Source of the DNA: Cherax quadricarinatus | Lineage: Eukaryota; Arthropoda; Malacostraca; Decapoda; Parastacidae | Reading direction: 5' to 3' | Assembly (NCBI RefSeq): GCF_038502225.1 | Contig: NC_091391.1 | Location: 2,555,652-2,619,651 of the forward strand | DNA length: 64,000 nt | Shown here: piece by piece, positions 1 to 64,000 of the stretch | Layout of the letters: each line of letters opens with the position of its first letter | Numbering within the stretch: the stretch's first letter is position 1 | Program-made: the position numbers and the translations under genes | Notes under the pieces: generated by a model | The model's database searches: none | Seen by the model: the letters and a program-made list of their open reading frames with translations, nothing else | What the model was told of the DNA's origin: nothing

Positions 1-3000
1 ATCAGGACTGTTACAGTAACAATGTGACCAGGACTGTTACAGTAACATTGTGCCCAGGACTGTTACAGTAACATTATGCCCAGGACTGTTACAGTAACAA
101 TGTGACCAGGACTGTTATAGTAACATTGTGCCCATGACTGTTACAGTAACATTGTGCCCAGGACTGTTACAGTAACAATGTGACCAGGACTGTTACAGTA
201 ACATTGTGCCCAGGACTGTTACAGTAACATTGTGCCCAGGACTGTTACAGTAACATTGTGACCAGGACTGTTACAGTAACATTGTGCCCAGGACTGTTAC
301 AGTAACATTATGCCCAGGGCTGTTACAGTAACATTGTGACCAGGACTGTTACAGTAACATTGTGCCCAGGACTGTTACAGTAACATTGTGCCCAGGACTG
401 TTACAGTAACATTGTGCCCAGGACTGTTACAGTAACATTGTGCCCAGGACTGTTACAGTAACATTGTGCCCAGGACTGTTACAGTAGCATTGTGCCCAGG
501 ACTGTTACAGTAACATTGTGCCCAGGACTGTTACAGTAACATTGTGCCCAGGACTGTTGCAGTAACAATGTGACCAGGACTGTTACAGTAACATTGTGCC
601 CTGGACTGTTACAGTAACATTGTGACCAGGACTGTTACAGTAACATTGTGCCGAGGACTGTTACAGTAACATTGTGACCAAGACTGTTACAGTAACATTG
701 TGATCTGAACCGTTACAGTAACATTGTGACCAGGACTGTTACAGTAACATTGTGACCAAGACTGTTACAGTAACATTGTGATCTGAACCGTTACAGTAAC
801 ATTGTGACCAGGACTGTTACAGTAACATTGTGCCCAGGACTGTTACAGTAACATTATGCCCAGGAGTGTTACAGTAACAATGTGACCAGGACTGTTATAG
901 TAACATTGTGACCAGGACTGTTACAGTAACAATGTGACCAGGACTGTTACAGTAACATTGTGCCCAGGACTGTTACAGTAACATTATGCCCAGGACTGTT
1001 ACAGTAACAATGTGACCAGGACTGTTATAGTAACATTGTGCCCATGACTGTTACAGTAACATTGTGATCTGAACCGTTACAGTAACATTGTGACCAGGAC
1101 TGTTACAGTAACATTGTGCCCAGGACTGTTACAGTAACATTATGCCCAGGACTGTTACAGTAACAATGTGACCAGGACTGTTATAGTAACATTGTGCCCA
1201 TGACTGTTACAGTAACATTGTGATCTGAACCGTTACAGTAACATTGTGACCAGGACTGTTACAGTAACATTGTGCCCAGGACTGTTACAGTAACATTGTG
1301 CCCAGGACTGTTACAGTAACATTGTGCCCATGACTGTTACAGTAACATTGTGCCCAGGACTGTTACAGTAACATTGTGACCAGGACTGTTACAGTAACAT
1401 TGTGACCAGGACTGTTACAGTAACATTGTGACCAGGACTGTTACAGTAACATTGTGCCCAGGACTGTTACAGTAACATTGTGCCAAGGACTGTTACAGTA
1501 ACATTGTGCCCAGGACTGTTACAGTAACATTGTGACCAGGACTGTTACAGTAACATTGTTCCCAGGACTGTTACAGTAACATTGTGCCCAGGACTGTTAC
1601 AGTAACATTGTGACCTGGACTGTTACAGTAACATTGTGACCAGGACTGTTACAGTAACATCGTGCCCAGGACTGTTACAGTAACATTGTGCCCAGGACTG
1701 TTACAGTAACATTGTGACCTGGACTGTTACAGTAACATTGTGACCAGGACTGTTACAGTAACATTGTGTCCAGGACTGTTACAGTAACATTGTGACCAGG
1801 ACTGTTACAGTAACATTGTGACCAGGACTGTTACAGTAACATTGTGACCAGGAATGTTACAGTAACATTGTTCCCAGGACTGTTACAGTAACATTGTGCC
1901 CAGGACTGTTACAGTAACATTGTGACCAGGACTGTTACAGTAACATTGTGACCAGGACTGTTACAGTAACATTGTGACCAGGACTGTTACAGTAACATTG
2001 TGACCAGGACTGTTACAGTAACATTGTGACCAGGACTGTTACAGTAACATTGTGACCAGGACTGTTACAGTAACATTGTGACCAGGACTGTTACAGTAAC
2101 ATTGTGACCAGGACTGTTACAGTAACATTGTGACCAGGACTGTTACAGTAACATTGTGACCAGGACTGTTACAGTAACATTGTGCCCAGGACTGTTACAG
2201 TAACATTGTGCCAAGGACTGTTACAGTAACATTGTGCCCAGGACTGTTACAGTAACATTGTGACCAGGACTGTTACAGTAACATTGTTCCCAGGACTGTT
2301 ACAGTAACATTGTGCCCAGGACTGTTACAGTAACATTGTGACCCGGACTGTTACAGTAACATTGTGACCAGGACTGTTACAGTAACATCGTGCCCATGAC
2401 TGTTACAGTAACATTGTGCCCAGGACTGTTACAGTAACATTGTGACCAGGACTGTTACAGTAACATTGTGCCCAGGACTGTTACAGTAACATTGTGCCCA
2501 GGACTGTTACAGTAACAATGTGACCAGGACTGTTACAGTAACAATGTGCCCAGGACTGTTACAGTAACAATGTGACCAGGACTGTTACAGTAACAATGTG
2601 ACTAGGACTGTTACAGTAACAATGTGACCAGGACTGTTACAGTAACATTGTGACCAGGACTGTTACAGTAACATTGTGACCAGAACTGTTACAGTAACAT
2701 TGTGCCCAGGACTGTTACAGTAACAATGTGACCAGGACTGTTACAGTAACAATGTGACCAGGACTGCTACAGTAACATTGTGCCCAGGACTGTTACAGTA
2801 ACAATGTGACCAGGACTGTTACAGTAACATTGTGCCCAGGACTGTTACAGTAACAATGTGACCAGGACTGTTACAGTAACATTGTGCCCAGGACTGTTAC
2901 AGTAACATTGTGCCCAGGACTGTTACAGTAACATTGTGCCCAGGACTGTTACAGTAACATTGTTCCCAGGACTGTTACAGTAACATTGTGCCCAGGACTG

Positions 3001-3776
3001 TTACAGTAACATTGTGCCCAGGACTGTTACAGTAACATTGTGCCCAGGACTGTTACAGTAACATTGTGACCAGGACTGTTACAGTAACATTGTGACCAGG
3101 ACTGTTACAGTAACATTGTGCCCAGGACTGTTACAGTAACATTGTGACCAGGACTGTTACAGTAACATTGTGCCCAGGACTGTTACAGTAACATTGTGCC
3201 CAGGACTGTTACAGTAGCATTGTGCCCAGGACTGTTACAGTAACATTGTGCCCAGGGCTGTTACAGTAACATTGTGCCCAGGACTGTTACAGTAACATTG
3301 TGCCGAGGACTGTTACAGTAACATTGTGCCCAGGACTGTTACAGTAACATTGTGACCAGGACTGTTACAGTAACATTGTGACCAGGACTGTTACAGTAAC
3401 ATTGTGCCCAGGACTGTTACAGTAACATTGTGCCGAGGACTGTTACAGTAACATTGTGCCCAGGACTGTTACAGTAACATTGTGACCAGGACTGTTACAG
3501 TAACATTGTGCCCAGGACTGTTACAGTAACATTGTGACCAGGACTGTTACAGTAACATTGTGACCAGGACTGTTACAGTAACATTGTGACCAGGACTGTT
3601 ACAGTAACATTGTGACCAGGACTGTTACAGTAACATTGTGACCAGGACTGTTACAGTAACATTGTGACCAGGACTGTTACAGTAACATTGTGACCAGGAC
3701 TGTTACAGTAACATTGTGCCCAGGACTGTTACAGTAACAATGTGACCAGGACTGTTACAGTAACATCGTGACCAGT
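1..3776. repeat. 26-bp satellite/minisatellite array, about 145 copies
   Basis: The unit is 26 bp and repeats without interruption from the window edge to about 3776, so the true array is longer. Each unit contains the odd palindrome TGTTACAGTAACA (6-bp arms around one base) followed by a variable half reading cattgtgcccagg, cattgtgaccagg, caatgtgaccagg or, rarely, cattgtgatctgaaccg. Marker variants recur at multiples of 26: the atctgaaccg variant at 703 and 781 (78 bp), and the attatgccc block at 983 and 1139 (156 bp). This shows higher-order duplication inside the array. No open frame of note crosses it. Confidence 0.97.
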
Positions 3777-3940
3777 AACACCGTGTCGCACTGTTTGTGA
3801 ACACTGTCTCTGTCAGGATCCCCAGAATTAAAACTGCTGACGATATAGGAATTTTAAAAAATTCTTTGAAATGGTAGAGATTATTTTTCTGAAGGTAATG
3901 ATGACGAAAATATGGAAGCAAGATGTCTTTTGGACTTGTT
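3777..3940. other. Short unassigned flank of the satellite
   Basis: This stretch leaves the satellite through a degenerate half unit (accagtaacaccgtg) and is then AT-rich single-copy-looking sequence. I see no gene, splice site or repeat match to the rest of the window. Confidence 0.5.
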
Positions 3941-4140
3941 GTGCTGTTAGAGTGTGAGCACTCTCAGGATTCGGGGAAACTGGTTAGCTAGACTTGAGTC
4001 CTGGAGGTGTGAAGTACAGTGCCTGCACTCTGAAGGAGGAGTGGGGATATTGCAGCTCAGAAGGGCATCTGAGCTGTGATGTCAGTATGCTTCTGGCATG
4101 ACTGATATTAAATAAATGACAGTGAATGTGTTTTCTCTGA
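3941..4140 (+). mobile_element. RTE-like LINE 3' UTR fragment (old)
   Basis: The order of short blocks (tgttagagtgtgagc, gggaaactggtt, cttgagtcctgga, gaagtacagtgcctgcactc, gaaggagg) is the same as in the 3' UTR of the full-length RTE LINE at 15305-15650. It lacks the coding part and the terminal gggccaccctgcc tail, so it is a truncated, diverged copy. Confidence 0.7.
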
Positions 4141-4508
4141 TATTTATCACCCTACCTTAGTGGGGACGACCATTGTGGTAAATAAGTACGGTTGTGCATT
4201 ATTCTTGATCATATTGAAGGTGAAGGTTGTTCTTAAGGGTTAACACCCCCATGGCCCAGTTCCAGACTAGGCCTACTGGTGAATGAAGGTCTAATTAACC
4301 AGGCTGTTATTGCTGGCCACATGCAGTCCAATGTATCAACCATAACCCATATGATCAGAAATTGACTCTAGGAACTTATCCAGTCCTATCTGAAAGATAG
4401 CTAGGGGTCTATTGGTAATCCCCTTTATATATGATGGGAGGCTGCTGAAGTCTTGGGCCCCTTACACTTACTGTGTTTTCTCTCAGTACACTCATAATAA
4501 TAATAATT

Positions 4509-4701
4509 CTCCATGGGGAAGTGGAACAGAATTCTTCCTCCGTAAGCCATGCGTGTTGTAAGAGGCGACTAAAATGCCGGGAGCATGGGGCTAGTAACCT
4601 CTTCTCCCGTATAAATTACTAAATTTAAAAAGAGAAACTTTCGTTTTTCTTTTTGGGCCTCCCTGCCTTGGTGGGATGCGGCCAGTTTGTTGAAAGAATA
4701 A
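4509..4701 (+). mobile_element. 5'-truncated head-plus-tail RTE derivative
   Basis: It begins at ccatggggaagtgg, which lies inside the 5' UTR of the RTE LINE (12246), runs through the atgccgggagcat block, and then switches directly to the LINE 3' tail (tttttgggcctccctgcc) and a (AAT)n tail. The LINE coding body is absent. It sits inside the older CR1-like LINE. Confidence 0.8.
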
Positions 4702-4704
4702 TAA

Positions 4705-5010
4705 TAATAATAATAATTTTATTTCTACATGTACAAGGTATACAGGCCTAACTGACATCAGTAACATATTACTACATATACAGCCCGCTTGTTATGCTGA
4801 GCATTTTGGGTAAATTAGGTGAGTTCTGTCCCAGGATGCAACCCACACCAGTCAACTAATACCCAGGTACCCATTATATTGATGGGTGAACATGGACACC
4901 AGGTGTCTTGTGGAAACATGTCCTAATGTTTCTTGCCATACCAGGGAAGTGATCCCCAGACTTCAGTGTGTGAGCTGAGTGTATTAGCAATCGAGCTATG
5001 GGACACCCCT
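4705..5010 (-). mobile_element. tRNA-derived SINE with a LINE-type tail, diverged
   Basis: On the minus strand it ends with a tRNA-like head region (around 4950-5010) and carries the central block ggatgcaacccacaccagtc with acccaggtaccc, the same block found in the well preserved SINE at 41143-41445. Its other end (ttatttctacatgtacaagg) differs from that SINE's ATCTT tail but matches 54690-54805. So it belongs to a second SINE family that shares the central domain with the first. Confidence 0.65.
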
Positions 5011-6285
5011 GCTTGTCGTTGGAGGTTCTTCCACTGTCTGTTGTGCCTCTTGCTTTCATAGAGAGAGAGAGTTCTGTTGGCATCTTTGTGATCAGTCTAT
5101 GTAGCATTTTTTCAAGAGTAAATTATAATGTATCTTGTCTTCATTGCAAGGCATACAGGTCAAGTAGCTTTGAACTTTACCAGTATTCAGTATTTTAGAT
5201 GATTGACTGAAATTATACATACAGTGAAGGTTCTATGTATATTCTGCAGTTTCACCTGTCATAACATGAGAACACAAGTAACTTAAAGAGGGTCATCATT
5301 GTCTTGACATCCCTTGTTTTGAAGGTTCTTGTTATCCCTCCTATCATTTTCTTCATGGTTATGATTCTTTAAAGTGAGATCCTCCGACATTATCACTCCT
5401 ACGTCCTTCATGCTAGTTTTCCACTCTATTGTGTGGATTTATACTCTGTTCTAGCTTATATTTCCTCAATTTTTTTTTACAGTGGAGTACTCAGATTTGT
5501 CCTCATTCAACATCATATTATTTTCTCCTACCCACTGGAAAACTTAGTTTATATCCACTTGGAGGTTTGCTGTGTCCTCGGTGGATATCACTAATGCAAC
5601 TTTTAGTATCATCTTCAAAGATGATATGATGCTTTGATTGATATCACTGTCTTTATCAGATATGAGGATAAGAAAAAGTATGGGGGGAGGGTACTGTGCC
5701 ATGGGGGATCAGAGCTGTTCTCTGTGGCAGACTCTTAACTTTATTGTCTGTTACTCTTTGTGTTATTTTTGTTAGAAAATTAAAAAGTTATCTGCCCACT
5801 TTTTCAGTTACTCCTTTTGCATGTATTTTGTGCACTATTACACCATAATCGCACTTGTCAAAGGTTTTTGCAAAGTTTGTGTATACTACATCTGCATTTT
5901 ATTTGTTTTCCAGTGCATCCAAGACCATGTAGTTGTGAGAGACAGGAGCAACCCATTCTAAACTCATGCTGCCCTGGGATGTGAAATTGTTGTGAGTCCA
6001 CGTGGTTAGCAATCTTGTTGCTTAAAACTTTTAAAGATATTTATAATGTGGGACATTAGTTCTGTCAGTCTATAATTCTTTGCTATTGCTTTGCTGCCAC
6101 CTCTTTGGAGTGGAGCTATATCTGTTGTTTTTAATGACTGTGGGATGACCCCTATGTATAGTCTCTCTAGTGAATATTGAAGGTATGTAATAGGGAGTTA
6201 CTTGATGAACATGGAGTTCCATGAGTCTGGGTCTTTAACAGAGTGCAAGAGATTGTTGTTTAAGGGTTTTCCAAAGTAAAGTGAG

Positions 6286-6675
6286 GTTAATAAACAAGAC
6301 ACATGTGCAACATTTTGGTATCTTTATTCAGGAAATGTTTCACCATCCAGTGGCTTCTTCAGTCTAGTGCAGAGAACGGTGGAAGATGAGGAGTTTGAGG
6401 TAATCAGTCACTCAACCTGGAGTCAATGTGTGCAGTCTATCAGTCTTGATAAAAATACAGCATATTCACAGAGATGGATCTCATATACTGCTGATAGATG
6501 AGGTGGAGTCACCAGTGTAAAAACCCACTAATGGAAGTAGGTCGTACCTATAGATTAGGCAAACACTGAAGAATTCCCCGGATCAAGATTCCAAGATGGA
6601 GAAACCATTGTATGGTGAAATGTTTCCAGAATAAAGATACCCAAATGTTGCACAAGTGTCTTGTTTATCAACCTG
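6286..6675. mobile_element. Foldback-type element with ~70-bp inverted ends
   Basis: The left end (taaacaagacacatgtgcaa, then ggtatctttattc) and the right end (gaataaagatacccaa, then caagtgtcttgttta) are inverted copies over about 70 bp. Both contain aataaaga on one strand and tctttatt on the other. Middle blocks (cagtggcttcttcagtc, ggaagtaggtcgtacc) recur in the arms at 37529-37840 and 43897-44173. No coding capacity is visible. Confidence 0.8.
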
Positions 6676-7480
6676 TTGCTTTTCTGAATAATTTATTCAT
6701 AAAGTAGGGTTAGGGTTTTGTCCGAAGTTTTGTAAACGTTGACAAGAATTTGAGTTGAACTTGTTCATGAAGAATTTGTTCAGATTGTCAACATTTAGTC
6801 TGAGAAATAGCTCGCTGAACATAATCATATTGAAATTTTAGTATTTCACTCATTTTTTTGCTGACATCAGTGTAAGTTCCATCTTGGAGCAAGAGGTCAG
6901 TGCTTGATGTGGCATTTGCCATGGACTTGGCATGTGAAAAGAAGTATTTTATATTTCAATTCATCAATTGCTTTTAGCTTTCTCTCCTGGAACTCTGGAT
7001 AATTAATTTATTCAGCTTGAGTTGAAGATCCTGTGTATCTCTAGCCACTACTTCCTTTCACACTTCAGATAGTCTAACACACTTGAGAACTTCTGTGATT
7101 CTTTGTCTTCACCTGTAAACAGTGTATCTCTCACTTTCTTTAGTGGTATTTGCCTTGATTATGCTTCTAGTGCCCCTGAGTGAATTCTTTTTAGACACTG
7201 GTTTGGGTCCAGGGTGTTTCATCAAGGCCATGACTTATTTCATCCCAATAAATAATGAATTTGGTGAAAACACCCTCATGACTGTTTTTATTTTGTTGGT
7301 CAAGACCCATGTATATATAGATCTGAACTTCAATTTGATTATGATCTGAATTTACTGTCTTAGACGTGGTTATATTTTGTGCCAGATGATCGTGATTTGT
7401 GAATATAATGCCAAGGGTATTTTTTTTAGTCTTGTCATTTACACTTCATGATGACTTAAGACAAATATATTACTGAGTTC

Positions 7481-8254
7481 TACCCCCATCCTTGTGTGCT
7501 TTTGGTCCTACTCCTTGTGGGCTCTTAGCTCTCCTGCAGTGCTCCTTTATCTTGTCCTTAGACTGACCTGACTTCTACTACTACCACTATGACCACCACT
7601 CCATTTCTAGTACTATTGCTACTATTACTTTTACCCCCCTTCACCCTTCCCTCCCCTTCCTAATTCTTGTGCCACTAAAACTACTCCCTACTTTCTACTT
7701 CCACTGCCAGCCTTACCACTACTACTAATTTGTCGTCCTCTCTTGGTTCTGTCCTTGTCTCCCTTTACCTATATGTACTGGCTCTCTCACTCTTTTGTGT
7801 TAGTGTAACTTTGTAAATGGTCCAAGTCGGACCAAAGCATCATCGTAAGCTTCTCCTATGTGCGGGTTGTCTGCGTATTCAATAGTTTCATTGCGTGGGA
7901 ATGTTCATCTGTTCTGCCTTCAGGGATTATTATTGCTATTACAATATTTGCAACATTGTTCTGTCTACATATGTCTTAAATTCCAATCTCCGAGCAATGA
8001 GATAATTGGGGCTGAAGCCGAGAGATTTTCCAGATAGTACTGAATTTTGAGTGGCTGGTCCTTCAGCCATAGATAAGGTGTAACTGGTAGCTTGCATTTA
8101 ACAATATTAACTTGGTTTAGTTCTCAGATCCTAATACCAATACTTCATCTATTTCATTTGTGGTGTTTTATAACTCTATATAAAAAAGAAACTCTGTTAT
8201 AGAGATCAGCACTTTCCCTGACATATAGATCAGCTCCCCCCATCCCATATGTTG
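7481..8254. other. No gene seen; ACC/CTA-rich tract and one repeat block
   Basis: 7570-7740 is rich in imperfect CTA/ACC triplets. The block at 7815-7880 (aatggtccaagtcggacc ... tcgtaagcttctc) resembles 54009-54060 (aaaatggtcgagg ... tcgtaagcttcctct), so it is the end of a dispersed repeat. Nothing else is recognised. Confidence 0.4.
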
Positions 8255-8350
8255 CCTTTTTTCTCTCACTGGTTGTCTCCCACCAAGACCGGCTGACCCG
8301 AAAAACACAAAATGTAAAGTTTTTTTTGTCTACACTTAGTAATAGCCTGT
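8255..8350 (-). mobile_element. Degenerate RTE/derivative 3' tail
   Basis: The stretch tctcccaccaagaccggctg, acccgaaaaacacaaaatg and acacttagtaatag has the order of the minus-strand tail of the head-plus-tail RTE derivatives (compare 17315-17385). It is diverged and lacks a head. Confidence 0.5.
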
Positions 8351-8394
8351 TCTTTTTATTGCATCTAATTGGGTAGCTTTGGGGAAGGGCTGGA

Positions 8395-8490
8395 CAGATG
8401 CATGGTTGGGAATGGGTGTGTTTGAGAAGAACCTGCCTTGTATGGGCCAGTAAGCCTGCTGTAGTGTTCCTCCATTCTTATGTACTTAAT
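8395..8490 (+). repeat. Dispersed repeat end, also inverted at 54262
   Basis: The order gtttgagaagaacc, gtatgggccagtaagcctg, gttcctccattcttatgt is found on the opposite strand at 54262-54335 (ggcctactggcccatac, ccttctcaaac). Two copies in one window show it is repetitive; I infer it is the end of some retroelement but see no coding part. Confidence 0.45.
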
Positions 8491-8756
8491 TAAGTTACAC
8501 CTGGGTATTTATGTCCGTTGTCAAAGTGGTCTTTTGTGTAGGCCTGTGTGAAAACTGCAAATATTGTAATCTAGAATTCTAAGATATAAAGTGAGCTAAT
8601 GATAGTAAGATGCTTAGTACCTAAATAAGAAGTCACAGTTTTTTTTACATTATGGCAGGAGGATGATTTAGTATTGTGGCCTGACTAGGGAAGATAGCAA
8701 GTTTATACTGAGTGTCTGATAACATTTAAAGATGAGCATCTAATGGATAAACCAAA

Positions 8757-8896
8757 GGACGGGTGAGAGGTTCCAACTATGGTCCCAAAATTGACAGGTC
8801 CATTCCTCTACTGCTTCTGTTACTGGTAGCTTAAGCGGTAGAGTGATGAACGTGTCAGTTTTGTTACCACGGTTTGAGCCTCTCATCCATCCTTTT
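8757..8896. repeat. Imperfect inverted repeat with tRNA-like B-box
   Basis: Arms of about 58 bp (gagaggttccaactatggtc ... tctactgctt and aagcggtagagtga ... gtttgagcctctc) are inverted copies of each other at roughly three-quarters identity by eye. The right arm carries ggtttgagcctc, close to a Pol III B-box, and agcttaagcggtagagtg in an A-box-like position. It may be a foldback made from a SINE head. Confidence 0.5.
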
Positions 8897-9010
8897 ATTT
8901 ATTCATTGACAGTTGTTTGTTATGACTTAATCTGAGTTTGTGAGTGCTTGAGTTTACATAAGTTTTATCCCACAGTTTTGTTCTTTATTCCTTCATGCTA
9001 CATACTTCAG

Positions 9011-9136
9011 GCACTGGTGACTATTGCAAAGAAAGGACCAGCTTATGAAGAAGAAAGAAGCTGTCAGGAAGTGGTAGTTCTGATTATCACTTGGATCTGT
9101 TTTGCTCTGAGTGCAGCTGATTTTATCATCAAACGT
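9011..9136 (+). CDS. Candidate host-gene coding exon, membrane segment
   Basis: This is the best candidate for host coding sequence in the window. A polypyrimidine tract ends in tacttcag at 9010, the exon is 126 bp (42 codons, phase 0 at both ends), and the donor at 9137 is GTAAGT, a perfect consensus. The frame is open throughout and reads from ALVTIAKKGPAYEEERSCQE into a hydrophobic stretch VVVLIITWICFALSAADF, ending IIKR. That fits the end of a loop followed by a transmembrane helix. It is not part of any repeat found elsewhere in the window. I do not recognise the protein. The neighbouring exons must lie outside or far away: possible partners are at 31213 and 46445. It could still be a chance open frame between good splice signals. 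Confidence 0.45.
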
Positions 9137-9177
9137 GTAAGTTAATTCTAGCTGATCATATTTTGTAATGAGTTGTG

Positions 9178-9509
9178 TACGGTGGAACCTCAGTGTTCAG
9201 ATGTACCAGATCTCGAATGAACTGGAGTCCGAACAATTTTGTTCAGAAAAGACTGGCCAGGTCTTTGAATGTTTTACTAGTGTCCAAATGCACTGACTTG
9301 TTTACAATTCAGTAATATGAAACTTTACAGGAAAGCCCTGTTTCAAAAGTGCTTTGAAGTAACCTCTGACATTGACCTGACTCTGAGACTTTTGGAAGAG
9401 TCAGTTCAACCTCCAGTGTGTGAGGCTGATAAAGCTTGGAAAATACTGTTTTGGACATTCAAACACCATCTTGGAACCAGTTAAGTTCAAACACCAGGGT
9501 TCCCCTGTA
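9178..9509. mobile_element. TA-flanked MITE, pogo/Tigger-type termini
   Basis: The left end reads TACGGTGGAACCTCAGTGTT and the right end, complemented, TACAGGGGAACCCTGGTGTT: about 20-bp imperfect terminal inverted repeats bounded by TA. The GGAACCTC-type terminus resembles pogo/Tigger elements. There is no transposase frame inside. Confidence 0.65.
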
Positions 9510-9751
9510 TAATGTATCAAAGTTAAGTCTTTGCTAATATTATGTATACCACATAGTATTCCTTAGTTATGTTATTATTTATGTACATAACCTTTTATGT
9601 TGTGTTCTGAAGAGCTGTCTAAATTGTGATGTCTCTGTTTGTCTGGGAGGACAGCTGCTGTATGAATGATGGTCAATGTGTTTCCTTTTTTGGTCACGTT
9701 GCCTTGGTGATAGATTGCTGATGTGGAAAAGGGAAGAAATTTTTTTTAAAC

Positions 9752-9958
9752 TACAGTGGACCCCCGCTTTACGATCAGCTCCCAATGCGACCAATTATGT
9801 AAGTGCATTTATGTAAGTGCATTTGTACGTTTTTGTTTGGGGGTCTGAAATGGACTAATCTAATTCACAATATTCCTTATGGGAACAAATTCATTCAGTA
9901 ATGGCACCTGAGCATACTTCTGGAATGAAATAATATCGTAAGCCGGGGGTCCACTGTA
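9752..9958. mobile_element. MITE family M1 (TA, CAGTGGACCCCCG ends)
   Basis: Terminal inverted repeats CAGTGGACCCCCG / CGGGGGTCCACTG lie between TA dinucleotides. The roughly 205-bp body (gcgaccaattatgtaagtgc, gggggtctgaaatggactaa, cttatgggaacaaatt) recurs at 21712, 59207 and 60231. It is non-coding; the TA target suggests Tc1/mariner or pogo mobilisation. Confidence 0.9.
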
Positions 9959-10159
9959 TAAGGGGATAAACAGGAGGGCACCGTTTTAGAGAGCTTTGCT
10001 TTACAGCATTTTGCTAATGCAGTGGTTTCAATTATACACATTCTTCATTTATTCAGACTTCCTACAATCATTATATTCATCACTCATTATAAGCTAGGGA
10101 TGAAAATATTTTAAAGTAATGTGTGTATTGCATATGCATTGTTTAGACCTAGCTGTATT

Positions 10160-10328
10160 GCTTACTTAACCCTTAACCCTTAAACTGTCCAAATGTAGAT
10201 CTACGTAAGTACCGCTAGTGCTCCAAACGTAGATCAACGTTTTATTTTTCCTGCTTCTAAATTTGGCATGATTGGCCTGAGATGCCTGGTCAGCATAGAA
10301 TGGGACTTAACACCCGGTGTGTGCAGTA
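10160..10328. mobile_element. Fragment of TTAA element with ACTGTCCAAA terminus
   Basis: ttaacccttaaactgtcc followed by gtagatctacg is the same terminus as in the complete TTAA-flanked elements at 22907 and 28363. The remainder (to 10328) does not reach an obvious second terminus of its own. Confidence 0.5.
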
Positions 10329-10540
10329 TTAACCTTTAAATGGTCCAAACGTATATATACGTTTTTTCAACATCTGGAAGTATGTAAAAAAATGTAGATC
10401 TTCTTTTTTGTTTTACATTTGAAAACGTGTAAAAAAAACTTTTATCTACATTTTTTTTTATATTTGAAAATATGTAAAAAAAAGTAGATCTACTTTTGTA
10501 GCACTACGAATTTGAACGTCGATCTGTTTGGACCGTTTAA
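10329..10540. mobile_element. TTAA-flanked piggyBac-like MITE
   Basis: TTAA at 10329 and 10537 flank about 205 bp whose ends are inverted: cctttaaatggtccaaacg and gtttggaccg. It is the reverse complement of the element at 28363-28574, including gtatatatacg and gaacgtcgatctg near the ends. The TTAA target is the piggyBac signature. There is no coding capacity. Confidence 0.85.
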
Positions 10541-10550
10541 TTATACACAT

Positions 10551-10782
10551 GGGTGTTAGTCGACTGGTGTGGGTCGCATCCTGGGTGTTAGTCGACTGGT
10601 GTGGGTCACATCCTGGGTGTTAGTCGACTGGTGTGGGTCGCATCCTGGGGGACAAGATTAAGGACCCCAATGGAAATAAGTTAGACAGTCCTCGATGACG
10701 CACTGACTTTCTTGGGGTATCCTGGGTGGCTAACCCTCCGGGGTTAAAAATCCTAACGAAATCTTATCTTATCTTATCTTAA
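10551..10782 (+). mobile_element. 5'-truncated SINE with a tripled 37-bp block
   Basis: From gggtgttagtcgactggtgt to the (ATCTT)n tail it follows the 3' two thirds of the SINE at 41143-41445. The block gggtgttagtcgactggtgt plus gggtcgcatcct is present three times in tandem, a local expansion not seen in the other copies. The tRNA-like head is missing. Confidence 0.85.
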
Positions 10783-11002
10783 GGGTTAAAAATATCAGGG
10801 ACCACTTAGTACCTTGTGGGAGTACCAATTCAACTGAACACCAGTTAGATCAAATAGTGGCAAATGCCAGGGATTCACTGATGTCATGTTGTATTAACAC
10901 TCCCCTTTTAAGATCAAAATGAAGTTGACCTAAAGTTTAGTGGCTTTGAGGTGGCTATGGCCACAAGTGATCGAGGAAATTTCAAAAACCTCGATAACCC
11001 TT
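10783..11002. other. Unassigned flank of the duplicated segment
   Basis: This is ordinary-looking sequence between the SINE tail and the start of arm L of the inverted duplication at 11003. No gene is supported. Confidence 0.4.
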
Positions 11003-11374
11003 CTGCAACATTTGTGCAACACCCTTTCATTTTTTATACCACTGGCAGTGTCATCCTGCCAGAATGTCCTATAACCTATGCCTTAAGTAAAGAAACGATT
11101 CTGGAACTTGTAATATGTATTCAGCAGTCTGGCCAGCTGACTGAATTTGGCTGTCTCTCTCTCACAGGTACACATAAGTAGAGTTATTATACATAGTGTA
11201 AATTACTTAGGGTAATCCAAAAATTCTGGGAAAGTGCTAACAGTGCTTTTAGATATAAGGCATAATAAGCATGATTGGCAAGTATTATGCATTTTCACTT
11301 GATCAGGACGACTCTGCATCATGTGTAATACCTGTTAGTTTACGAGCCACTCTCTGAGACAAAGATAAGCAGAT

Positions 11375-11455
11375 GGAAAGACAGACACACACAGGCAGAC
11401 AGAAAGACAGATACACAGGCAGACAGACAGACAGATAGATAGACTGACAGACATG
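11375..11455. repeat. CAGA-type tetranucleotide repeat
   Basis: An imperfect (CAGA)n/(GATA)n tract; its inverted partner lies at 43410-43500 and a third related tract at 45660-45770. Open frames across it are artefacts of the repeat. Confidence 0.9.
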
Positions 11456-12381
11456 CATGTTTGTGTGTAACAGTGAAAACAAATAATGCCAGGGTTTCCT
11501 GGAGCAGTGCACGATTATCAGTTGTCACTCCACTGCATCACTGTCATCAGTTTACTGACACTCGTCTTAATATAATACTTCAAGGAGTTTCATACATACT
11601 CCAGCATGTCTAAAACATTGCTGAGACCTATAATTACTTTGTATATATTCTAGACAATAATATGTGACCAAGGCAGGTGAAAATGTTCACCTGGCAGTGT
11701 GTTTGTGACTATTTGAGTACTATTTCAGTATCTAATATTAGTGTCAGATTGGCTATGAAATCACAAGAACTACTATAAATTGTAATTATCAGAACATAAA
11801 AATTATATAAATTAAAATAAAAACGAGAAAAAAGGTATATCGGCAACATTTTTGTGAGCGGCAGGACTCGATGTTGCCGTCTGGTGAGCATCCAGTGCCA
11901 CCTTTGCGTTCTTATATCTCGGTAAGTACTGGCCCTTAAAATTTTTTGGGGCTCTTATTACACACAGAAAATTGCCCTCTTTAATAAAAACCACCCAGGG
12001 AGGTACTACCGTCCTGCCAAGTGAGTGTAAAACAAAAGCCTGTGATTGTTTTACATGATGGTAGGATTGCTGATGTCTTTTGTCTGTCTCATAAATATGC
12101 AAGATTACAGGCATGTCTTGCTACTTCTACTTACACTTAGGTCACACTACACATACATATACACATTTATTCATACACACTCATCTGAGTTTTCTTTGAT
12201 TTTATCTTAATAGTTCTTGGTCTTATTAATTTTCCTTTTATATCCATGGGGAAGTGGAATAAGAATCTTTCCTCCGTAAGCCATGCGTGTTGTAAAAGTC
12301 AACTAAAATGCCGGGAACAATTGGCTAGTAACCCCTTTTCCTGTAAAGATTACTAAAAAGAATAAGAAGAAAATTGTCAAA

Positions 12382-12657
12382 GTGGGAAGTCTGAATGTGC
12401 GTGGATGTTGTGCAGATGATAAGAAAGAGATGATTGTGGATGTTATGAATGAGAAGAAGCTGGATGTCCTGGCTTTAAGTGAAACAAAGCTGAAGGGGGT
12501 GGGAGAGTTTCAGTGGAGAGGAATAAATGGGATTAGGTCAGGGGTTTCAAATAGAGTTAGAGCTAAAGAAGGAGTAGCAATAATGTTGAAGGATAAGCTA
12601 TGGCAGGAAAAGAGGGACTATAAATGTATTAATTCAAGGATTATGTGGAGTAAATAA
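12382..12657 (+). CDS. LINE endonuclease, N-terminal part (frame-broken)
   Basis: This is the start of the apurinic-like endonuclease that nicks target DNA for target-primed reverse transcription. Seen here are the Asn motif in GSLNVRG and the catalytic Glu in LALSETKLKG. The frame is open from just after a stop at 12304 and has no in-frame ATG near its start, so the beginning given is the first plausible start codon (GTG) and may be wrong. The frame ends at TAA 12655-12657. The continuation KIGCEKWVIISVYAPG lies in another frame at about 12660, so a one-base loss between about 12650 and 12660 separates the two parts. The rest of the endonuclease is in the next entry. Confidence 0.85.
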   Translation: MGSLNVRGCCADDKKEMIVDVMNEKKLDVLALSETKLKGVGEFQWRGINGIRSGVSNRVRAKEGVAIMLKDKLWQEKRDYKCINSRIMWSK

Positions 12658-12689
12658 AGATTGGATGTGAAAAGTGGGTTATAATAAGC

Positions 12690-15305
12690 GTGTATGCACC
12701 TGGAGAAGAGAGAAGTGTAGAGGAGAGAGAGAGATTTTGGGAAATGTTGAGTGAATGCGTGGGGAGTTTTGAATCAAGTGTGAGAGTAATGGTGGTTGGG
12801 GATTTCAATGCTAAAGTGGGTAAAAATGTTATGGAGGGAGTAGTAGGTAAATTTGGGGTGCCAGGGGTAAATGTAAATGGGGAGCCTTTAATTGAGCTAT
12901 GTGTAGAAAGAAATTTGGTAATAAGTAATACATATTTTATGAAAAAGAGGATAAATAAATATACAAGGTATGATGTAGCACGTAATGAAAGTAGTTTATT
13001 AGATTATGTATTGGTGGATAAAAGGTTGATGGGTAGGCTCCAGGATGTACATGTTTATAGAGGGGCAACTGATATATCGGATCATTATTTAGTTGTAGCT
13101 ACAGTTAGAGTAAGAGGTAGATGGGAAAAGAGGAAGGTGGCAACAACAAGTAAGAGGGAGGTGAAAGTGTATAAACTAAGGGAGGAGGAAGTTCGGGTGA
13201 GATATAAGCGACTATTGGCAGAAAGGTGGGATAGTGCAAAGATGAGTAATGGGGGGGTTGAAGAGGGTTGGAATAGTTTTAAAAATGCAGTATTAGAATG
13301 TGGGGCAGAAGTTTGTGGTTATAGGAGGGTGGGTGCAGGAGGAAAGAGGAGTGATTGGTGGAATGATGAAGTAAAGGGTGTGATAAAAGAGAAAAAGGTA
13401 GCTTATGAGAGGTTTTTACAAAGCAGAAGTGTTATAAGAAGAGCAGAATATATGGAGAGTAAAAGAAAGGTAAAGAGAGTGGTGAGAGAGTGCAAAAGGA
13501 GAGCAGATGATAGAGTGGGAGAGGCACTGTCAAGAAATTTTAATGAAAATAAGAAAAAATTTTGGAGTGAGTTAAACAAGTTAAGAAAGCCAAGGGAAAA
13601 TATGGATTTGTCAGTTAAAAACAGAGTAGGGGAGTTAGTAGATGGGGAGATGGAGGTATTAGGTAGATGGCGAGAATATTTTGAGGAACTTTTAAATGTT
13701 AAGGAAGAAACAGAGGCAGTAATTTCATGCACTGGTCAGGGAGGTATACCATCTTTTAGGAGTGAACAAGAGCAGAATGTAAGTGTGGGGGAGGTACGTG
13801 AGGCATTACGTAAAATGAAAGGGGGTAAAGCAGCTGGTACTGATGGGATCATGACAGAAATGTTAAAAGCAGGGGGGGATATAGTGTTGGAGTGGTTGGT
13901 ACTTTTGTTCAATAAATGTATGAAAGAGGGGAAGGTACCTAGGGATTGGCGGAGAGCATGTATAGTCCCTTTATATAAAGGGAAAGGGGACAAAAGAGAC
14001 TGTAAAAATTATAGAGGAATAAGCTTACTGAGTATACCAGGAAAAGTGTACGGTAGGGTTATAATTGAAAGAATTAGAGGTAAGACAGAATGTAGGATTG
14101 CGGATGAGCAAGGAGGTTTCAGAGTGGGTAGGGTATGTGTAGATCAGGTGTTTACATTGAAGCATATATGTGAACAGTATTTAGATAAAGGTAGGGAAGT
14201 TTTTATTGCATTTATGGATTTAGAAAAGGCATATGATAGAGTGGATAGAGGAGCAATGTGGCAGATGTTGCAAGTATATGGAATAGGTGGTAAGTTATTA
14301 AATGCTGTAAAGAGTTTTTATGAAGATAGTGAGGCTCAGGTTAGGGTGTGTAGAAGAGAGGGAGACTATTTCCCGGTAAAAGTAGGTCTTAGACAGGGAT
14401 GTGTAATGTCACCATGGTTGTTTAATATATTTATAGATGGGGTTGTTAAGGAAGTAAATGCTAGGGTGTTTGGGAGAGGGGTGGGATTAAATTATGGGGA
14501 ATCAAATTCAAAATGGGAATTGACACAGTTACTTTTTGCTGATGATACTGTGCTTATGGGAGATTCTAAAGAAAAATTGCAAAGGTTAGTGGATGAGTTT
14601 GGGAATGTGTGTAAAGGCAGAAAGTTGAAAGTGAACATAGAAAAGAGTAAGGTGATGAGGGTGTCAAATGATTTAGATAAAGAAAAATTGGATATCAAAT
14701 TGGGGAGGAGGAGTATGGAAGAAGTGAATGTTTTCAGATACTTGGGAGTTGACGTGTCGGCGGATGGATTTATGAAGGATGAGGTTAATCATAGAATTGA
14801 TGAGGGAAAAAAGGTGAGTGGTGCGTTGAGGTATATGTGGAGTCAAAAAACGTTATCTATGGAGGCAAAGAAGGGAATGTATGAAAGTATAGTAGTACCA
14901 ACACTCTTATATGGGTGTGAAGCTTGGGTGGTAAATGCAGCAGCGAGGAGACGGTTGGAGGCAGTGGAGATGTCCTGTTTAAGGGCAATGTGTGGTGTAA
15001 ATATTATGCAGAAAATTCGGAGTGTGGAAATTAGGAGAAGGTGTGGAGTTAATAAAAGTATTAGTCAGAGGGCAGAAGAGGGGTTGTTGAGGTGGTTTGG
15101 TCATTTAGAGAGAATGGATCAAAGTAGAATGACATGGAAAGCATATAAATCTATAAGGGAAGGAAGGCGGGGTAGGGGTCGTCCTCGAAAGGGTTGGAGA
15201 GAGGGGGTAAAGGAGGTTTTGTGGGTAAGGGGCTTGGACTTCCAGCAAGCGTGCGTGAGCGTGTTAGATAGGAGTGAATGGAGACGAATGGTACTTGGGA
15301 CCTGA
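12690..15305 (+). CDS. RTE-like LINE endonuclease/reverse transcriptase, main part
   Basis: Open for 871 codons. The first 140 residues complete the endonuclease (VYAPG, VVGDFNAKVG, then DISDHYLVV with the catalytic SDH). The reverse transcriptase follows from about residue 370: KAAGTDGI, FMDLEKAYDRVDR (motif A), LRQGCVMSPWLFNIFID (motif B) and LLFADDTVLM (FADD, motif C, catalytic Asp pair). The C-terminus has the LYGCEAW, RAMCGV, LRWFGHLERM and GRGRPRKGW blocks typical of RTE/BovB-like proteins. The first listed codon is GTG and is not a true start: the frame continues upstream from a break near 12655. There is no RNase H domain. Copies on both strands elsewhere (20298-22133, 52240-53215) share this C-terminus. 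The clade name rests on motif style, not on a tree. Confidence 0.93.
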   Translation: MYAPGEERSVEERERFWEMLSECVGSFESSVRVMVVGDFNAKVGKNVMEGVVGKFGVPGVNVNGEPLIELCVERNLVISNTYFMKKRINKYTRYDVARNESSLLDYVLVDKRLMGRLQDVHVYRGATDISDHYLVVATVRVRGRWEKRKVATTSKREVKVYKLREEEVRVRYKRLLAERWDSAKMSNGGVEEGWNSFKNAVLECGAEVCGYRRVGAGGKRSDWWNDEVKGVIKEKKVAYERFLQSRSVIRRAEYMESKRKVKRVVRECKRRADDRVGEALSRNFNENKKKFWSELNKLRKPRENMDLSVKNRVGELVDGEMEVLGRWREYFEELLNVKEETEAVISCTGQGGIPSFRSEQEQNVSVGEVREALRKMKGGKAAGTDGIMTEMLKAGGDIVLEWLVLLFNKCMKEGKVPRDWRRACIVPLYKGKGDKRDCKNYRGISLLSIPGKVYGRVIIERIRGKTECRIADEQGGFRVGRVCVDQVFTLKHICEQYLDKGREVFIAFMDLEKAYDRVDRGAMWQMLQVYGIGGKLLNAVKSFYEDSEAQVRVCRREGDYFPVKVGLRQGCVMSPWLFNIFIDGVVKEVNARVFGRGVGLNYGESNSKWELTQLLFADDTVLMGDSKEKLQRLVDEFGNVCKGRKLKVNIEKSKVMRVSNDLDKEKLDIKLGRRSMEEVNVFRYLGVDVSADGFMKDEVNHRIDEGKKVSGALRYMWSQKTLSMEAKKGMYESIVVPTLLYGCEAWVVNAAARRRLEAVEMSCLRAMCGVNIMQKIRSVEIRRRCGVNKSISQRAEEGLLRWFGHLERMDQSRMTWKAYKSIREGRRGRGRPRKGWREGVKEVLWVRGLDFQQACVSVLDRSEWRRMVLGT

Positions 15306-15652
15306 CGATCTGTTGGAGTGTGAGCAGGGTAATATTTAGTGAAGGGATTCAGGGAAACCGGTTATTTTCATATAGTAGGACTTGAGTCCTGGAAATGGGA
15401 AGTACAATGCCTGCACTTTAAAGGAGGGGTTTGGGATATTGGCAGTTTGGAGGGATATGTTGTGTATCTTTATATGTGTATGCTTCTAGACTGTTGTATT
15501 CTGAGCACCTCTGCAAAAACAGTGATAATGTGTGAGTGTGGTGAAAGTGTTGAATGATGATGAAAGTATTTTCTTTTTGGGGATTTTCTTTCTTTTTTGG
15601 GTCACCCTGCCTCGGTGGGAGACGGCCGACTTGATGAAAAAAAAAAAAAAAA
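15306..15652 (+). other. RTE LINE 3' UTR and A tail
   Basis: Follows the stop codon. It carries the blocks used to recognise all the short fragments in the window: gttggagtgtgagc, gggaaaccgg, cttgagtcctgga, aggaggggttt, gatgatgaaagta and ggtcaccctgcctcggtggg, ending in 16 A. The last ~80 bp are retained in every non-autonomous derivative, which suggests they are the reverse transcriptase recognition region. Confidence 0.85.
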
Positions 15653-15712
15653 TTCGGAGCACTGGCAGGGAAAATGTAGATCTATGTATGGACAGTTTAA
15701 GAGTTAATATAT
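15653..15712 (-). mobile_element. Terminus of a piggyBac-like element split by the LINE
   Basis: gtagatctatgtatggacag followed by tttaagagttaa is a TTAA-type terminus. Its interior continues on the other side of the LINE, at 11987 and below (gccctctttaataaa, then ggcaacatt around 11843). In arm R the same element is uninterrupted at 42800-43050, and related copies start at 23473 and 44375. Confidence 0.65.
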
Positions 15713-15809
15713 GATAGCGTAAACATTTCATCAGAATTTTATATTCATTTGAAAGTGAAAAAAGCTATGATTCACTTTACAGCAATTTTCGCTTTACAGA
15801 TATTTTTGC

Positions 15810-16185
15810 TTTACAGCAATAGCCGGGAACCTAACCTGCTGTATAAGCAGGTGCCTACAGTAGCCCAGAACCTAAACTACTATATAAGTGGGTCCCTACA
15901 TTAACCTAGAACCTGACCTGCTCTATAAGTGGGGCCCTACAGTAGCCCGGTACCTGCTGCACAAGTGGGACCTACCGTAGCCCAGAACCTAACCTGCTGT
16001 ATAAGCAGGGCCCTACAGTAGCCTGGAACTTAACCTGCTGTATAAGGAGGTCCCTAAAGTAACCCAGAACTTAAACTGCTGTATAAGCTGGGCCCTACAG
16101 TATCCCAAAACCTCATCTGCTGTATAAGAAGGTCCCTACAGTAGCCCAGAACCTCACCTGCTGTATAAGTAAACCTCACTCAAGG
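15810..16185. repeat. ~38-41-bp minisatellite, about nine copies
   Basis: Units contain cctgctgtataagcagg and cctacagtagcccagaacc and vary in length from 37 to 41 bp. The inverted partner in arm R is 42325-42690. There is no coding frame. Confidence 0.9.
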
Positions 16186-16189
16186 AGAA

Positions 16190-16835
16190 CAGTGTTTTGG
16201 TATCATACCAAGCATATTCCCTAAGACTCACATCAACAAAATAACTGTTGAAGCATATGGACGCCTGGCAAACCTAAGAATAGCTTTTCGATATCTAAGT
16301 AAGGAGTTATTCATGACACTGTTTACTGTGTATCAGGCCCATATTGGAGTATGCAGCACCAGTATGAAACCCACACCTGGTCAAGCATATCAAGAAATTG
16401 GAGAATGTGCAGAGGTTTGCAACAAGACTAATCCCCGAGCTAAGTGGTATGTCCTGTGAGGACAGGTTAAGGGAACTCAACTTGATGACACAGGAGGACT
16501 AGGGAATATATGATAATGACATAAAATTACCTAGAGGAATTGACAGAGTAAACTGGGACAGAATGCTTCCAAGATGGGAAAAAGAAAGAAAAGGGCACAG
16601 GTGGAAATTGAAAACTTAGATGAGTCTTACGGATGTTAGGGAGTATTTCTTCAGCCTTAGAGTTGTCAAGAAGTAACAGTCTGGAGAGTGAAGTGGTAGA
16701 GGCAGCACCCATGCACAGTTAAAAGACGAGGTACAGTAAGACTCTTGAAGCCAGGAGTGAGTGGATCTAGTAGCAACCAGTGAAGAGGCAGGACCAGAAA
16801 CTGTGACTCGATACCTGCAACCACATATGTAAGTA
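16190..16835 (+). pseudogene. CR1-like LINE C-terminal fragment, second family
   Basis: In broken frames the plus strand reads RPILEYAAPVWNPH-like sequence around 16335, KKLENVQRFATRLIPELSGM around 16390-16445 and EDRLRELNL soon after, then GIDRVNWDRMLPRWEKERKG and a VREYFFSLRVV-like block. This is the region after the reverse transcriptase in CR1/Jockey-type elements. Stops and frameshifts are frequent. The inverted copy in arm R is 41660-42290. Confidence 0.75.
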
Positions 16836-17067
16836 TATATACACACACAAAATCCTGAAGTATTCATAGGGAGGGGGATATGAAAGGGCTAACTCTAGGT
16901 CTTTCACTCTGCAACCAGTGCCTCATCAGGAGCTATACAATGTTGCAGGAGGTGAGTGGGAAAAAGGCAGTGTAATCACGGCCTCCACTTCACTCAGAAG
17001 CATACATCTGAAGGAGGACCCTGTCTCTGTTAATTACATCTTGAATTACATTATTGTTACAATTATT

Positions 17068-17182
17068 ATTCATCTTTCAACACACTGGCTGTATTCCATC
17101 AAGGTAGGGTGACCTAAAAAACAAAAATGAAAGTTTTTCTTTTTAAATTTGGTAATTTATACAGGAGAAGAGGTTCCTAGCC

Positions 17183-17186
<4 letters not shown>
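17068..17186 (-). mobile_element. RTE-derivative tail, truncated
   Basis: caacacactggctgtattcc and gggtgacctaaaaaac are the minus-strand 3' tail of the RTE derivative; it stops in the head-tail junction (ggagaagaggttcctagcc) where the next derivative's microsatellite tail begins. Confidence 0.75.
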
Positions 17187-17279
<93 letters not shown>

Positions 17280-17282
17280 GTT
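17187..17282. repeat. (ATT)n microsatellite tail
   Basis: About 32 ATT triplets with one ACT interruption, at the 3' end of the RTE derivative. It produces the long leucine and asparagine frames that should not be annotated. Confidence 0.95.
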
Positions 17283-17763
17283 ATTCTTCTTTCTTTCTTT
17301 CTTTCTTTCAACACACCGGCCGTATCCCACCGAGGCGGGGTGGCCCAAAAGGAAAAACGAAAGTTTCTCCTTTTACATTTAGTAATATATGCAGGAGAAG
17401 AGGTTACTAGCCCCTTGCTCCCGGCATTTTAGTCGCCTCTTACAACACGCATGGCTTACAGAGGAAGAATTCTGTTCCACTTCCCCATGGAGATAAGAGG
17501 AAATAAACAAGAATAAGAACTAGAAAGAAAATAGAAGAAAACCCAGAGGGGTGTGTATATATGTGCTTGTACATGTATGTGTAGTGTGACCTAAGTGTAA
17601 GTAGAAGTAGCAAGACATACCTGAAATCTTGCATGTTCATGAGACAGAAAAAAGGACACCAGCAATCCTACCATCATGTAAAACAATTACAGGCTTTCGT
17701 TTTACACTCACTTGGCAGGACGGTAGTACCTCCCTGGGCGGTTGCTGTCTACCAACCTACTAC
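17187..17763 (-). mobile_element. Head-plus-tail RTE derivative, complete
   Basis: Minus strand, 5' end at 17763. It has the LINE 5' UTR (one 50-bp monomer, then cttggcaggacgg through cttccccatggag) joined to the last ~80 bp of the LINE (gccgtatcccaccgaggcgg), followed by (AAAG)n and a ~95-bp (AAT)n tail. The body is missing. The arm R copy is 39058-39655. Confidence 0.88.
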
Positions 17764-18034
17764 CTATGATTATTATTATTATTATTTTATTTTGTCAACA
17801 GCTGCATGATGGCATGTGGATGTGGGATTATACTTTCGGACAACTGGAAATCCAGAATACTGGCGGATTTCTTCTGGGTGTGTACTGTATGTGGAATGTG
17901 TACACGTGTGTACTGTTGGTTGTGTACACACCTCTGAAAAAACCACCACAGTCACGAGGTTTGTCACATGTGTTTGTGTTTACTTTGGTAATATTAACTT
18001 ATTCACTTTCACTTCCAGTAATATTGATATCTTA

Positions 18035-18436
18035 GTTGAAGAGTAAGACACATGTGCAACAGTTGCGTATCTTTATTGTTGATTGAAATGTTTCACCTTC
18101 ACAGTAGGCTTCTTCAGTCAAATACAAAGACAGCAGGTGTGGTACTGAAGTAAAGACGATATAATCAGTCCATCAACCTTGGAAAAATAATATTCAAGGT
18201 GGTCAGTCCCTCAGCCTGGTGGTCAGTCCCATAGTCTGGAATAGTACGAAGCTGAGGGATGAGAATGGAGTCTTAAATACTGCTGGAGGTGAGCTAGGAA
18301 GGTCTGGATGATTTAAGAGGAGGAGGAGCACTATGCTTGCTGCCTCTACTTGACTGAAGAACCCTGCTGTGTAAGCAAAACATTTCGATCAACAATGAAG
18401 ATATCCAACTGTTGCACATGTGCCTTACTCTTCAAC
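18035..18436. mobile_element. Foldback-type element
   Basis: Ends gttgaagagtaagacacatg and the inverse of tgccttactcttcaac, with inner blocks tatctttattg / caatgaagata and cttcttcagtc / gactgaagaacc inverted about the centre. The inverted partner in arm R is 38385-38785. It has the same architecture as 6286-6675 and 60518-60875. Confidence 0.82.
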
Positions 18437-19097
18437 TTGTTGGTGTTATACTATATCATTTTCAACATAACTGATATCAAAGTGTTGATAATACAGCCTC
18501 TCCTCCCTTAACGATGGAGTACTGTTCCTGAGACCACGTCTTTAAAAGAATTCATCGCTAAGTGAGGAGCATACTGTAATGGTAGTGAGTTTATGTTGAC
18601 CATCTTCGATATTGTTTTAATGTCACCTTTGCACCATTTATAAAATTTCTGGTATACAGTGGAACCTTGACTTAAAAGTTTAATCTGTTCTGTGACCTAG
18701 CTCGTAACTCAATTTGCTCATATATCAAGTAACTTTTCCTAATTTAAATTAATTGAATGCCATTAATCCATTCCAGCGGAATTCCTGCTCTCTGGAGGCA
18801 GGACAAAATACTTCAATATGACACTAATATCAACTCTTCGGCTTATTTATCTATCACAGTTCATCTAATATAACATAATAAACAATATAAATATCACAGA
18901 AACATGATATATACTCTAGAATGAATAAAATATGCCATTATGTGACTAGTGGTGGCGGCCCCTCCCACTCCCGCTCTGACTATATCTTCCCATGCTCTTA
19001 TTATAAGAGAAAATGGAGTGTTTGTGAGGCTAACTGCACTAGATCACTAGTTTCATAAGGAAAACACTAAAACAATGCATTTATAAATAAGAAATAT

Positions 19098-19181
19098 TTT
19101 TTTTTTCAACAAACTGGCCGTATCCCACCAAGGCAGAGTGGCCCAAAAAGAAAAACAAAAGTTTTTCTTTTTAAATTTAGT
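19098..19181 (-). mobile_element. Minimal RTE-derivative tail insertion with target duplication
   Basis: An 84-bp minus-strand tail (actggccgtatcccaccaag) flanked by the 12-bp direct repeat AATAAGAAATAT at 19086-19097 and 19182-19193. It shows that retrotransposition by this machinery gives 12-bp duplications and that the tail alone is enough. Confidence 0.88.
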
Positions 19182-19499
19182 AATAAGAAATATTGTATAA
19201 AAACAAAATGTAATAGAGAATGTAAAGAAATATACTGGTTATATAAAGTGTATGTACACACTTATCTTGAGGCAGAGATGCTGGCGGAGGTTGAGGGTGG
19301 AAGATAGGCAGAGCAGCGTATGCTGTCAGTGGCCCTATAAAATTCCAACAACAACATTGGAGGAGTTAGTTTCATTTTGGCCTTTTTCTATTCCTTAATA
19401 GCTTAACTTACATGCCTCTCACTTAATGCTACACTTTATCGCTGAACTTAATTGCTACAATTTGTTTTACATTTTTTTTTTCACTTCACTTTACTATCG

Positions 19500-19686
19500 T
19501 ACCTATTGTAGATGTACTGCTGTAGTATAATATATATCATAGATGTACTACGCTCATATTGCCTGGCTAAGTCCACAGCCTGCACGCCTTGCTTATATTT
19601 ATGTATGATTTCATGCTTTAATTCCATGGGAATCATCCTCTTTTTCTTCTCAGCACTCTCCTATGCACTTACTTTCTTGGACCCAT
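19500..19686 (-). pseudogene. Tigger-type transposase N-terminus, fragment
   Basis: Minus strand from an ATG at 19686. After a frame break in the first codons (MGP then a lost base) it reads KHEIIHKYKQGVQAVDLARQ followed by YERSTSMIYIIL, the helix-turn-helix DNA-binding start of Tigger/Jerky (CENP-B-like) transposases. No catalytic DDE domain follows; the frame stops near 19500. The inverted sister copy begins near 22841. Confidence 0.75.
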
Positions 19687-20682
19687 GGTTAGAAAAAAGA
19701 AATTTGACAAAATAACTGTAAAAAATGCAAGCCAAGCATGACAAAAATGCTTCCATGGTGAGAAACACGTGCACTGCTCACTGGATGTTTTGGCATTCGC
19801 TGTGCCAACTAGTGGTGGCATTCTGAAGTTCCTCATTATTATTACGTATTATTATTATTATTTTTTTTTTTCAACAAGTCGGTCGTCTCCCACCGAGGCA
19901 GGGTGACCCAAAAAAGAAAGAAAATCCCCAAAAAGAAAATACTTTCATCATCATTCAACACTTTCACCACACTCACACATTATCACTGTTTTTGCAGAGG
20001 TGCTCAGAACACAACAGTTTAGAAGTATATACGTATAAAGATACACAACACATCCCTCCAAACTGCCAATATCCCAAACCCCTCCTTTAAAGTGCAGGCA
20101 TTGTACTTCCCATTTTCAGGACTCAAGTCCGACTATATGAAAATAACCGGTTTCCCTGAATCCCTTCACTAAATATTACCCTGCTCACACTCCAACAGAT
20201 CGTCAGGTCCCAAGTATCATTCGTCTCTATTCACTCCTATCTAACACGCTCACGCACGCTTGCTGGAAGCCCAAGCCCCTCGCCCACAAAACCTCCTTTA
20301 CCCCTCTCTCCAACCCTTTTGAGGACGACCCCTACCCCTCCTTCCTTCCCTTATAGATTTATATGCTTTCCATGTCATTCTACTTTGATCCATTCTCTCT
20401 AAATGACCAAACCACCTCAACAACCCCTCTTCTGCCCTCTGACTAATGCTTTTATTAACTCCACACCTTCTCCTAATTTCCACACTCCGAATTTTCTGCA
20501 TAATATTTACACCACACATTGCCCTTAGACAGGACATCTCCACTGCCTCCAACTGTCTCCTTGCTGCTGCATTTACCACCCAAGCTTCACATCCATATAA
20601 GAGTGTTGGTACCACTATACTTTCATACATTCCCTTCTTTGCCTCCATAGATAACGTTTTTTGACTCCACATGTACCTCAAT

Positions 20683-21151
20683 TATAGGTAGTAGGTTGGT
20701 AGACAGCAACCACCCAGGGAGGTACTACCGTCCTGCCAAGTGAGTGTAAAACGTAAGCCTGTAATTGTTTTACACGATGGTAGGATTGCTGGTGTTTTTT
20801 CTGTCTCATAAACATGCAAGGTTTCAGGTACGTCTTGCTACTTCTGCTTACATTTAGGTCACACTACACATACATGTACAAGCATATGTATACACACCCC
20901 TCTGGGTTTTCTTCTATTTTCTTACTAGCTCTTGTTCTTGTTTATTTCCTCTTATCTCCATGGGGAAGTGGAACAGAATTCGTCCTCCGTAAGCTATGCG
21001 TGTTATAAGAGGCGACTAAAATGCCAGGAGCAAGGGGCTAGTAACCCCTTCTCCTGTATATATTACTAAATATGAAAGGAGAAACTTTTGTTTTTCCTTT
21101 TGGGCCACCCCACCTCGATGGGATACGGCTGGTGTGTTGAAAGAAGAAAGA
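20683..21151 (+). mobile_element. Head-plus-tail RTE derivative, 469 bp, intact insertion
   Basis: The cleanest example of the family. It is flanked by the 12-bp duplication ATGTACCTCAAT (20671-20682 and 21152-21163) inside LINE copy 2. It begins taggtagtaggttggtagac, follows the LINE 5' UTR for about 380 bp, then joins at tattactaaat to the last ~80 bp of the LINE (gggccaccccacctcgatgg, gtgtgttgaaag). It has no protein-coding capacity and no Pol III boxes that I can see, so it is a deletion derivative rather than a classic SINE. Confidence 0.92.
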
Positions 21152-21711
21152 ATGTACCTCAATGCACCACTCACCTTTTTTCCCTCATCAATTCTATGAT
21201 TAACCTCATCCTTCATAAATCCATCCGCCGACATGTCAACTCCCAAGTATCTGAAAACATTCACTTCTTCCATACTCCTCCTCCCCAATTTGATATCCAA
21301 TTTTTCTTTATCTAAATCATCTGATACCCTCATCACCTTACTCTTTTCTATGTTCACTTTCAACTTTCTACCTTTACACACACTCCCAAACTCATCCACT
21401 AACCTTTGCAATTTTTCTTTAGAATCTCCCATAAGCACAGTATGATCAGCAAAAAGTAACTGTGTCAATTCCCATTTTGAATTTGATTCCCCATAATTTA
21501 ATCCCACCCCTCTCCCGAACACCCTAGCATTTACTTCTTTTACAACCCCAGCTATAAATATATTAAACAACCATGGTGACATTACACATCCCTGTCTAAG
21601 ACCTACTTTTACCGGGAAGCATTCTCCCTCTCTTCTACACACCCTAACCTGAGCCTCACTATCCTCATAAAAACTCTTAACAGCATTTAGTAACTTACAA
21701 CCTATTCCATA

Positions 21712-21918
21712 TACAGTGGACCCCCGGTTAACAATATTTTTTCTCTCCAGAAGTATGTTCAGGTGCCAGTACTGACCGAATTTGTTCCCATAAGGAATAT
21801 TGTGAAGTAGATTAGTCCATTTCAGACCCCCAAACATACACGTACAAACGCACTTACATAAATACGCTTACATAATTGGTCGCATTCGGAGGTGATCGTT
21901 ATGCGGGGGTCCACTGTA
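21712..21918. mobile_element. MITE family M1
   Basis: CAGTGGACCCCCG ends and TA flanks; inserted in LINE copy 2 between tatggaata and the continuing reading frame. Same body as 9752, 59207 and 60231. Confidence 0.92.
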
Positions 21919-22143
21919 CTTGCAACATCTGCCACATTGCTCCTCTATCCACTCTATCATATGCCTTTTCTAAATCCATAAATGTAATAAAAGCTTCCTT
22001 ACCTTTATCTAAATACTGTTCACATATATGCTTCAAGGTAAACACTTGATCTACACATCCCCTACCCACTCTGAAGCCTCCTTGCTCATCCGCAATCCTA
22101 CATTCTGTCTTACCTCTAATTCTTTCAATTATTATTATTATTA

Positions 22144-22500
22144 GGTTGAAGGGAGGGGGTGAAGGAGGTTTTGTGTGCGAGGGGCTTGGACTTCCAGCAG
22201 GCATGCGTGAGCGTGTTTGATAGGAGTGAATGGAGACAAATGGTTTTTAATACTTGACATGCTGTTGGAGTGTGAGCAAAGTAACATTTATGAAGGGGTT
22301 CAGGGAAACCGGCAGGCCGGACTTGAGTCCTGGAGATGGGAAGTACAGTGTCTGCACTCTGAAGGAGGGGTGTTAATGTTGCAGTTTAAAAACTGTAGTG
22401 TAAAGCATCCTTCTGGCAAGACAGTGATGGAGTGAATGATGGTGAAAGTTTTTCTTTTTTGGGCCACCCTGCCTTGGTGGGAATTGGCCAGTGTGATAAT

Positions 22501-22510
<10 letters not shown>
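22144..22510 (+). mobile_element. RTE-like LINE subfamily 2, C-terminus and 3' UTR
   Basis: Starts in the final codons (gggggtgaaggaggttttgt, ggacttccagcagg) and runs through a 3' UTR with gcagtttaaaaactgtagtg and tctggcaagacagtg, ending gggccaccctgccttggtgg and an A/AAT tail. These 3' UTR blocks match the LINE at 52240-53475 rather than copy 1, so they define a second subfamily. It abuts LINE copy 2 head on, separated only by an (ATT)n tract. Confidence 0.85.
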
Positions 22511-22540
<30 letters not shown>

Positions 22541-22556
<16 letters not shown>

Positions 22557-22694
22557 TTAGGGAACTGGAGCACAGATCCAATTCCCTAGATCAAGAGCCC
22601 CTCACCAGCGTCAAGGAACATTGACGCTGGTGAGGGGCTCTTGATCTAGGGAATTGGATCTGTGCTCCAGTTCCCTAAATTAATAATAATAATA
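22541..22694. repeat. Perfect hairpin, ~74-bp arms, 6-base loop
   Basis: The sequence from the ATT tract through ggaactggagcacagatcc ... ccagcgtcaa (to 22614) is repeated exactly inverted from ttgacgctgg at 22621 to 22694. The loop is ggaaca. It lies in the microsatellite tail of the preceding LINE fragment. Confidence 0.93.
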
Positions 22695-22840
22695 AGTATT
22701 ACAGTAATAATAATGAGGAGGAGCTTCAGAACACCACCACTAGTTGGCGTAGCATACTGTTTACCTTGCGGAGGAAGCATTTTTGTCGTGCTTTGTTTGC
22801 ATTTTTTACAGTTATTTGGCCAAATTTCTTTTTTCTAACC

Positions 22841-23120
22841 ATAGGTCCCAAGAAATTAAGTGCAAAGAACAGTGCTGAGAAGAAAAAGAGGATGATTTCC
22901 ATGGAATTAATCCTTAAACTATCCAAACACAGATCTATGTTTGCATGGCTAGCGCTCCGAATGTAGATCTCTGTTTTTTACTTGCTTTCAAATGTAAAAA
23001 AAAAAAATGTAGATCTATGTTCGGAGTGCTAGCGGTGCAAACGTAGATCTACGCTTGGACAGTTTAAGGGTTAAAGCATGAAATCATAGATAAACAAGCG
23101 AAGTGTGCGGGTTGTGGGTT
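22841..23120 (+). pseudogene. Tigger-type transposase N-terminus, second arm
   Basis: Reads GPKKLSAKNSAEKKKRMISM then EL, is interrupted by a TTAA MITE (22907-23074), and resumes KHEIIDKQ before decaying. The usual ATG is ATA here. It is the inverted partner of 19500-19686 and encodes the basic start of the helix-turn-helix region only. Confidence 0.7.
22907..23074. mobile_element. TTAA-flanked piggyBac-like MITE
   Basis: TTAA at both ends, terminal repeats ccttaaactatccaaacaca and, complemented, cccttaaactgtccaagcg, with gtagatctacg-type subterminal palindromes. It interrupts the Tigger coding fragment exactly at its TTAA. Confidence 0.9.
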
Positions 23121-23472
23121 GAGGGGGAATTGGAGGAAGCTCGCTCGTAACTCGGATGTTGGCTCGTATCTCAAAAAACTTGTATGTTGGGACAATCATA
23201 AGTTGAGATTCCGCTGTACGTATTTTTAAATGTTTATACAGGAGTGTACTGTATATTGCAATAAACAGAATAGAGGAAATCAGTTCTAATATACATTATT
23301 TAGGTATGAATACTGATCAGAGAGCCCGCTGTAAGTCTGAGGCATCGGTTAATGAGTACGTCACTAAGTGAGGAGAGCCTATACTCAATTCTTTACCTTC
23401 ACTTTCATTAATATTGATATCTTAGTGTTTGATAATACGTATTAAATTCTTTACCTTCGCTTCCAGTACTAT

Positions 23473-23880
23473 TAACCCATTAACTGTCCAAACGTTGATC
23501 TACGTTTTTACTGTTAGCGCTCCAAATATTTTGAATTTCTGTTTCTTTTTTTTTTTTAAATAAGGAGGGCAATTTTTGTATGTGCAATAAGCCCAAAGAA
23601 AAAAAAAGTTAGGGTCAGTACTGACTGAGATATAAGGCTGCAAAGTTGGCACTGGATACTCACCTGCTGGCAACATGGAGTCCTGCTGCTTGCAGAAATG
23701 TTGCCAGTATACCTTTTTTTCTCATATTTTTTTAATTTAATTCTCTTTGTTCTGATAATTACAATTTGTAGTAGTTCTTGTGATTTTATAGCTAATCTTT
23801 GTTCTGACACTAATATTACGTATGGAAATAGTAAGCAAACAGTCACAATCACACAGACCGGGCTGCAGGGTCATTGCCCC
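23473..23880 (+). mobile_element. piggyBac-like element fragment (ACTGTCCAAACG family)
   Basis: TTAA and actgtccaaacgttgatcta start the element; inside are ggtcagtactgactgagata, gcaacatggagtcctgctgc and gttgccagtatac. The same order is found at 42800-43160, 44375-44596 plus 45254-45420, and, with changes, just inside the left ends of both piggyBac copies (31760 and 55340). I therefore take it as piggyBac 3'-terminal sequence. Confidence 0.65.
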
Positions 23881-23948
23881 TGAAATCCTCTCCAGGTATA
23901 CACTGTAAGGTGAACATTTTTACCTGCCTTGGTTGCATAAAATTGTCT

Positions 23949-24154
23949 AGAAATATGTATTTTTTTTTTAACACAGCAGTTTCCCACCAAGGCAGGGTGA
24001 CCCACGAAGAAACAAAAACCCAAAAAGAAAAAAACTTTCATCATCATTCAACACTCTCACCATCACTCATACCTAATCACTGTCTTTGCAGAGGCACTCA
24101 GATACAACAGTTTAGACATCCCTTCAAACTGCCAATATACCAAACCCCTCCTTT
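23949..24154 (-). mobile_element. RTE-like LINE 3' tail, cut at a TTAA
   Basis: Minus-strand 3' UTR from poly-T through tcccaccaaggcagggtgac and aactttcatcatcattcaac to aaacccctccttt, where a piggyBac-type element begins at TTAA. Confidence 0.85.
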
Positions 24155-26104
24155 AACCCTTCGACTGTTTTGGTTGTATATATACGTCTTACGAGCCACC
24201 GTTTTTGATGTATATATACTCATAAATTCTAGCGGCTTCAAATCAAGCAGGAGAAAGCTGGTAGGCCCACATGTGAGAGAATGGGTCTGTATGATCAGTG
24301 TGCACCATATAAAAAAAATCCTGCAGCAAGCAGTGGATAATGAGAAAAAAAAGAGACCGTTTTTTTAATTAACCCTTTCGGGGTTTCGGCCATACTAGTA
24401 CGGCTTATGCACCAGGGTTTTTGACGTACTAGTATGCATAAATTCTAGCACCCTCAAATCTAGCAAGAGAAAGCTGGTAAGCCTACATATGAAAGAATGG
24501 GTCTATGTGGTCAGTGTGCGTATTATAAAAAAAAATCCTGCAGCACACAGTGCGTAATGAGAAAAAAAACTTTGCACTGTATTTTCGTATGGTATTTATT
24601 GTTGTATTCTAGTTTTCCTGGTCTCATTGTATAGAATGGAAGACATATTACAGAAATTGAAATGATTTCGACTGGTTTTACAATGAAAAGTACCTTGAAA
24701 TTGAGCTCAAAGTAACAGAAATGTTTGATTTTTACCAAAGTTCAAATGTAAACAAATCATGCCAAGCGTCCAATCCACGTTAACTGATGAGTCTAATATT
24801 CTTTCACAAGTGCGCCGATATTATTTATACCATTTCTACACTAATGTAGTAGTCTGCATAACAGTAAATCTTATTATTTTTGTGAGAATAAAAAATCAAA
24901 GTGGAAAGCAAAAGAAATGTAAGAGGGGCCTGGGGACGTGACTAATGAACAGAGGAAATGTTATTTTAGTGCCAGGAATGTCTTTCTTGTTTATTCTGGA
25001 CCCTATTTGGAAATTGTCATCTTTTGAAATTTGTGTGAAATTGGCAAAATTGCTAAATTCTGACCATTTTATTGGATAGTTGAAATCGGTAAATGGATGG
25101 TTTCTTGTGCTCATTCAATAGAAAAAATGGAGTTCTAGCGAAATAGTTATGATTTTTGTCGACTAGTACACTGGAATTGGCCGAAAATAGGGCTCAAAGT
25201 GGGCAAAATCGCCAATGCGTAAACATCGTCGAGACTGCTAACTTTGCGAGAGCATAATTTCGTAAGTTTTCCATCAAATTTCATACTTTTGGTGTCATTA
25301 TGATTGGGAAAAGATTCTCTATCTTTTCATAAGAAAAAATTATTATTATTTTTTTTTAATTTTGGCGACCCTGAGAACAAGTCTCTGAGAGGGCCTGGGA
25401 ACCCTCAAAGGGTTAAAATGCCGACTTTGTGGTCTATTTTTGTATAATATTTATGGTTGTATTCTTGTTTTCCTGGTCACATTTGATAGAATGGAAAACA
25501 TATTATAGAAATAGAGGTGATTTTGATTGGTTTTACTGCGAAAAGAATCTGGAAATGGAGCTCAAAGTAGGGGAAATTTTTTATTTTTGCCGATGTTCAA
25601 AAGTAAACAAATGATGTCATTTTCCAATAAATGTCCAAGTAGCCGTTCTAATATGCGGTCATAAATGGGTTGACATTATTTATACAATTATTACAGTATT
25701 GCAGTAGTCTACATATCAGTAAATCTTCTATTTTTTGTTTGAATAAAAATTCAAAATAGAAAGCAAGAGTAATATCAGAGGGGTCTGGAGACGTGACTGA
25801 TGAACAAAGAAAATGTTATTTTAGAGCCAGGAATGTCTGCATTGTTGATTCTGGACCCGATTTTGAAATTGTCATATTTTTTGATTTTCATGAAATTGGC
25901 CAAACTCGACTGGAACAATGGAATTGGCCCAAAATGGGGTTCAAAGTGGGTAAAATTGCTGATGCATAAATATCGCCAAGACTGCTAACTTCATGAGAGC
26001 ATAATTCCTTAAGTTTTCCATCAAATTTCGTGCTTTTGGTTTTATTACCTTTGGAAAAAGATTATCATTTCAGGCAGACAAATGTACTAATGCTTATGCA
26101 CTAC
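24153..26104 (+). mobile_element. Non-autonomous piggyBac-like element with a nested sister
   Basis: The outer element starts TTAACCCTTCGACTG at 24153, is interrupted at TTAA 24369-25416 by a second member, and resumes with gccgactttgtggtctattt up to about 26100. Interior blocks (tcctgcagca, taatgagaaaaaaa, gatagaatggaa, gtaaacaaat) match 24369-25416, 26105-27138 and 27181-28249. There is no transposase frame. The right terminus is lost or overwritten by the next element. Confidence 0.75.
24369..25416 (+). mobile_element. Non-autonomous piggyBac-like element, complete, ~1.04 kb
   Basis: TTAA at both ends; termini TTAACCCTTTCGGGGTT and, complemented, TTAACCCTTTGAGGGTT. The first ~170 bp, including the palindromic tactagtacg blocks, match the right end of piggyBac copy 1 (37290-37459), so it is probably mobilised by that family's transposase. 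The remaining ~700 bp have no counterpart in copy 1. Confidence 0.88.
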
Positions 26105-27138
26105 TTAACCCTTTTAGGGTCCAGAGCCCAGATCCTGAACTTGCTCTCAGGGTCGAAAAATTAAAAAAAAAAAAAAAAGTTATGAAATGATAGAGAATCT
26201 TTTCCCTATGGTAATGATACCAAAAGTATAAAATTTGATGGAAAAGTTATGGAATTATGCTCTCGCGAAGTTAGCGGTCTCAACAATATTTACGCATTGG
26301 CGATTTTGCCCACTTTCAGCCCTATTTTCAACCAATTCCAATGTACCAGTCAACTAAAATCATAGCTATTTTGCTAGAACTCCATTTGTTCTATCGAATG
26401 AGTACAAGAAACTGCCCATTTACCAATTTCAACTACCCAATGAAATGGTCAAATTTGGCAGTTTGGCCAATTTCACAAAAATTTCAAAAGATGCCAATTT
26501 CAAAATAGGGTCCAGAATAAACATCACAGACATTCCTGGCACTAAAATAACATTTTCTGTGTTCATCAGTCATGTCTCAGGCCCCTCTGATATTACTCTT
26601 GCTTTCCATTTTGAATTTTTATTCTCACAAAAAATAGAAGATTTACTGTTATGCACACTACTGCATTATTGTAAAAATGGTATAAATAATATCAGCGTAT
26701 GTATGAAAGAATATTAGACTCGCCAGTTGATGTGTATTGGACATGTGGTGTCATTTGTGTACTCTTGAACATCGGCAAAAAAGCGAACATTTCCGCTATT
26801 TTGAGCTCAATTTCTAGGTACTTTTCATTGTGAAACCAATCAAAATCATCTCTGTTTCTGTAATATATCTTCCATTCTATCAAATGAGACCAAAAAAATG
26901 AGAACACAACTATAAATGCCATACAAAACTACACTGCAAAGTTGCTGTTCTAAACTAAAAACATGGTTGGAGTGTTTTTTTTCTCATTACGCACTGTGTG
27001 CTGCAGAATTTTTTTTTATACTGTGCACACTGACCACAGACCCATTCTTTCATATGTAGGCCTACCAGCTTTCTTCCACTTGATTTGAAGGCGCTAGAAT
27101 TTACGTATACAAGTACGGCGCCTACCCTGAAAGGGCTA
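26105..27138 (-). mobile_element. Non-autonomous piggyBac-like element, inverted
   Basis: Begins TTAACCCTTTTAGGGTCC at 26105 and ends ccctgaaagggctag near 27138, where the terminal TTAA has decayed to CTAG. Its interior is the reverse complement of 24369-25416. The frame 26445-26717 is a by-product of this conserved interior. Confidence 0.82.
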
Positions 27139-27180
27139 GAACTAGACATAGGTTATGGAGTGGTACATTTTAATTATTCA

Positions 27181-28249
27181 TTAACCCTTTCAGGGTCCGT
27201 CTCGTGGATCTACGGCTTTACGTTCAGGGTCCAAACCATAGATCTACGTCATGAGCTCAGCTCACTCTGATAAACTGTGAGTGGTGCATTTGGGTCTAGA
27301 TATGAGAGAATACATCTATGTGGTATGTGTGTACCACATAAAACAAATCCTGCAGCACACAGTGTATAATGAGAGAAAAAAAGCTGAGACCATGATTTTC
27401 GATTAAAACAGCGACTTTGCAGTGTTTTTTCGTATGTTTTTTATAGTTGTATTTGCAATTCCTTGGTCTCATTTGATAGAATGGAAGACATATTACAGAA
27501 ATAGAGATGATTTTGATTGGAAATGGCTTGAAACTGAGCTCAAAGTAGCGGAAATGTTAAATTTTTGCCGATGTTCAAGAGTAAACAAATGACCTCACAT
27601 TAATACACGCCAGCTGGTGGGTCTAATATACATTCACAAATGTGGTGATGATATTTATACAATTATTACAATATTGCATAACAGTAAATCTTCTATTTTT
27701 TGGTTTGAATAAAAATTCATTATGTGAATAAAAAATCAAAATGGAATTTATTTGTAAAGCCTCAAAACATAACTAATGAACAGAGGAAATGTTAGTTTAG
27801 TCCCAGGAATACCTACATTGTTTATTCTGGACCCTATTTTGAAATTGGAGTATTTTGAACTTTGTGTTAAATTGGCCAAATTACCAATTTCTGATCACTT
27901 TATTTTGTAGTTGAAACAGTTGACTTGGCGATTTCTTGTGCTCAATCGATAGAATAGAAGTAATACTAGTGAAATAGCAAAGAATTTGGTCGACTGAAAT
28001 AATGTAATTGGTCTAAAATGGGAGTCAAAGTCGGCAAAATCGCCGATTCATAAATATCGCTGACACATCAAAATTTGCGAGAGCATAATTTCGTCAATTT
28101 TCCATCAAATTTCGTACTTTTTGTTTTACTACCTTCACAAAAAAAATCTCTACCATTTCATAAGAAAAAATAAAAAAAAAATTTTTTTTAATATTCTTGG
28201 ACACTGGGGCACCACTTCAGATTTTGGCATTGGACCCTGAAGGGGTTAA
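27181..28249 (+). mobile_element. Non-autonomous piggyBac-like element, complete, ~1.07 kb
   Basis: TTAA 27181-27184 and 28246-28249; termini TTAACCCTTTCAGGGTCC and, complemented, TTAACCCCTTCAGGGTCC. Both ends match piggyBac copy 2: the left end matches 58080-58150 (gtagatctacgg-type blocks) and the right end (gtgccccagtgtccaag on the complement) matches 55236-55258. It is thus an internally replaced relative of copy 2. Confidence 0.88.
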
Positions 28250-28362
28250 AGGGTTAAAATATTTTTAACATGCAGTAATGTGTCATAATACTTGATGGTG
28301 TAATTCTACACTTAAATATTGTAGTGTGTGAGTTACATGGCTTGATGTATGTGTACATTGCC

Positions 28363-28574
28363 TTAACCCTTAAACAGTCCAAACAGATCGACGTTCAAAT
28401 CCATAGTGCTTCAAAAGTAGATCTACGTTTTTTTACATATTTTCGAACATAACAAAAAAACAAATGTAGATAAAAGTTTTTTTACACATTTTCAAATGAA
28501 AAAAAAGATCTACATTTTTTTACATTCAAATGTTGAAAAAACGTATATATACGTTTGGACCATTTAAGGGTTAA
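28363..28574. mobile_element. TTAA-flanked piggyBac-like MITE
   Basis: TTAA at both ends, termini cccttaaacagtccaaac and, complemented, cccttaaatggtccaaacg. It is the reverse complement of 10329-10540. Confidence 0.9.
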
Positions 28575-28924
28575 ATACACAAATAACCCGTACATAGGAG
28601 TCTAAAACTTATGATGATGTTTCAGACAAAAGCATCATCATATGTTGCACATATACAGACTCGAAGCAGATATTCACTCCTCGAAATCTCAGCATTATGT
28701 ACACAAGAGGCTTCATGCAATAATAGTCACTGGTTTACAGAACAGTGGTTTAATAGCATTGCAAAAATATTTCTCAGTGTTTATATACTATTGAAACACA
28801 TAGCTTTATCTTTGTTTTGATGATTCCTAGCATGTGTACACATAAGTAGATGCTAGTAATGCACAACTGCATCTGTACTGGATTCAGTCATTCTAACACT
28901 TATAAAAAAAAAATTCTTGCTCCA
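28575..28924. other. No feature recognised
   Basis: AT-rich sequence with short chance frames; no splice pair, repeat match or terminus was seen. Confidence 0.4.
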
Positions 28925-29107
28925 TATTTTTTATTTTTTTTTTTTATCACACTGGCCGATTCCCACCAAGGCAGGGTGGCCCGAAAAAGAAAAACTTTCA
29001 CCATCATTCACTCCATCACTGTCTTGCCAGAAGGGTGCTTTACACTACAGTTTTTAAACTGCAACATTAACACCCCTCCTTCAGAGTGCAGGCACTGTAC
29101 TTCCCAG
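28925..29107 (-). mobile_element. RTE-like LINE subfamily 2, 3' tail
   Basis: Poly-T, then cactggccgattcccaccaa, tcaccatcattcactccatc, agtttttaaactgcaac and gtgcaggcactgtacttccc on the minus strand: the subfamily 2 3' UTR, 5'-truncated. Confidence 0.9.
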
Positions 29108-29734
29108 TGTTTAATTCAACCCATCCATCTGAGAGTATTTTTGTCTCACACTGACTGCAATACACTTTAATTCATTTTGCTTTTGTTAACTCATTAAAAC
29201 CTGTAAATTTTTTTACACTCTGCCTGCAATTGCCTTTTTGCTTTCTTTTCAGAAATTCTTGTGTACTGCCCTACCTCACACCAGTCAACTTTTTATTTTT
29301 ATATACCCTGGTGACTACTAAGCCCTTAGGGATCATCTAGCACCCTGAAAGGGGATTCAATCAGGTTTTATCCCTTATGTGTAAATATTGCCACATACTG
29401 TGATTAACTCAGCTATTTTGCATGATACATTGGTCAGTTGCCAGTTCATTGGTTTGAGCTGACATATACCAAATTAAAGGTGGTTATTAGTGGCACACCT
29501 ACATTTTTGGGGCCCTGAAGCTTGAACTGTTTTTGGGGGCCCCATCGCAACCCATTGTCATACAGAAGACCCAAAATTTTTAAGCAGTGTGGACTAAAAT
29601 CACTTCTGGGGCCCCTATAGTATTAGGAGGGGGCCTCTGAAGCTTAAGTTTCAGTAGTTTTATAGTAGATCCATCCCTGGTGGTCATTTATCTGATATGG
29701 TCGGTTGTTTCAACATCAGACGTAAAAATTTGGA
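29108..29734. other. No gene recognised
   Basis: Contains no long frame and no match to other parts of the window. A G-rich stretch near 29510-29650 (ggggccc repeats) is noted only as low complexity. Confidence 0.4.
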
Positions 29735-31153
29735 TAAGTAAGTAAGTAAGTAAGTTTATTCAGGTATACACAAATACAGTTACATAGAATTATCATATAT
29801 AACCAGGATAACCCAAAAAAGTCAGACAGAGTGACTTATTTCCATTGGGGTCCTTTTGCCTTATTATTATAGTATAAAGGTTATAATATTTTCTTATTGT
29901 TCTACAATGAAGATAACATCTTATTATCATACTAAAAAGACTATCTGCGACACCAAGGTCATTAAGACTATCTACAATACGAGGGTCATTACAAGGAATA
30001 AGGTAAAATTTACACGTATGTTAGCTAAAAAATAGAAAATCATTCCCCTCCCTTTCTGTAGCTACATTCATCAGACACCTTTTGGCACTCTTCTTGAACT
30101 GGTTCACGCTATGACTGGCTTTGACATGTGCGGGTAGTCTGTTCCATTCCTTTATTGCTGTACAATAAAAGGTGTTTGAAGCCTGGCCACTGACTGTGGG
30201 TACTACAAAGTTGTGCTCTCTCCCCCTAGTTCTATGATTGCTTTGGTTCCCAACCTTGACAAAATTGACAGCAAGATATTCTGGACATTGCTTGTGAGCA
30301 ATTTTATAAACATGATTTAGCTTCAGTTGTTTTACTCTGTCTTCAACATTCAGCATATCCAACTGCTGTAATTCATCCTGGCCTACATGTTCTCTTGGTC
30401 CCAGCCCCAGGATGAATCTTACGATTTTGTTCTGGGTGATTTGCAGTCTATCTTTCAGTTTTTTTTGTCAAGGCAGAGTACCAAGAAGAGCAAGCGTAAT
30501 CCATATGGCATTGTATAAGGGCTAGACATAGAGTCCTGCGAGCCTCAGTAGGTAGACACTGTGCTTGTCTATACAGGAACTTCAGTCTGGCATTCGCTTT
30601 CTTTACTACACTGTTCCCTATCAATTCTCCTGACATGCATGGGTCAAAGGGGATTCCCAAATATTTTACTGATGAAACCAAAGTGATGGGCTCCCCATTA
30701 CATTGAACATTAAAATTATTTACCCTTCTCAGTTTATGTTTCGTGCCAAAGAGAATGGCTTCAGTTTTCCCTAGGTGTAATGATAGTTTGTTGTCTACTA
30801 ACCATTTGCTGCAGGACTCCAGTTCCAGTGTTAAGACATTAGCAATATCTTGTGGGTCTTTACCTGACACTAACAGAGCACTGTCATCTGCATACAGTAG
30901 GAGTTTGCACTTGACACTGATAGGCATATCATTGACATAACATAAGAATAATAAGGGACCCAGAATACTACCTTGGGGAACTCCACATGTTATCGGCAGG
31001 GGTTCTGATTCTGTTTTGTTGATTTTGACTATTTGTCTCCTGTTGCTAAGGTAGGACTTAAACCAGTCTACAGAACCTATACCGATAGTTTGAAGTTTAT
31101 TACATAATATATTGTGGTTGACAGTATCGAAGGCCTTTTGCAGGTCTAAAACA
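29735..31153 (-). mobile_element. 5'-truncated Jockey/CR1-type LINE with (TTAC)n tail
   Basis: Minus strand, 3' end at the (AAGT)n tract 29738-29753. The 5' end is cut inside the reverse transcriptase at LQKAFDTVNH. It is a different family from both RTE and the CR1-like element at 39988. Confidence 0.88.
30021..31153 (-). pseudogene. LINE reverse transcriptase, C-terminal ~375 codons
   Basis: From 31153 downward the frame reads AFDTVNH (motif A), GVPQGSILGPLLFL (motif B) and LLLYADDSALLVSG (YADD, motif C), then SLHLGKTEAILFG, VKYLGIPFD and the post-RT helices. The frame breaks in an eight-base T run at about 30461-30468 and resumes as LDMLNVEDRVKQLKL to a stop at 30021. All catalytic Asp residues present in this portion are intact. 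Endonuclease and the front of the RT are missing through 5' truncation, normal for such elements. The single break in a homopolymer may be a sequencing error. Confidence 0.9.
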
Positions 31154-31212
31154 TTTCACTGTACTCGTAAATAAAAGTTTTGTATTTAAAAAAAAATGGT
31201 ATCTTTTTTCAG

Positions 31213-31319
31213 GGAGATTAGACAGAAATAGAGTCGTGGGAGTACCTCTGCGTGCCAGACAATCTCCCTCTTTCGTTGATTTAAGAGTCACTACATTATG
31301 AAGCTCATCTGTGATATAG
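31213..31319 (+). other. Possible exon between strong splice signals
   Basis: atcttttttcag precedes 31213 and GTGAGT begins at 31320, so a 107-bp exon is possible. Only one frame is open for long: RLDRNRVVGVPLRARQSPSF then VDLRVTTL and a stop. If it is spliced to the phase-0 exon at 9011-9136 the frame would instead close after two codons. It is not repeated elsewhere in the window. Function unknown. Confidence 0.25.
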
Positions 31320-31499
31320 GTGAGTGATAGACAGTCAGTACTGATACATTTGCTGATGAGTGATAGACAGTACTGATACATATAATGGTAGGTAAGTGGA
31401 AAACAGATGGTAATGTATGTGTTGTGGTAGGTAAGTGGTAGATAAGTGGTAGACAACCAGTACTCTACATTTTATTAATGGTACACAGTACCATCCAGG

Positions 31500-31570
31500 A
31501 AAAATTTTAATTTTTCTTTTTAGGTCACCCTGCCTTAGTGAGATACAGCCAGTGTGTTGAAAAAATATAC
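31500..31570 (+). mobile_element. RTE tail fragment
   Basis: tttttctttttaggtcaccc, tgccttagtgagatacagcc and gtgtgttgaaaaaat: only the terminal ~70 bp of the RTE family. Confidence 0.8.
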
Positions 31571-32095
31571 CAGTTTGGGTTTCTTTATTGATCAAACAAT
31601 ATGCCTCAACAGTTAACCCTCTCAGGGTTGACAGGCCCTCTCCCAGACTTGTTCTCAGGGTCAAAAAATGTTCAAAAAAAAAAAAAAATGTTTTCTTATG
31701 AAAAGATAGTTTTTTTTTTTTAAATCTTATAGGCTAAACAAAAAATTTTTACCATCAATACTTACCGAGATATGGAGGCATGAAGTTGACAAAATGATTG
31801 GCATATGGTAACATCGCCGACTGCCGGTCACCCAGTTTTAGTTTATTTAGTTTTTTGGTAATATTTTCTATTATTTTTTTTATTTTTTTTTCTCAAGTAA
31901 CTTTTATGGCCTGTGAGACCAATATGAGCACTATTTTGTAAGTTTTTTCTCTTTATTTACTACACAATAACTGCACAAACACTGTTGTCCTTATATTGTT
32001 TATAATTGTTGTTTACACACACAAACAATATAAAATGTTGTTTATTAGTATTTTTCTATATTTTATATACACATATACAGTCACAGGGAATGTTT

Positions 32096-35050
32096 CTAGA
32101 AGTTCTGCAGCCTGTGGAACTCTTTGAAACATGGTGTCATGCACAGTGGTGTTTTACACTCCTCACACATAAAACATGGTGTCATGCACAGTGGTGTTTT
32201 ACACTCCTCACACATAAAACATGGTGTCATGCACAGTGGTGTTTTACACTCCTCACACATAAAACATGGTGTCATGCACAGTGGTGTTTTACACTCCTCA
32301 CACATAAAACATGGTGTCATGCACAGTAGTGTTTTACACTCCTCACACATAAAACATGGTGTCATGCACAGTGGTGTTTTACACTCCTCACACATAAAAC
32401 ATGGTGTCATGCACAGTGCTGTTTTACACTCCTCACACATAAAACATGGTGTCATGCACAGTGCTGTTTTACACTCCTCACACATAAAACATGGTGTCAT
32501 GCACAGTGCTGTTTTACACTCCTCACACATAAAACATGGTGTCATGCACAGTGGTGTTTTACACTCCTCACACATAAAACATGGTGTCATGCACAGTAGT
32601 GTTTTACACTCCTCACACATAAAACATGGTGTCATGCACAGTGGTGTTTTACACTCCTCACACATAAAACATGGTGTCATGCACAGTGCTGTTTTACACT
32701 CCTCACACATAAAACATGGTGTCATGCACAGTGGTGTTTTACACTCCTCACACATAAAACATGGTGTCATGCACAGTAGTGTTTTACACTCCTCACACAT
32801 AAAACATGGTGTCATGCACAGTGGTGTTTTACACTCCTCACACATAAAACATGGTGTCATGCACAGTGGTGTTTTACACTCCTCACACATAAAACATAGT
32901 GTCATGCACAGTGTTGTTTTACACTCCTCACACATAAAACATGGTGTCATGCACAGTAGTGTTTTACACTCCTCACACATAAAACATGGTGTCATGCACA
33001 GTGGTGTTTTACACTCCTCACACATAAAACATGGTGTCATGCACAGTGCTGTTTTACACTCCTCACACATAAAACATGGTGTCATGCACAGTGGTGTTTT
33101 ACACTCCTCACACATAAAACATGGTGTCATGCACAGTGCTGTTTTACACTCCTCACACATAAAACATGGTGTCATGCACAGTGCTGTTTTACACTCCTCA
33201 CACATAAAACATGGTGTCATGCACAGTGGTGTTTTACACTCCTCACACATAAAACATGGTGTCATGCACAGTGGTGTTTTACACTCCTCACACATAAAAC
33301 ATGGTGTCATGCACAGTGGTGTTTTGCACTCCTCACACATAAAACATGGTGTCATGCACAGTGGTGTTTTACACTCCTCACACATAAAACATGGTGTCAT
33401 GCACAGTGCTGTTTTACACTCCTCACACATAAAACATGGTGTCATGCACAGTGCTGTTTTACACTCCTCACACATAAAACATGGTGTCATGCACAGTGGT
33501 GTTTTACACTCCTCACACATAAAACATGGTGTCATGCACAGTGGTGTTTTACACTCCTCACACATAAAACATGGTGTCATGCACAGTGCTGTTTTACACT
33601 CCTCACACATAAAACATGGTGTCATGCACAGTGCTGTTTTACACTCCTCACACATAAAACATGGTGTCATGCACAGTGGTGTTTTACACTCCTCACACAT
33701 AAAACATGGTGTCATGCACAGTGGTGTTTTACACTCCTCACACATAAAACATGGTGTCATGCACAGTGGTGTTTTACACTCCTCACACATAAAACATGGT
33801 GTCATGCACAGTGCTGTTTTACACTCCTCACACATAAAACATGGTGTCATGCACAGTGCTGTTTTACACTCCTCACACATAAAACATGGTGTCATGCACA
33901 GTGGTGTTTTACACTCCTCAAACATAAAACATGGTGTCATGCACAGTGGTGTTTTACACTCCTCACACATAAAACATGGTGTCATGCACAGTGCTGTTTT
34001 ACACTCCTCACACATAAAACATGGTGTCATGCACAGTGCTGTTTTACATTCCTCACACATAAAACATGGTGTCATGCACAGTGCTGTTTTACACTCCTCA
34101 CACATAAAACATGGTGTCATGCACAGTGGTGTTTTACACTCCTCACACATAAAACATGGTGTCATGCACAGTGCTGTTTTACACTCCTCACACATAAAAC
34201 ATGGTGTCATGCACAGTGCTGTTTTACACTCCTCACACATAAAACATGGTGTCATGCACAGTGCTGTTTTACACTCCTCACACACAAAACATGGTGTCAT
34301 GCACAGTGCTGTTTTACACTCCTCACACATAAAACATGGTGTCATGCACAGTGGTGTTTTACACTCCTCACACATAAAACATGGTGTCATGCACAGTGCT
34401 GTTTTACACTCCTCACACATAAAACATGGTGTCATGCACAGTGCTGTTTTACACTCCTCACACATAAAGCATGGTGTCATGCACAGTGGTGTTTTACACT
34501 CCTCACACATAAAACATGGTGTCATGCACAGTGGTGTTTTACACTCCTCACACATAAAACATGGTGTCATGCACAGTGCTGTTTTACACTCCTCACACAT
34601 AAAACATGGTGTCATGCACAGTGCTGTTTTACACTCCTCACACATAAAACATGGTGTCATGCACAGTGGTGTTTTACACTCCTCACACATAAAACATGGT
34701 GTCATGCACAGTGGTGTTTTACACTCCTCACACATAAAACATGGTGTCATGCACAGTGCTGTTTTACACTCCTCACACATAAAACATGGTGTCATGCACA
34801 GTGCTGTTTTACACTCCTCACACATAAAACATGGTGTCATGCACAGTGCTGTTTTACACTCCTCACACATAAAACATGGTGTCATGCACAGTGGTGTTTT
34901 ACACTCCTCACACATAAAACATGGTGTCATGCACAGTGGTGTTTTACACTCCTCACACATAAAACATGGTGTCATGCACAGTGGTGTTTTACACTCCTCA
35001 CACATAAAACATGGTGTCATGCACAGTGGTGTTTTACACTCCTCACACAT
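32096..35050 (-). CDS. 65-copy cysteine-knuckle array ending piggyBac transposase
   Basis: 984 codons without a stop: 65 exact 15-residue units MCEECKTPLCMTPCF followed by KEFHRLQNF and a stop. Copy 2 has the unexpanded equivalent (MCEECKVPLCMVPCF then KEFHKLQQF), which is the end of the piggyBac C-terminal cysteine-rich domain that binds DNA ends through zinc. Each unit has C-x2-C-x4-C-x3-C, giving about 260 cysteines. Variation is almost confined to residue 8 (Pro, Ala or rarely Leu/Thr); single exceptions are a Cys to Phe and a Met to Val. Upstream, RDTRF joins the array in the frame of the transposase, except for one shift in an eight-T run at 35081-35088. I cannot tell whether it is ever translated. 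It may be a purely DNA-level minisatellite that stayed open because 45 is a multiple of three. Confidence 0.8.
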   Translation of the reverse strand: MCEECKTPLCMTPCFMCEECKTPLCMTPCFMCEECKTPLCMTPCFMCEECKTPLCMTPCFMCEECKTALCMTPCFMCEECKTALCMTPCFMCEECKTALCMTPCFMCEECKTPLCMTPCFMCEECKTPLCMTPCFMCEECKTALCMTPCFMCEECKTALCMTPCFMCEECKTPLCMTPCFMCEECKTPLCMTPCFMCEECKTALCMTPCFMCEECKTALCMTPCFMCEECKTPLCMTPCFMCEECKTALCMTPCFVCEECKTALCMTPCFMCEECKTALCMTPCFMCEECKTALCMTPCFMCEECKTPLCMTPCFMCEECKTALCMTPCFMCEECKTALCMTPCFMCEECKTALCMTPCFMCEECKTPLCMTPCFMFEECKTPLCMTPCFMCEECKTALCMTPCFMCEECKTALCMTPCFMCEECKTPLCMTPCFMCEECKTPLCMTPCFMCEECKTPLCMTPCFMCEECKTALCMTPCFMCEECKTALCMTPCFMCEECKTPLCMTPCFMCEECKTPLCMTPCFMCEECKTALCMTPCFMCEECKTALCMTPCFMCEECKTPLCMTPCFMCEECKTPLCMTPCFMCEECKTPLCMTPCFMCEECKTPLCMTPCFMCEECKTALCMTPCFMCEECKTALCMTPCFMCEECKTPLCMTPCFMCEECKTALCMTPCFMCEECKTPLCMTPCFMCEECKTLLCMTPCFMCEECKTTLCMTLCFMCEECKTPLCMTPCFMCEECKTPLCMTPCFMCEECKTLLCMTPCFMCEECKTPLCMTPCFMCEECKTALCMTPCFMCEECKTPLCMTPCFMCEECKTLLCMTPCFMCEECKTPLCMTPCFMCEECKTALCMTPCFMCEECKTALCMTPCFMCEECKTALCMTPCFMCEECKTPLCMTPCFMCEECKTLLCMTPCFMCEECKTPLCMTPCFMCEECKTPLCMTPCFMCEECKTPLCMTPCFMCEECKTPLCMTPCFKEFHRLQNF
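32126..35050. repeat. 45-bp minisatellite, 65 copies
   Basis: The DNA view of the array: unit aaaacatggtgtcatgcaca plus gtggtgttttacactcctca plus cacat, 2,925 bp in total. The only frequent difference is gtggtg / gtgctg / gtagtg. Because the period is divisible by three, the plus strand is also open for 1010 codons, which is an artefact. Confidence 0.97.
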
Positions 35051-37239
35051 AAAACGAGTGTCTCTGCGTTGTTGTGGGCGTTTTTTTTATATGTTCACAG
35101 ATGTAACACCTCTTCTGAGCCTTTTTCTTGAAAGCAGTAGCAGGCAGTTTTACTAGGAAGTGATCACCATGCTTCAGACGAGAAGGTAGTTGTTGATAAT
35201 TTAGTGGGTGGTCTATTGCAGGTGTTGTTCCTTGGTACTTGAATAATAGTAATAATAGTATTTGTCTGATGACAGACAAACAAAATTTGCCATATGCTGG
35301 TTTGTTTCTGGTCCTCATCTTATACATATTATAAGCATTGAGCATGGAAATGTCCAGAAGATGGAAAAAGAGTTTTATGTACCACTTATAACTCTTGCAA
35401 ACACAATCAGCAAACTCAATCTGTATGTCACATTTGTCCACTGAGTGCATATTGAGGGTGTAATCAATCACAGCTGCAGGTTTTAGAATGGATTCATTGC
35501 TGTCTCTATGCTGCCTGCCAGTGTTTGCCATTTCATTAGGGTGAACTGATGACAACAGTATGTATAACATCTCATTTGTCATGCCACCAAAATGCCATGA
35601 TGTCATTGGTAGCAAACGCCTGCACCTCACCTCTACGAGTGCCAGCGTCAAACCTGGGCATATGTTTACGATTTGCTCGCACTGTGCCACACACATCTGT
35701 CATGTTCACTCGCAAAAAATCACTGAGTGAGGGGCTTGTGTACCAGTTATCAGTATATAATATATGCCCCTTACCAAGGTATGGTTCTATCATTGTTCTA
35801 ACCACATCACCAGAGATGCCCAATAACTTCCTGGTATTTTGCAATGTATAACTTCCAGTGTACACAATAATATCCAATACAAGACCACTGTAGCAGTCAC
35901 AAAGCACAAACAACTTTATACCAAAGCGTTTCTTCTTGCTTGGTATGTACTGCTTGAAAGTCTTCCTTTGAACAGAATCAAAGACTCGTCAATTATGAGC
36001 TTCCTGAAGGGATAAAAATACATATTGAATTTATCTTTCAGATACACAAACACATTCCTAATCTTAAATAACCTGTCGTTTCTGTCAGGCCTGGTTTTGT
36101 CTGAGAAGTGAAGCATACGTAATAGTAGCACAAATCTTCACTCCCATTATATCACTGAAACCTGGAGTTGCAATCAGGCGATCTGTTGACCAGTATGATT
36201 TCACATTGTGCTTCTGCACATGTGGCATAAGCATTATTGTGGCAAAGAAAAGATACATCTCAGCCACAGCTGTCTCCTTCCACTGGTGTAGACGTGATTT
36301 TGGTGAAAGTATTGTGTTTGCCATGGTGTACTCGTAGTATCTGTTGCTTTCCCTGACAATAATTTCCATCAGGGGTTCGTCAAAGAATAGCTTGAAACAT
36401 TCCAGTTCACTGCCATTGTTCCCCAGTGTACAAGATGGCCGTATTCCACTTTGGCTTTCATCAAACTGGTTGGGATTTGGAACAAAATTGGCAGCTTCCT
36501 GCCAATCCCAGGTGCGGTCTGCTGGTGGGTACTGGACATTGACAGGTGGTTGTGGTTGTGGAGGTTGTGGATGTAGAGGCTGGTGTTGTGGGTGGGTGGG
36601 GGATGGTGGCCTTTGTTGAAGATCAGCTGAGGCAGTGGTGTGGGTGGCAGCGTGGGTGGCAGTATGGCCCACTGCTGGTGCCTCACGGCTGGCACCACCA
36701 CTACCACCACCATGCACATTTTCCATCCCACTTGCAACACTATCATATCTTCATTTTCACTGTCTGTTCCTGTTGTACAGCCACGGGATGTACTCCGAGA
36801 TGTACTCCTTCCCCTTGGAATAGCATATGGCCCACTACCAGAGGGCATATATCGTCGTATATACTGACGCTTCACTGGAGAATATTCCACTTCACTATCA
36901 CTACTGGAACTGTTTTCAAGAGCTTGTAGTTCATATTCACTATCACTATCATCACCAATGCTCACATCTGAGTCTGGGATTTGGGGAAATAGGAGTTTCC
37001 TCTTTGATTCTGGTACAACTGAATGTGAACAAGACGGCCCAGCAGCAGAGGTGGAAGGCTGAGGGTCGTCTGGGTTTTCCTCACTATTACCTGTATTATG
37101 GTCATTAGTTTTGGTCACAAACTCGCCCAAAACCTTGAAACTCATCTTCACTGGCACTTCCATCTGTATTAGAACTGTCACGGAGGAACAAAATTGCCCC
37201 AGTTCGCCGAGGAGTGAGGAGCTTCTTACCGCGAGGCAT
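35043..37239 (-). pseudogene. piggyBac transposase, copy 1, multiply frameshifted
   Basis: Start MPRGKK at 37239. Order of parts: acidic, Ser-rich disordered N-terminus (ENPDDPQPSTSAAGPSC, SSSSDSEVEYSPVKRQY, PRGRSTSRSTSRG); Pro/His/Gln-rich linker; then the DDE transposase domain (FFDEPLMEIIVRESNRYYEY, KSYWSTDRLIATPGF). The three catalytic Asp positions are all visible: LIIDESLILFKGRL, HILYTDNWYTSP and MHSVDKCDIQIEF. They lie in three different frames because of breaks near 37150, 36735, 36110, 35915 and 35690. KWYIKLFFHLLDISMLNAYN and CYIC lead to the cysteine-rich end, which continues as the 65-copy array. The reaction of the intact family is cut-and-paste at TTAA. This copy cannot make the enzyme. 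Confidence 0.92.
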
Positions 37240-37474
37240 GGTGAACAAGGTCTACTAAAATGGCATTCCCACAATGCGCCACTGGGTCCCAGATTTTTTT
37301 TCTACCATGCACACCGACCACACACACCCATTCTCTCACATCTAGGCCTATCAGCCTTTTCCCGTGAGATTTGAAGGCGCTAGAACTTATGCGTACTAGT
37401 ACGTCAATAACCCTGGTGCGTAAGCCGTACTAGTACGTTGGAAACCCTGAAAGGGTTAATTATGCTGAACAGTT

Positions 37475-37528
37475 CAAATGTCTGGAGATGGGAAGTACAG
37501 TGCCTGCACTGTGAAGGAGGGGTGTTGA
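37475..37528 (+). mobile_element. RTE 3' UTR fragment, left piece
   Basis: ctggagatgggaagtacagt through gaaggaggggtgttga. It continues at 44174-44314; the two pieces are separated by the 6.6-kb foldback composite and share the 12-bp repeat GAGGGGTGTTGA. Confidence 0.88.
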
Positions 37529-38384
37529 TTGTAGATGAATGGTTCAGAGAACCGACACGTTGATAAATTAGACATATGTGCAACTCTTGGGTACCTTTAC
37601 TGAGGAAACGTTTTGTCAAACAGTGGCTTCATCAGTCCATACAAAGGAGAAACATGAAGAACAGGAGGAGAGTGAGGTAATCAGTTCCTCAACCTTGAGT
37701 CGATGTGGTCAGTCCATCAATCTTGAATAGAATACAGCATATATGTGTGGAGAAGCAGCTTATAAACCGTAGGCAGGAGAGGTGCAGCAGTCGTAGGTGG
37801 TGTCACATTTTTTCCAATGTGGAAGTAGGTCATGCCTAATATAGTCAGAGCGGGAGTGGGAGGGGCCGCAACCACTAGTCACATAATGGCATATTTTATT
37901 CATTCTAGAGTATATATCATGTTTCTGTGATATTTATATTATTTATTATGTTATATTAGATGAACTGTGATAGATAAATAAGCCGTAGAGTTGATATTAG
38001 CGTCATATTGAAGTATTTTGTCCTGCCTCCAGAGAGTAGGAATTCCGCTGGAATGGATTAATGGCATTCAATTAATTTAAATTAGGAAAAGTTACTTGAT
38101 ATATGAGCAAATTGAGTTACGAGCTAGGTCACAGAACAGATTAAACTTTTAAGTCAAGGTTCCACTGTATACCAGAAATTTTATAAATGGTGCAAAGGTG
38201 ACATTAAAACAATATTGAAGATGGTCAGCATAAACTCACTACCATTACAGTATGCTCCTCACTTAGCGATGAATTCTTTTAAAGACGTGGTCTCAGGAAC
38301 AGTACTCCATCGTTAAGGGAGGAGAGGCTGTATTATCAACACTTTGATATCAGTTATGTTGAAAATGATATATAACACCAATAA

Positions 38385-38785
38385 GTTGAAGAGTAAGGCA
38401 CATGTGCAACAGTTGGATATCTTCATTGTTGATCAAAATGTTTTGCCTACACAGCAGGGTTCTTCAGTCAAGTAGAGGCAGCAAGCATAGTGCTCCTCCT
38501 CCTCTTAAATCATCCAGACCTTCCTAGCTCACCTCCAGCAGCATTTAAGACTCCATTCTCATCCCTCAGCTTCGTACTATTCCAGACTATGGGACTGACC
38601 ACCAGGCTGAGGGACTGACCACCTTGAATATTATTTTTCCAAGGTTGATGGACTGATTATATCGTCTTTACTTCAGTACCACACCTGCTGTCTTTGTATT
38701 TGACTGAAGAAGCCTACTGTGAAGGTGAAACATTTCAATCAACAATAAAGATACGCAACTGTTGCACATGTGTCTTACTCTTCAA
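38385..38785. mobile_element. Foldback-type element (arm R copy)
   Basis: Inverted duplicate of 18035-18436; same inverted ends and aataaagatac blocks. Confidence 0.85.
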
Positions 38786-39057
38786 CTAAGATATCAATAT
38801 TACTGGAAGTGACAGCGAATAAGTTAATATTACCAAAGCAAACACAAACACATGTGACAAACCTCGTGACTGTGGTGGTTTTTTCAGAGGTGTGTACACA
38901 ACCAACAGTACACACATGTACACATTCCACATACAGTACACACCCAGAAGAAATCCGCCAGTATTCTGGATTTCCAGTTGTCCGAAAGTATAATCCCACA
39001 TCCACATGCCATCATGCAGCTGTTGACAAAATAAAATAATAATAATAATAATCATAG

Positions 39058-39655
<598 letters not shown>

Positions 39656-40019
39656 TAGGAACCTCTTCTCCTGTATAAATTACCAAATTTAAAAAGAAAA
39701 ACTTTCATTTTTGTTTTTTAGGTCACCCTACCTTGATGGAATACAGCCAGTGTGTTGAAAGAAGAATAATAATTGTAACAATAATGTAATTCAAGATGTA
39801 ATTAACAGAGACAGGGTCCTCCTTCAGATGTATTTCTGAGTGAAGTGGAGGCCGTGATTACACTGCCTTTTTCCCACTCACCTCCTGCAACATTGTATAG
39901 CTCCTGATGAGGCACTGGTTGCAGAGTGAAAGACCTAGAGTTAGCCCTTTCATATCCCCCTCCCTGTGAATACTTCAGGATTTTGTGTTTACCTGGAGTT
40001 TACCTGGAGAGAGTTCCGG

Positions 40020-41650
40020 GGGTCAACGCCCCCGCGGCCCGGTCTGTGACCAGGCCTCCTGGTGGATCAGAGCCTGATCAACCAGGCTGTTACTGCTGGC
40101 TGCACGCAAACCAACGTACGAGCCACAGCCCCACTGGCCAGGAACCGACTTTAGGTGCTTGTCCAGTGCCAGCTTGAAGACTGCCAGGGGTCTGTTGGTA
40201 ATCCCCCTTATGTATGCTGGGAGGCAGTTGAACAGTCTCGGGCCCCTGACACTTATTGTATGGTCTCTTAAAGTGCTAGTGACACCCCTGCTTTACATTG
40301 GGGGGATGTTGCATCTTCTGCCAAGTCTTTTGCTTTCGTAGTGAGTGATTTTCGTGTGCAAGTTCGGTACTAGTCCCTCTAGGATTTTCCAGGTGTATAT
40401 AATCATGTATCTCTCCCGCCTGCATTCCAGGGAATACAGGTTTAGGAACCTCAAGCGCTCCAAGTAATTGAGGTGTTTTATCTCCGTTATGCGTGCCATG
40501 AAGGTTCTCTGTACATTTTCTAGGTCAGCAATTTCACCTGCCTTGAAAGGTGCTGTTAGTGTGCAGCAATATTCCAGCCTAGATAGAACAAGTGACCTGA
40601 AGAGTGTCATAATGGGCTTGGCCTCCCTAGTTTTGAAGGTTCTCATTATCCATCCTGTCATTTTTCTAGCAGATGCGATTGATACAATGTTATGGTCCTT
40701 GAAGGTGAGATCCTCTGACATGATCACTCCCAGGTCTTTGATGTTGGTGTTTCGCTCTATTTTGTGGCCAGAATTTGTTTTGTACTCTGATGAAGATTTA
40801 ATTTCCTCGTGTTTACCATATCTGAGTAATTAAAATTTCTCATCGTTGAACTTTATATTGTTTTCTGCAGCCCACTGAAAGATTTGGTTGATGTCCGCCT
40901 GGAGCCTTGCAGTGTCTGCAATGGAAGACACTGTCATGCAGATTCGGGTGTCATCTGCAAAGGAAGACACGGTGCTGTGGCTGACATCCTTGTCTATGTC
41001 AGATATGAGGATGAGGAACAAGATGGGAGCGAGTACTGTGCCTTGTGGAACAGAGCTTTTCACCGTAGCTGCCTTGGACTTTACTCTGTTGACTACTACT
41101 CTCTGTGTTCTGTTAGTGAGGAAATTATAGATCCATCGGTGGCCCGGTGGCCTGGTGGCTAAAGCTCCCGCTTCACACACGGAGGGCCCGGGTTCGATTC
41201 CCGGCGGGTGGAAACATTCGACACGTTTCCTTACACCTGTTGTCCTGTTCACCTAGCAGCAAATAGGTACCTGGGTGTTAGTCGACTGGTGTGGGTCGCA
41301 TCCTGGGGGACAAGATTAAGGACCCCAATGGAAATAAGTTAGACAGTCCTCGATGACGCACTGACTTTCTTGGGTTATCCTGGGTGGCTAACCCTCCGGG
41401 GTTAAAAATCCGAACGAAATCTTATCTTATCTTATCTTATCGACCGACTTTTCCTGTTATTCCTTTAGCACGCATTTTGTGCGCTAGTACGCCATGGTCA
41501 CACTTGTCGAAGGCTTTTGCAAAGTCTGTATATATTACATCTGCATTCTTTTTGCCTTCTAGTGCATCTAGGACCTTGTCGTAGTGATCCAATAGTTGAG
41601 ACAGACAGGAGCGACCTGTTCTAAACCCATGTTGCCCTGGGTTGTGTAAC
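40020..41650 (-). pseudogene. CR1-like reverse transcriptase, two in-frame stops
   Basis: Minus strand from 41650: HNPGQHGFRTGRSC, then YTDFAKAFDKCDHGVL (motif A), the SINE, then SSVPQGTVLAPILFL (motif B) and SSFADDTRICMTV (FADD, motif C). A TAA at about 40830 follows NNIKFNDEKF, and the same frame continues through EDLTFKDHN, the LEYCCTLTAPFKAGEIADLE block and LRFLNLYSLECRRERYMIIY. A second stop after NIPPM at 40293 interrupts the last ~80 residues. Few changes separate it from a readable frame, so it is a recent insertion, agreeing with its absence from arm L. The homologous 61-kb copy has Lys in place of the second stop. Confidence 0.88.
41143..41445 (+). mobile_element. tRNA-derived SINE, full length
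   Basis: The head has an A-box-like TGGCCTGGTGG and a perfect B-box GGTTCGATTCC, so it descends from a tRNA and is probably transcribed by Pol III. A body follows with acctgggtgttagtcgactg and gacagtcctcgatgacgcac, then a (ATCTT)n tail. Short duplicate atcg sequences flank it inside the LINE. Other copies: 61366-61670 (minus), 10551-10782 (truncated). Confidence 0.92.
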
Positions 41651-41657
41651 TGATGGG

Positions 41658-42300
41658 TGTGTATATATACTTACATATATGGTTGCAGGTGTCAAGGCAC
41701 AGTTTCTGGTCCTGCCTCTTCACTGGTTGCTACTAGATCCACTCACTCCTGGCTTCAAGAGTCTTACTGTACCTCTTCTTTTAACTGTGCATGGGTGCTG
41801 CCTCTACCACTTCACTCTCCAGACTGTTACTTCTTGACAACTCTAAGGCTGAAGAAATATTCCCTAACATCCGTAAGACTCATCTAAGTTTTCAATTTCC
41901 ACCTGTGCCCTTTTCTTTCTTTTTCCCATCTTGGAAGCATTCTGTCCCAGTTTACTCTGTCAATTCCTCTCGGTAATTTTATGTCATTATCATATATTCC
42001 CTAGTCCTCCTGTGTCATCAAGTTGAGTTCCCTTAACCTGTCCTCACAGGACATACCACTTAGCTCGGGGATTAGTCTTGTTGCAAACCTCTGCACATTC
42101 TCCAATTTCTTGATATGCTTGACCAGGTGTGGGTTTCATACTGGTGCTGCATACTCCAATATGGGCCTGATACACAGTAAACAGTGTCATGAATAACTCC
42201 TTACTTAGATATCGAAAAGTTATTCTTAGGTTTGCCAGGCGTCCATATGCTTCAACAGTTATTTTGTTGATGTGAGTCTTAGGGAATATGCTTGGTATGA
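41658..42300 (-). pseudogene. CR1-like LINE C-terminal fragment (arm R copy)
   Basis: Inverted duplicate of 16190-16835, with the same KKLENVQRFATRLIPELSGM region on the minus strand (near 42055-42110). Confidence 0.8.
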
Positions 42301-42324
42301 TACCAAAACACTGTTCTCCTTGAG

Positions 42325-42690
42325 TGAGGTTTGCTTATACAGCAGATGAGGTTCTGGGCTACTGTAGGGACCTTCTTATGCAGCAGATGAGGTTTTGGGA
42401 TACTGTAGGGCCCAGCTTATACAGCAGTTTAAGTTCTGGGTTACTTTAGGGACCTCCTTATACAGCAGGTTAAGTTCCAGGCTACTGTAGGGCCCTGCTT
42501 ATGCAGCAGGTTAGGTTCTGGGCTACGGTAGGTCCCACTTGTGCAGCAGGTACCGGGCTACTGTAGGGCCCCACTTATAGAGCAGGTCAGGTTCTAGGTT
42601 AATGTAGGGACCCACTTATATAGTAGTTTAGGTTCTGGGCTACTGTAGGCACCTGCTTATACAGCAGGTTAGGTTCCCGGCTACTGCTGT
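42325..42690. repeat. ~38-41-bp minisatellite (arm R copy)
   Basis: Inverted duplicate of 15810-16185 with some unit differences. Confidence 0.9.
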
Positions 42691-42794
42691 AAAGCAAAAA
42701 TATCTGTAAAGCGAAAATTGCTGTAAAGTGAATCATAGCTTTTTTCACTTTCAAATGAATATAAAATTCTGATGAAATGTTTACGCTATCATAT

Positions 42795-43165
42795 ATTAAC
42801 TCTTAAACTGTCCATACATAGATCTACATTTTCCCTGCCAGTGCTCCGAATATTTTGAAAAACAAAATTTTTTTTTTTTTTATTAAAGAGGGCAATTTTC
42901 TGTGTGTAATAAGAGCCCCAAAAAATTTTAAGGGCCAGTACTTACCGAGATATAAGAACGCAAAGGTGGCACTGGATGCTCACCAGACGGCAACATCGAG
43001 TCCTGCCGCTCACAAAAATGTTGCCGATATACCTTTTTTCTCGTTTTTATTTTAATTTATATAATTTTTATGTTCTGATAATTACAATTTATAGTAGTTC
43101 TTGTGATTTCATAGCCAATCTGACACTAATATTAGGTACTGAAATAGTACTCAAATAGTCACAAA
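42795..43165 (+). mobile_element. piggyBac-like fragment, uninterrupted by the LINE
   Basis: ttaactcttaaactgtcc at 42798, then gtgctccgaatattttgaaa, a T run, ggccagtacttaccgagata and gcaacatcgagtcctgcc. This is the empty-site version of the place where the RTE LINE sits in arm L. Confidence 0.7.
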
Positions 43166-43409
43166 CACCACCAGGTGAACATTTTCACCTGCCTTGGTCA
43201 CATATTATTGTCTAGAATATATACAAAGTAATTATAGGTCTCAGCAATGTTTTAGACATGCTGGAGTATGTACGAAACTCCTTGAAGTATGATGCTAAGA
43301 CGAGTGTCAGTAAACTGATGACAGTGATGCAGTGGAATGACAACTGATAATCGTGCACTGCTCCAGGAAACCCTGGCATTATTTGTTTTCACTGTTACAC
43401 ACAAACATG

Positions 43410-43500
43410 CATGTCTGTCAGTCTATCTATCTGTCTGTCTGTGTATCTGTCTTTCTGTCTGCCTGTGTGTGTCTGTCTTTCCATCTGCTTATCTTTGTCT
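43410..43500. repeat. TGTC-type tetranucleotide repeat (arm R copy)
   Basis: Inverted duplicate of 11375-11455. Confidence 0.9.
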
Positions 43501-44173
43501 CAGAGAGTGGCTCGTAAACTAACAGGTATTACACATGATGCAGAGTCATCCTGATCAAGTGAAAATGCATAATACTTGCCAATCATGCTTATTCTGCCTT
43601 ATATCTAAAAGCACTGTTAGCACTTTCCCAGAATTTTTGGATTACCCTAAGTAATTTACGCTATGTATAATAACTCTACTTATGTGTACCTGTGAGAGAG
43701 AGACAGCCAAAGTCATTCAGCTGGCCAGACTGCTGAATACATATTACAAGTTCCAGAATCGTTTCTTTACTTAAGGCATAGGTTATGGGACATTCTGGCA
43801 GGATGATACTGCCAGTGGTATAAAAAATGAAAGGGTGTTGCACAAATGTTGCAGAAGGGTTAGGCAAGCCTAACCCTTAGGCTTGCCTAACCCTTAGGCA
43901 TGACCTACTTCCACATTGGACAAATGTGACACCACCTATGACTGCTGCACCTCTCCTGCCTACGGTTTATAAGCTGCTTCTCCGCACATATATGCTGTAT
44001 TCTATTCAAGATTGATGGACTGACCACATCGACTCAAGGTTGAGGAACTGATTACCTCACTCTCCTCCTGTTCTTCATGTTTCTCCTTTGTATGGACTGA
44101 TGAAGCCATTGTGTGGCAAAACGTTTCTTCAGTAAAGATACCCAAGAGTTGCACATGTGTCTAATTTATCAAT

Positions 44174-44314
44174 GAGGGGTGTTGATGTTGCAGTTTTTTA
44201 ATGGTAGTGCAGGCGCACCTCTGGCAAGACAGTGATGGAGTGAATGATGATGAAAGTGTTTCTTCTTTTCTGGGTCACCTGCCTTGGTGGTAAACAGCCA
44301 ATGCATTAAAAAAA
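44174..44314 (+). mobile_element. RTE 3' UTR fragment, right piece
   Basis: Continues the fragment of 37475-37528: gaggggtgttgatgttgcag, acctctggcaagacagtgat, gccttggtggtaaacagcca and an A tail. Confidence 0.88.
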
Positions 44315-44374
44315 AAAATATCCACTAGCATGCTGTGCATTTTGGGCAGACTGATCCTAGTGCTTAAAGACTAC

Positions 44375-45850
44375 TTAACTTTAAACTGTCTAAATGTAGA
44401 TCTACGTTCACTCGCCCAGCGCTCCAAATATTTTGAAAAAAAAAAAAATTAAATGAGGTGGGCATTATTCTACACATTATAAGATAAAAAAAAATCTTAG
44501 GATCAGTACTTACCGAGATATAAGCCCACGAAGTTGGCGCTGGATGCTCAACTAATGGCAACATGGAGTTCTGCTGCTTGCAGAAGTGTTGCCGATTTTT
44601 TTTTTTTTTTTTTAACAAGTTGGCCGTCTCCCACCGAGGCAGGGTGACCCAAAAAAAGAAAGAAAATCCCCAAAAAGAAAAATACTTTCATCATCATTCA
44701 ACACTTTTACCGGGCCGCGGGGGCGTTGACCCCCGTAACTCTCTCCAGGTAAACTCTCTCCAGGTAAACAATCACACATTATCACTGCTTTTGCAGAGGT
44801 ACTCAGAATACAACAGTTTAGAAGCATATACGTATAAAGATACACAACATATCCATAACCACCCACCCAGGGAGGTACTACCATCCTGCCAGGTGAGTGT
44901 AAAACAAAAGCCTGTAATTGTTTTACATGATGGTAGGATTGCTGGTGTCTTTTGTCTGTCTCATAAATATGTAAGATTACAGGCATGTCTTGCTACTTCT
45001 ATTTACACTTAGGTCACACTACACATACATGTACACTTTTATTTATACACACTCATCTGAGTTTTCTTTGATTTTATCTTAATAGTTCTTGGTCTTATTA
45101 CTTTTTCTTTTATATCCATGGGGAAGTGGAATAAGAATCTTTCCTCCATAAGCTATGCGTGTTGTAAAAGTCAACTAAAATGCTGGGAACAATGGGCTAG
45201 TAACCCCTTTTCCTGTAAAGATTACTAAAAAGAATAAGAAGAAGAAAATATTGGTTGCCGATATTCCTTTTTTTCTCATTTTTATATTTATATAACTTTT
45301 ATATTCTGAGAATTACAATTTATGATAGTTGTTGTGATTTCATAGCCAGTCTTTGTTCTGACACTAATATTAGGTACTGAAATAGTACTCAGATTGTCAC
45401 AAACACACCAACAGGTAAACATTTTTACCTGCCTTGGTCATTTACTATTGTATAGAAATATATACAAAGTATTTATAGGTCCCAGCAACGTTTTAGACAC
45501 GCTGGAGTATATATGAAACTCCTTGAAGCATGGTATAAGACTGAGTGTCATTAAACTGCTGACATTGCACCAGTGGTTTGACACATGATGATCGTGCAAT
45601 GCTGCAGGGAACCCCTGGCATTGTTTGTTTTCACTGTTACACATAAACATATCTGTTTGTTTAGCTCTCTCTGCTTATCTGTCTCTGTCTGTCTGTCTGT
45701 CTGCCTGTGTATGTGTCTGTCTTTCTGTCTGCCTGTGAGTGTTTATCTTTCTGTCTGCTTGTCTCTACATCAGAGAGCGACTCATGAGCCAACAGTTATT
45801 ACACAAGATGCAGTCGACTGGAGTCGACTCCAGGCTGAGGAAATTATTAC
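44375..45850 (+). mobile_element. Third copy of the 42.8-43.5 kb piggyBac-like block
   Basis: TTAA 44375, actgtctaaatgtagatcta, then the block order of 42795-43540: gatcagtacttaccgagata, gcaacatggagttctgctgc, and after the insertion 44597-45253 the tgtcacaaacaca, tagacacgctggagtatata, aacccctggcattg and CTGT-tract regions. It is more diverged than arms L and R are from each other. The far terminus is not clear. Confidence 0.65.
44597..45253. mobile_element. RTE insertion with inverted 5' end (twin-priming type)
   Basis: Flanked by GTTGCCGAT at 44588-44596 and 45254-45262. The left half (44597-44855) is the LINE 3' UTR on the minus strand starting with poly-T. The right half (about 44860-45253) is the LINE 5' UTR on the plus strand, from acccagggaggtactaccat to aagaataagaagaag just before the coding start. 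Head and tail therefore face opposite ways with the body missing. A 58-bp piece of CR1-like 3' tail (44713-44771) interrupts the left half. Confidence 0.88.
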
Positions 45851-45985
45851 CTCAAACTCCTCCTCTCCTTAAACCTTTCTGCTCAGTATTAAACTGATGA
45901 AGCCACTGTATGGCAAAACATTTCCTAAATAAAGATTCCCATATGTTGCATAAGCGCCTCAATCTTCAACCAGGGACAGAGTTGA
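45848..45985. mobile_element. Half of a foldback-type element
   Basis: gaagccactgtatggcaaaa, catttcctaaataaagattc and atgttgcataagcgcctcaa are one arm of the foldback family; no inverted partner arm is present. Confidence 0.7.
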
Positions 45986-45989
45986 ACGA

Positions 45990-46090
45990 GTTGGTTAGGT
46001 TTTTTTATTATTTTTATTATCACACTGGCCGATTCCCACCAAGGCAGGGTGGCCCGAAAAAGAAAAACTTTCACCATCATTCACTCCATC
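45990..46090 (-). mobile_element. RTE tail insertion with target duplication
   Basis: Minus-strand tail (actggccgattcccaccaag, tcaccatcattcactccatc) between direct repeats TTAGGTTTT. The uninterrupted host sequence reads on as taggttttgtgttggc. Confidence 0.82.
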
Positions 46091-46444
46091 TTAGGTTTTG
46101 TGTTGGCTTATTTAGGTTAGGGAGATGAGGTGCTTTTTAAGAATAGCTCTAAACTAGTTGGCAGACAGGTAACCTTTCAGTGTTTCGGGCAATGAATCCC
46201 AGATCTTAGGTCCTTTTATGCGCATTGAGTTTTTGCATGGGGAGATTTGGACATGGGGATGTCAGAGTGTTTTTTGTTTTGTCTTTTTCAAAAATATTTC
46301 CTAATTATGTTTTATGTTATTATTTTATTACATACTATGGCTGTGTTATTTCAAGGCATTTTTACCCTAAAAAAAGATATTCGCAGTGTCTTATATATTC
46401 CTTAAATAAAAGATTTTAATTAATATACTATCTGCTTTCAACAG
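46091..46444. other. Unassigned, ends at a candidate splice acceptor
   Basis: AT-rich, not repeated elsewhere in the window. It closes with tatctgctttcaacag, a good acceptor. Confidence 0.35.
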
Positions 46445-46486
46445 GTCTGTCAGAAATTTCTCGACTCTGTAGTAAATCACAAGTGA
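46445..46486 (+). CDS. Candidate terminal coding exon
   Basis: After the acceptor ending at 46444 a phase-0 frame reads VCQKFLDSVVNHK and stops at 46486. Phase 0 agrees with the donor at 9137, so IIKR could be joined to VCQKF, but the intron would be 37 kb and other acceptors exist. In phase 1 the alternative is LSEISRLCSKSQVNL. No homology is recognised; this is a guess based on splice signals alone. Confidence 0.2.
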   Translation, partial: VCQKFLDSVVNHK

Positions 46487-46544
46487 ATTTGTGACCTGAT
46501 GCAAATACGAGTGAATTTTTCAAGAATGTTTCAAGATGTTCCTT

Positions 46545-46890
46545 CACACCTGGTCACTCATATATGAGACTACGTACACCTGTACAACTGGTCGCTCTTG
46601 TATTAGACTATACAACTGGTTGCTCTTGTATTAGACTGTACATCTGGCCACTCATGTATAAGACTATACACCTGGTAACTTGTGTATAAGACTATACAAC
46701 TGGTTACTCATGTATTAAGCTATACACCTGGTTGCTCATGTATAAGACTATACATCTGGCCACTTATGTATAAGACTATACGCCCAGTAACTCATGTATA
46801 AGACTATACATCTGGCCACTTATGTATAAGACTATACACCCAGTAACTCACGTATAAGACTATACATCTGGCCACTCATGTATAAGAATA
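46545..46890. repeat. 28-bp minisatellite, about 12 copies
   Basis: Units contain catgtataagactatacacc and tggtaactc-type ends with 28-bp spacing (for example ctatac at 46692 and 46720). Units are diverged, so the array is older than the 45-bp or 50-bp arrays. Confidence 0.9.
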
Positions 46891-47947
46891 TCCATATCAG
46901 AGGCCTCATGACCTTTTATGATTTTTTTTTTTAGGGTCAGAAACAATACTGTCTCAATTATATTTGAATCTTTTTACACTTAAATGAGTGTTATGCAATA
47001 TTTGAAAACCTCAGAAATTTAAACTTGGATATAATTTCAGTGAATTAATATTTTTTTAATTATATTAACCATCGTAACTGATTTTTATCATACCGTTGAT
47101 GCTCTATGACCCATACGGGTTTAGTACTTTCTTGTGAATACAGCAATACTCAAATAATTATACATTAATTCCTCAACTTACGAACATATTGGGGACCATC
47201 TGTATTGTGTTTAATAATTACACAATAATGATACACAATAATGATATAATAATGACATTATACAAAATACAGATTCTCAACATGTTTGTACCAGAGGACT
47301 TACTGTACTGTAATGTTATAGTGATTTTATTTAAATTTTTAAGATTTGATATTTATTTACAGTAAACTTGCAATATAAGGGACTAAGAGGCAGCGGGTGG
47401 ATTGTAATGGTGATTGTTGAGTTGTTTGGCCATGATTGTAACTGTAATGGTCAGCGCTGTAACCAGAGGACTTTGTTGTTCCTAGATGAGTTGACTTAGC
47501 TGAGTGCATTGTGTATTTGCACAGTCTGTTATATTGAGAGTTTACTGATATCACCAGTGATGTTTGTTGTGTACTTAATTAGCTTCTTAAGAGTCGTCTG
47601 AGTGCCATCATTGTTGCATCGCCACTTGTGGCATAAACCTTTGTAACTGATGCCGACAATTGGTTTAAAAAGATATGTGGGCAAACACTAGGATATGTTT
47701 ACTAACCTGGATTTTGGCCATGGTGGTGCTTTTTCTTTTCCGCTGTGCAATGTCTCAATATATCCTAGTATTTTCTCATATATTTTTCTAAACCACAGAT
47801 ATTTTGGAGAGAAATTTGTCAGTGTATTGAGGTAATTTGTACGCAACCTTCGTACTTGCTGAACTGTTGATATTTTATATGAAATATTTTGATGTGGGCT
47901 TTAAGTAGCTAATAGTGCATTATAAATAATGTGAGAGGAGTGACTAT
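46891..47947. other. No repeat or gene recognised
   Basis: About 1 kb of AT-rich sequence with no match to the window's repeats. It is one of the few candidate single-copy stretches. No convincing splice pair or frame was seen. Confidence 0.4.
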
Positions 47948-48522
47948 GAGGAAGCCTGGTAAGGGAGTGTGTAGTGAGGATGGTCAACCTCTGGCATCAT
48001 CACTAGTCTAGTGAGGGAGTGTGTAGTGACTATAATCAACCTCTGGCATCATCACTAGTCTAGTGAGGGAGTGTGTAGTGAGGATAATCAACCTCTGGCA
48101 TCATCACTAGTCTAGTGAGGGAGTGTGTAGTGAGGATGGTCAACCTCTGGCATCATCACTAGTCTAGTGAGGGAGTGTGTAGTGAGGATGGTCAACCTCT
48201 GGCATCATCACTAGTCTAGTGAGGGAGTGTGTAGTGAGGATAATCAACCTCTGGCATCATCACTAGTCTAGTGAGGGAGTGTGTAGTGAGGATGGTCAAC
48301 CTCTGGCATCATCACTAGTCTAGTGAGGGAGTGTGTAGTGAGGATGGTCAACCTCTGGCATCATCACTAGTCTAGTGAGGGAGTGTGTAGTGAGGATAAT
48401 CAACCTCTGGCATCATCACTAGTCTAGTGAGGGAGTGTGTAGTGAGGATAATCAACCTCTGGCATCATCACTAGTCTAGTGAGGGAGTGTGTAGTGAGGA
48501 TAATCAACCTCTGGCATCATCA
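47948..48522. repeat. 52-bp minisatellite, 11 copies
   Basis: Unit agtctagtgagggagtgtgt, then agtgaggat, aatcaacctctggcatcatc and act, 52 bp (aligned starts at 48005 and 48057). Copies differ mainly in gataatc versus gatggtc, so the array is young. Confidence 0.96.
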
Positions 48523-49178
48523 CAAGGTATGAATTGTCACCACATCCTCTTGACGCTTATAAACATGTTCAAACATGCACTTATTTCCAACCACTGAAGA
48601 TCTAGGGTTAGGTTACATTACTTAAATTTGATTATAAAGCTAAAAGGTTTTATATGGGTAGGGGTATTTGAGGCTGTAATATTACAATTAAAAAGCCTTA
48701 ATTGTATGGCACTTAGTTGATTGTACAACTGTTGTAGAGGATATGTACATAAACTTTTATTGTTTGATCATGCAAAATTTGATCATTCATAAGTTTGGAA
48801 GTTGATATTCCACTGATCTCATACAGACTCCAAATAAAATTAAGGTGCTTTTGAAGCTGTGCCAATTTTCTGTCTTGCTAGTCATTTGTATCTGAAAATG
48901 AATCTCAGGCTTTCAGTATTATATTTTATGCATATATGTCACATTATTTATTTGTTCTTTTAGAACTAGTTACTGAGAAGTTATGTGGATCTCTGAATTT
49001 TTATCTTTTTATTACCTGTTGTATTATTACGTATTGCTTGTGTTTTTTGCCTGTCTGCTGTAACTTAGACTTGCCGTGTGGTCTTTCTTTTAGTTTTAAA
49101 TTATTTTTTTTTTTTGTCAGACTTCCTCTAAACATTGCAGGTGACACCACTCTTTTACTTTACGAAATTCACATTGTG
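48523..49178. other. No repeat or gene recognised
   Basis: Second candidate single-copy stretch. The frame 48936-49181 is hydrophobic but lacks splice or promoter context and runs into the next insertion, so it is not called. Confidence 0.4.
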
Positions 49179-49187
49179 TAGTGCTAA

Positions 49188-50628
49188 TTTTTTTTGCTTT
49201 TTTTTAAACAAACCGGTCGCATCCCACCAAGGCAGGGCGGCCCAAAAAGAAAAACAAAAGTTTCTCTTTTTAAATTTAGTAATATATACAGGAGAAGGGG
49301 TTACTAGGCCCTTGCTCCCAGCATTTTAGTCGCCTCTTACAACACGCATGGCTTACTGAGGAAGAATTCTGTTCCACTTCCCCATGGAGATAAGAGGAAA
49401 TAAACAAGAACAAGAACTAGAAAGAAAACAGAAGAAAACCCAGATGGGTGTGTATATATATGTTTGTACATGTATGTGTAGTGTGACCTAAGTGTAAGTA
49501 GAAGTAGCAAGATGTACCTGAAATCTTGCATGTTTATGAGACAGACAAAAGACATCAGCAATCCTACCATCATGTAAAACAATTACAGGCTTTTGTTTTA
49601 CACTCACTTGGCAGGACGGTAGTACCTCCCTGGGTGGTTGTTGTCTACCAACCTACTACCACAGGACGGTAGTACCTCCCTGGGTGGTTGCTGTCTACCA
49701 ACCTACTACCACAGGATGGTAGTACCTCCCTGGGTGGTTGCTGTCTACCAACCTACTACCACAGGACGGTAGTACCTCCCTGGGTGGTTGTTGTCTACCA
49801 ACCTACTACCACAGGACGGTAGTACCTTCCTGGGCGGTTGCTGTCTACCAACCTACTACCACAGGACAGTAGTACCTCCCTGGGTGGTTGCTGTCTACCA
49901 ACCTACTACCACAGGATGGTAGTACCTCCCTGGGTGGTTGTTGTCTACCAACCTACTACCACAGGACAGTAGTACCTCCCTGGGTGGTTGTTGTCTACCA
50001 ACCTACTACCACAGGATGGTAGTACCTCCCTGGGTGGTTGTTGTCTACCAACCTACTACCACAGGATGGTAGTACCTCCCTGGGTGGTTGCTGTTTACCA
50101 ACCTACTACCACAGGATGGTAGTACCTCCCTGGGTGGTTGCTGTCTACCAACCTACTACCACAGGACGGTAGTACCTCCCTGGGTGGTTGTTGTCTACCA
50201 ACCTACTACCACAGGACGGTAGTACCTTCCTGGGCGGTTGCTGTCTACCAACCTACTACCACAGGACGGTAGTACCTTCCTGGGCGGTTGCTGTCTACCA
50301 ACCTACTACCACAGGACAGTAGTACCTCCCTGGGTGGTTGCTGTCTACCAACCTACTACCACAGGATGGTAGTACCTCCCTGGGTGGTTGTTGTCTACCA
50401 ACCTACTACCACAGGACAGTAGTACCTCCCTGGGTGGTTGTTGTCTACCAACCTACTACCACAGGATGGTAGTACCTCCCTTGGTGGTTGTTGTCTACCA
50501 ACCTACTACCACAGGATGGTTGTTGTCTACCAACCTACTACCACAGGATGGTTGTTGTCTACCAACCTGCTACCACAGGACGGTAGTACCTCCCTGGGTG
50601 GTTGCTGTCTACCAGCCTGCTACCTAGA
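49188..50628 (-). mobile_element. RTE derivative with 20-copy 5' monomer array
   Basis: Flanked by TAGTGCTAA at 49179-49187 and 50629-50637. Minus strand: the 3' tail (ccggtcgcatcccaccaagg) lies at 49205 and the head runs to cacttggcaggacgg near 49617. Instead of the single 50-bp monomer seen in other copies it carries about 20. The duplication encloses the array, so the monomers are part of the element, either inserted as such or expanded in place. Confidence 0.9.
49617..50628. repeat. 50-bp monomer array at the 5' end of the RTE derivative
   Basis: Unit aggacggtagtacctccctg, ggtggttgttgtctaccaac and ctactaccac. The last units before 50580 are shortened to 30 bp (aggatggttgttgtctacc). One monomer of the same sequence is present at the 5' end of the copies at 17730, 20690 and 39065, and a partial one begins the full-length LINE. 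Confidence 0.95.
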
Positions 50629-50924
50629 TAGTGCTAAGTATATATCTTTTTTTTTAATGTATTTTTAAACTAAGTCTGTCTGCAATACATTAATCTATGG
50701 GCTTTTCCACGTGTGTTGATCTCACTTCTGTCACCCATGACTTCTTGGTCCAAGTATGAGCTTTGTCAAGTTCTTCAGTGGAACACACAACACCAACTTG
50801 CATACCTACTCATATTAGGTAAGAATAATTGATTTTTTTGTACAGTTCAGCTTACAGGGTAAGAGCTGTTATCCTTCGTCAACTCATCTCAACTCATCTC
50901 AAAGTCAAGCCCTTTCTAAGATGT

Positions 50925-51095
50925 ACTAATACCCCATGGGATGCTACCCACACCTACCAAACACCCAGGTACTTACATTACTGCTAGGTGAACAGGGACA
51001 CTAGGTGTAAGGAAACATGCCCAGTGTTTCCACTGGTACCGGGGATCCAACCATATGAGCTGAGGGCACTACCAATTAAGCCACAAGATACTTCT
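50925..51095 (-). mobile_element. Diverged SINE head and body
   Basis: gggatgctacccacacctac, acacccaggtacttac and ctgctaggtgaacagggaca match the minus strand of the SINE body, followed by a decayed tRNA-like head (accggggatccaacc). Confidence 0.7.
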
Positions 51096-51253
51096 AACAG
51101 GTGGGGCTTGTTTGGTTAGCGCAGATGATCTTAAGCTTGGCGCTGGTGTCCAGGGTTTTCTTGTTTATCATGCCTCTCATAATAATGCTTAAAGAATTAT
51201 GCTAACTTATTTATGTTGTTTTTGGTAGAATTAACGACAATATGTTACGTGTT

Positions 51254-51512
51254 ATGGGTGTGAGCAAGGAAACATATTGTGAAGGGATTTGGAGAAACCA
51301 GTAGGTTGGATCTGGGTCCTGGAGGTGGCTGGTATGGTACCTTCCCTGTGAAGGAGGGGTTTGGGATATTTGCTGTTTAGAGGGACATCTAAATTTTCAT
51401 ACCTGTGCACCCCTGGCAAGATAGTGATAGTGTAAATGATGGTGAAAGCATTTCTTTTTCAGATCACCCTACTTTGGTGGGAGATAGCCAGCGTGTTTAA
51501 AAAGAATATTAT
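51254..51512 (+). mobile_element. RTE 3' UTR fragment
   Basis: gggtgtgagcaaggaaacat, gggatttggagaaaccagta, gaaggaggggtttgggatat, tggcaagatagtgatagtg and atcaccctactttggtggga in LINE order. Confidence 0.85.
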
Positions 51513-51516
51513 GTTA

Positions 51517-51660
51517 AATGACACGTACACTGCTAATGATAAATGTTTTATTGTGGCGATGTTTTACCCTTCAGGAGCTTTGTCATCTTTTGGCCTGAGT
51601 GCAAGCGAAGAGTGAAACATTATCACAATAAAATTTTTTATTTGTTCATGTGCTATTAAC
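51517..51660. mobile_element. Foldback hairpin, imperfect
   Basis: aatgttttattgtggcgatg and attatcacaataaaattttt face each other around an AGGAGCTTTG centre. It is the same small hairpin type as 61948-62093, more decayed. Confidence 0.65.
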
Positions 51661-51827
51661 CTAACTTGCAGCTAGAACCAGAATTTTGTGTATTTAATTA
51701 TTAATGTAGTTTATAAACAGTAACATGTAATTTAGTTTTATAAAGGGAGTGAGGATTACTCTGTGTAAATGTAAACTGTAAAAATAATGGCTAGCCAGAG
51801 TTAAAATAATGTAGAAGTGGTGGAGAT

Positions 51828-51950
51828 ATGTTGCAGTTCGTGAAGTTTAGTGTAGGCGCACCTCTGGCAAGAAAGTGATGGAATAAATGGTGATGAAAGT
51901 GTTTCTTCCTTTTATATTGGTAGGAAACGGCTGATGTGTTAATAAAAAGA
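51828..51950 (+). mobile_element. RTE tail fragment
   Basis: gttgcagttcgtgaagttta, acctctggcaagaaagtgat, ggtgatgaaagtgtttcttc, taggaaacggctgatgtg: subfamily 2-like 3' end with part of the tail deleted. Confidence 0.8.
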
Positions 51951-52239
51951 ATGTGATGAATAAGTGCACAAATACTGATTAGAACAATGAGAATACAAGG
52001 CTTGCAATTTAGAGATTCAGCCTTACAATGATTTAACGAGATAGTCTAGTCTAGATGACCATTAAATTATTCTTGAGTCTAGAATAATGGACAAAAAAAT
52101 CTAGGATTGTAATTTCAGTGGCAAAATAGTCAGTAAGGAACTTACATCCAGTAGTATTAGACACATTAGCCTTACTGGGAAATAATTGCTCTTCTCCTCA
52201 CTTAGAAATCCATATCAGTGACTTATAATAATATAATAA

Positions 52240-53475
52240 TCTTTAGTGAGGCTCAAGTTAGAGTATGTAGGAAAGAGGGAGATTATTTCCCAGTAAAAGT
52301 AGGCCTTAGACAAGGATGTGTGATGTCACCGTGGTTGTTTAATATATTTATAGATGGGGTTGTAAGAGAAGTAAATGCGAGGGTCTTGGCAAGAGGCATG
52401 GAGTTAAAAGATAAAGAATCACACAAAGTGGGAGTTGTCACAGTTGCTCTTTGCTGATGACACTGTGTTCTTGGGAGATTCTGAAGAGAAGTTGCAGAGA
52501 TTGGTGGATGAATTTGGTAGGGTATGTAAAAGAAGGAAATTAAAAGTGAATACAGGAAAGAGTAAGGTTATGAGGATAACAAAAAGATTAGGTGATGAAA
52601 GATTGGATATCAGATTGGAGGGAGAGAGTATGGAGGAGGTGAATGTATTCAGATATTTGGGAGTGGACGTGTCAGTGGATGGATCTATGAAAGATGAGGT
52701 GAATCATAGAATTGATGAGAGGAAAAGGGTGAGTGGTGCACTTAGGAGTCTGTGGAGACAAAGAACTTTGTCCTTGGAGGCAAAGAGGGGAATGTATGAG
52801 AGTATAGTTTTACCAATGCTCTTATATGGGTGTGAAACGTGGGTGATGAATGTTGCAGCGAGGAGAAGGCTGGAGGCAGTGGAGATGTCATGTCTGAGGG
52901 CAATGTGTGGTGTGAATATAATGCAGAGAATTCGTAGTTTGGAAGTTAGGAGGAGGTGCAGGATTGCCAAAACTGCTGTCCAGAGGGCTGAGGAAGGGTT
53001 GTTGAGGTGGTTCAGACATGTAGAGAGAATGGAGCGAAACAGAATGACTTCAAGAGTGTATCAGTCTGTAGTGGAAGGAAGGCTCGGTAGGGGTCAGCCT
53101 AGGAAAGGTTAGAGGGAGGGGGTAAAGGAGGTTTTGTGTGCGAGGGGCTTAGACTTCTAGCAGGCATGCGTGAGCGTGTTTGATAGGAGTGAATGGAGAC
53201 AAATGGTTTTTAATACTTGACGTGCTGTTGGAGTGTGAGCAAAGTAACATTTATGAAGGGGTTCAGGGAAACTGGCAGGCTGGACTTGAGCCCTGGAGAT
53301 GGGAAGTACAGTGCCTGCACTCTGAAGGATGGGTGTTAATGTTGCAGTTTAAAAACTGTAGTGTAAAGCACCCTTCAGGCAAGACAGTGATGGAGTGAAT
53401 GATGATGAAAGTTTTTCTTTTTCGGGCCACCCTGCCTTGGTGGGAATTGGCCAGTGTGTTAATAAAAAAAAAAAA
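52240..53475 (+). mobile_element. RTE-like LINE subfamily 2, 5'-truncated copy
   Basis: Begins inside the reverse transcriptase (gaggctcaagttagagtatg) and ends in gggccaccctgccttggtgg plus an A tail. Its 3' UTR with gcagtttaaaaactgtagtg differs from LINE copy 1 and defines subfamily 2. Confidence 0.92.
52242..53217 (+). pseudogene. RTE reverse transcriptase C-terminal half, subfamily 2
   Basis: SEAQVRVCRKEGDYFPVKVG leads to motif B (LRQGCVMSPWLFNIFIDGVV), then a frame change between 52435 and 52457 into LLFADDTVFLGDS (motif C, FADD intact). NVFRYLGVDVSVDGSMKDEV, LLYGCETWVMNVAARRRLEA and RAMCGVNIMQRIRSLEVRRR follow. GRGQPRKG ends at a TAG (53112) before the usual last 35 codons, which remain readable downstream with one more stop. 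Endonuclease and motif A are missing by truncation. Confidence 0.9.
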
Positions 53476-53689
53476 AATTATGAAAACTGTGTTAAGAAAA
53501 AATTCATTAATTAAACTGATAGGGTAATGGAAAAATAGGAGTTCCATTCTTAAAGTTACAGAAATACTTTATACAGTACATAAAAATATACGTACTAAAC
53601 TGCTGATTAATAGGCAGCTTGTACAATATTTTACTAGAAACCTGCACTTAGAGGATCCTTTTGACATCTCATGAAATCGTAACACAGTT
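53476..53689. other. No feature recognised
   Basis: AT-rich spacer between the LINE A tail and the next SINE-like block. Confidence 0.4.
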
Positions 53690-54110
53690 GCAAACAAACC
53701 ATGGCACGGGTGGGGTTAGAACCCATGGCAAGTGAGTTGTAAAACTCCAGGCCATTTCATAAGCCACTGGGCCAGCTGGCCACAATGTGATTCATTCAAC
53801 TAGATATATTTATACACCATAGAGAGGTTAGCATTGGCCCCACTGTGGCCACAAATGCAAGCTATTTCAGATGAATCTCCCACCAGCATGGCTGGGACAA
53901 ACTCACTTACCATGGGTTCTAACCCCACCCGTACCATGGTTTATCCTCATGATGACTTTTCAAGTCTATTCTGGAGCACTGTCAATTCACAACTGTTGCG
54001 ATTTGAAAATGGTCGAGGATGAATCACCACCACCTCGTAAGCTTCCTCTCATAAGTGCAGGTTCTTGATTAATTGTTTCAGCCACAGTATTACGACTTAG
54101 TTTATTTTCA
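53690..54110. mobile_element. Inverted SINE-like pair with B-box-like motif
   Basis: gggttagaacccatggcaag at 53714 and its near complement ttaccatgggttctaacccc at 53906 mark two oppositely facing copies. ggttctaacccc resembles a Pol III B-box and gcccagtggctt (complement, 53765) an A-box. The right copy ends tcgtaagcttcctctcataa, shared with 7850. Confidence 0.55.
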
Positions 54111-54689
54111 TACTATTTTCATACTTTTTTTTATCATCTTGGTTGAAGTCATATCTCTCATAATCATTTCATTTTCTTATAACATAATACTCTTGGTTTA
54201 CTTAGTGAATGGTGATAGTGAAGAAAATTAATGGTGTGATATAACAACAAATGTAAACATAAGGAAGGAGAAATACTACAACAGGCCTACTGGCCCATAC
54301 ACAAGTCCTTCTCAAACCCTTAGATATACACAGGTCCTTCTCAAAACCTGTAGATATACAGTCACCTCTGGATAGTACGACATCCCAATGGTTGGGTCTA
54401 GGGATAGCAAAATTTTATTTGCTTTTCTGGCAGTGTGTCCTGAAGCCTGTTTGTCTTTTGTTTTTCACAAAAAAAAATCACTTTACATGATTGTCATTCA
54501 ACATGCAATTTAATTGTGTGTTGCAATCTCATAGTTTTCCATGTAAACTAAAAATGAGTATCTAAATGAAAACTACTGACTAAATTGGATTGACTAAACA
54601 TGTACTCATCTAGTTGTGGTTGCAGGGGTTGAGTCACAGCTCCTGGCCTCATTACCTGCTGCTGTTTATCACCAAAATTCACATTTTAC
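54111..54689. other. Mostly unassigned; one repeat block
   Basis: 54262-54345 is the inverse of 8395-8490. The rest is AT-rich and unmatched. No gene is supported. Confidence 0.4.
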
Positions 54690-54805
54690 AAACTTTATTT
54701 CTACATATAAAGTGGAACACAATATATTATACAATTAGGGTGGCTGACATATATTACTACTTATAGAAAGCCCCTTATTATTCGAAGCATTCTGGGGAGC
54801 TTTAA
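54690..54805 (-). mobile_element. SINE family 2 tail fragment
   Basis: actttatttctacatataaa, ggtggctgacatatattact and cgaagcattctgggg match 4715-4815. Confidence 0.6.
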
Positions 54806-54863
54806 AACTTAGTTATGATTACAAGTTCAGATGCTCTTCGCTTTATGATAGTTCGACTTAAAA

Positions 54864-55186
54864 TACAGTCTCTCCTCACTTGATGACAGAATTCTGCTCC
54901 TAAGAGTAGGTCGGTAAATGAATTGGTCGTTAAGTGAGGATCATACTATAATGGTAGTGGGTTTGTGTCAACCATCTTTGATATTGTTTTAATGTCACCT
55001 TTGTGCCATTTATAACATTTTTATATTTTTAAATGTTTATACAGTAGTGTACTCTATATTGTAATAAACAGAAAAGAGGAAATCAGCTCTAATAAACATT
55101 ATTTAGGTATGCATACTGGTCAGAGCCCTCCCTTGTAGTCCGAATCATTGGTAAACGAGTAAGTTGCTAAGTGAGGAGATGCTGTA
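54864..55186. mobile_element. MITE family M3, complete
   Basis: TA flanks; ends acagtctctcctcacttgat and gctaagtgaggagatgctgt. The body has aaccatctttgatattgttt and gtaataaacagaaaagagga, as in 63011-63335. Confidence 0.88.
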
Positions 55187-55228
55187 TTCATGTTTGACTT
55201 TCAATATTTTCAACTTACAATGGGAAAA

Positions 55229-58150
55229 ATCTGAAGTGGTGCCCCAATGTCCAAGAAATTTTGAAAAAAAAAAAAATCTATCAGAATTAAAGAGTATATT
55301 TTTGTGAAGGTAATAAAACAACAAAAAAAATGTTCTGATCAGTACTTACCGAGTTACAGTGCCGAGAAGTTGACTCAAAATGACCGGGTGGTGGCAACAT
55401 CGACAATTTCCACATACGCGCATTATTTTATTTAATGTTTTTTGTAGTTTTTTCTTTTCTTTTCTAATTTTTTTCTTTTTCTACTAACATTTGGGGCCTG
55501 AGAGACGAATACTGTATATAATGTATATACGTATATAAACTCACTGTATTGAACACAATAACCGCACTAAAGTTATTACATTATTGTTTACCACTTTTGT
55601 TTATTACAATAAACATGCACAAATCTTGTATAATACTAATGTTCTATCATATATTTACATATTTACAATCACTGGACATGGTTTTAGAACTGCTGGAGCT
55701 TGTGGAACTCCTTGAAACAAGGCACCATGCACAGAGGCACCTTACATTCCTCACACATAAATCGAGTGTCTTTGCGTCTTTGTTGCCGTCGTTTTGTTTG
55801 TGCACAGACAATGCATCTCTTCTGAGCAAATTTCTTCTTAGTTGCAGGAAGCTGTATTATGAAATGATCACCTTCCCTCCTCAAACGCTAGGGTATATTC
55901 TGAGGAGTTCGAGGACCTTGTTGTATAGCAGGTGTTCTTACCTGGTGTTCCATTATGAGTTGTCTGACAACAGACAAACAAAATTCACCATACGGTGGTC
56001 TTTTGCCAGTCTTCATTTGGTACATATTATATGCATTGAGCATTGAAATGTCCATGAGATGGAAGAAAAGTTTCACGTACCACTTGTAACTCTTACGAAC
56101 ACAATCAACAAAGCCAATCTGCATGTCACATTTGTCAACCAAGCGCATGTTTTGTGTATAATCAATCACTGTATCTGGTTTTCGAATACGTTCATTAGTC
56201 ATTCTATCAACTTTGCCACTGTCTTGCATTTCGTTATGGTGAATGGTTGTCAACAATGTGACATCTTGTTTGTCATGCCACCGTAATGCCATGATGTCAT
56301 TGGCAGTAAACACCTGCACCTCATCACCACGAGCACCTGCGTTGAGCCTGGGCATATATTTATGATTAGAATGCACTGTGCCACACACATCTGTCTTGTT
56401 TACTTGCAAGAAATCACTGAGTAAAGGGCTTGTGTACCAGTTATCGATATATAATGTATGCCCCTTACCAAGATAAGGTGCCATCATGCTTCTCACTACA
56501 TCACCTGAGATACCCAATAACATCTTGGTATCTTTCAATGTTTTACATCCCGTGTATACAACAATATCCAACACCAGGCCACTGTCACGGTCACAGAGTA
56601 CAAACAGTTTTATACCAAAGCATTTCCTCTTGCTCGGTATATACTGCTTGAACGACAGTCTACCTTTGAACAAAATCAAAGACTCGTCAATTACAAGATT
56701 CTTGAATAGATAAAAGTATATGCTGAACTTTTGTTTGAGATACATGAAAACATTTCTAATCTTGTATATCCTGTTACTTCTGTCAGGCCTGGTTTTGTCA
56801 GAGAAGTGCAACATACGTAAGAGTAAGATAAACCTGTTCACTGGGATGATTTTACTGAAGACCGGGGTAGAAATTAGCCAATCTGTGGACCAGTATGCTT
56901 TTATACATGTATTATGCTTATAGACATGAAGCATAAGCATTATTGTTGCAAAAAGCAAATACATTTCTGCAGCAGTCGTCTCTTTCCACCGGTGTAGTCT
57001 TGACTGTGGTGATATGATCATATTTGCCATGGTGTACTCAAAATACTTGTTACTTTCCCTGGCAATAGTTTCCATCAAGGGCTAGTCAAAGAATATTTCA
57101 AAGAATTCCAGTTCATTGGCTGTGGTTCCAAGGGGACAAGTAGGTAGAATTCCACTTTGAGAGTCATCAAAGTGGTGGGGATGGGAACAAAATTGGGATT
57201 TTGCTGCCAATCCCAGATACGGTTTGCTGGTGGATACTGGACATCATAGGCTGGTTGTGCGGGTAGTTGTGGTTGTGGTGGGCTGGTGGCTGACGCTCCG
57301 CTTTGTCCTTAAACTGAGGAGTCAGTAGCGTGGGTCCCAGCCTGGGCTGGTGAGTCACGCATGGCCGTGGCACTACCATCACCACTACCACCACCTTCTG
57401 ATGCCTATGGTCTATCCTTGCCAAGTGTAGCCGCATCATCCTCACTTTCACTGTCTATTCCTGGTGTAGGGCCACGGGATGTACTCTGGGATGTACTCCG
57501 TCCCCTGGGCACTGCATAGGGAACACTACCTGAGCGTATGCGGTGGCATACATACTGACGCCTCACTGGTGAATATGTTTCCTCACTATCACTATTCGAT
57601 TGATCGTCAAGAGCAATAAAATCACAATCCACGTCACTATCATCATCATTACTGAAGTCAGAGGCCTGGCCACGTGAAAATAATAGTTTTCTTTTGCGAT
57701 GAGGTACAACTGACCGTGACTGAGGCGTGCCCACACCAGAGGTAGAAGGTTGAGGATCGTCAGGGTTTTCTGCACTATTATCGATATCCTGGTCATTCCT
57801 TTCGGTCACTAACTGATCAAAGCTAAAGAATTCATCTTCATTTCCACTTCCATCAGAGTCAGAACTATCAAATAGGAAGAGGAGAGTCCCAATTTTCCTT
57901 GGAGTGAGAGCTGCCTTGTGACGAGGCATGGTGAACAAAGGTAACTGAGCCGGCGTTCCCACAATGCTATGTGGGCGCCTAGATATTTTGTTTACAGCGC
58001 ACACACACCATGCAGACCCATTCTCTCACATGTAGGCCTATCAGCGGTTTTGTGCTAAATTTGATGCCGCTAGAATTTTGGCACAGATCTACGGGACGGA
58101 CCCTGAATGTGAAGCTGTAGATCTACGGGATGGACCCTGAAAGGGCCAAA
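55229..58150 (-). mobile_element. piggyBac element, copy 2
   Basis: The right end gaccctgaaagggcc at 58133-58147 preserves the terminal motif but not the TTAA. The left end starts at ctgaagtggtgccccaatgt (55231), the subterminal sequence of 27181-28249, with the outermost bases replaced. Transposase on the minus strand. Unexpanded cysteine-rich end, so total length is about 2.9 kb, normal for the family. Confidence 0.85.
55684..57929 (-). pseudogene. piggyBac transposase, copy 2, few lesions
   Basis: Start MPRHKAALTPRK at 57929. The N-terminus is acidic and Ser-rich (ENPDDPQPSTSGVG, SNSDSEETYSPVRRQYV, PRGRSTSQSTSRG). A frameshift near 57410 moves into another frame and a further shift precedes 57078. 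From there 396 codons are open and hold the whole DDE domain: YWSTDWLISTPVF, LVIDESLILFKGRL (first Asp), LFVLCDRDSGLVLDIVVYTG, HTLYIDNWYTSPLLSDFL (second Asp), MRLVDKCDMQIGF (third Asp) and KWYVKLFFHLMDISMLNAYN. A single in-frame TAG at 55888-55890 separates this from the cysteine-rich end: RCIVC, then TRFMCEECKVPLCMVPCF and KEFHKLQQF. In the active family this domain binds the transposon ends. Confidence 0.93.
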
Positions 58151-58440
58151 CTACTAAACCATGAACAGTCATAAAACATATGAAAACATTGTAAAATATT
58201 GTACTAGTGCCAGCCCTTTGGTAAAGAAGGCGAGAAAAACTATAGAATTCAAGAAAGAACTCGTAGGAGAGTACCAAAGTGGAGGAGGAAGAGAGAGGGG
58301 AGAATGTGCCCTCTTCAGTGATTTTAAGGTATGTATGATACTAAAGAAGCATAAGTCGATAAAGGCTATAGTGCCAGCCAGTGATAAGTGTAGCATTAAC
58401 AGTGTAGCAAGTAAGTTAAGCGATTAATCAATAGAAAAAG
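58151..58440 (+). pseudogene. Jerky/Tigger-like transposase N-terminal fragment
   Basis: The frame from 58161 reads SASPLVKKARKTIEFKKELV, GEYQSGGGRERG, VCMILKKHKSIKAIVPASDK and SINSVASKLSD. This follows the helix-turn-helix start of Jerky/Tigger (CENP-B-like) transposases: VKKARK...EFK, then a second helix pair ending in ILKK...SIKA. It is about 90 codons of the usual 500 and has no DDE domain. It begins directly beside the right end of piggyBac copy 2. Confidence 0.6.
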
Positions 58441-58544
58441 GACAGCACAAACCTAACCCCTCCAATGTTGCTGGAGTTATACAGGGCAACTGACAACACC
58501 TACACCCAACAACAACACAGCAACACTCATGACATACTTAATGA

Positions 58545-58790
58545 TGTATTTTATTCATTCTAGAGTTTATGTCATATTAGATGAATTGTGATAGATAAAT
58601 AAGCTGTAGTGTTCATATTAGTGTCATATTGAAGGACTATCTTCTCTTATCTCCAAACAAACTGCCACCACCACAATTTCTAAGATATGTAATGACATAT
58701 TTTAAATATGATTGGGTGGCTGGGAATTCGCAAATGTTCGAAGCCCACGAAAGTGGAAAATGCGAATGTTGAGGGAGACCTGTATTTAGT
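58545..58790. mobile_element. Tigger-type 3' end fragment
   Basis: attcattctagagtttatgt, agatgaattgtgatagataa and gtgtcatattgaagg match 18830-18935 inside the Tigger element. It ends cgaatgttgagggagacctg, whose complement caggtctccctcaacattcg looks like a pogo-type terminus. Confidence 0.6.
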
Positions 58791-58792
58791 AA

Positions 58793-58948
58793 TTCTGAAG
58801 GAGGGGTGTTAATGTTGCAGTTTTATAACTGTAGTGTAAGTATGCCTCTGGCAAGAGAGTAATGGAGTGAATGATGGTGAAAGTTTTTCTTTCTTGGGCC
58901 ACCCTGCCTTGGTAGGAAACGGCTGATGTGTAAATAAAAAAAAAGTAA
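58793..58948 (+). mobile_element. RTE subfamily 2 3' tail
   Basis: gaaggaggggtgttaatgtt, gcctctggcaagagagtaat, gggccaccctgccttggtag and an A-rich end. Confidence 0.85.
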
Positions 58949-59111
58949 ATTAGTGTAATTCAATTAGAAAATATAACTAGTGATATATTAAGGATGAAAC
59001 TAGGTACATGAGTGGAAGTAATTATGGAACTTAATCTAAGAGCAGATGAACTGACTCTTAAAGGTAATAAAATGTGAGGGTTGCAAATTAAGGCAAAAAA
59101 AAAAAAAGAAA

Positions 59112-59208
59112 TAATATCTAGGAAGTTACGGTATTAAAAGAATGTGTGAATTACAGGTTCATGTAATAAAATAATGTTTAAATTACAAGTAAAGGAAATA
59201 TAAGAATA
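59112..59208. repeat. 97-bp direct repeat, left copy
   Basis: taatatctaggaagttacgg through ggaaatataagaata; repeated with about three differences at 59412-59508, exactly 300 bp away. MITE M1 fills the gap. Confidence 0.92.
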
Positions 59209-59413
59209 CAGTGGACCCCCGCTTAACGATTACCTCCAAATGCGACCAATTATGTAAGTGTATTTATGTAAGTGCGTTTGTACGTGTATGTTTGGGGGTC
59301 TGAAATGGACTAATCTACTTCACAATATTTCTTATGGGAACAAATTCGGTCAGTACTGGCACCTGAACATACTTCTGGAGTGAAAAAATATCATTAACCG
59401 GGGGTCCACTGTA
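59207..59413. mobile_element. MITE family M1 between direct repeats
   Basis: TA, CAGTGGACCCCCG ends, complete body. Placed exactly at the junction of two 97-bp direct repeats. Confidence 0.93.
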
Positions 59414-59508
59414 ATATCTAGGAAGTTACGGTATTAAAAGAATGTGTGAATTACAAGTTCATGTAATAAAATAATGATTAAATTACAAGTAAAGGAAATA
59501 TAAGAATA
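59412..59508. repeat. 97-bp direct repeat, right copy
   Basis: Second copy of 59112-59208 (ttacaagttcatg instead of ttacaggttcatg; ataatgatta instead of ataatgttta). Confidence 0.92.
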
Positions 59509-59779
59509 TTTATATTGAAAGTTAAGGTAAAACTATTTAAATTGTAATATAAGAATATTTAATAATATTTATATTGAAAGTTATTGTAATAATGTTTGAA
59601 TTCAAGGTAATAAAGGGATGTTTAAATTGAAAGTTAAGCTAATAATGTTGAATTGCAAGTTTGGGTAATAAAACAATGTCTGAACTCACACTTCACATAG
59701 CTGCAGTTGCAAGGGAAAGGTGTGCCTGTTGCACATGACTAATGTCCTTATTCAGTGATTCTCCCAAAGAGTATAATTA

Positions 59780-59946
59780 GCTCAGATTTTTATTTCGTTA
59801 TATACATACAAACTGTGCAGTGTTGTCTAACTCAGATTTTAATTTCATTATATCTATGTATACTGTGCACTGAGCAATGCTGTCGAAATCAGATTTTAAT
59901 TTCATTATATCCCTCTAGACTGTGCACTGTGCAATGCTGTCTTATA
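59780..59946. repeat. ~58-bp minisatellite, three copies
   Basis: Three successive units share ctcagattttaatttcatta, tat, actgtgcactg and caatgctgtc. The rest of 59509-60230 is AT-rich and holds nothing else I can name. Confidence 0.8.
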
Positions 59947-60230
59947 TTATGCAATGGCTACCAGAAATTCCTGTTGATAATGATTTTCTTCTCATTAGTT
60001 TATTGTTAAATGAATTAATTTCCTATAATTAAAACGTTCTAATAATATTTCTTGATATTTTAGGCATGCTTTTTTTTCTGAGTTGCGGCATGTATGGCTA
60101 ATGGAACAGCTTTTGATTTTTATAAGCTTACTGTTATTTAATACATAAATATTCCATTTTGAAATATAGGGTAGTTTAATATATTTCACTGGTATTTTAA
60201 AATATTTCACTGCTTGATATAGCAGTGAAA

Positions 60231-60437
60231 TACAGTGGACCCCCGCATAACGATCACCTCCGAATGCGACCAATTATGTAAGTGTATTTATGTAAGTGCG
60301 TTTGTACGTGTATGTTTGGGGGTCTGAAATGGACTAATCTACTTCACAATATTCCTTATGGGAACAAATTCGGTCAGTACTGGCACCTGAACATACTTCT
60401 GGAGTGAAAAAATATCGTTAACCGGGGGTCCACTGTA
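60231..60437. mobile_element. MITE family M1
   Basis: TA flanks and CAGTGGACCCCCG ends; nearly identical to 59207-59413, so both are young. The left flank contains the small palindrome tttcactgcttgatatagca gtgaaa. Confidence 0.93.
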
Positions 60438-60517
60438 TAGGCAGAAATGCAATATATATTTCCATTCCCTTTTAAGATCAACTTCAGTAATGTGTTAAAA
60501 ATGGTATAAAATATTGA

Positions 60518-60875
60518 CAAGTTGAAGATTAAGATACATGTGCAACAGTTGGGTATCTTTATTGATGAGAAAGTTCGCCTACACAATAGACTTCAAATAC
60601 AAAGGTAGGAGGTGTAGTAGTGATATGAAGGTGTAATCAGTCCATCAACCTTGTAGAAATATTATGTGAGGTGATCAGTCCCTCAGCATGAAGCTGAACT
60701 CTTCTCCAGTCTGAGGGACTGACCACCTCAAATATTATTTCTCTAAGGATAATGGACTGATTACATCATCTTTATTTCACTACTGCTACATTACTTTGTA
60801 TCTGACTGAAAAAGCCTAGTGTGTAGGCAAAACGTTTCAGCAATAAAGATACCTAACATTTGTACATGTGTCTGA
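60518..60875. mobile_element. Foldback-type element
   Basis: Left arm aagatacatgtgcaacagtt, gggtatctttattg; right arm caataaagatacctaac, gtacatgtgtct. Same family as 18035-18436. Confidence 0.8.
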
Positions 60876-61109
60876 ATGATCAGTGTGTATGTGTATACAC
60901 ACTATACAAGGCACTGCATGACAGTAGAGGATAAGTGGCACATTCAACCAATAAAGAAAGTGAAGGTATCGAGAAGGTTCAAGTTACTGTCTCTCTTATG
61001 GGGCTCTGAGCCTAACTTACAGATGCCCAAGACAATGCACAACAACAGATACACAAGATAATACACAACAACACATGCACAAGACAGTAGATGAAAATTT
61101 AAGGAACCA
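60876..61109. other. No feature recognised
   Basis: A short AC-rich stretch (acacaagataatacacaaca) and nothing else. Confidence 0.4.
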
Positions 61110-61945
61110 ATTCATTTACCAAATGTACAGAGAACTTTCACGGCGCGCATAACGGAGATAAAACACCTCAATTACTGGGAGCGCTTGAAGTTCCTGAACC
61201 TGTATTCCCTGGAACGCAGGCGGGAGAGATACATGATTATATACACCTGGAAAATCCTAGAGGGACTAGTACCGAACTTGCACACGAAAATCACTCACTA
61301 TGAAAGCAAAAGACTTGGCAGACGATGCAACATTCCCCCAATGAAAAGCAAGGGTGTCACTAAGATAAGATAAGATTTCGTTCGAATTTTTAACCCCAGA
61401 GGGTTAGCCACCCAGGATAACCCAAGAAAGTCAGTGCGTCATCGAGGACTGTCTAACTTATTTCCATTGGGGTCTTTAATCTTGTCCCCCAGGATGCGAC
61501 CCACACCAGTCGACTAACACCCAGGTACCTATTTGCTGCTAGGTGAACAGGGCAATAGGTGTAAGGAAACGTGTCGAAATTTTTCCACCCGCCGGGAATC
61601 AAACCCGGGCCCTCCATGTGTGAAGCGGGAGCTTTAGCCACCGGGCCACCCACCAGGCCACTAGCACGTTAAGAGACAATACAGTAGGTGTCAGGGGCCC
61701 GAGACTGTTCAACTGCCTCCCAGCATACATAAGGGGGATTACCAATAGACCCCTGGCAGTCTTCAAGATGGCACTGGACAAGCACCTAAAGTCGGTACCT
61801 GACCAGCCGGGCTGTGGCTCGTATGTTGGATTGCATGCAGCCAGCAGTAACAGCCTGGTTGATCAGGCTATATTCCCCCAGGAGGCCTGGTCACAGACTG
61901 GGCCACGGGGGCGTTGACCCCCAGAACTCTCTCCAGGTAAACTCC
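61110..61945 (+). pseudogene. CR1-like LINE 3' end, split by a SINE
   Basis: Plus strand: ARITEIKHLNYWERLKFLNL, YSLERRRERYMIIYTWKILE, then GLVPNLHTKITHYESKRLGR and NIPPMKSKGVT. The SINE (61366-61670) interrupts at tcacta. The frame resumes with VRGPRLFNCLPAYIRGITNR-like sequence and the 3' tail gttgacccccagaactctct, ccaggtaaactcca. It keeps Lys where 40293 has a stop. Only the last ~180 codons are present. Confidence 0.88.
61366..61670 (-). mobile_element. tRNA-derived SINE, full length
   Basis: Minus strand copy of 41143-41445: (AAGAT)n tail at the left, body, and a tRNA-like head at 61590-61665 with B-box complement ggaatcaaacc (one base from consensus). CACTA is present on both sides (61361 and 61668). 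Confidence 0.9.
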
Positions 61946-61947
61946 AT

Positions 61948-62093
61948 GTAAAGTAAAAGGACACAAGTGCAACTAATGTGACATTTTATTGTGGCAACAT
62001 TTTGCTCTCCAGGAGCTTTATCAAGCTCCTGGAGAGTGAAACGTTGCCACAATAAAATGTCACATTAGTTGCACTTGTGTCCTTTTACTTTAC
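61948..62093. mobile_element. Near-perfect small foldback, ~71-bp arms
   Basis: gtaaagtaaaaggacacaag through ctctccaggagctt is mirrored by aagctcctggagag through cttgtgtccttttactttac, with only two or three bases of loop. Arms contain ttttattgtggcaac / gttgccacaataaaa. The decayed relative is 51517-51660. Confidence 0.93.
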
Positions 62094-62329
62094 GTAAATG
62101 TTGTCGGTAATTCTACCAATATTATTACAGGTAAACTCCAGGTAAACCAACCCGAATTTTATCTTTGGTGGCCCTTATTCTTTCCTGCGGTGCAGTGCCT
62201 CTTATGTACACTACTGACAATCTCAGATGGAGATTCTATATACTGTCTATTTTTTACTTTGTGTTTATGTCTGTTATTTTATGTATTGTCAAGTGTCCGT
62301 TGCACCTTGATGTATAATTTTATTGAAAC

Positions 62330-62590
62330 TTCTCACCTCTCACTAGTAGCTTAATACTCTTTACTGATAGCTTAACAATTTCACTGGAAGCTTAAACTTT
62401 TCACTGGTAGCTTAATTTTCACTGAAAGCTTAAAACTTTTCACTGGTAGCCTAATACTTTTCACTGGTAGCTTGGTACTTTTCACGGGAAGCTTAAAAAA
62501 TTTCACTGGTAGCTTAAAAAATTTCACTGGTAGCTTTATATATACTATATCTCTCGCTGGTAGCTTAGTATCTTTCACTGGTTGTTAATA
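62330..62590. repeat. Diverged ~22-26-bp minisatellite
   Basis: About ten units with tttcactggtagcttaa; spacing is irregular because of A-rich insertions. An open frame on the minus strand (KLPVKSF-type repeats) is a by-product. Confidence 0.88.
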
Positions 62591-62759
62591 GATTTTAAGA
62601 GTGTCATGGTTGTTGTTGTTGTTAGAAAATTAAGAAAATTATTCAAGTGTAAATAAATGAAAAAAGGTTTTATTGAAATCACAAATAAAAACCTTGGTCC
62701 TGCTGTTATATACTCTCTCATGGGAGAAATAAAAATCCACATGGAAACCAAAAGATAAA

Positions 62760-63418
62760 TACAGTAGAACCCCCGTATCCATGGATTTTGTTTCCACAGT
62801 TTCACTTATCTTTGGTTTACCACGTCTTGAAAATAACCTTTAATTTTGTTTCATAATTGCCCTAAAGCAACAAAAGTAGTGATGGTAGCAGTTCTTCAAA
62901 GCCTCAGAGAAGCTGTGAAAATGTGCTAATTCTCTACTTATTGTGTGTAAGTTATGAATTAAACTTTGTCATAGGTATGTTTGTAAATGAAAAATGATAT
63001 ACTGCATATATACAGCCTCTCCTCACTTAACAACGGAGTTGCGTTCCTAAGACCACGTCGGTAAATGAATTCATTGCTAAGTGAGGAGCATACTATAATG
63101 GTGGTGGGTTTGTGTCAACCATCTTTGATATTGTTTTAATGTCACCTTTGCACCATTTATAACATTTTTAGAATATTTTAAATGATTATACAGCAGTGTA
63201 CTGTATATGGCAATAAACAGAACAGAGGAAATCAGCTGTAATATACATTATTTAGGTATGTATACTGGTCAGAGAGTCCATCGTAAGTCTGAGTTGTCTG
63301 TAAACGAGTACGTCGCTAAGTGAGGAGAGGCTGTATAGGGTTTGCTACTATCCACGGTTTTGGGTATCCGCAGTAAGTCTTGGAATGTATCCCCCACTGA
63401 TATGGGGGGACTACTGTA
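62760..63418. mobile_element. TA-flanked MITE M4 containing M3
   Basis: Ends acagtagaacccccgtatcc and, complemented, acagtagtccccccatatca, flanked by TA. The inner sequence has tccatggattttg / ctatccacggttttg facing each other. M3 (63011-63335) is nested inside. Confidence 0.78.
63011..63335. mobile_element. MITE family M3, complete
   Basis: TA flanks, perfect inner ends acagcctctcctcactta / ctaagtgaggagaggctgt, about 320 bp. The best preserved copy; it serves as reference for the split copy at 18492-23383. Confidence 0.92.
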
Positions 63419-63730
63419 ATGCGTTTTAAAATAGTAATGGGACAGTTCAAATTTTTTTTTACTGATCCTTGCCATCAATATGCAGGCTTGTTCCCCAGCT
63501 CCCAATACCTTCAAGATAGTCAATGCCCATCAATACTTTGGCACACCCTTATTTTGAACGATTTCATTGATATTTTGGCACATCCTTATTTTGAATAATA
63601 TCAGGCACTGCTGAGAACTCCCACACAGAGGCGGACATTTATCATAGACACTGTTTTCTTGGTGCGAAGCTTTATCAAGTCTTATGGTTAGGACTTATGG
63701 TTATTCACATGTTCTTTGTGGTTCCTTCCA
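63419..63730. other. No gene recognised
   Basis: Contains a small duplicated phrase (tgatattttggcacacccttattttgaa-like at 63535 and 63570) and the aagctttatcaagtc block of the small foldback family. No coding evidence. Confidence 0.4.
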
Positions 63731-64000
63731 CAGGATGGATATGAGGTACACAATAAACTAGCTACTACCATCCACAGGATGGATATGAGGTACACAATAA
63801 ACTAGCTACTACCATCCACAGGATGGATATGAGGTACACAATAAACTAGCCACTACCATCCACAGGATGGATATGAGGTACACAATAAACTAGCTACTAC
63901 CATCCACAGGATGGATATGAGGTACACAATAAACTAGCCACTACCATCCACAGGATGGATATTAGGTACACAATAAACTAGCCACTACCATCCACAGGAT
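63731..64000. repeat. 44-bp minisatellite, at least six copies
   Basis: Unit ggatggatatgaggtacaca, ataaactagctactacc, atccaca with starts 44 bp apart (63781 and 63825). Nearly identical units; it runs off the right edge. Confidence 0.95.

What the first reader, a model, noticed from the sequence alone, without database searches (positions are those of the whole stretch)
32096..35088. 65-fold in-frame expansion of the piggyBac C-terminal zinc knuckle
Seen: 65 units of 15 codons (CEECKTPLCMTPC, four Cys each) lie exactly where copy 2 has one, and end with the family's normal KEFH tail. Known: the cysteine-rich end of piggyBac transposase binds zinc and the transposon ends. Inference: replication slippage or unequal exchange turned one DNA-binding knuckle into a ~975-residue, ~260-Cys tract, either a protein with extreme metal or DNA valency or a minisatellite that is open only because 45 is divisible by three. 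I know of no described transposase like this.
Basis: partly seen in the sequence, partly recalled or inferred. Interest (0 to 1): 0.9.

Follow-up and report, generated by a model that had tools for sequence, protein, structure and literature searches.

The report
Transposon-borne zinc-finger minisatellite in crayfish
A 45-base piece of a piggyBac transposase gene is repeated 65 times inside a broken transposon copy in what is probably a crayfish genome; hundreds of other sites there carry arrays of the same piece next to the same transposon tail, most ending in a frame-breaking 44-base unit, so it is most likely a mobile minisatellite and not a giant zinc-binding protein.

Summary
The array is real: 65 units of exactly 45 bp (window 35050-32126, minus strand) stand where related piggyBac copies have one unit, followed by the normal KEFHRLQNF stop. 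The giant-transposase reading is not supported. The host copy is a pseudogene: six frame-changing gaps and a stop against an intact relative 90.6% identical, one gap about 30 bases before the array. The unit holds only four of the about eight zinc ligands inferred for the finger.

The larger finding lies outside the window. In the 3.95-Gb host assembly (probably Cherax crayfish) I counted 88 multi-unit array ends with a 45-bp last unit and 227 with a 44-bp, frame-breaking one. Most carry the tail of a high-copy, apparently non-autonomous element with a piggyBac-type right end: 50 of 55 checked tails carry at least two units, and 22 copies an estimated 3 to 18. Unit variants define at least two array lineages.

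Best explanation: slippage between GTTT repeats 45 bp apart in the zinc-finger codons seeded a minisatellite, which transposition then spread. Three open frames of six are what chance gives. Minisatellites fill about 16% of a sample of this genome. New member of a known kind: a transposon-borne minisatellite.

The parts
31613..37459 (-). piggyBac-type element (copy 1) including its two flanking TTAA
   Evidence: Alignment to L006 runs from TTAACCC to GGGTTAA; ends checked; 5.85 kb with the array, about 2.97 kb without 64 of the 65 units
37456..37459 (-). TTAA at the 5' end, followed by CCCTTTCAGGG (terminal inverted repeat)
31613..31616 (-). TTAA at the 3' end, preceded by CCCTGAGAGGG
36085..36726 (-). 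transposase fragment with the start of the DDE domain (PF13843, profile 3-78)
35572..35913 (-). transposase fragment, DDE domain middle (profile 158-270), frame broken on both sides
35043..35696 (-). transposase fragment, DDE domain end and first zinc-ligand pair (CYIC); runs into a stop in the first array unit
35081..35088 (-). A-run at which copy 1 has one base more than L006, which takes the array out of the transposase frame
   Evidence: position checked
35052..35055 (-). left GTTT microhomology, just before the first unit
   Evidence: sequence
32126..35050 (-). array of 65 units of 45 bp (MCEECKTPLCMTPCF); last unit ends in C like the single unit of relatives
32127..32130 (-). right GTTT microhomology in the last unit
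   Evidence: sequence
32096..32125 (-). normal family C-terminus KEFHRLQNF and stop
55714..55758 (-). single unit of copy 2 (MCEECKVPLCMVPCF)
   Evidence: coordinates by my own count from the frame

Best explanation
This is a minisatellite inside a dead piggyBac transposon, likely seeded when DNA replication slipped between two GTTT repeats 45 bases apart in the zinc-finger codons; arrays of the same unit, found at hundreds of other sites, were probably spread there by transposition of relatives that likely make no transposase. Shown: the array, the broken transposase, the single-unit relatives (one with an intact frame), the GTTT pair at the array edges, at least 315 multi-unit array ends in the genome (this one included), the predominance of 44-bp frame-breaking last units, two array-bearing sister elements ending in the same terminal repeat at two different TTAA sites, and variable unit number. 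Inferred: slippage as first step, growth by slippage or unequal exchange, mobilisation in trans by intact copies, and absence of a protein product. The window's array belongs to a pure 45-bp lineage (class A, three loci read); the five other loci read belong to a mixed 44/45-bp lineage (class B).
For: Array and unit variants. Host copy broken. Relatives L003-L007 have one unit, L006 with an intact frame; they are 97.6-99.3% identical to each other. GTTT at both edges, 45 bp apart. Genome counts, up to three mismatches: 1,784 unit junctions, 0 in the reversed control; 88 of 89 hits are array ends with a 45-bp last unit; 227 with a 44-bp last unit, 95 of the 98 whose letters are shown having the class-B tail TTTCACAG; 1,064 tails of that type; of 55 exact tails on contigs C1-C22, 50 have a listed multi-unit array end (a lower bound). 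The class-B body is conserved: right part 98-99% in 39 further copies and 87% in one more place (40 best scored of 4,054 candidates); left part 91-98% in 39 further copies (40 best of 3,377). 22 of those 40, the ones with a listed array end, have an estimated 3-18 units. Two sister copies end at ..AAAGGGTTAA in two different TTAA sites of a DDE_1-type element. Unit classes: 80 class-A units, all 45 bp, GCA in 35 of 79 scorable; 239 class-B units, 177 of 44 bp, GCA in 0 of 235 scorable. Frames: 3 of 6 open; 39% of shuffled units and 57% of window 45-mers do as well. Kilobase arrays are common: 24 arrays of 200 bp or more cover 16.3% of 180 kb, 5 exceed 2 kb.
Against: The window array has no indel in 65 units, as a coding tract would; but 9 of 24 sampled arrays also show 0% indels, and class B does not keep frame. 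Distinct variants are 4 of 10 synonymous against 18% of all substitutions or 31% of transitions (one-sided p = 0.085 and 0.38): weak, compatible with slight constraint or with chance. In C96 the array is still in frame with the finger codons just before it; the frame break lies further up. The left end of the class-B element was not reached, so its full terminal repeats are not shown, and C89 departs from C57 about 310 bp left of the array. The flank tree joins array copy C96 to single-unit copies while C96 shares the GCA variant with the other class-A arrays; slippage plus transposition alone does not explain this.
Confidence: 0.85

Rival explanations
1. A functional or recently functional transposase with a long zinc-binding, DNA-binding tail, made by in-frame expansion of its C-terminal finger.
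For: One open frame of 984 aa with the normal C-terminus, no indel in 65 units. In C96 (59 units of 45 bp) the array is in frame with the finger codons directly before it. Engineered piggyBac with two such domains is active on symmetrised ends (PMC11707139, passages seen), so extra domains are tolerable in principle.
Against: Six frame-changing gaps and a stop upstream in the window copy; C96 has a frame break further up within the 0.8 kb read and has lost the CxxC ligand pair before the array, and C17b has a frame break just before its array; 0 of the 120 listed homologous proteins (of 292) has more than one unit by motif, 96 having one and 24 none; none of 116 scored frames exceeds 783 aa; 44-bp units break the frame in the class-B arrays; the unit lacks half of each inferred zinc site.
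Confidence: 0.03
2. Arrays arose independently many times, copy by copy, because copies of the family carry the GTTT pair 45 bp apart (a recurrent hot spot), and transposition of arrays is minor.
For: Array copies do not form one clade apart from single-unit copies on flanking sequence; class A and class B units differ consistently.
Against: 50 of 55 exact class-B tails checked carry arrays in bodies that are 98-99% alike among the best 40 scored, and the two sister copies read share the 44/45 mixture, which fits inheritance. A test on another piggyBac family of this genome with a longer flanking repeat did not complete.
Confidence: 0.12
3. Assembly artefact: collapsed or inflated repeat.
For: No reads available; array length cannot be verified here.
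Against: Both edges are ordinary piggyBac sequence; units carry ordered internal variants; the same kind of array recurs at hundreds of sites with other lengths.
Confidence: 0.03

Closest known systems
piggyBat transposase (Myotis lucifugus), PDB 9c0f, and its cross-brace cysteine-rich domain
   Same: The intact relative L006 aligns to it over residues 285-755 including the C-terminal finger (E 2.3e-64)
   Different: One finger there; here one half of the finger is repeated 65 times in a broken copy
piggyBac transposase, PDB 6x67/6x68, and engineered two-domain versions (PMC11707139 and PMC7351741, passages seen)
   Same: Same superfamily; duplicating the finger domain by design has been tried
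   Different: Engineered duplicates are whole domains in a working protein; these are half-fingers in broken copies
Transposon-borne tandem repeats: Tetris foldback element of Drosophila virilis (PMC4079207, search listing and start of abstract only), DINE-TR1 helitron repeats (PMC6947457, passage seen)
   Same: Transposons linked to tandem repeats that can seed satellite DNA
   Different: Here the unit is transposase coding sequence, the zinc-finger codons, and the element is piggyBac-type
Minisatellites arising in transposable elements by slippage between short flanking repeats (model of Haber and Louis 1998 as reviewed in PMC6947457, passage seen; Alu, B1, MaLR examples listed there)
   Same: Short direct repeats at the array edges; expansion of the segment between them
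   Different: Flanking repeat only 4 bp (reviewed model 5-10 bp); host is a DNA transposon's coding region. A review notes satellite DNA related to transposon ORFs in chicken (PMC9659126, passage seen), so coding origin as such is not new
Crayfish minisatellite-rich satellitomes (PMC13130569, abstract start and passages seen)
   Same: Minisatellites, family mean unit length 35-47 bp, are the largest satellite component in freshwater crayfish
   Different: The word piggyBac does not occur in its main text

Membership tests
piggyBac superfamily element (copy 1) | TTAA at both ends and terminal inverted repeats | tested here: met
   TTAACCCTTTCAGGG .. CCCTGAGAGGGTTAA, aligned to L006 ends
piggyBac superfamily element (copy 1) | DDE_Tnp_1_7 domain (PF13843) | tested here: met
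   three fragments over the cut-off
piggyBac superfamily element (copy 1) | intact transposase frame | tested here: not met
   six frame-changing gaps and a stop against L006
piggyBac superfamily element (copy 1) | C-terminal zinc finger (PF13842) | tested here: not met
   met in the relatives L006 and L001; no Pfam match in the 984-aa array frame of copy 1, and only PF13843 in the other three fragments
transposase with multiplied zinc fingers | array in one frame with the catalytic domain | tested here: not met
   window copy; C96, C17b, C57, C75a; other array copies not translated
transposase with multiplied zinc fingers | each unit holds a complete set of zinc ligands | tested here: not met
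   by alignment with piggyBat and the ligand pattern of Pgm (PMC8086355, passage) the unit has four of eight ligands; inference, no metal assay
transposon-derived minisatellite | unit homologous to a single segment of the element, short direct repeats at the edges | tested here: met
transposon-derived minisatellite | copy number varies between related arrays | tested here: met
   10, 59 and 65 units in class A; 3-18 in class B, estimated
non-autonomous piggyBac element with internal tandem repeats (class B) | many dispersed near-identical copies that share the array | tested here: met
   identities are those of the best 40 scored only
non-autonomous piggyBac element with internal tandem repeats (class B) | TTAA insertion with both terminal repeats | tested here: inconclusive
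non-autonomous piggyBac element with internal tandem repeats (class B) | no transposase of its own | tested here: inconclusive
   of the 1.4 kb left of the array in L039 only about 140 bp match piggyBac copies at E <= 1e-20; sequence further left not read

The most novel reading that the evidence does not exclude
A transposon family has turned the zinc-finger codons of its own transposase into a mobile minisatellite that outlives and outruns the protein: one array lineage sits in elements with different flanks (class-B 44-bp units next to both tail types and next to an autonomous-type left flank), so the array itself may move between transposon families by gene conversion or recombination while those families carry it round the genome.
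Probability: 0.3. Interest if true: 0.6.

Novelty: new member of a known kind. Interest (0 to 1): 0.42.

Why it matters
It gives a series of related loci, from single-unit copies (one intact) through 10-, 59- and 65-unit arrays to a high-copy 44-bp form, in which the birth, growth, frame loss and spread of a minisatellite from coding DNA could be followed. Freshwater crayfish genomes are rich in minisatellites (PMC13130569), and this points to one concrete route by which a DNA transposon may supply and distribute them. It also warns that long open frames in repeat arrays are weak evidence for protein: in such a genome they arise by chance whenever the unit length is a multiple of three.

Tried and rejected
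Rejected: giant metal-binding or DNA-binding transposase; selection for frame inside the window array (variants 4 of 10 synonymous, p 0.085-0.38; absence of indels is common among arrays here); assembly artefact as main cause.

Led nowhere or uninformative: the protein search with the 984-aa array frame returned no candidate, which I do not use as evidence because a 755-aa protein later found (P0002) carries nearly the same unit and should have shared words. Literature searches for a piggyBac-satellite link or a multiplied-finger transposase gave no match by listing (listings only, except the papers of which passages were opened). The class-A tail count, the test on the L001 piggyBac family and a mitochondrial look for the species did not complete. 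No structure prediction was run. No transcript data were available. Class A and class B were defined by me after seeing the units.

Full report
What is there. The minus strand of the window holds a piggyBac-type element from TTAA at 37459-37456 to TTAA at 31616-31613. At 35050 a tandem array begins that runs to 32126: 65 units of exactly 45 bp, no insertion or deletion, ten distinct unit sequences, dominated by two that differ at one base (CCA or GCA, Pro or Ala; 29 and 25 exact copies). The order of the two types (PPPPAAAPPAAPPAAPAAAAP...) suggests growth by blocks of several units; that is inference. The last unit differs from the consensus by a final C instead of T and equals the single unit of the relative L004. 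After it comes the normal C-terminus KEFHRLQNF and a stop. The first-stage observation is right on all this.

The array is not joined to a transposase. Against L006, a relative with an intact 755-aa frame and one unit, copy 1 is 90.6% identical over 2,430 aligned columns upstream of the array and has six frame-changing gaps and one in-frame stop. One gap is a single extra base at the A-run 35081-35088, about 30 bases before the first unit. Pfam finds the DDE domain in three separate fragments and nothing in the array frame. An annotated protein of Cherax quadricarinatus (P0001, 93% identical to L006) ends with a tail that looks like the same reading-frame loss, so that run may slip often; this last is inference.

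The unit is half a finger. The intact relative matches Pfam zf-Tnp_2 and aligns through its C-terminus with piggyBat, PDB 9c0f. In piggyBat two zinc ions are held by Cys3His1 and Cys2His2 sets in cross-brace fashion (PMC11707139, passages); in the Pgm domain one site takes His701, Cys723, Cys726, His749 and the other Cys712, Cys715, Cys737, Cys745 (PMC8086355, passages). By this pattern the unit (CEECKTPLCMTPC) supplies two ligands to each site, while the upstream His, the CxxC pair before the array and the His of KEFH lie outside. So the array would be one finger and 64 half-sites, not 65 knuckles. This assignment is inference from alignment.

Openness is cheap. Of the six frames of the unit three are open; 39% of 2,000 shuffled units and 57% of 2,000 random window 45-mers do as well or better. 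In eighteen 10-kb samples at fixed round coordinates on nine contigs (180 kb), 24 arrays of 200 bp or more, in 12 of the 18 samples, cover 16.3% of bases; five exceed 2 kb; nine of the 24 have 0% indels and nine have a period divisible by three. The two 10-kb stretches next to the window were left out of that count. Published figures for C. quadricarinatus give 22.6% of the assembly by Tandem Repeats Finder (PMC10106460, passages).

The same unit elsewhere. The window lies in an assembly of 3.95 Gb in 7,334 contigs. A 44-base junction pattern that needs two adjacent units was found 1,784 times with up to three mismatches, and 0 times when read backwards; only the first hundred or so places are listed. 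A pattern covering the last junction, the last unit and the tail found 89 places, of which one reads as a single unit, so 88 array ends with a 45-bp last unit. The corresponding pattern with a 44-bp last unit found 227; 95 of the 98 places whose letters are shown carry the tail TTTCACAG. The 44-bp form lacks one base of GAGGAG and breaks the frame at every unit.

Two lineages of units. In the fetched loci, class A (this window; C17:50.5 Mb, here C17b; C96:9.7 Mb; 80 units read) is all 45 bp, keeps GTGCAT and has GCA in 35 of 79 scorable units. Class B (C17:23.8 Mb, C75:19.8 Mb, C75:20.7 Mb, C57:2.08 Mb, C89:15.3 Mb; 239 units read) has 177 units of 44 bp, 57 of 45 and 5 shorter, mostly GTGTAT (171), and GCA in 0 of 235 scorable. 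C96 has 59 units by coordinates; of these five were classed. C17b and C96 sit in flanks 84-96% identical to the window copy and its relatives L003-L007. The copies translated upstream of the array (C96, C17b, C57, C75a) are all broken; in C96 the array is in frame with the finger codons just before it, but those have lost the CxxC pair and the frame breaks further up. C75:20.7, C89 and C17:23.8 were not translated there. The C75:19.8 array is interrupted by another tandem repeat.

A mobile array-bearing element. Loci C57 and C89 share 97-98% identical bodies including arrays of 12 and 8 units and end at the same terminal repeat ..CAAAGGGTTAA. The DNA beyond (about 35 bases compared, one difference) is the same DDE_1-type element, entered at two different TTAA sites in opposite orientations. 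Leftwards C89 departs from C57 about 310 bp before the array. The 520-bp tail of C57 scored 98-99% in 39 further copies, with one more match at 87% (40 best scored of 4,054 first-look candidates), and its left kilobase 91-98% in 39 further copies, 31 of them over the full length (40 best of 3,377). Its tail pattern occurs 1,064 times. Of the 55 exact tails on contigs C1-C22, 50 have a listed multi-unit array end; this is a lower bound because the list was cut. From coordinates, 22 of the 40 copies, those with a listed array end, have an estimated 3 to 18 units, if nothing else lies between. The left end was not reached, so I call it piggyBac-type, apparently non-autonomous, and not more.

How it most likely works. 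In the single-unit copies the sequence GTTT stands directly before the unit and again at its end, 45 bp apart. Slippage or microhomology repair between them would duplicate exactly this unit, which fits the reviewed model of minisatellite birth from short flanking repeats (PMC6947457, passage). Once two units exist, slippage and unequal exchange can add more, and loss of the reading frame costs nothing in a dead copy. Single-unit copies, five of them 97.6-99.3% alike and so probably recent, include an intact frame (L006) of the kind that could move dead array-bearing copies in trans. None of these steps was observed; they are inferred from anatomy. Among the 116 transposase frames scored (of 10,864 candidates) the longest is 783 aa, so long in-frame arrays are absent there; expansions of one or two units cannot be excluded by length alone.

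What does not fit neatly. The flank tree places C96 with the single-unit copies (support 95) and C17b next to them (81), while C96, C17b and the window share the GCA variant. Class-B units also occur next to flanks of the window copy's type (C75). Exchange of units between dispersed copies would explain both, as would early polymorphism; I could not decide. The tree rests on about 260 + 520 aligned columns and 13 copies, two of them with one side only.

Which organism. The seven best-scoring homologous proteins are from Cherax quadricarinatus; that species has 100 chromosomes (PMC10106460, abstract). Cherax is therefore likely; the species is not proven.

Noticed in passing
window 10995-18985 and 37839-43862: Large inverted dispersed repeat, three blocks at 97.5-98.8% identity, each copy holding an internal 41-bp array of about 9 units (15820-16169, 42334-42686): a second repeat-bearing mobile element by its look, starting 380 bp from the piggyBac copy
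   Followed up: partly
window 3-3775 and L009:8764-10000: 26-bp minisatellite of about 145 copies that continues beyond the window start; further 50-, 52- and 44-bp arrays at 49612-50624, 47962-48523 and 63727-64000
   Followed up: no
window 30448-30927, minus strand: Fragment of a reverse transcriptase (RVT_1, E 3e-05, 24.2 bits, below the family cut-off of 29.6) near the piggyBac copy
   Followed up: partly
protein P0001 (Cherax quadricarinatus): Otherwise long piggyBac frame ends with the tail TPTTTQRHSFYV like copy 1, so the A-run before the repeated finger half may be a recurrent slippage site that truncates the finger
   Followed up: no
G000:C19:9261540-9262574: Two class-B tails (one at 87% identity) meet end to end in opposite orientation, overlapping by four bases, as if one element inserted into the TTAA at the end of another
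   Followed up: no
L001 (C16) and its relatives: A second piggyBac family whose single unit is flanked by TTCATG on both sides, a longer microhomology than GTTT; a natural test of the slippage model, tried but not answered
   Followed up: partly
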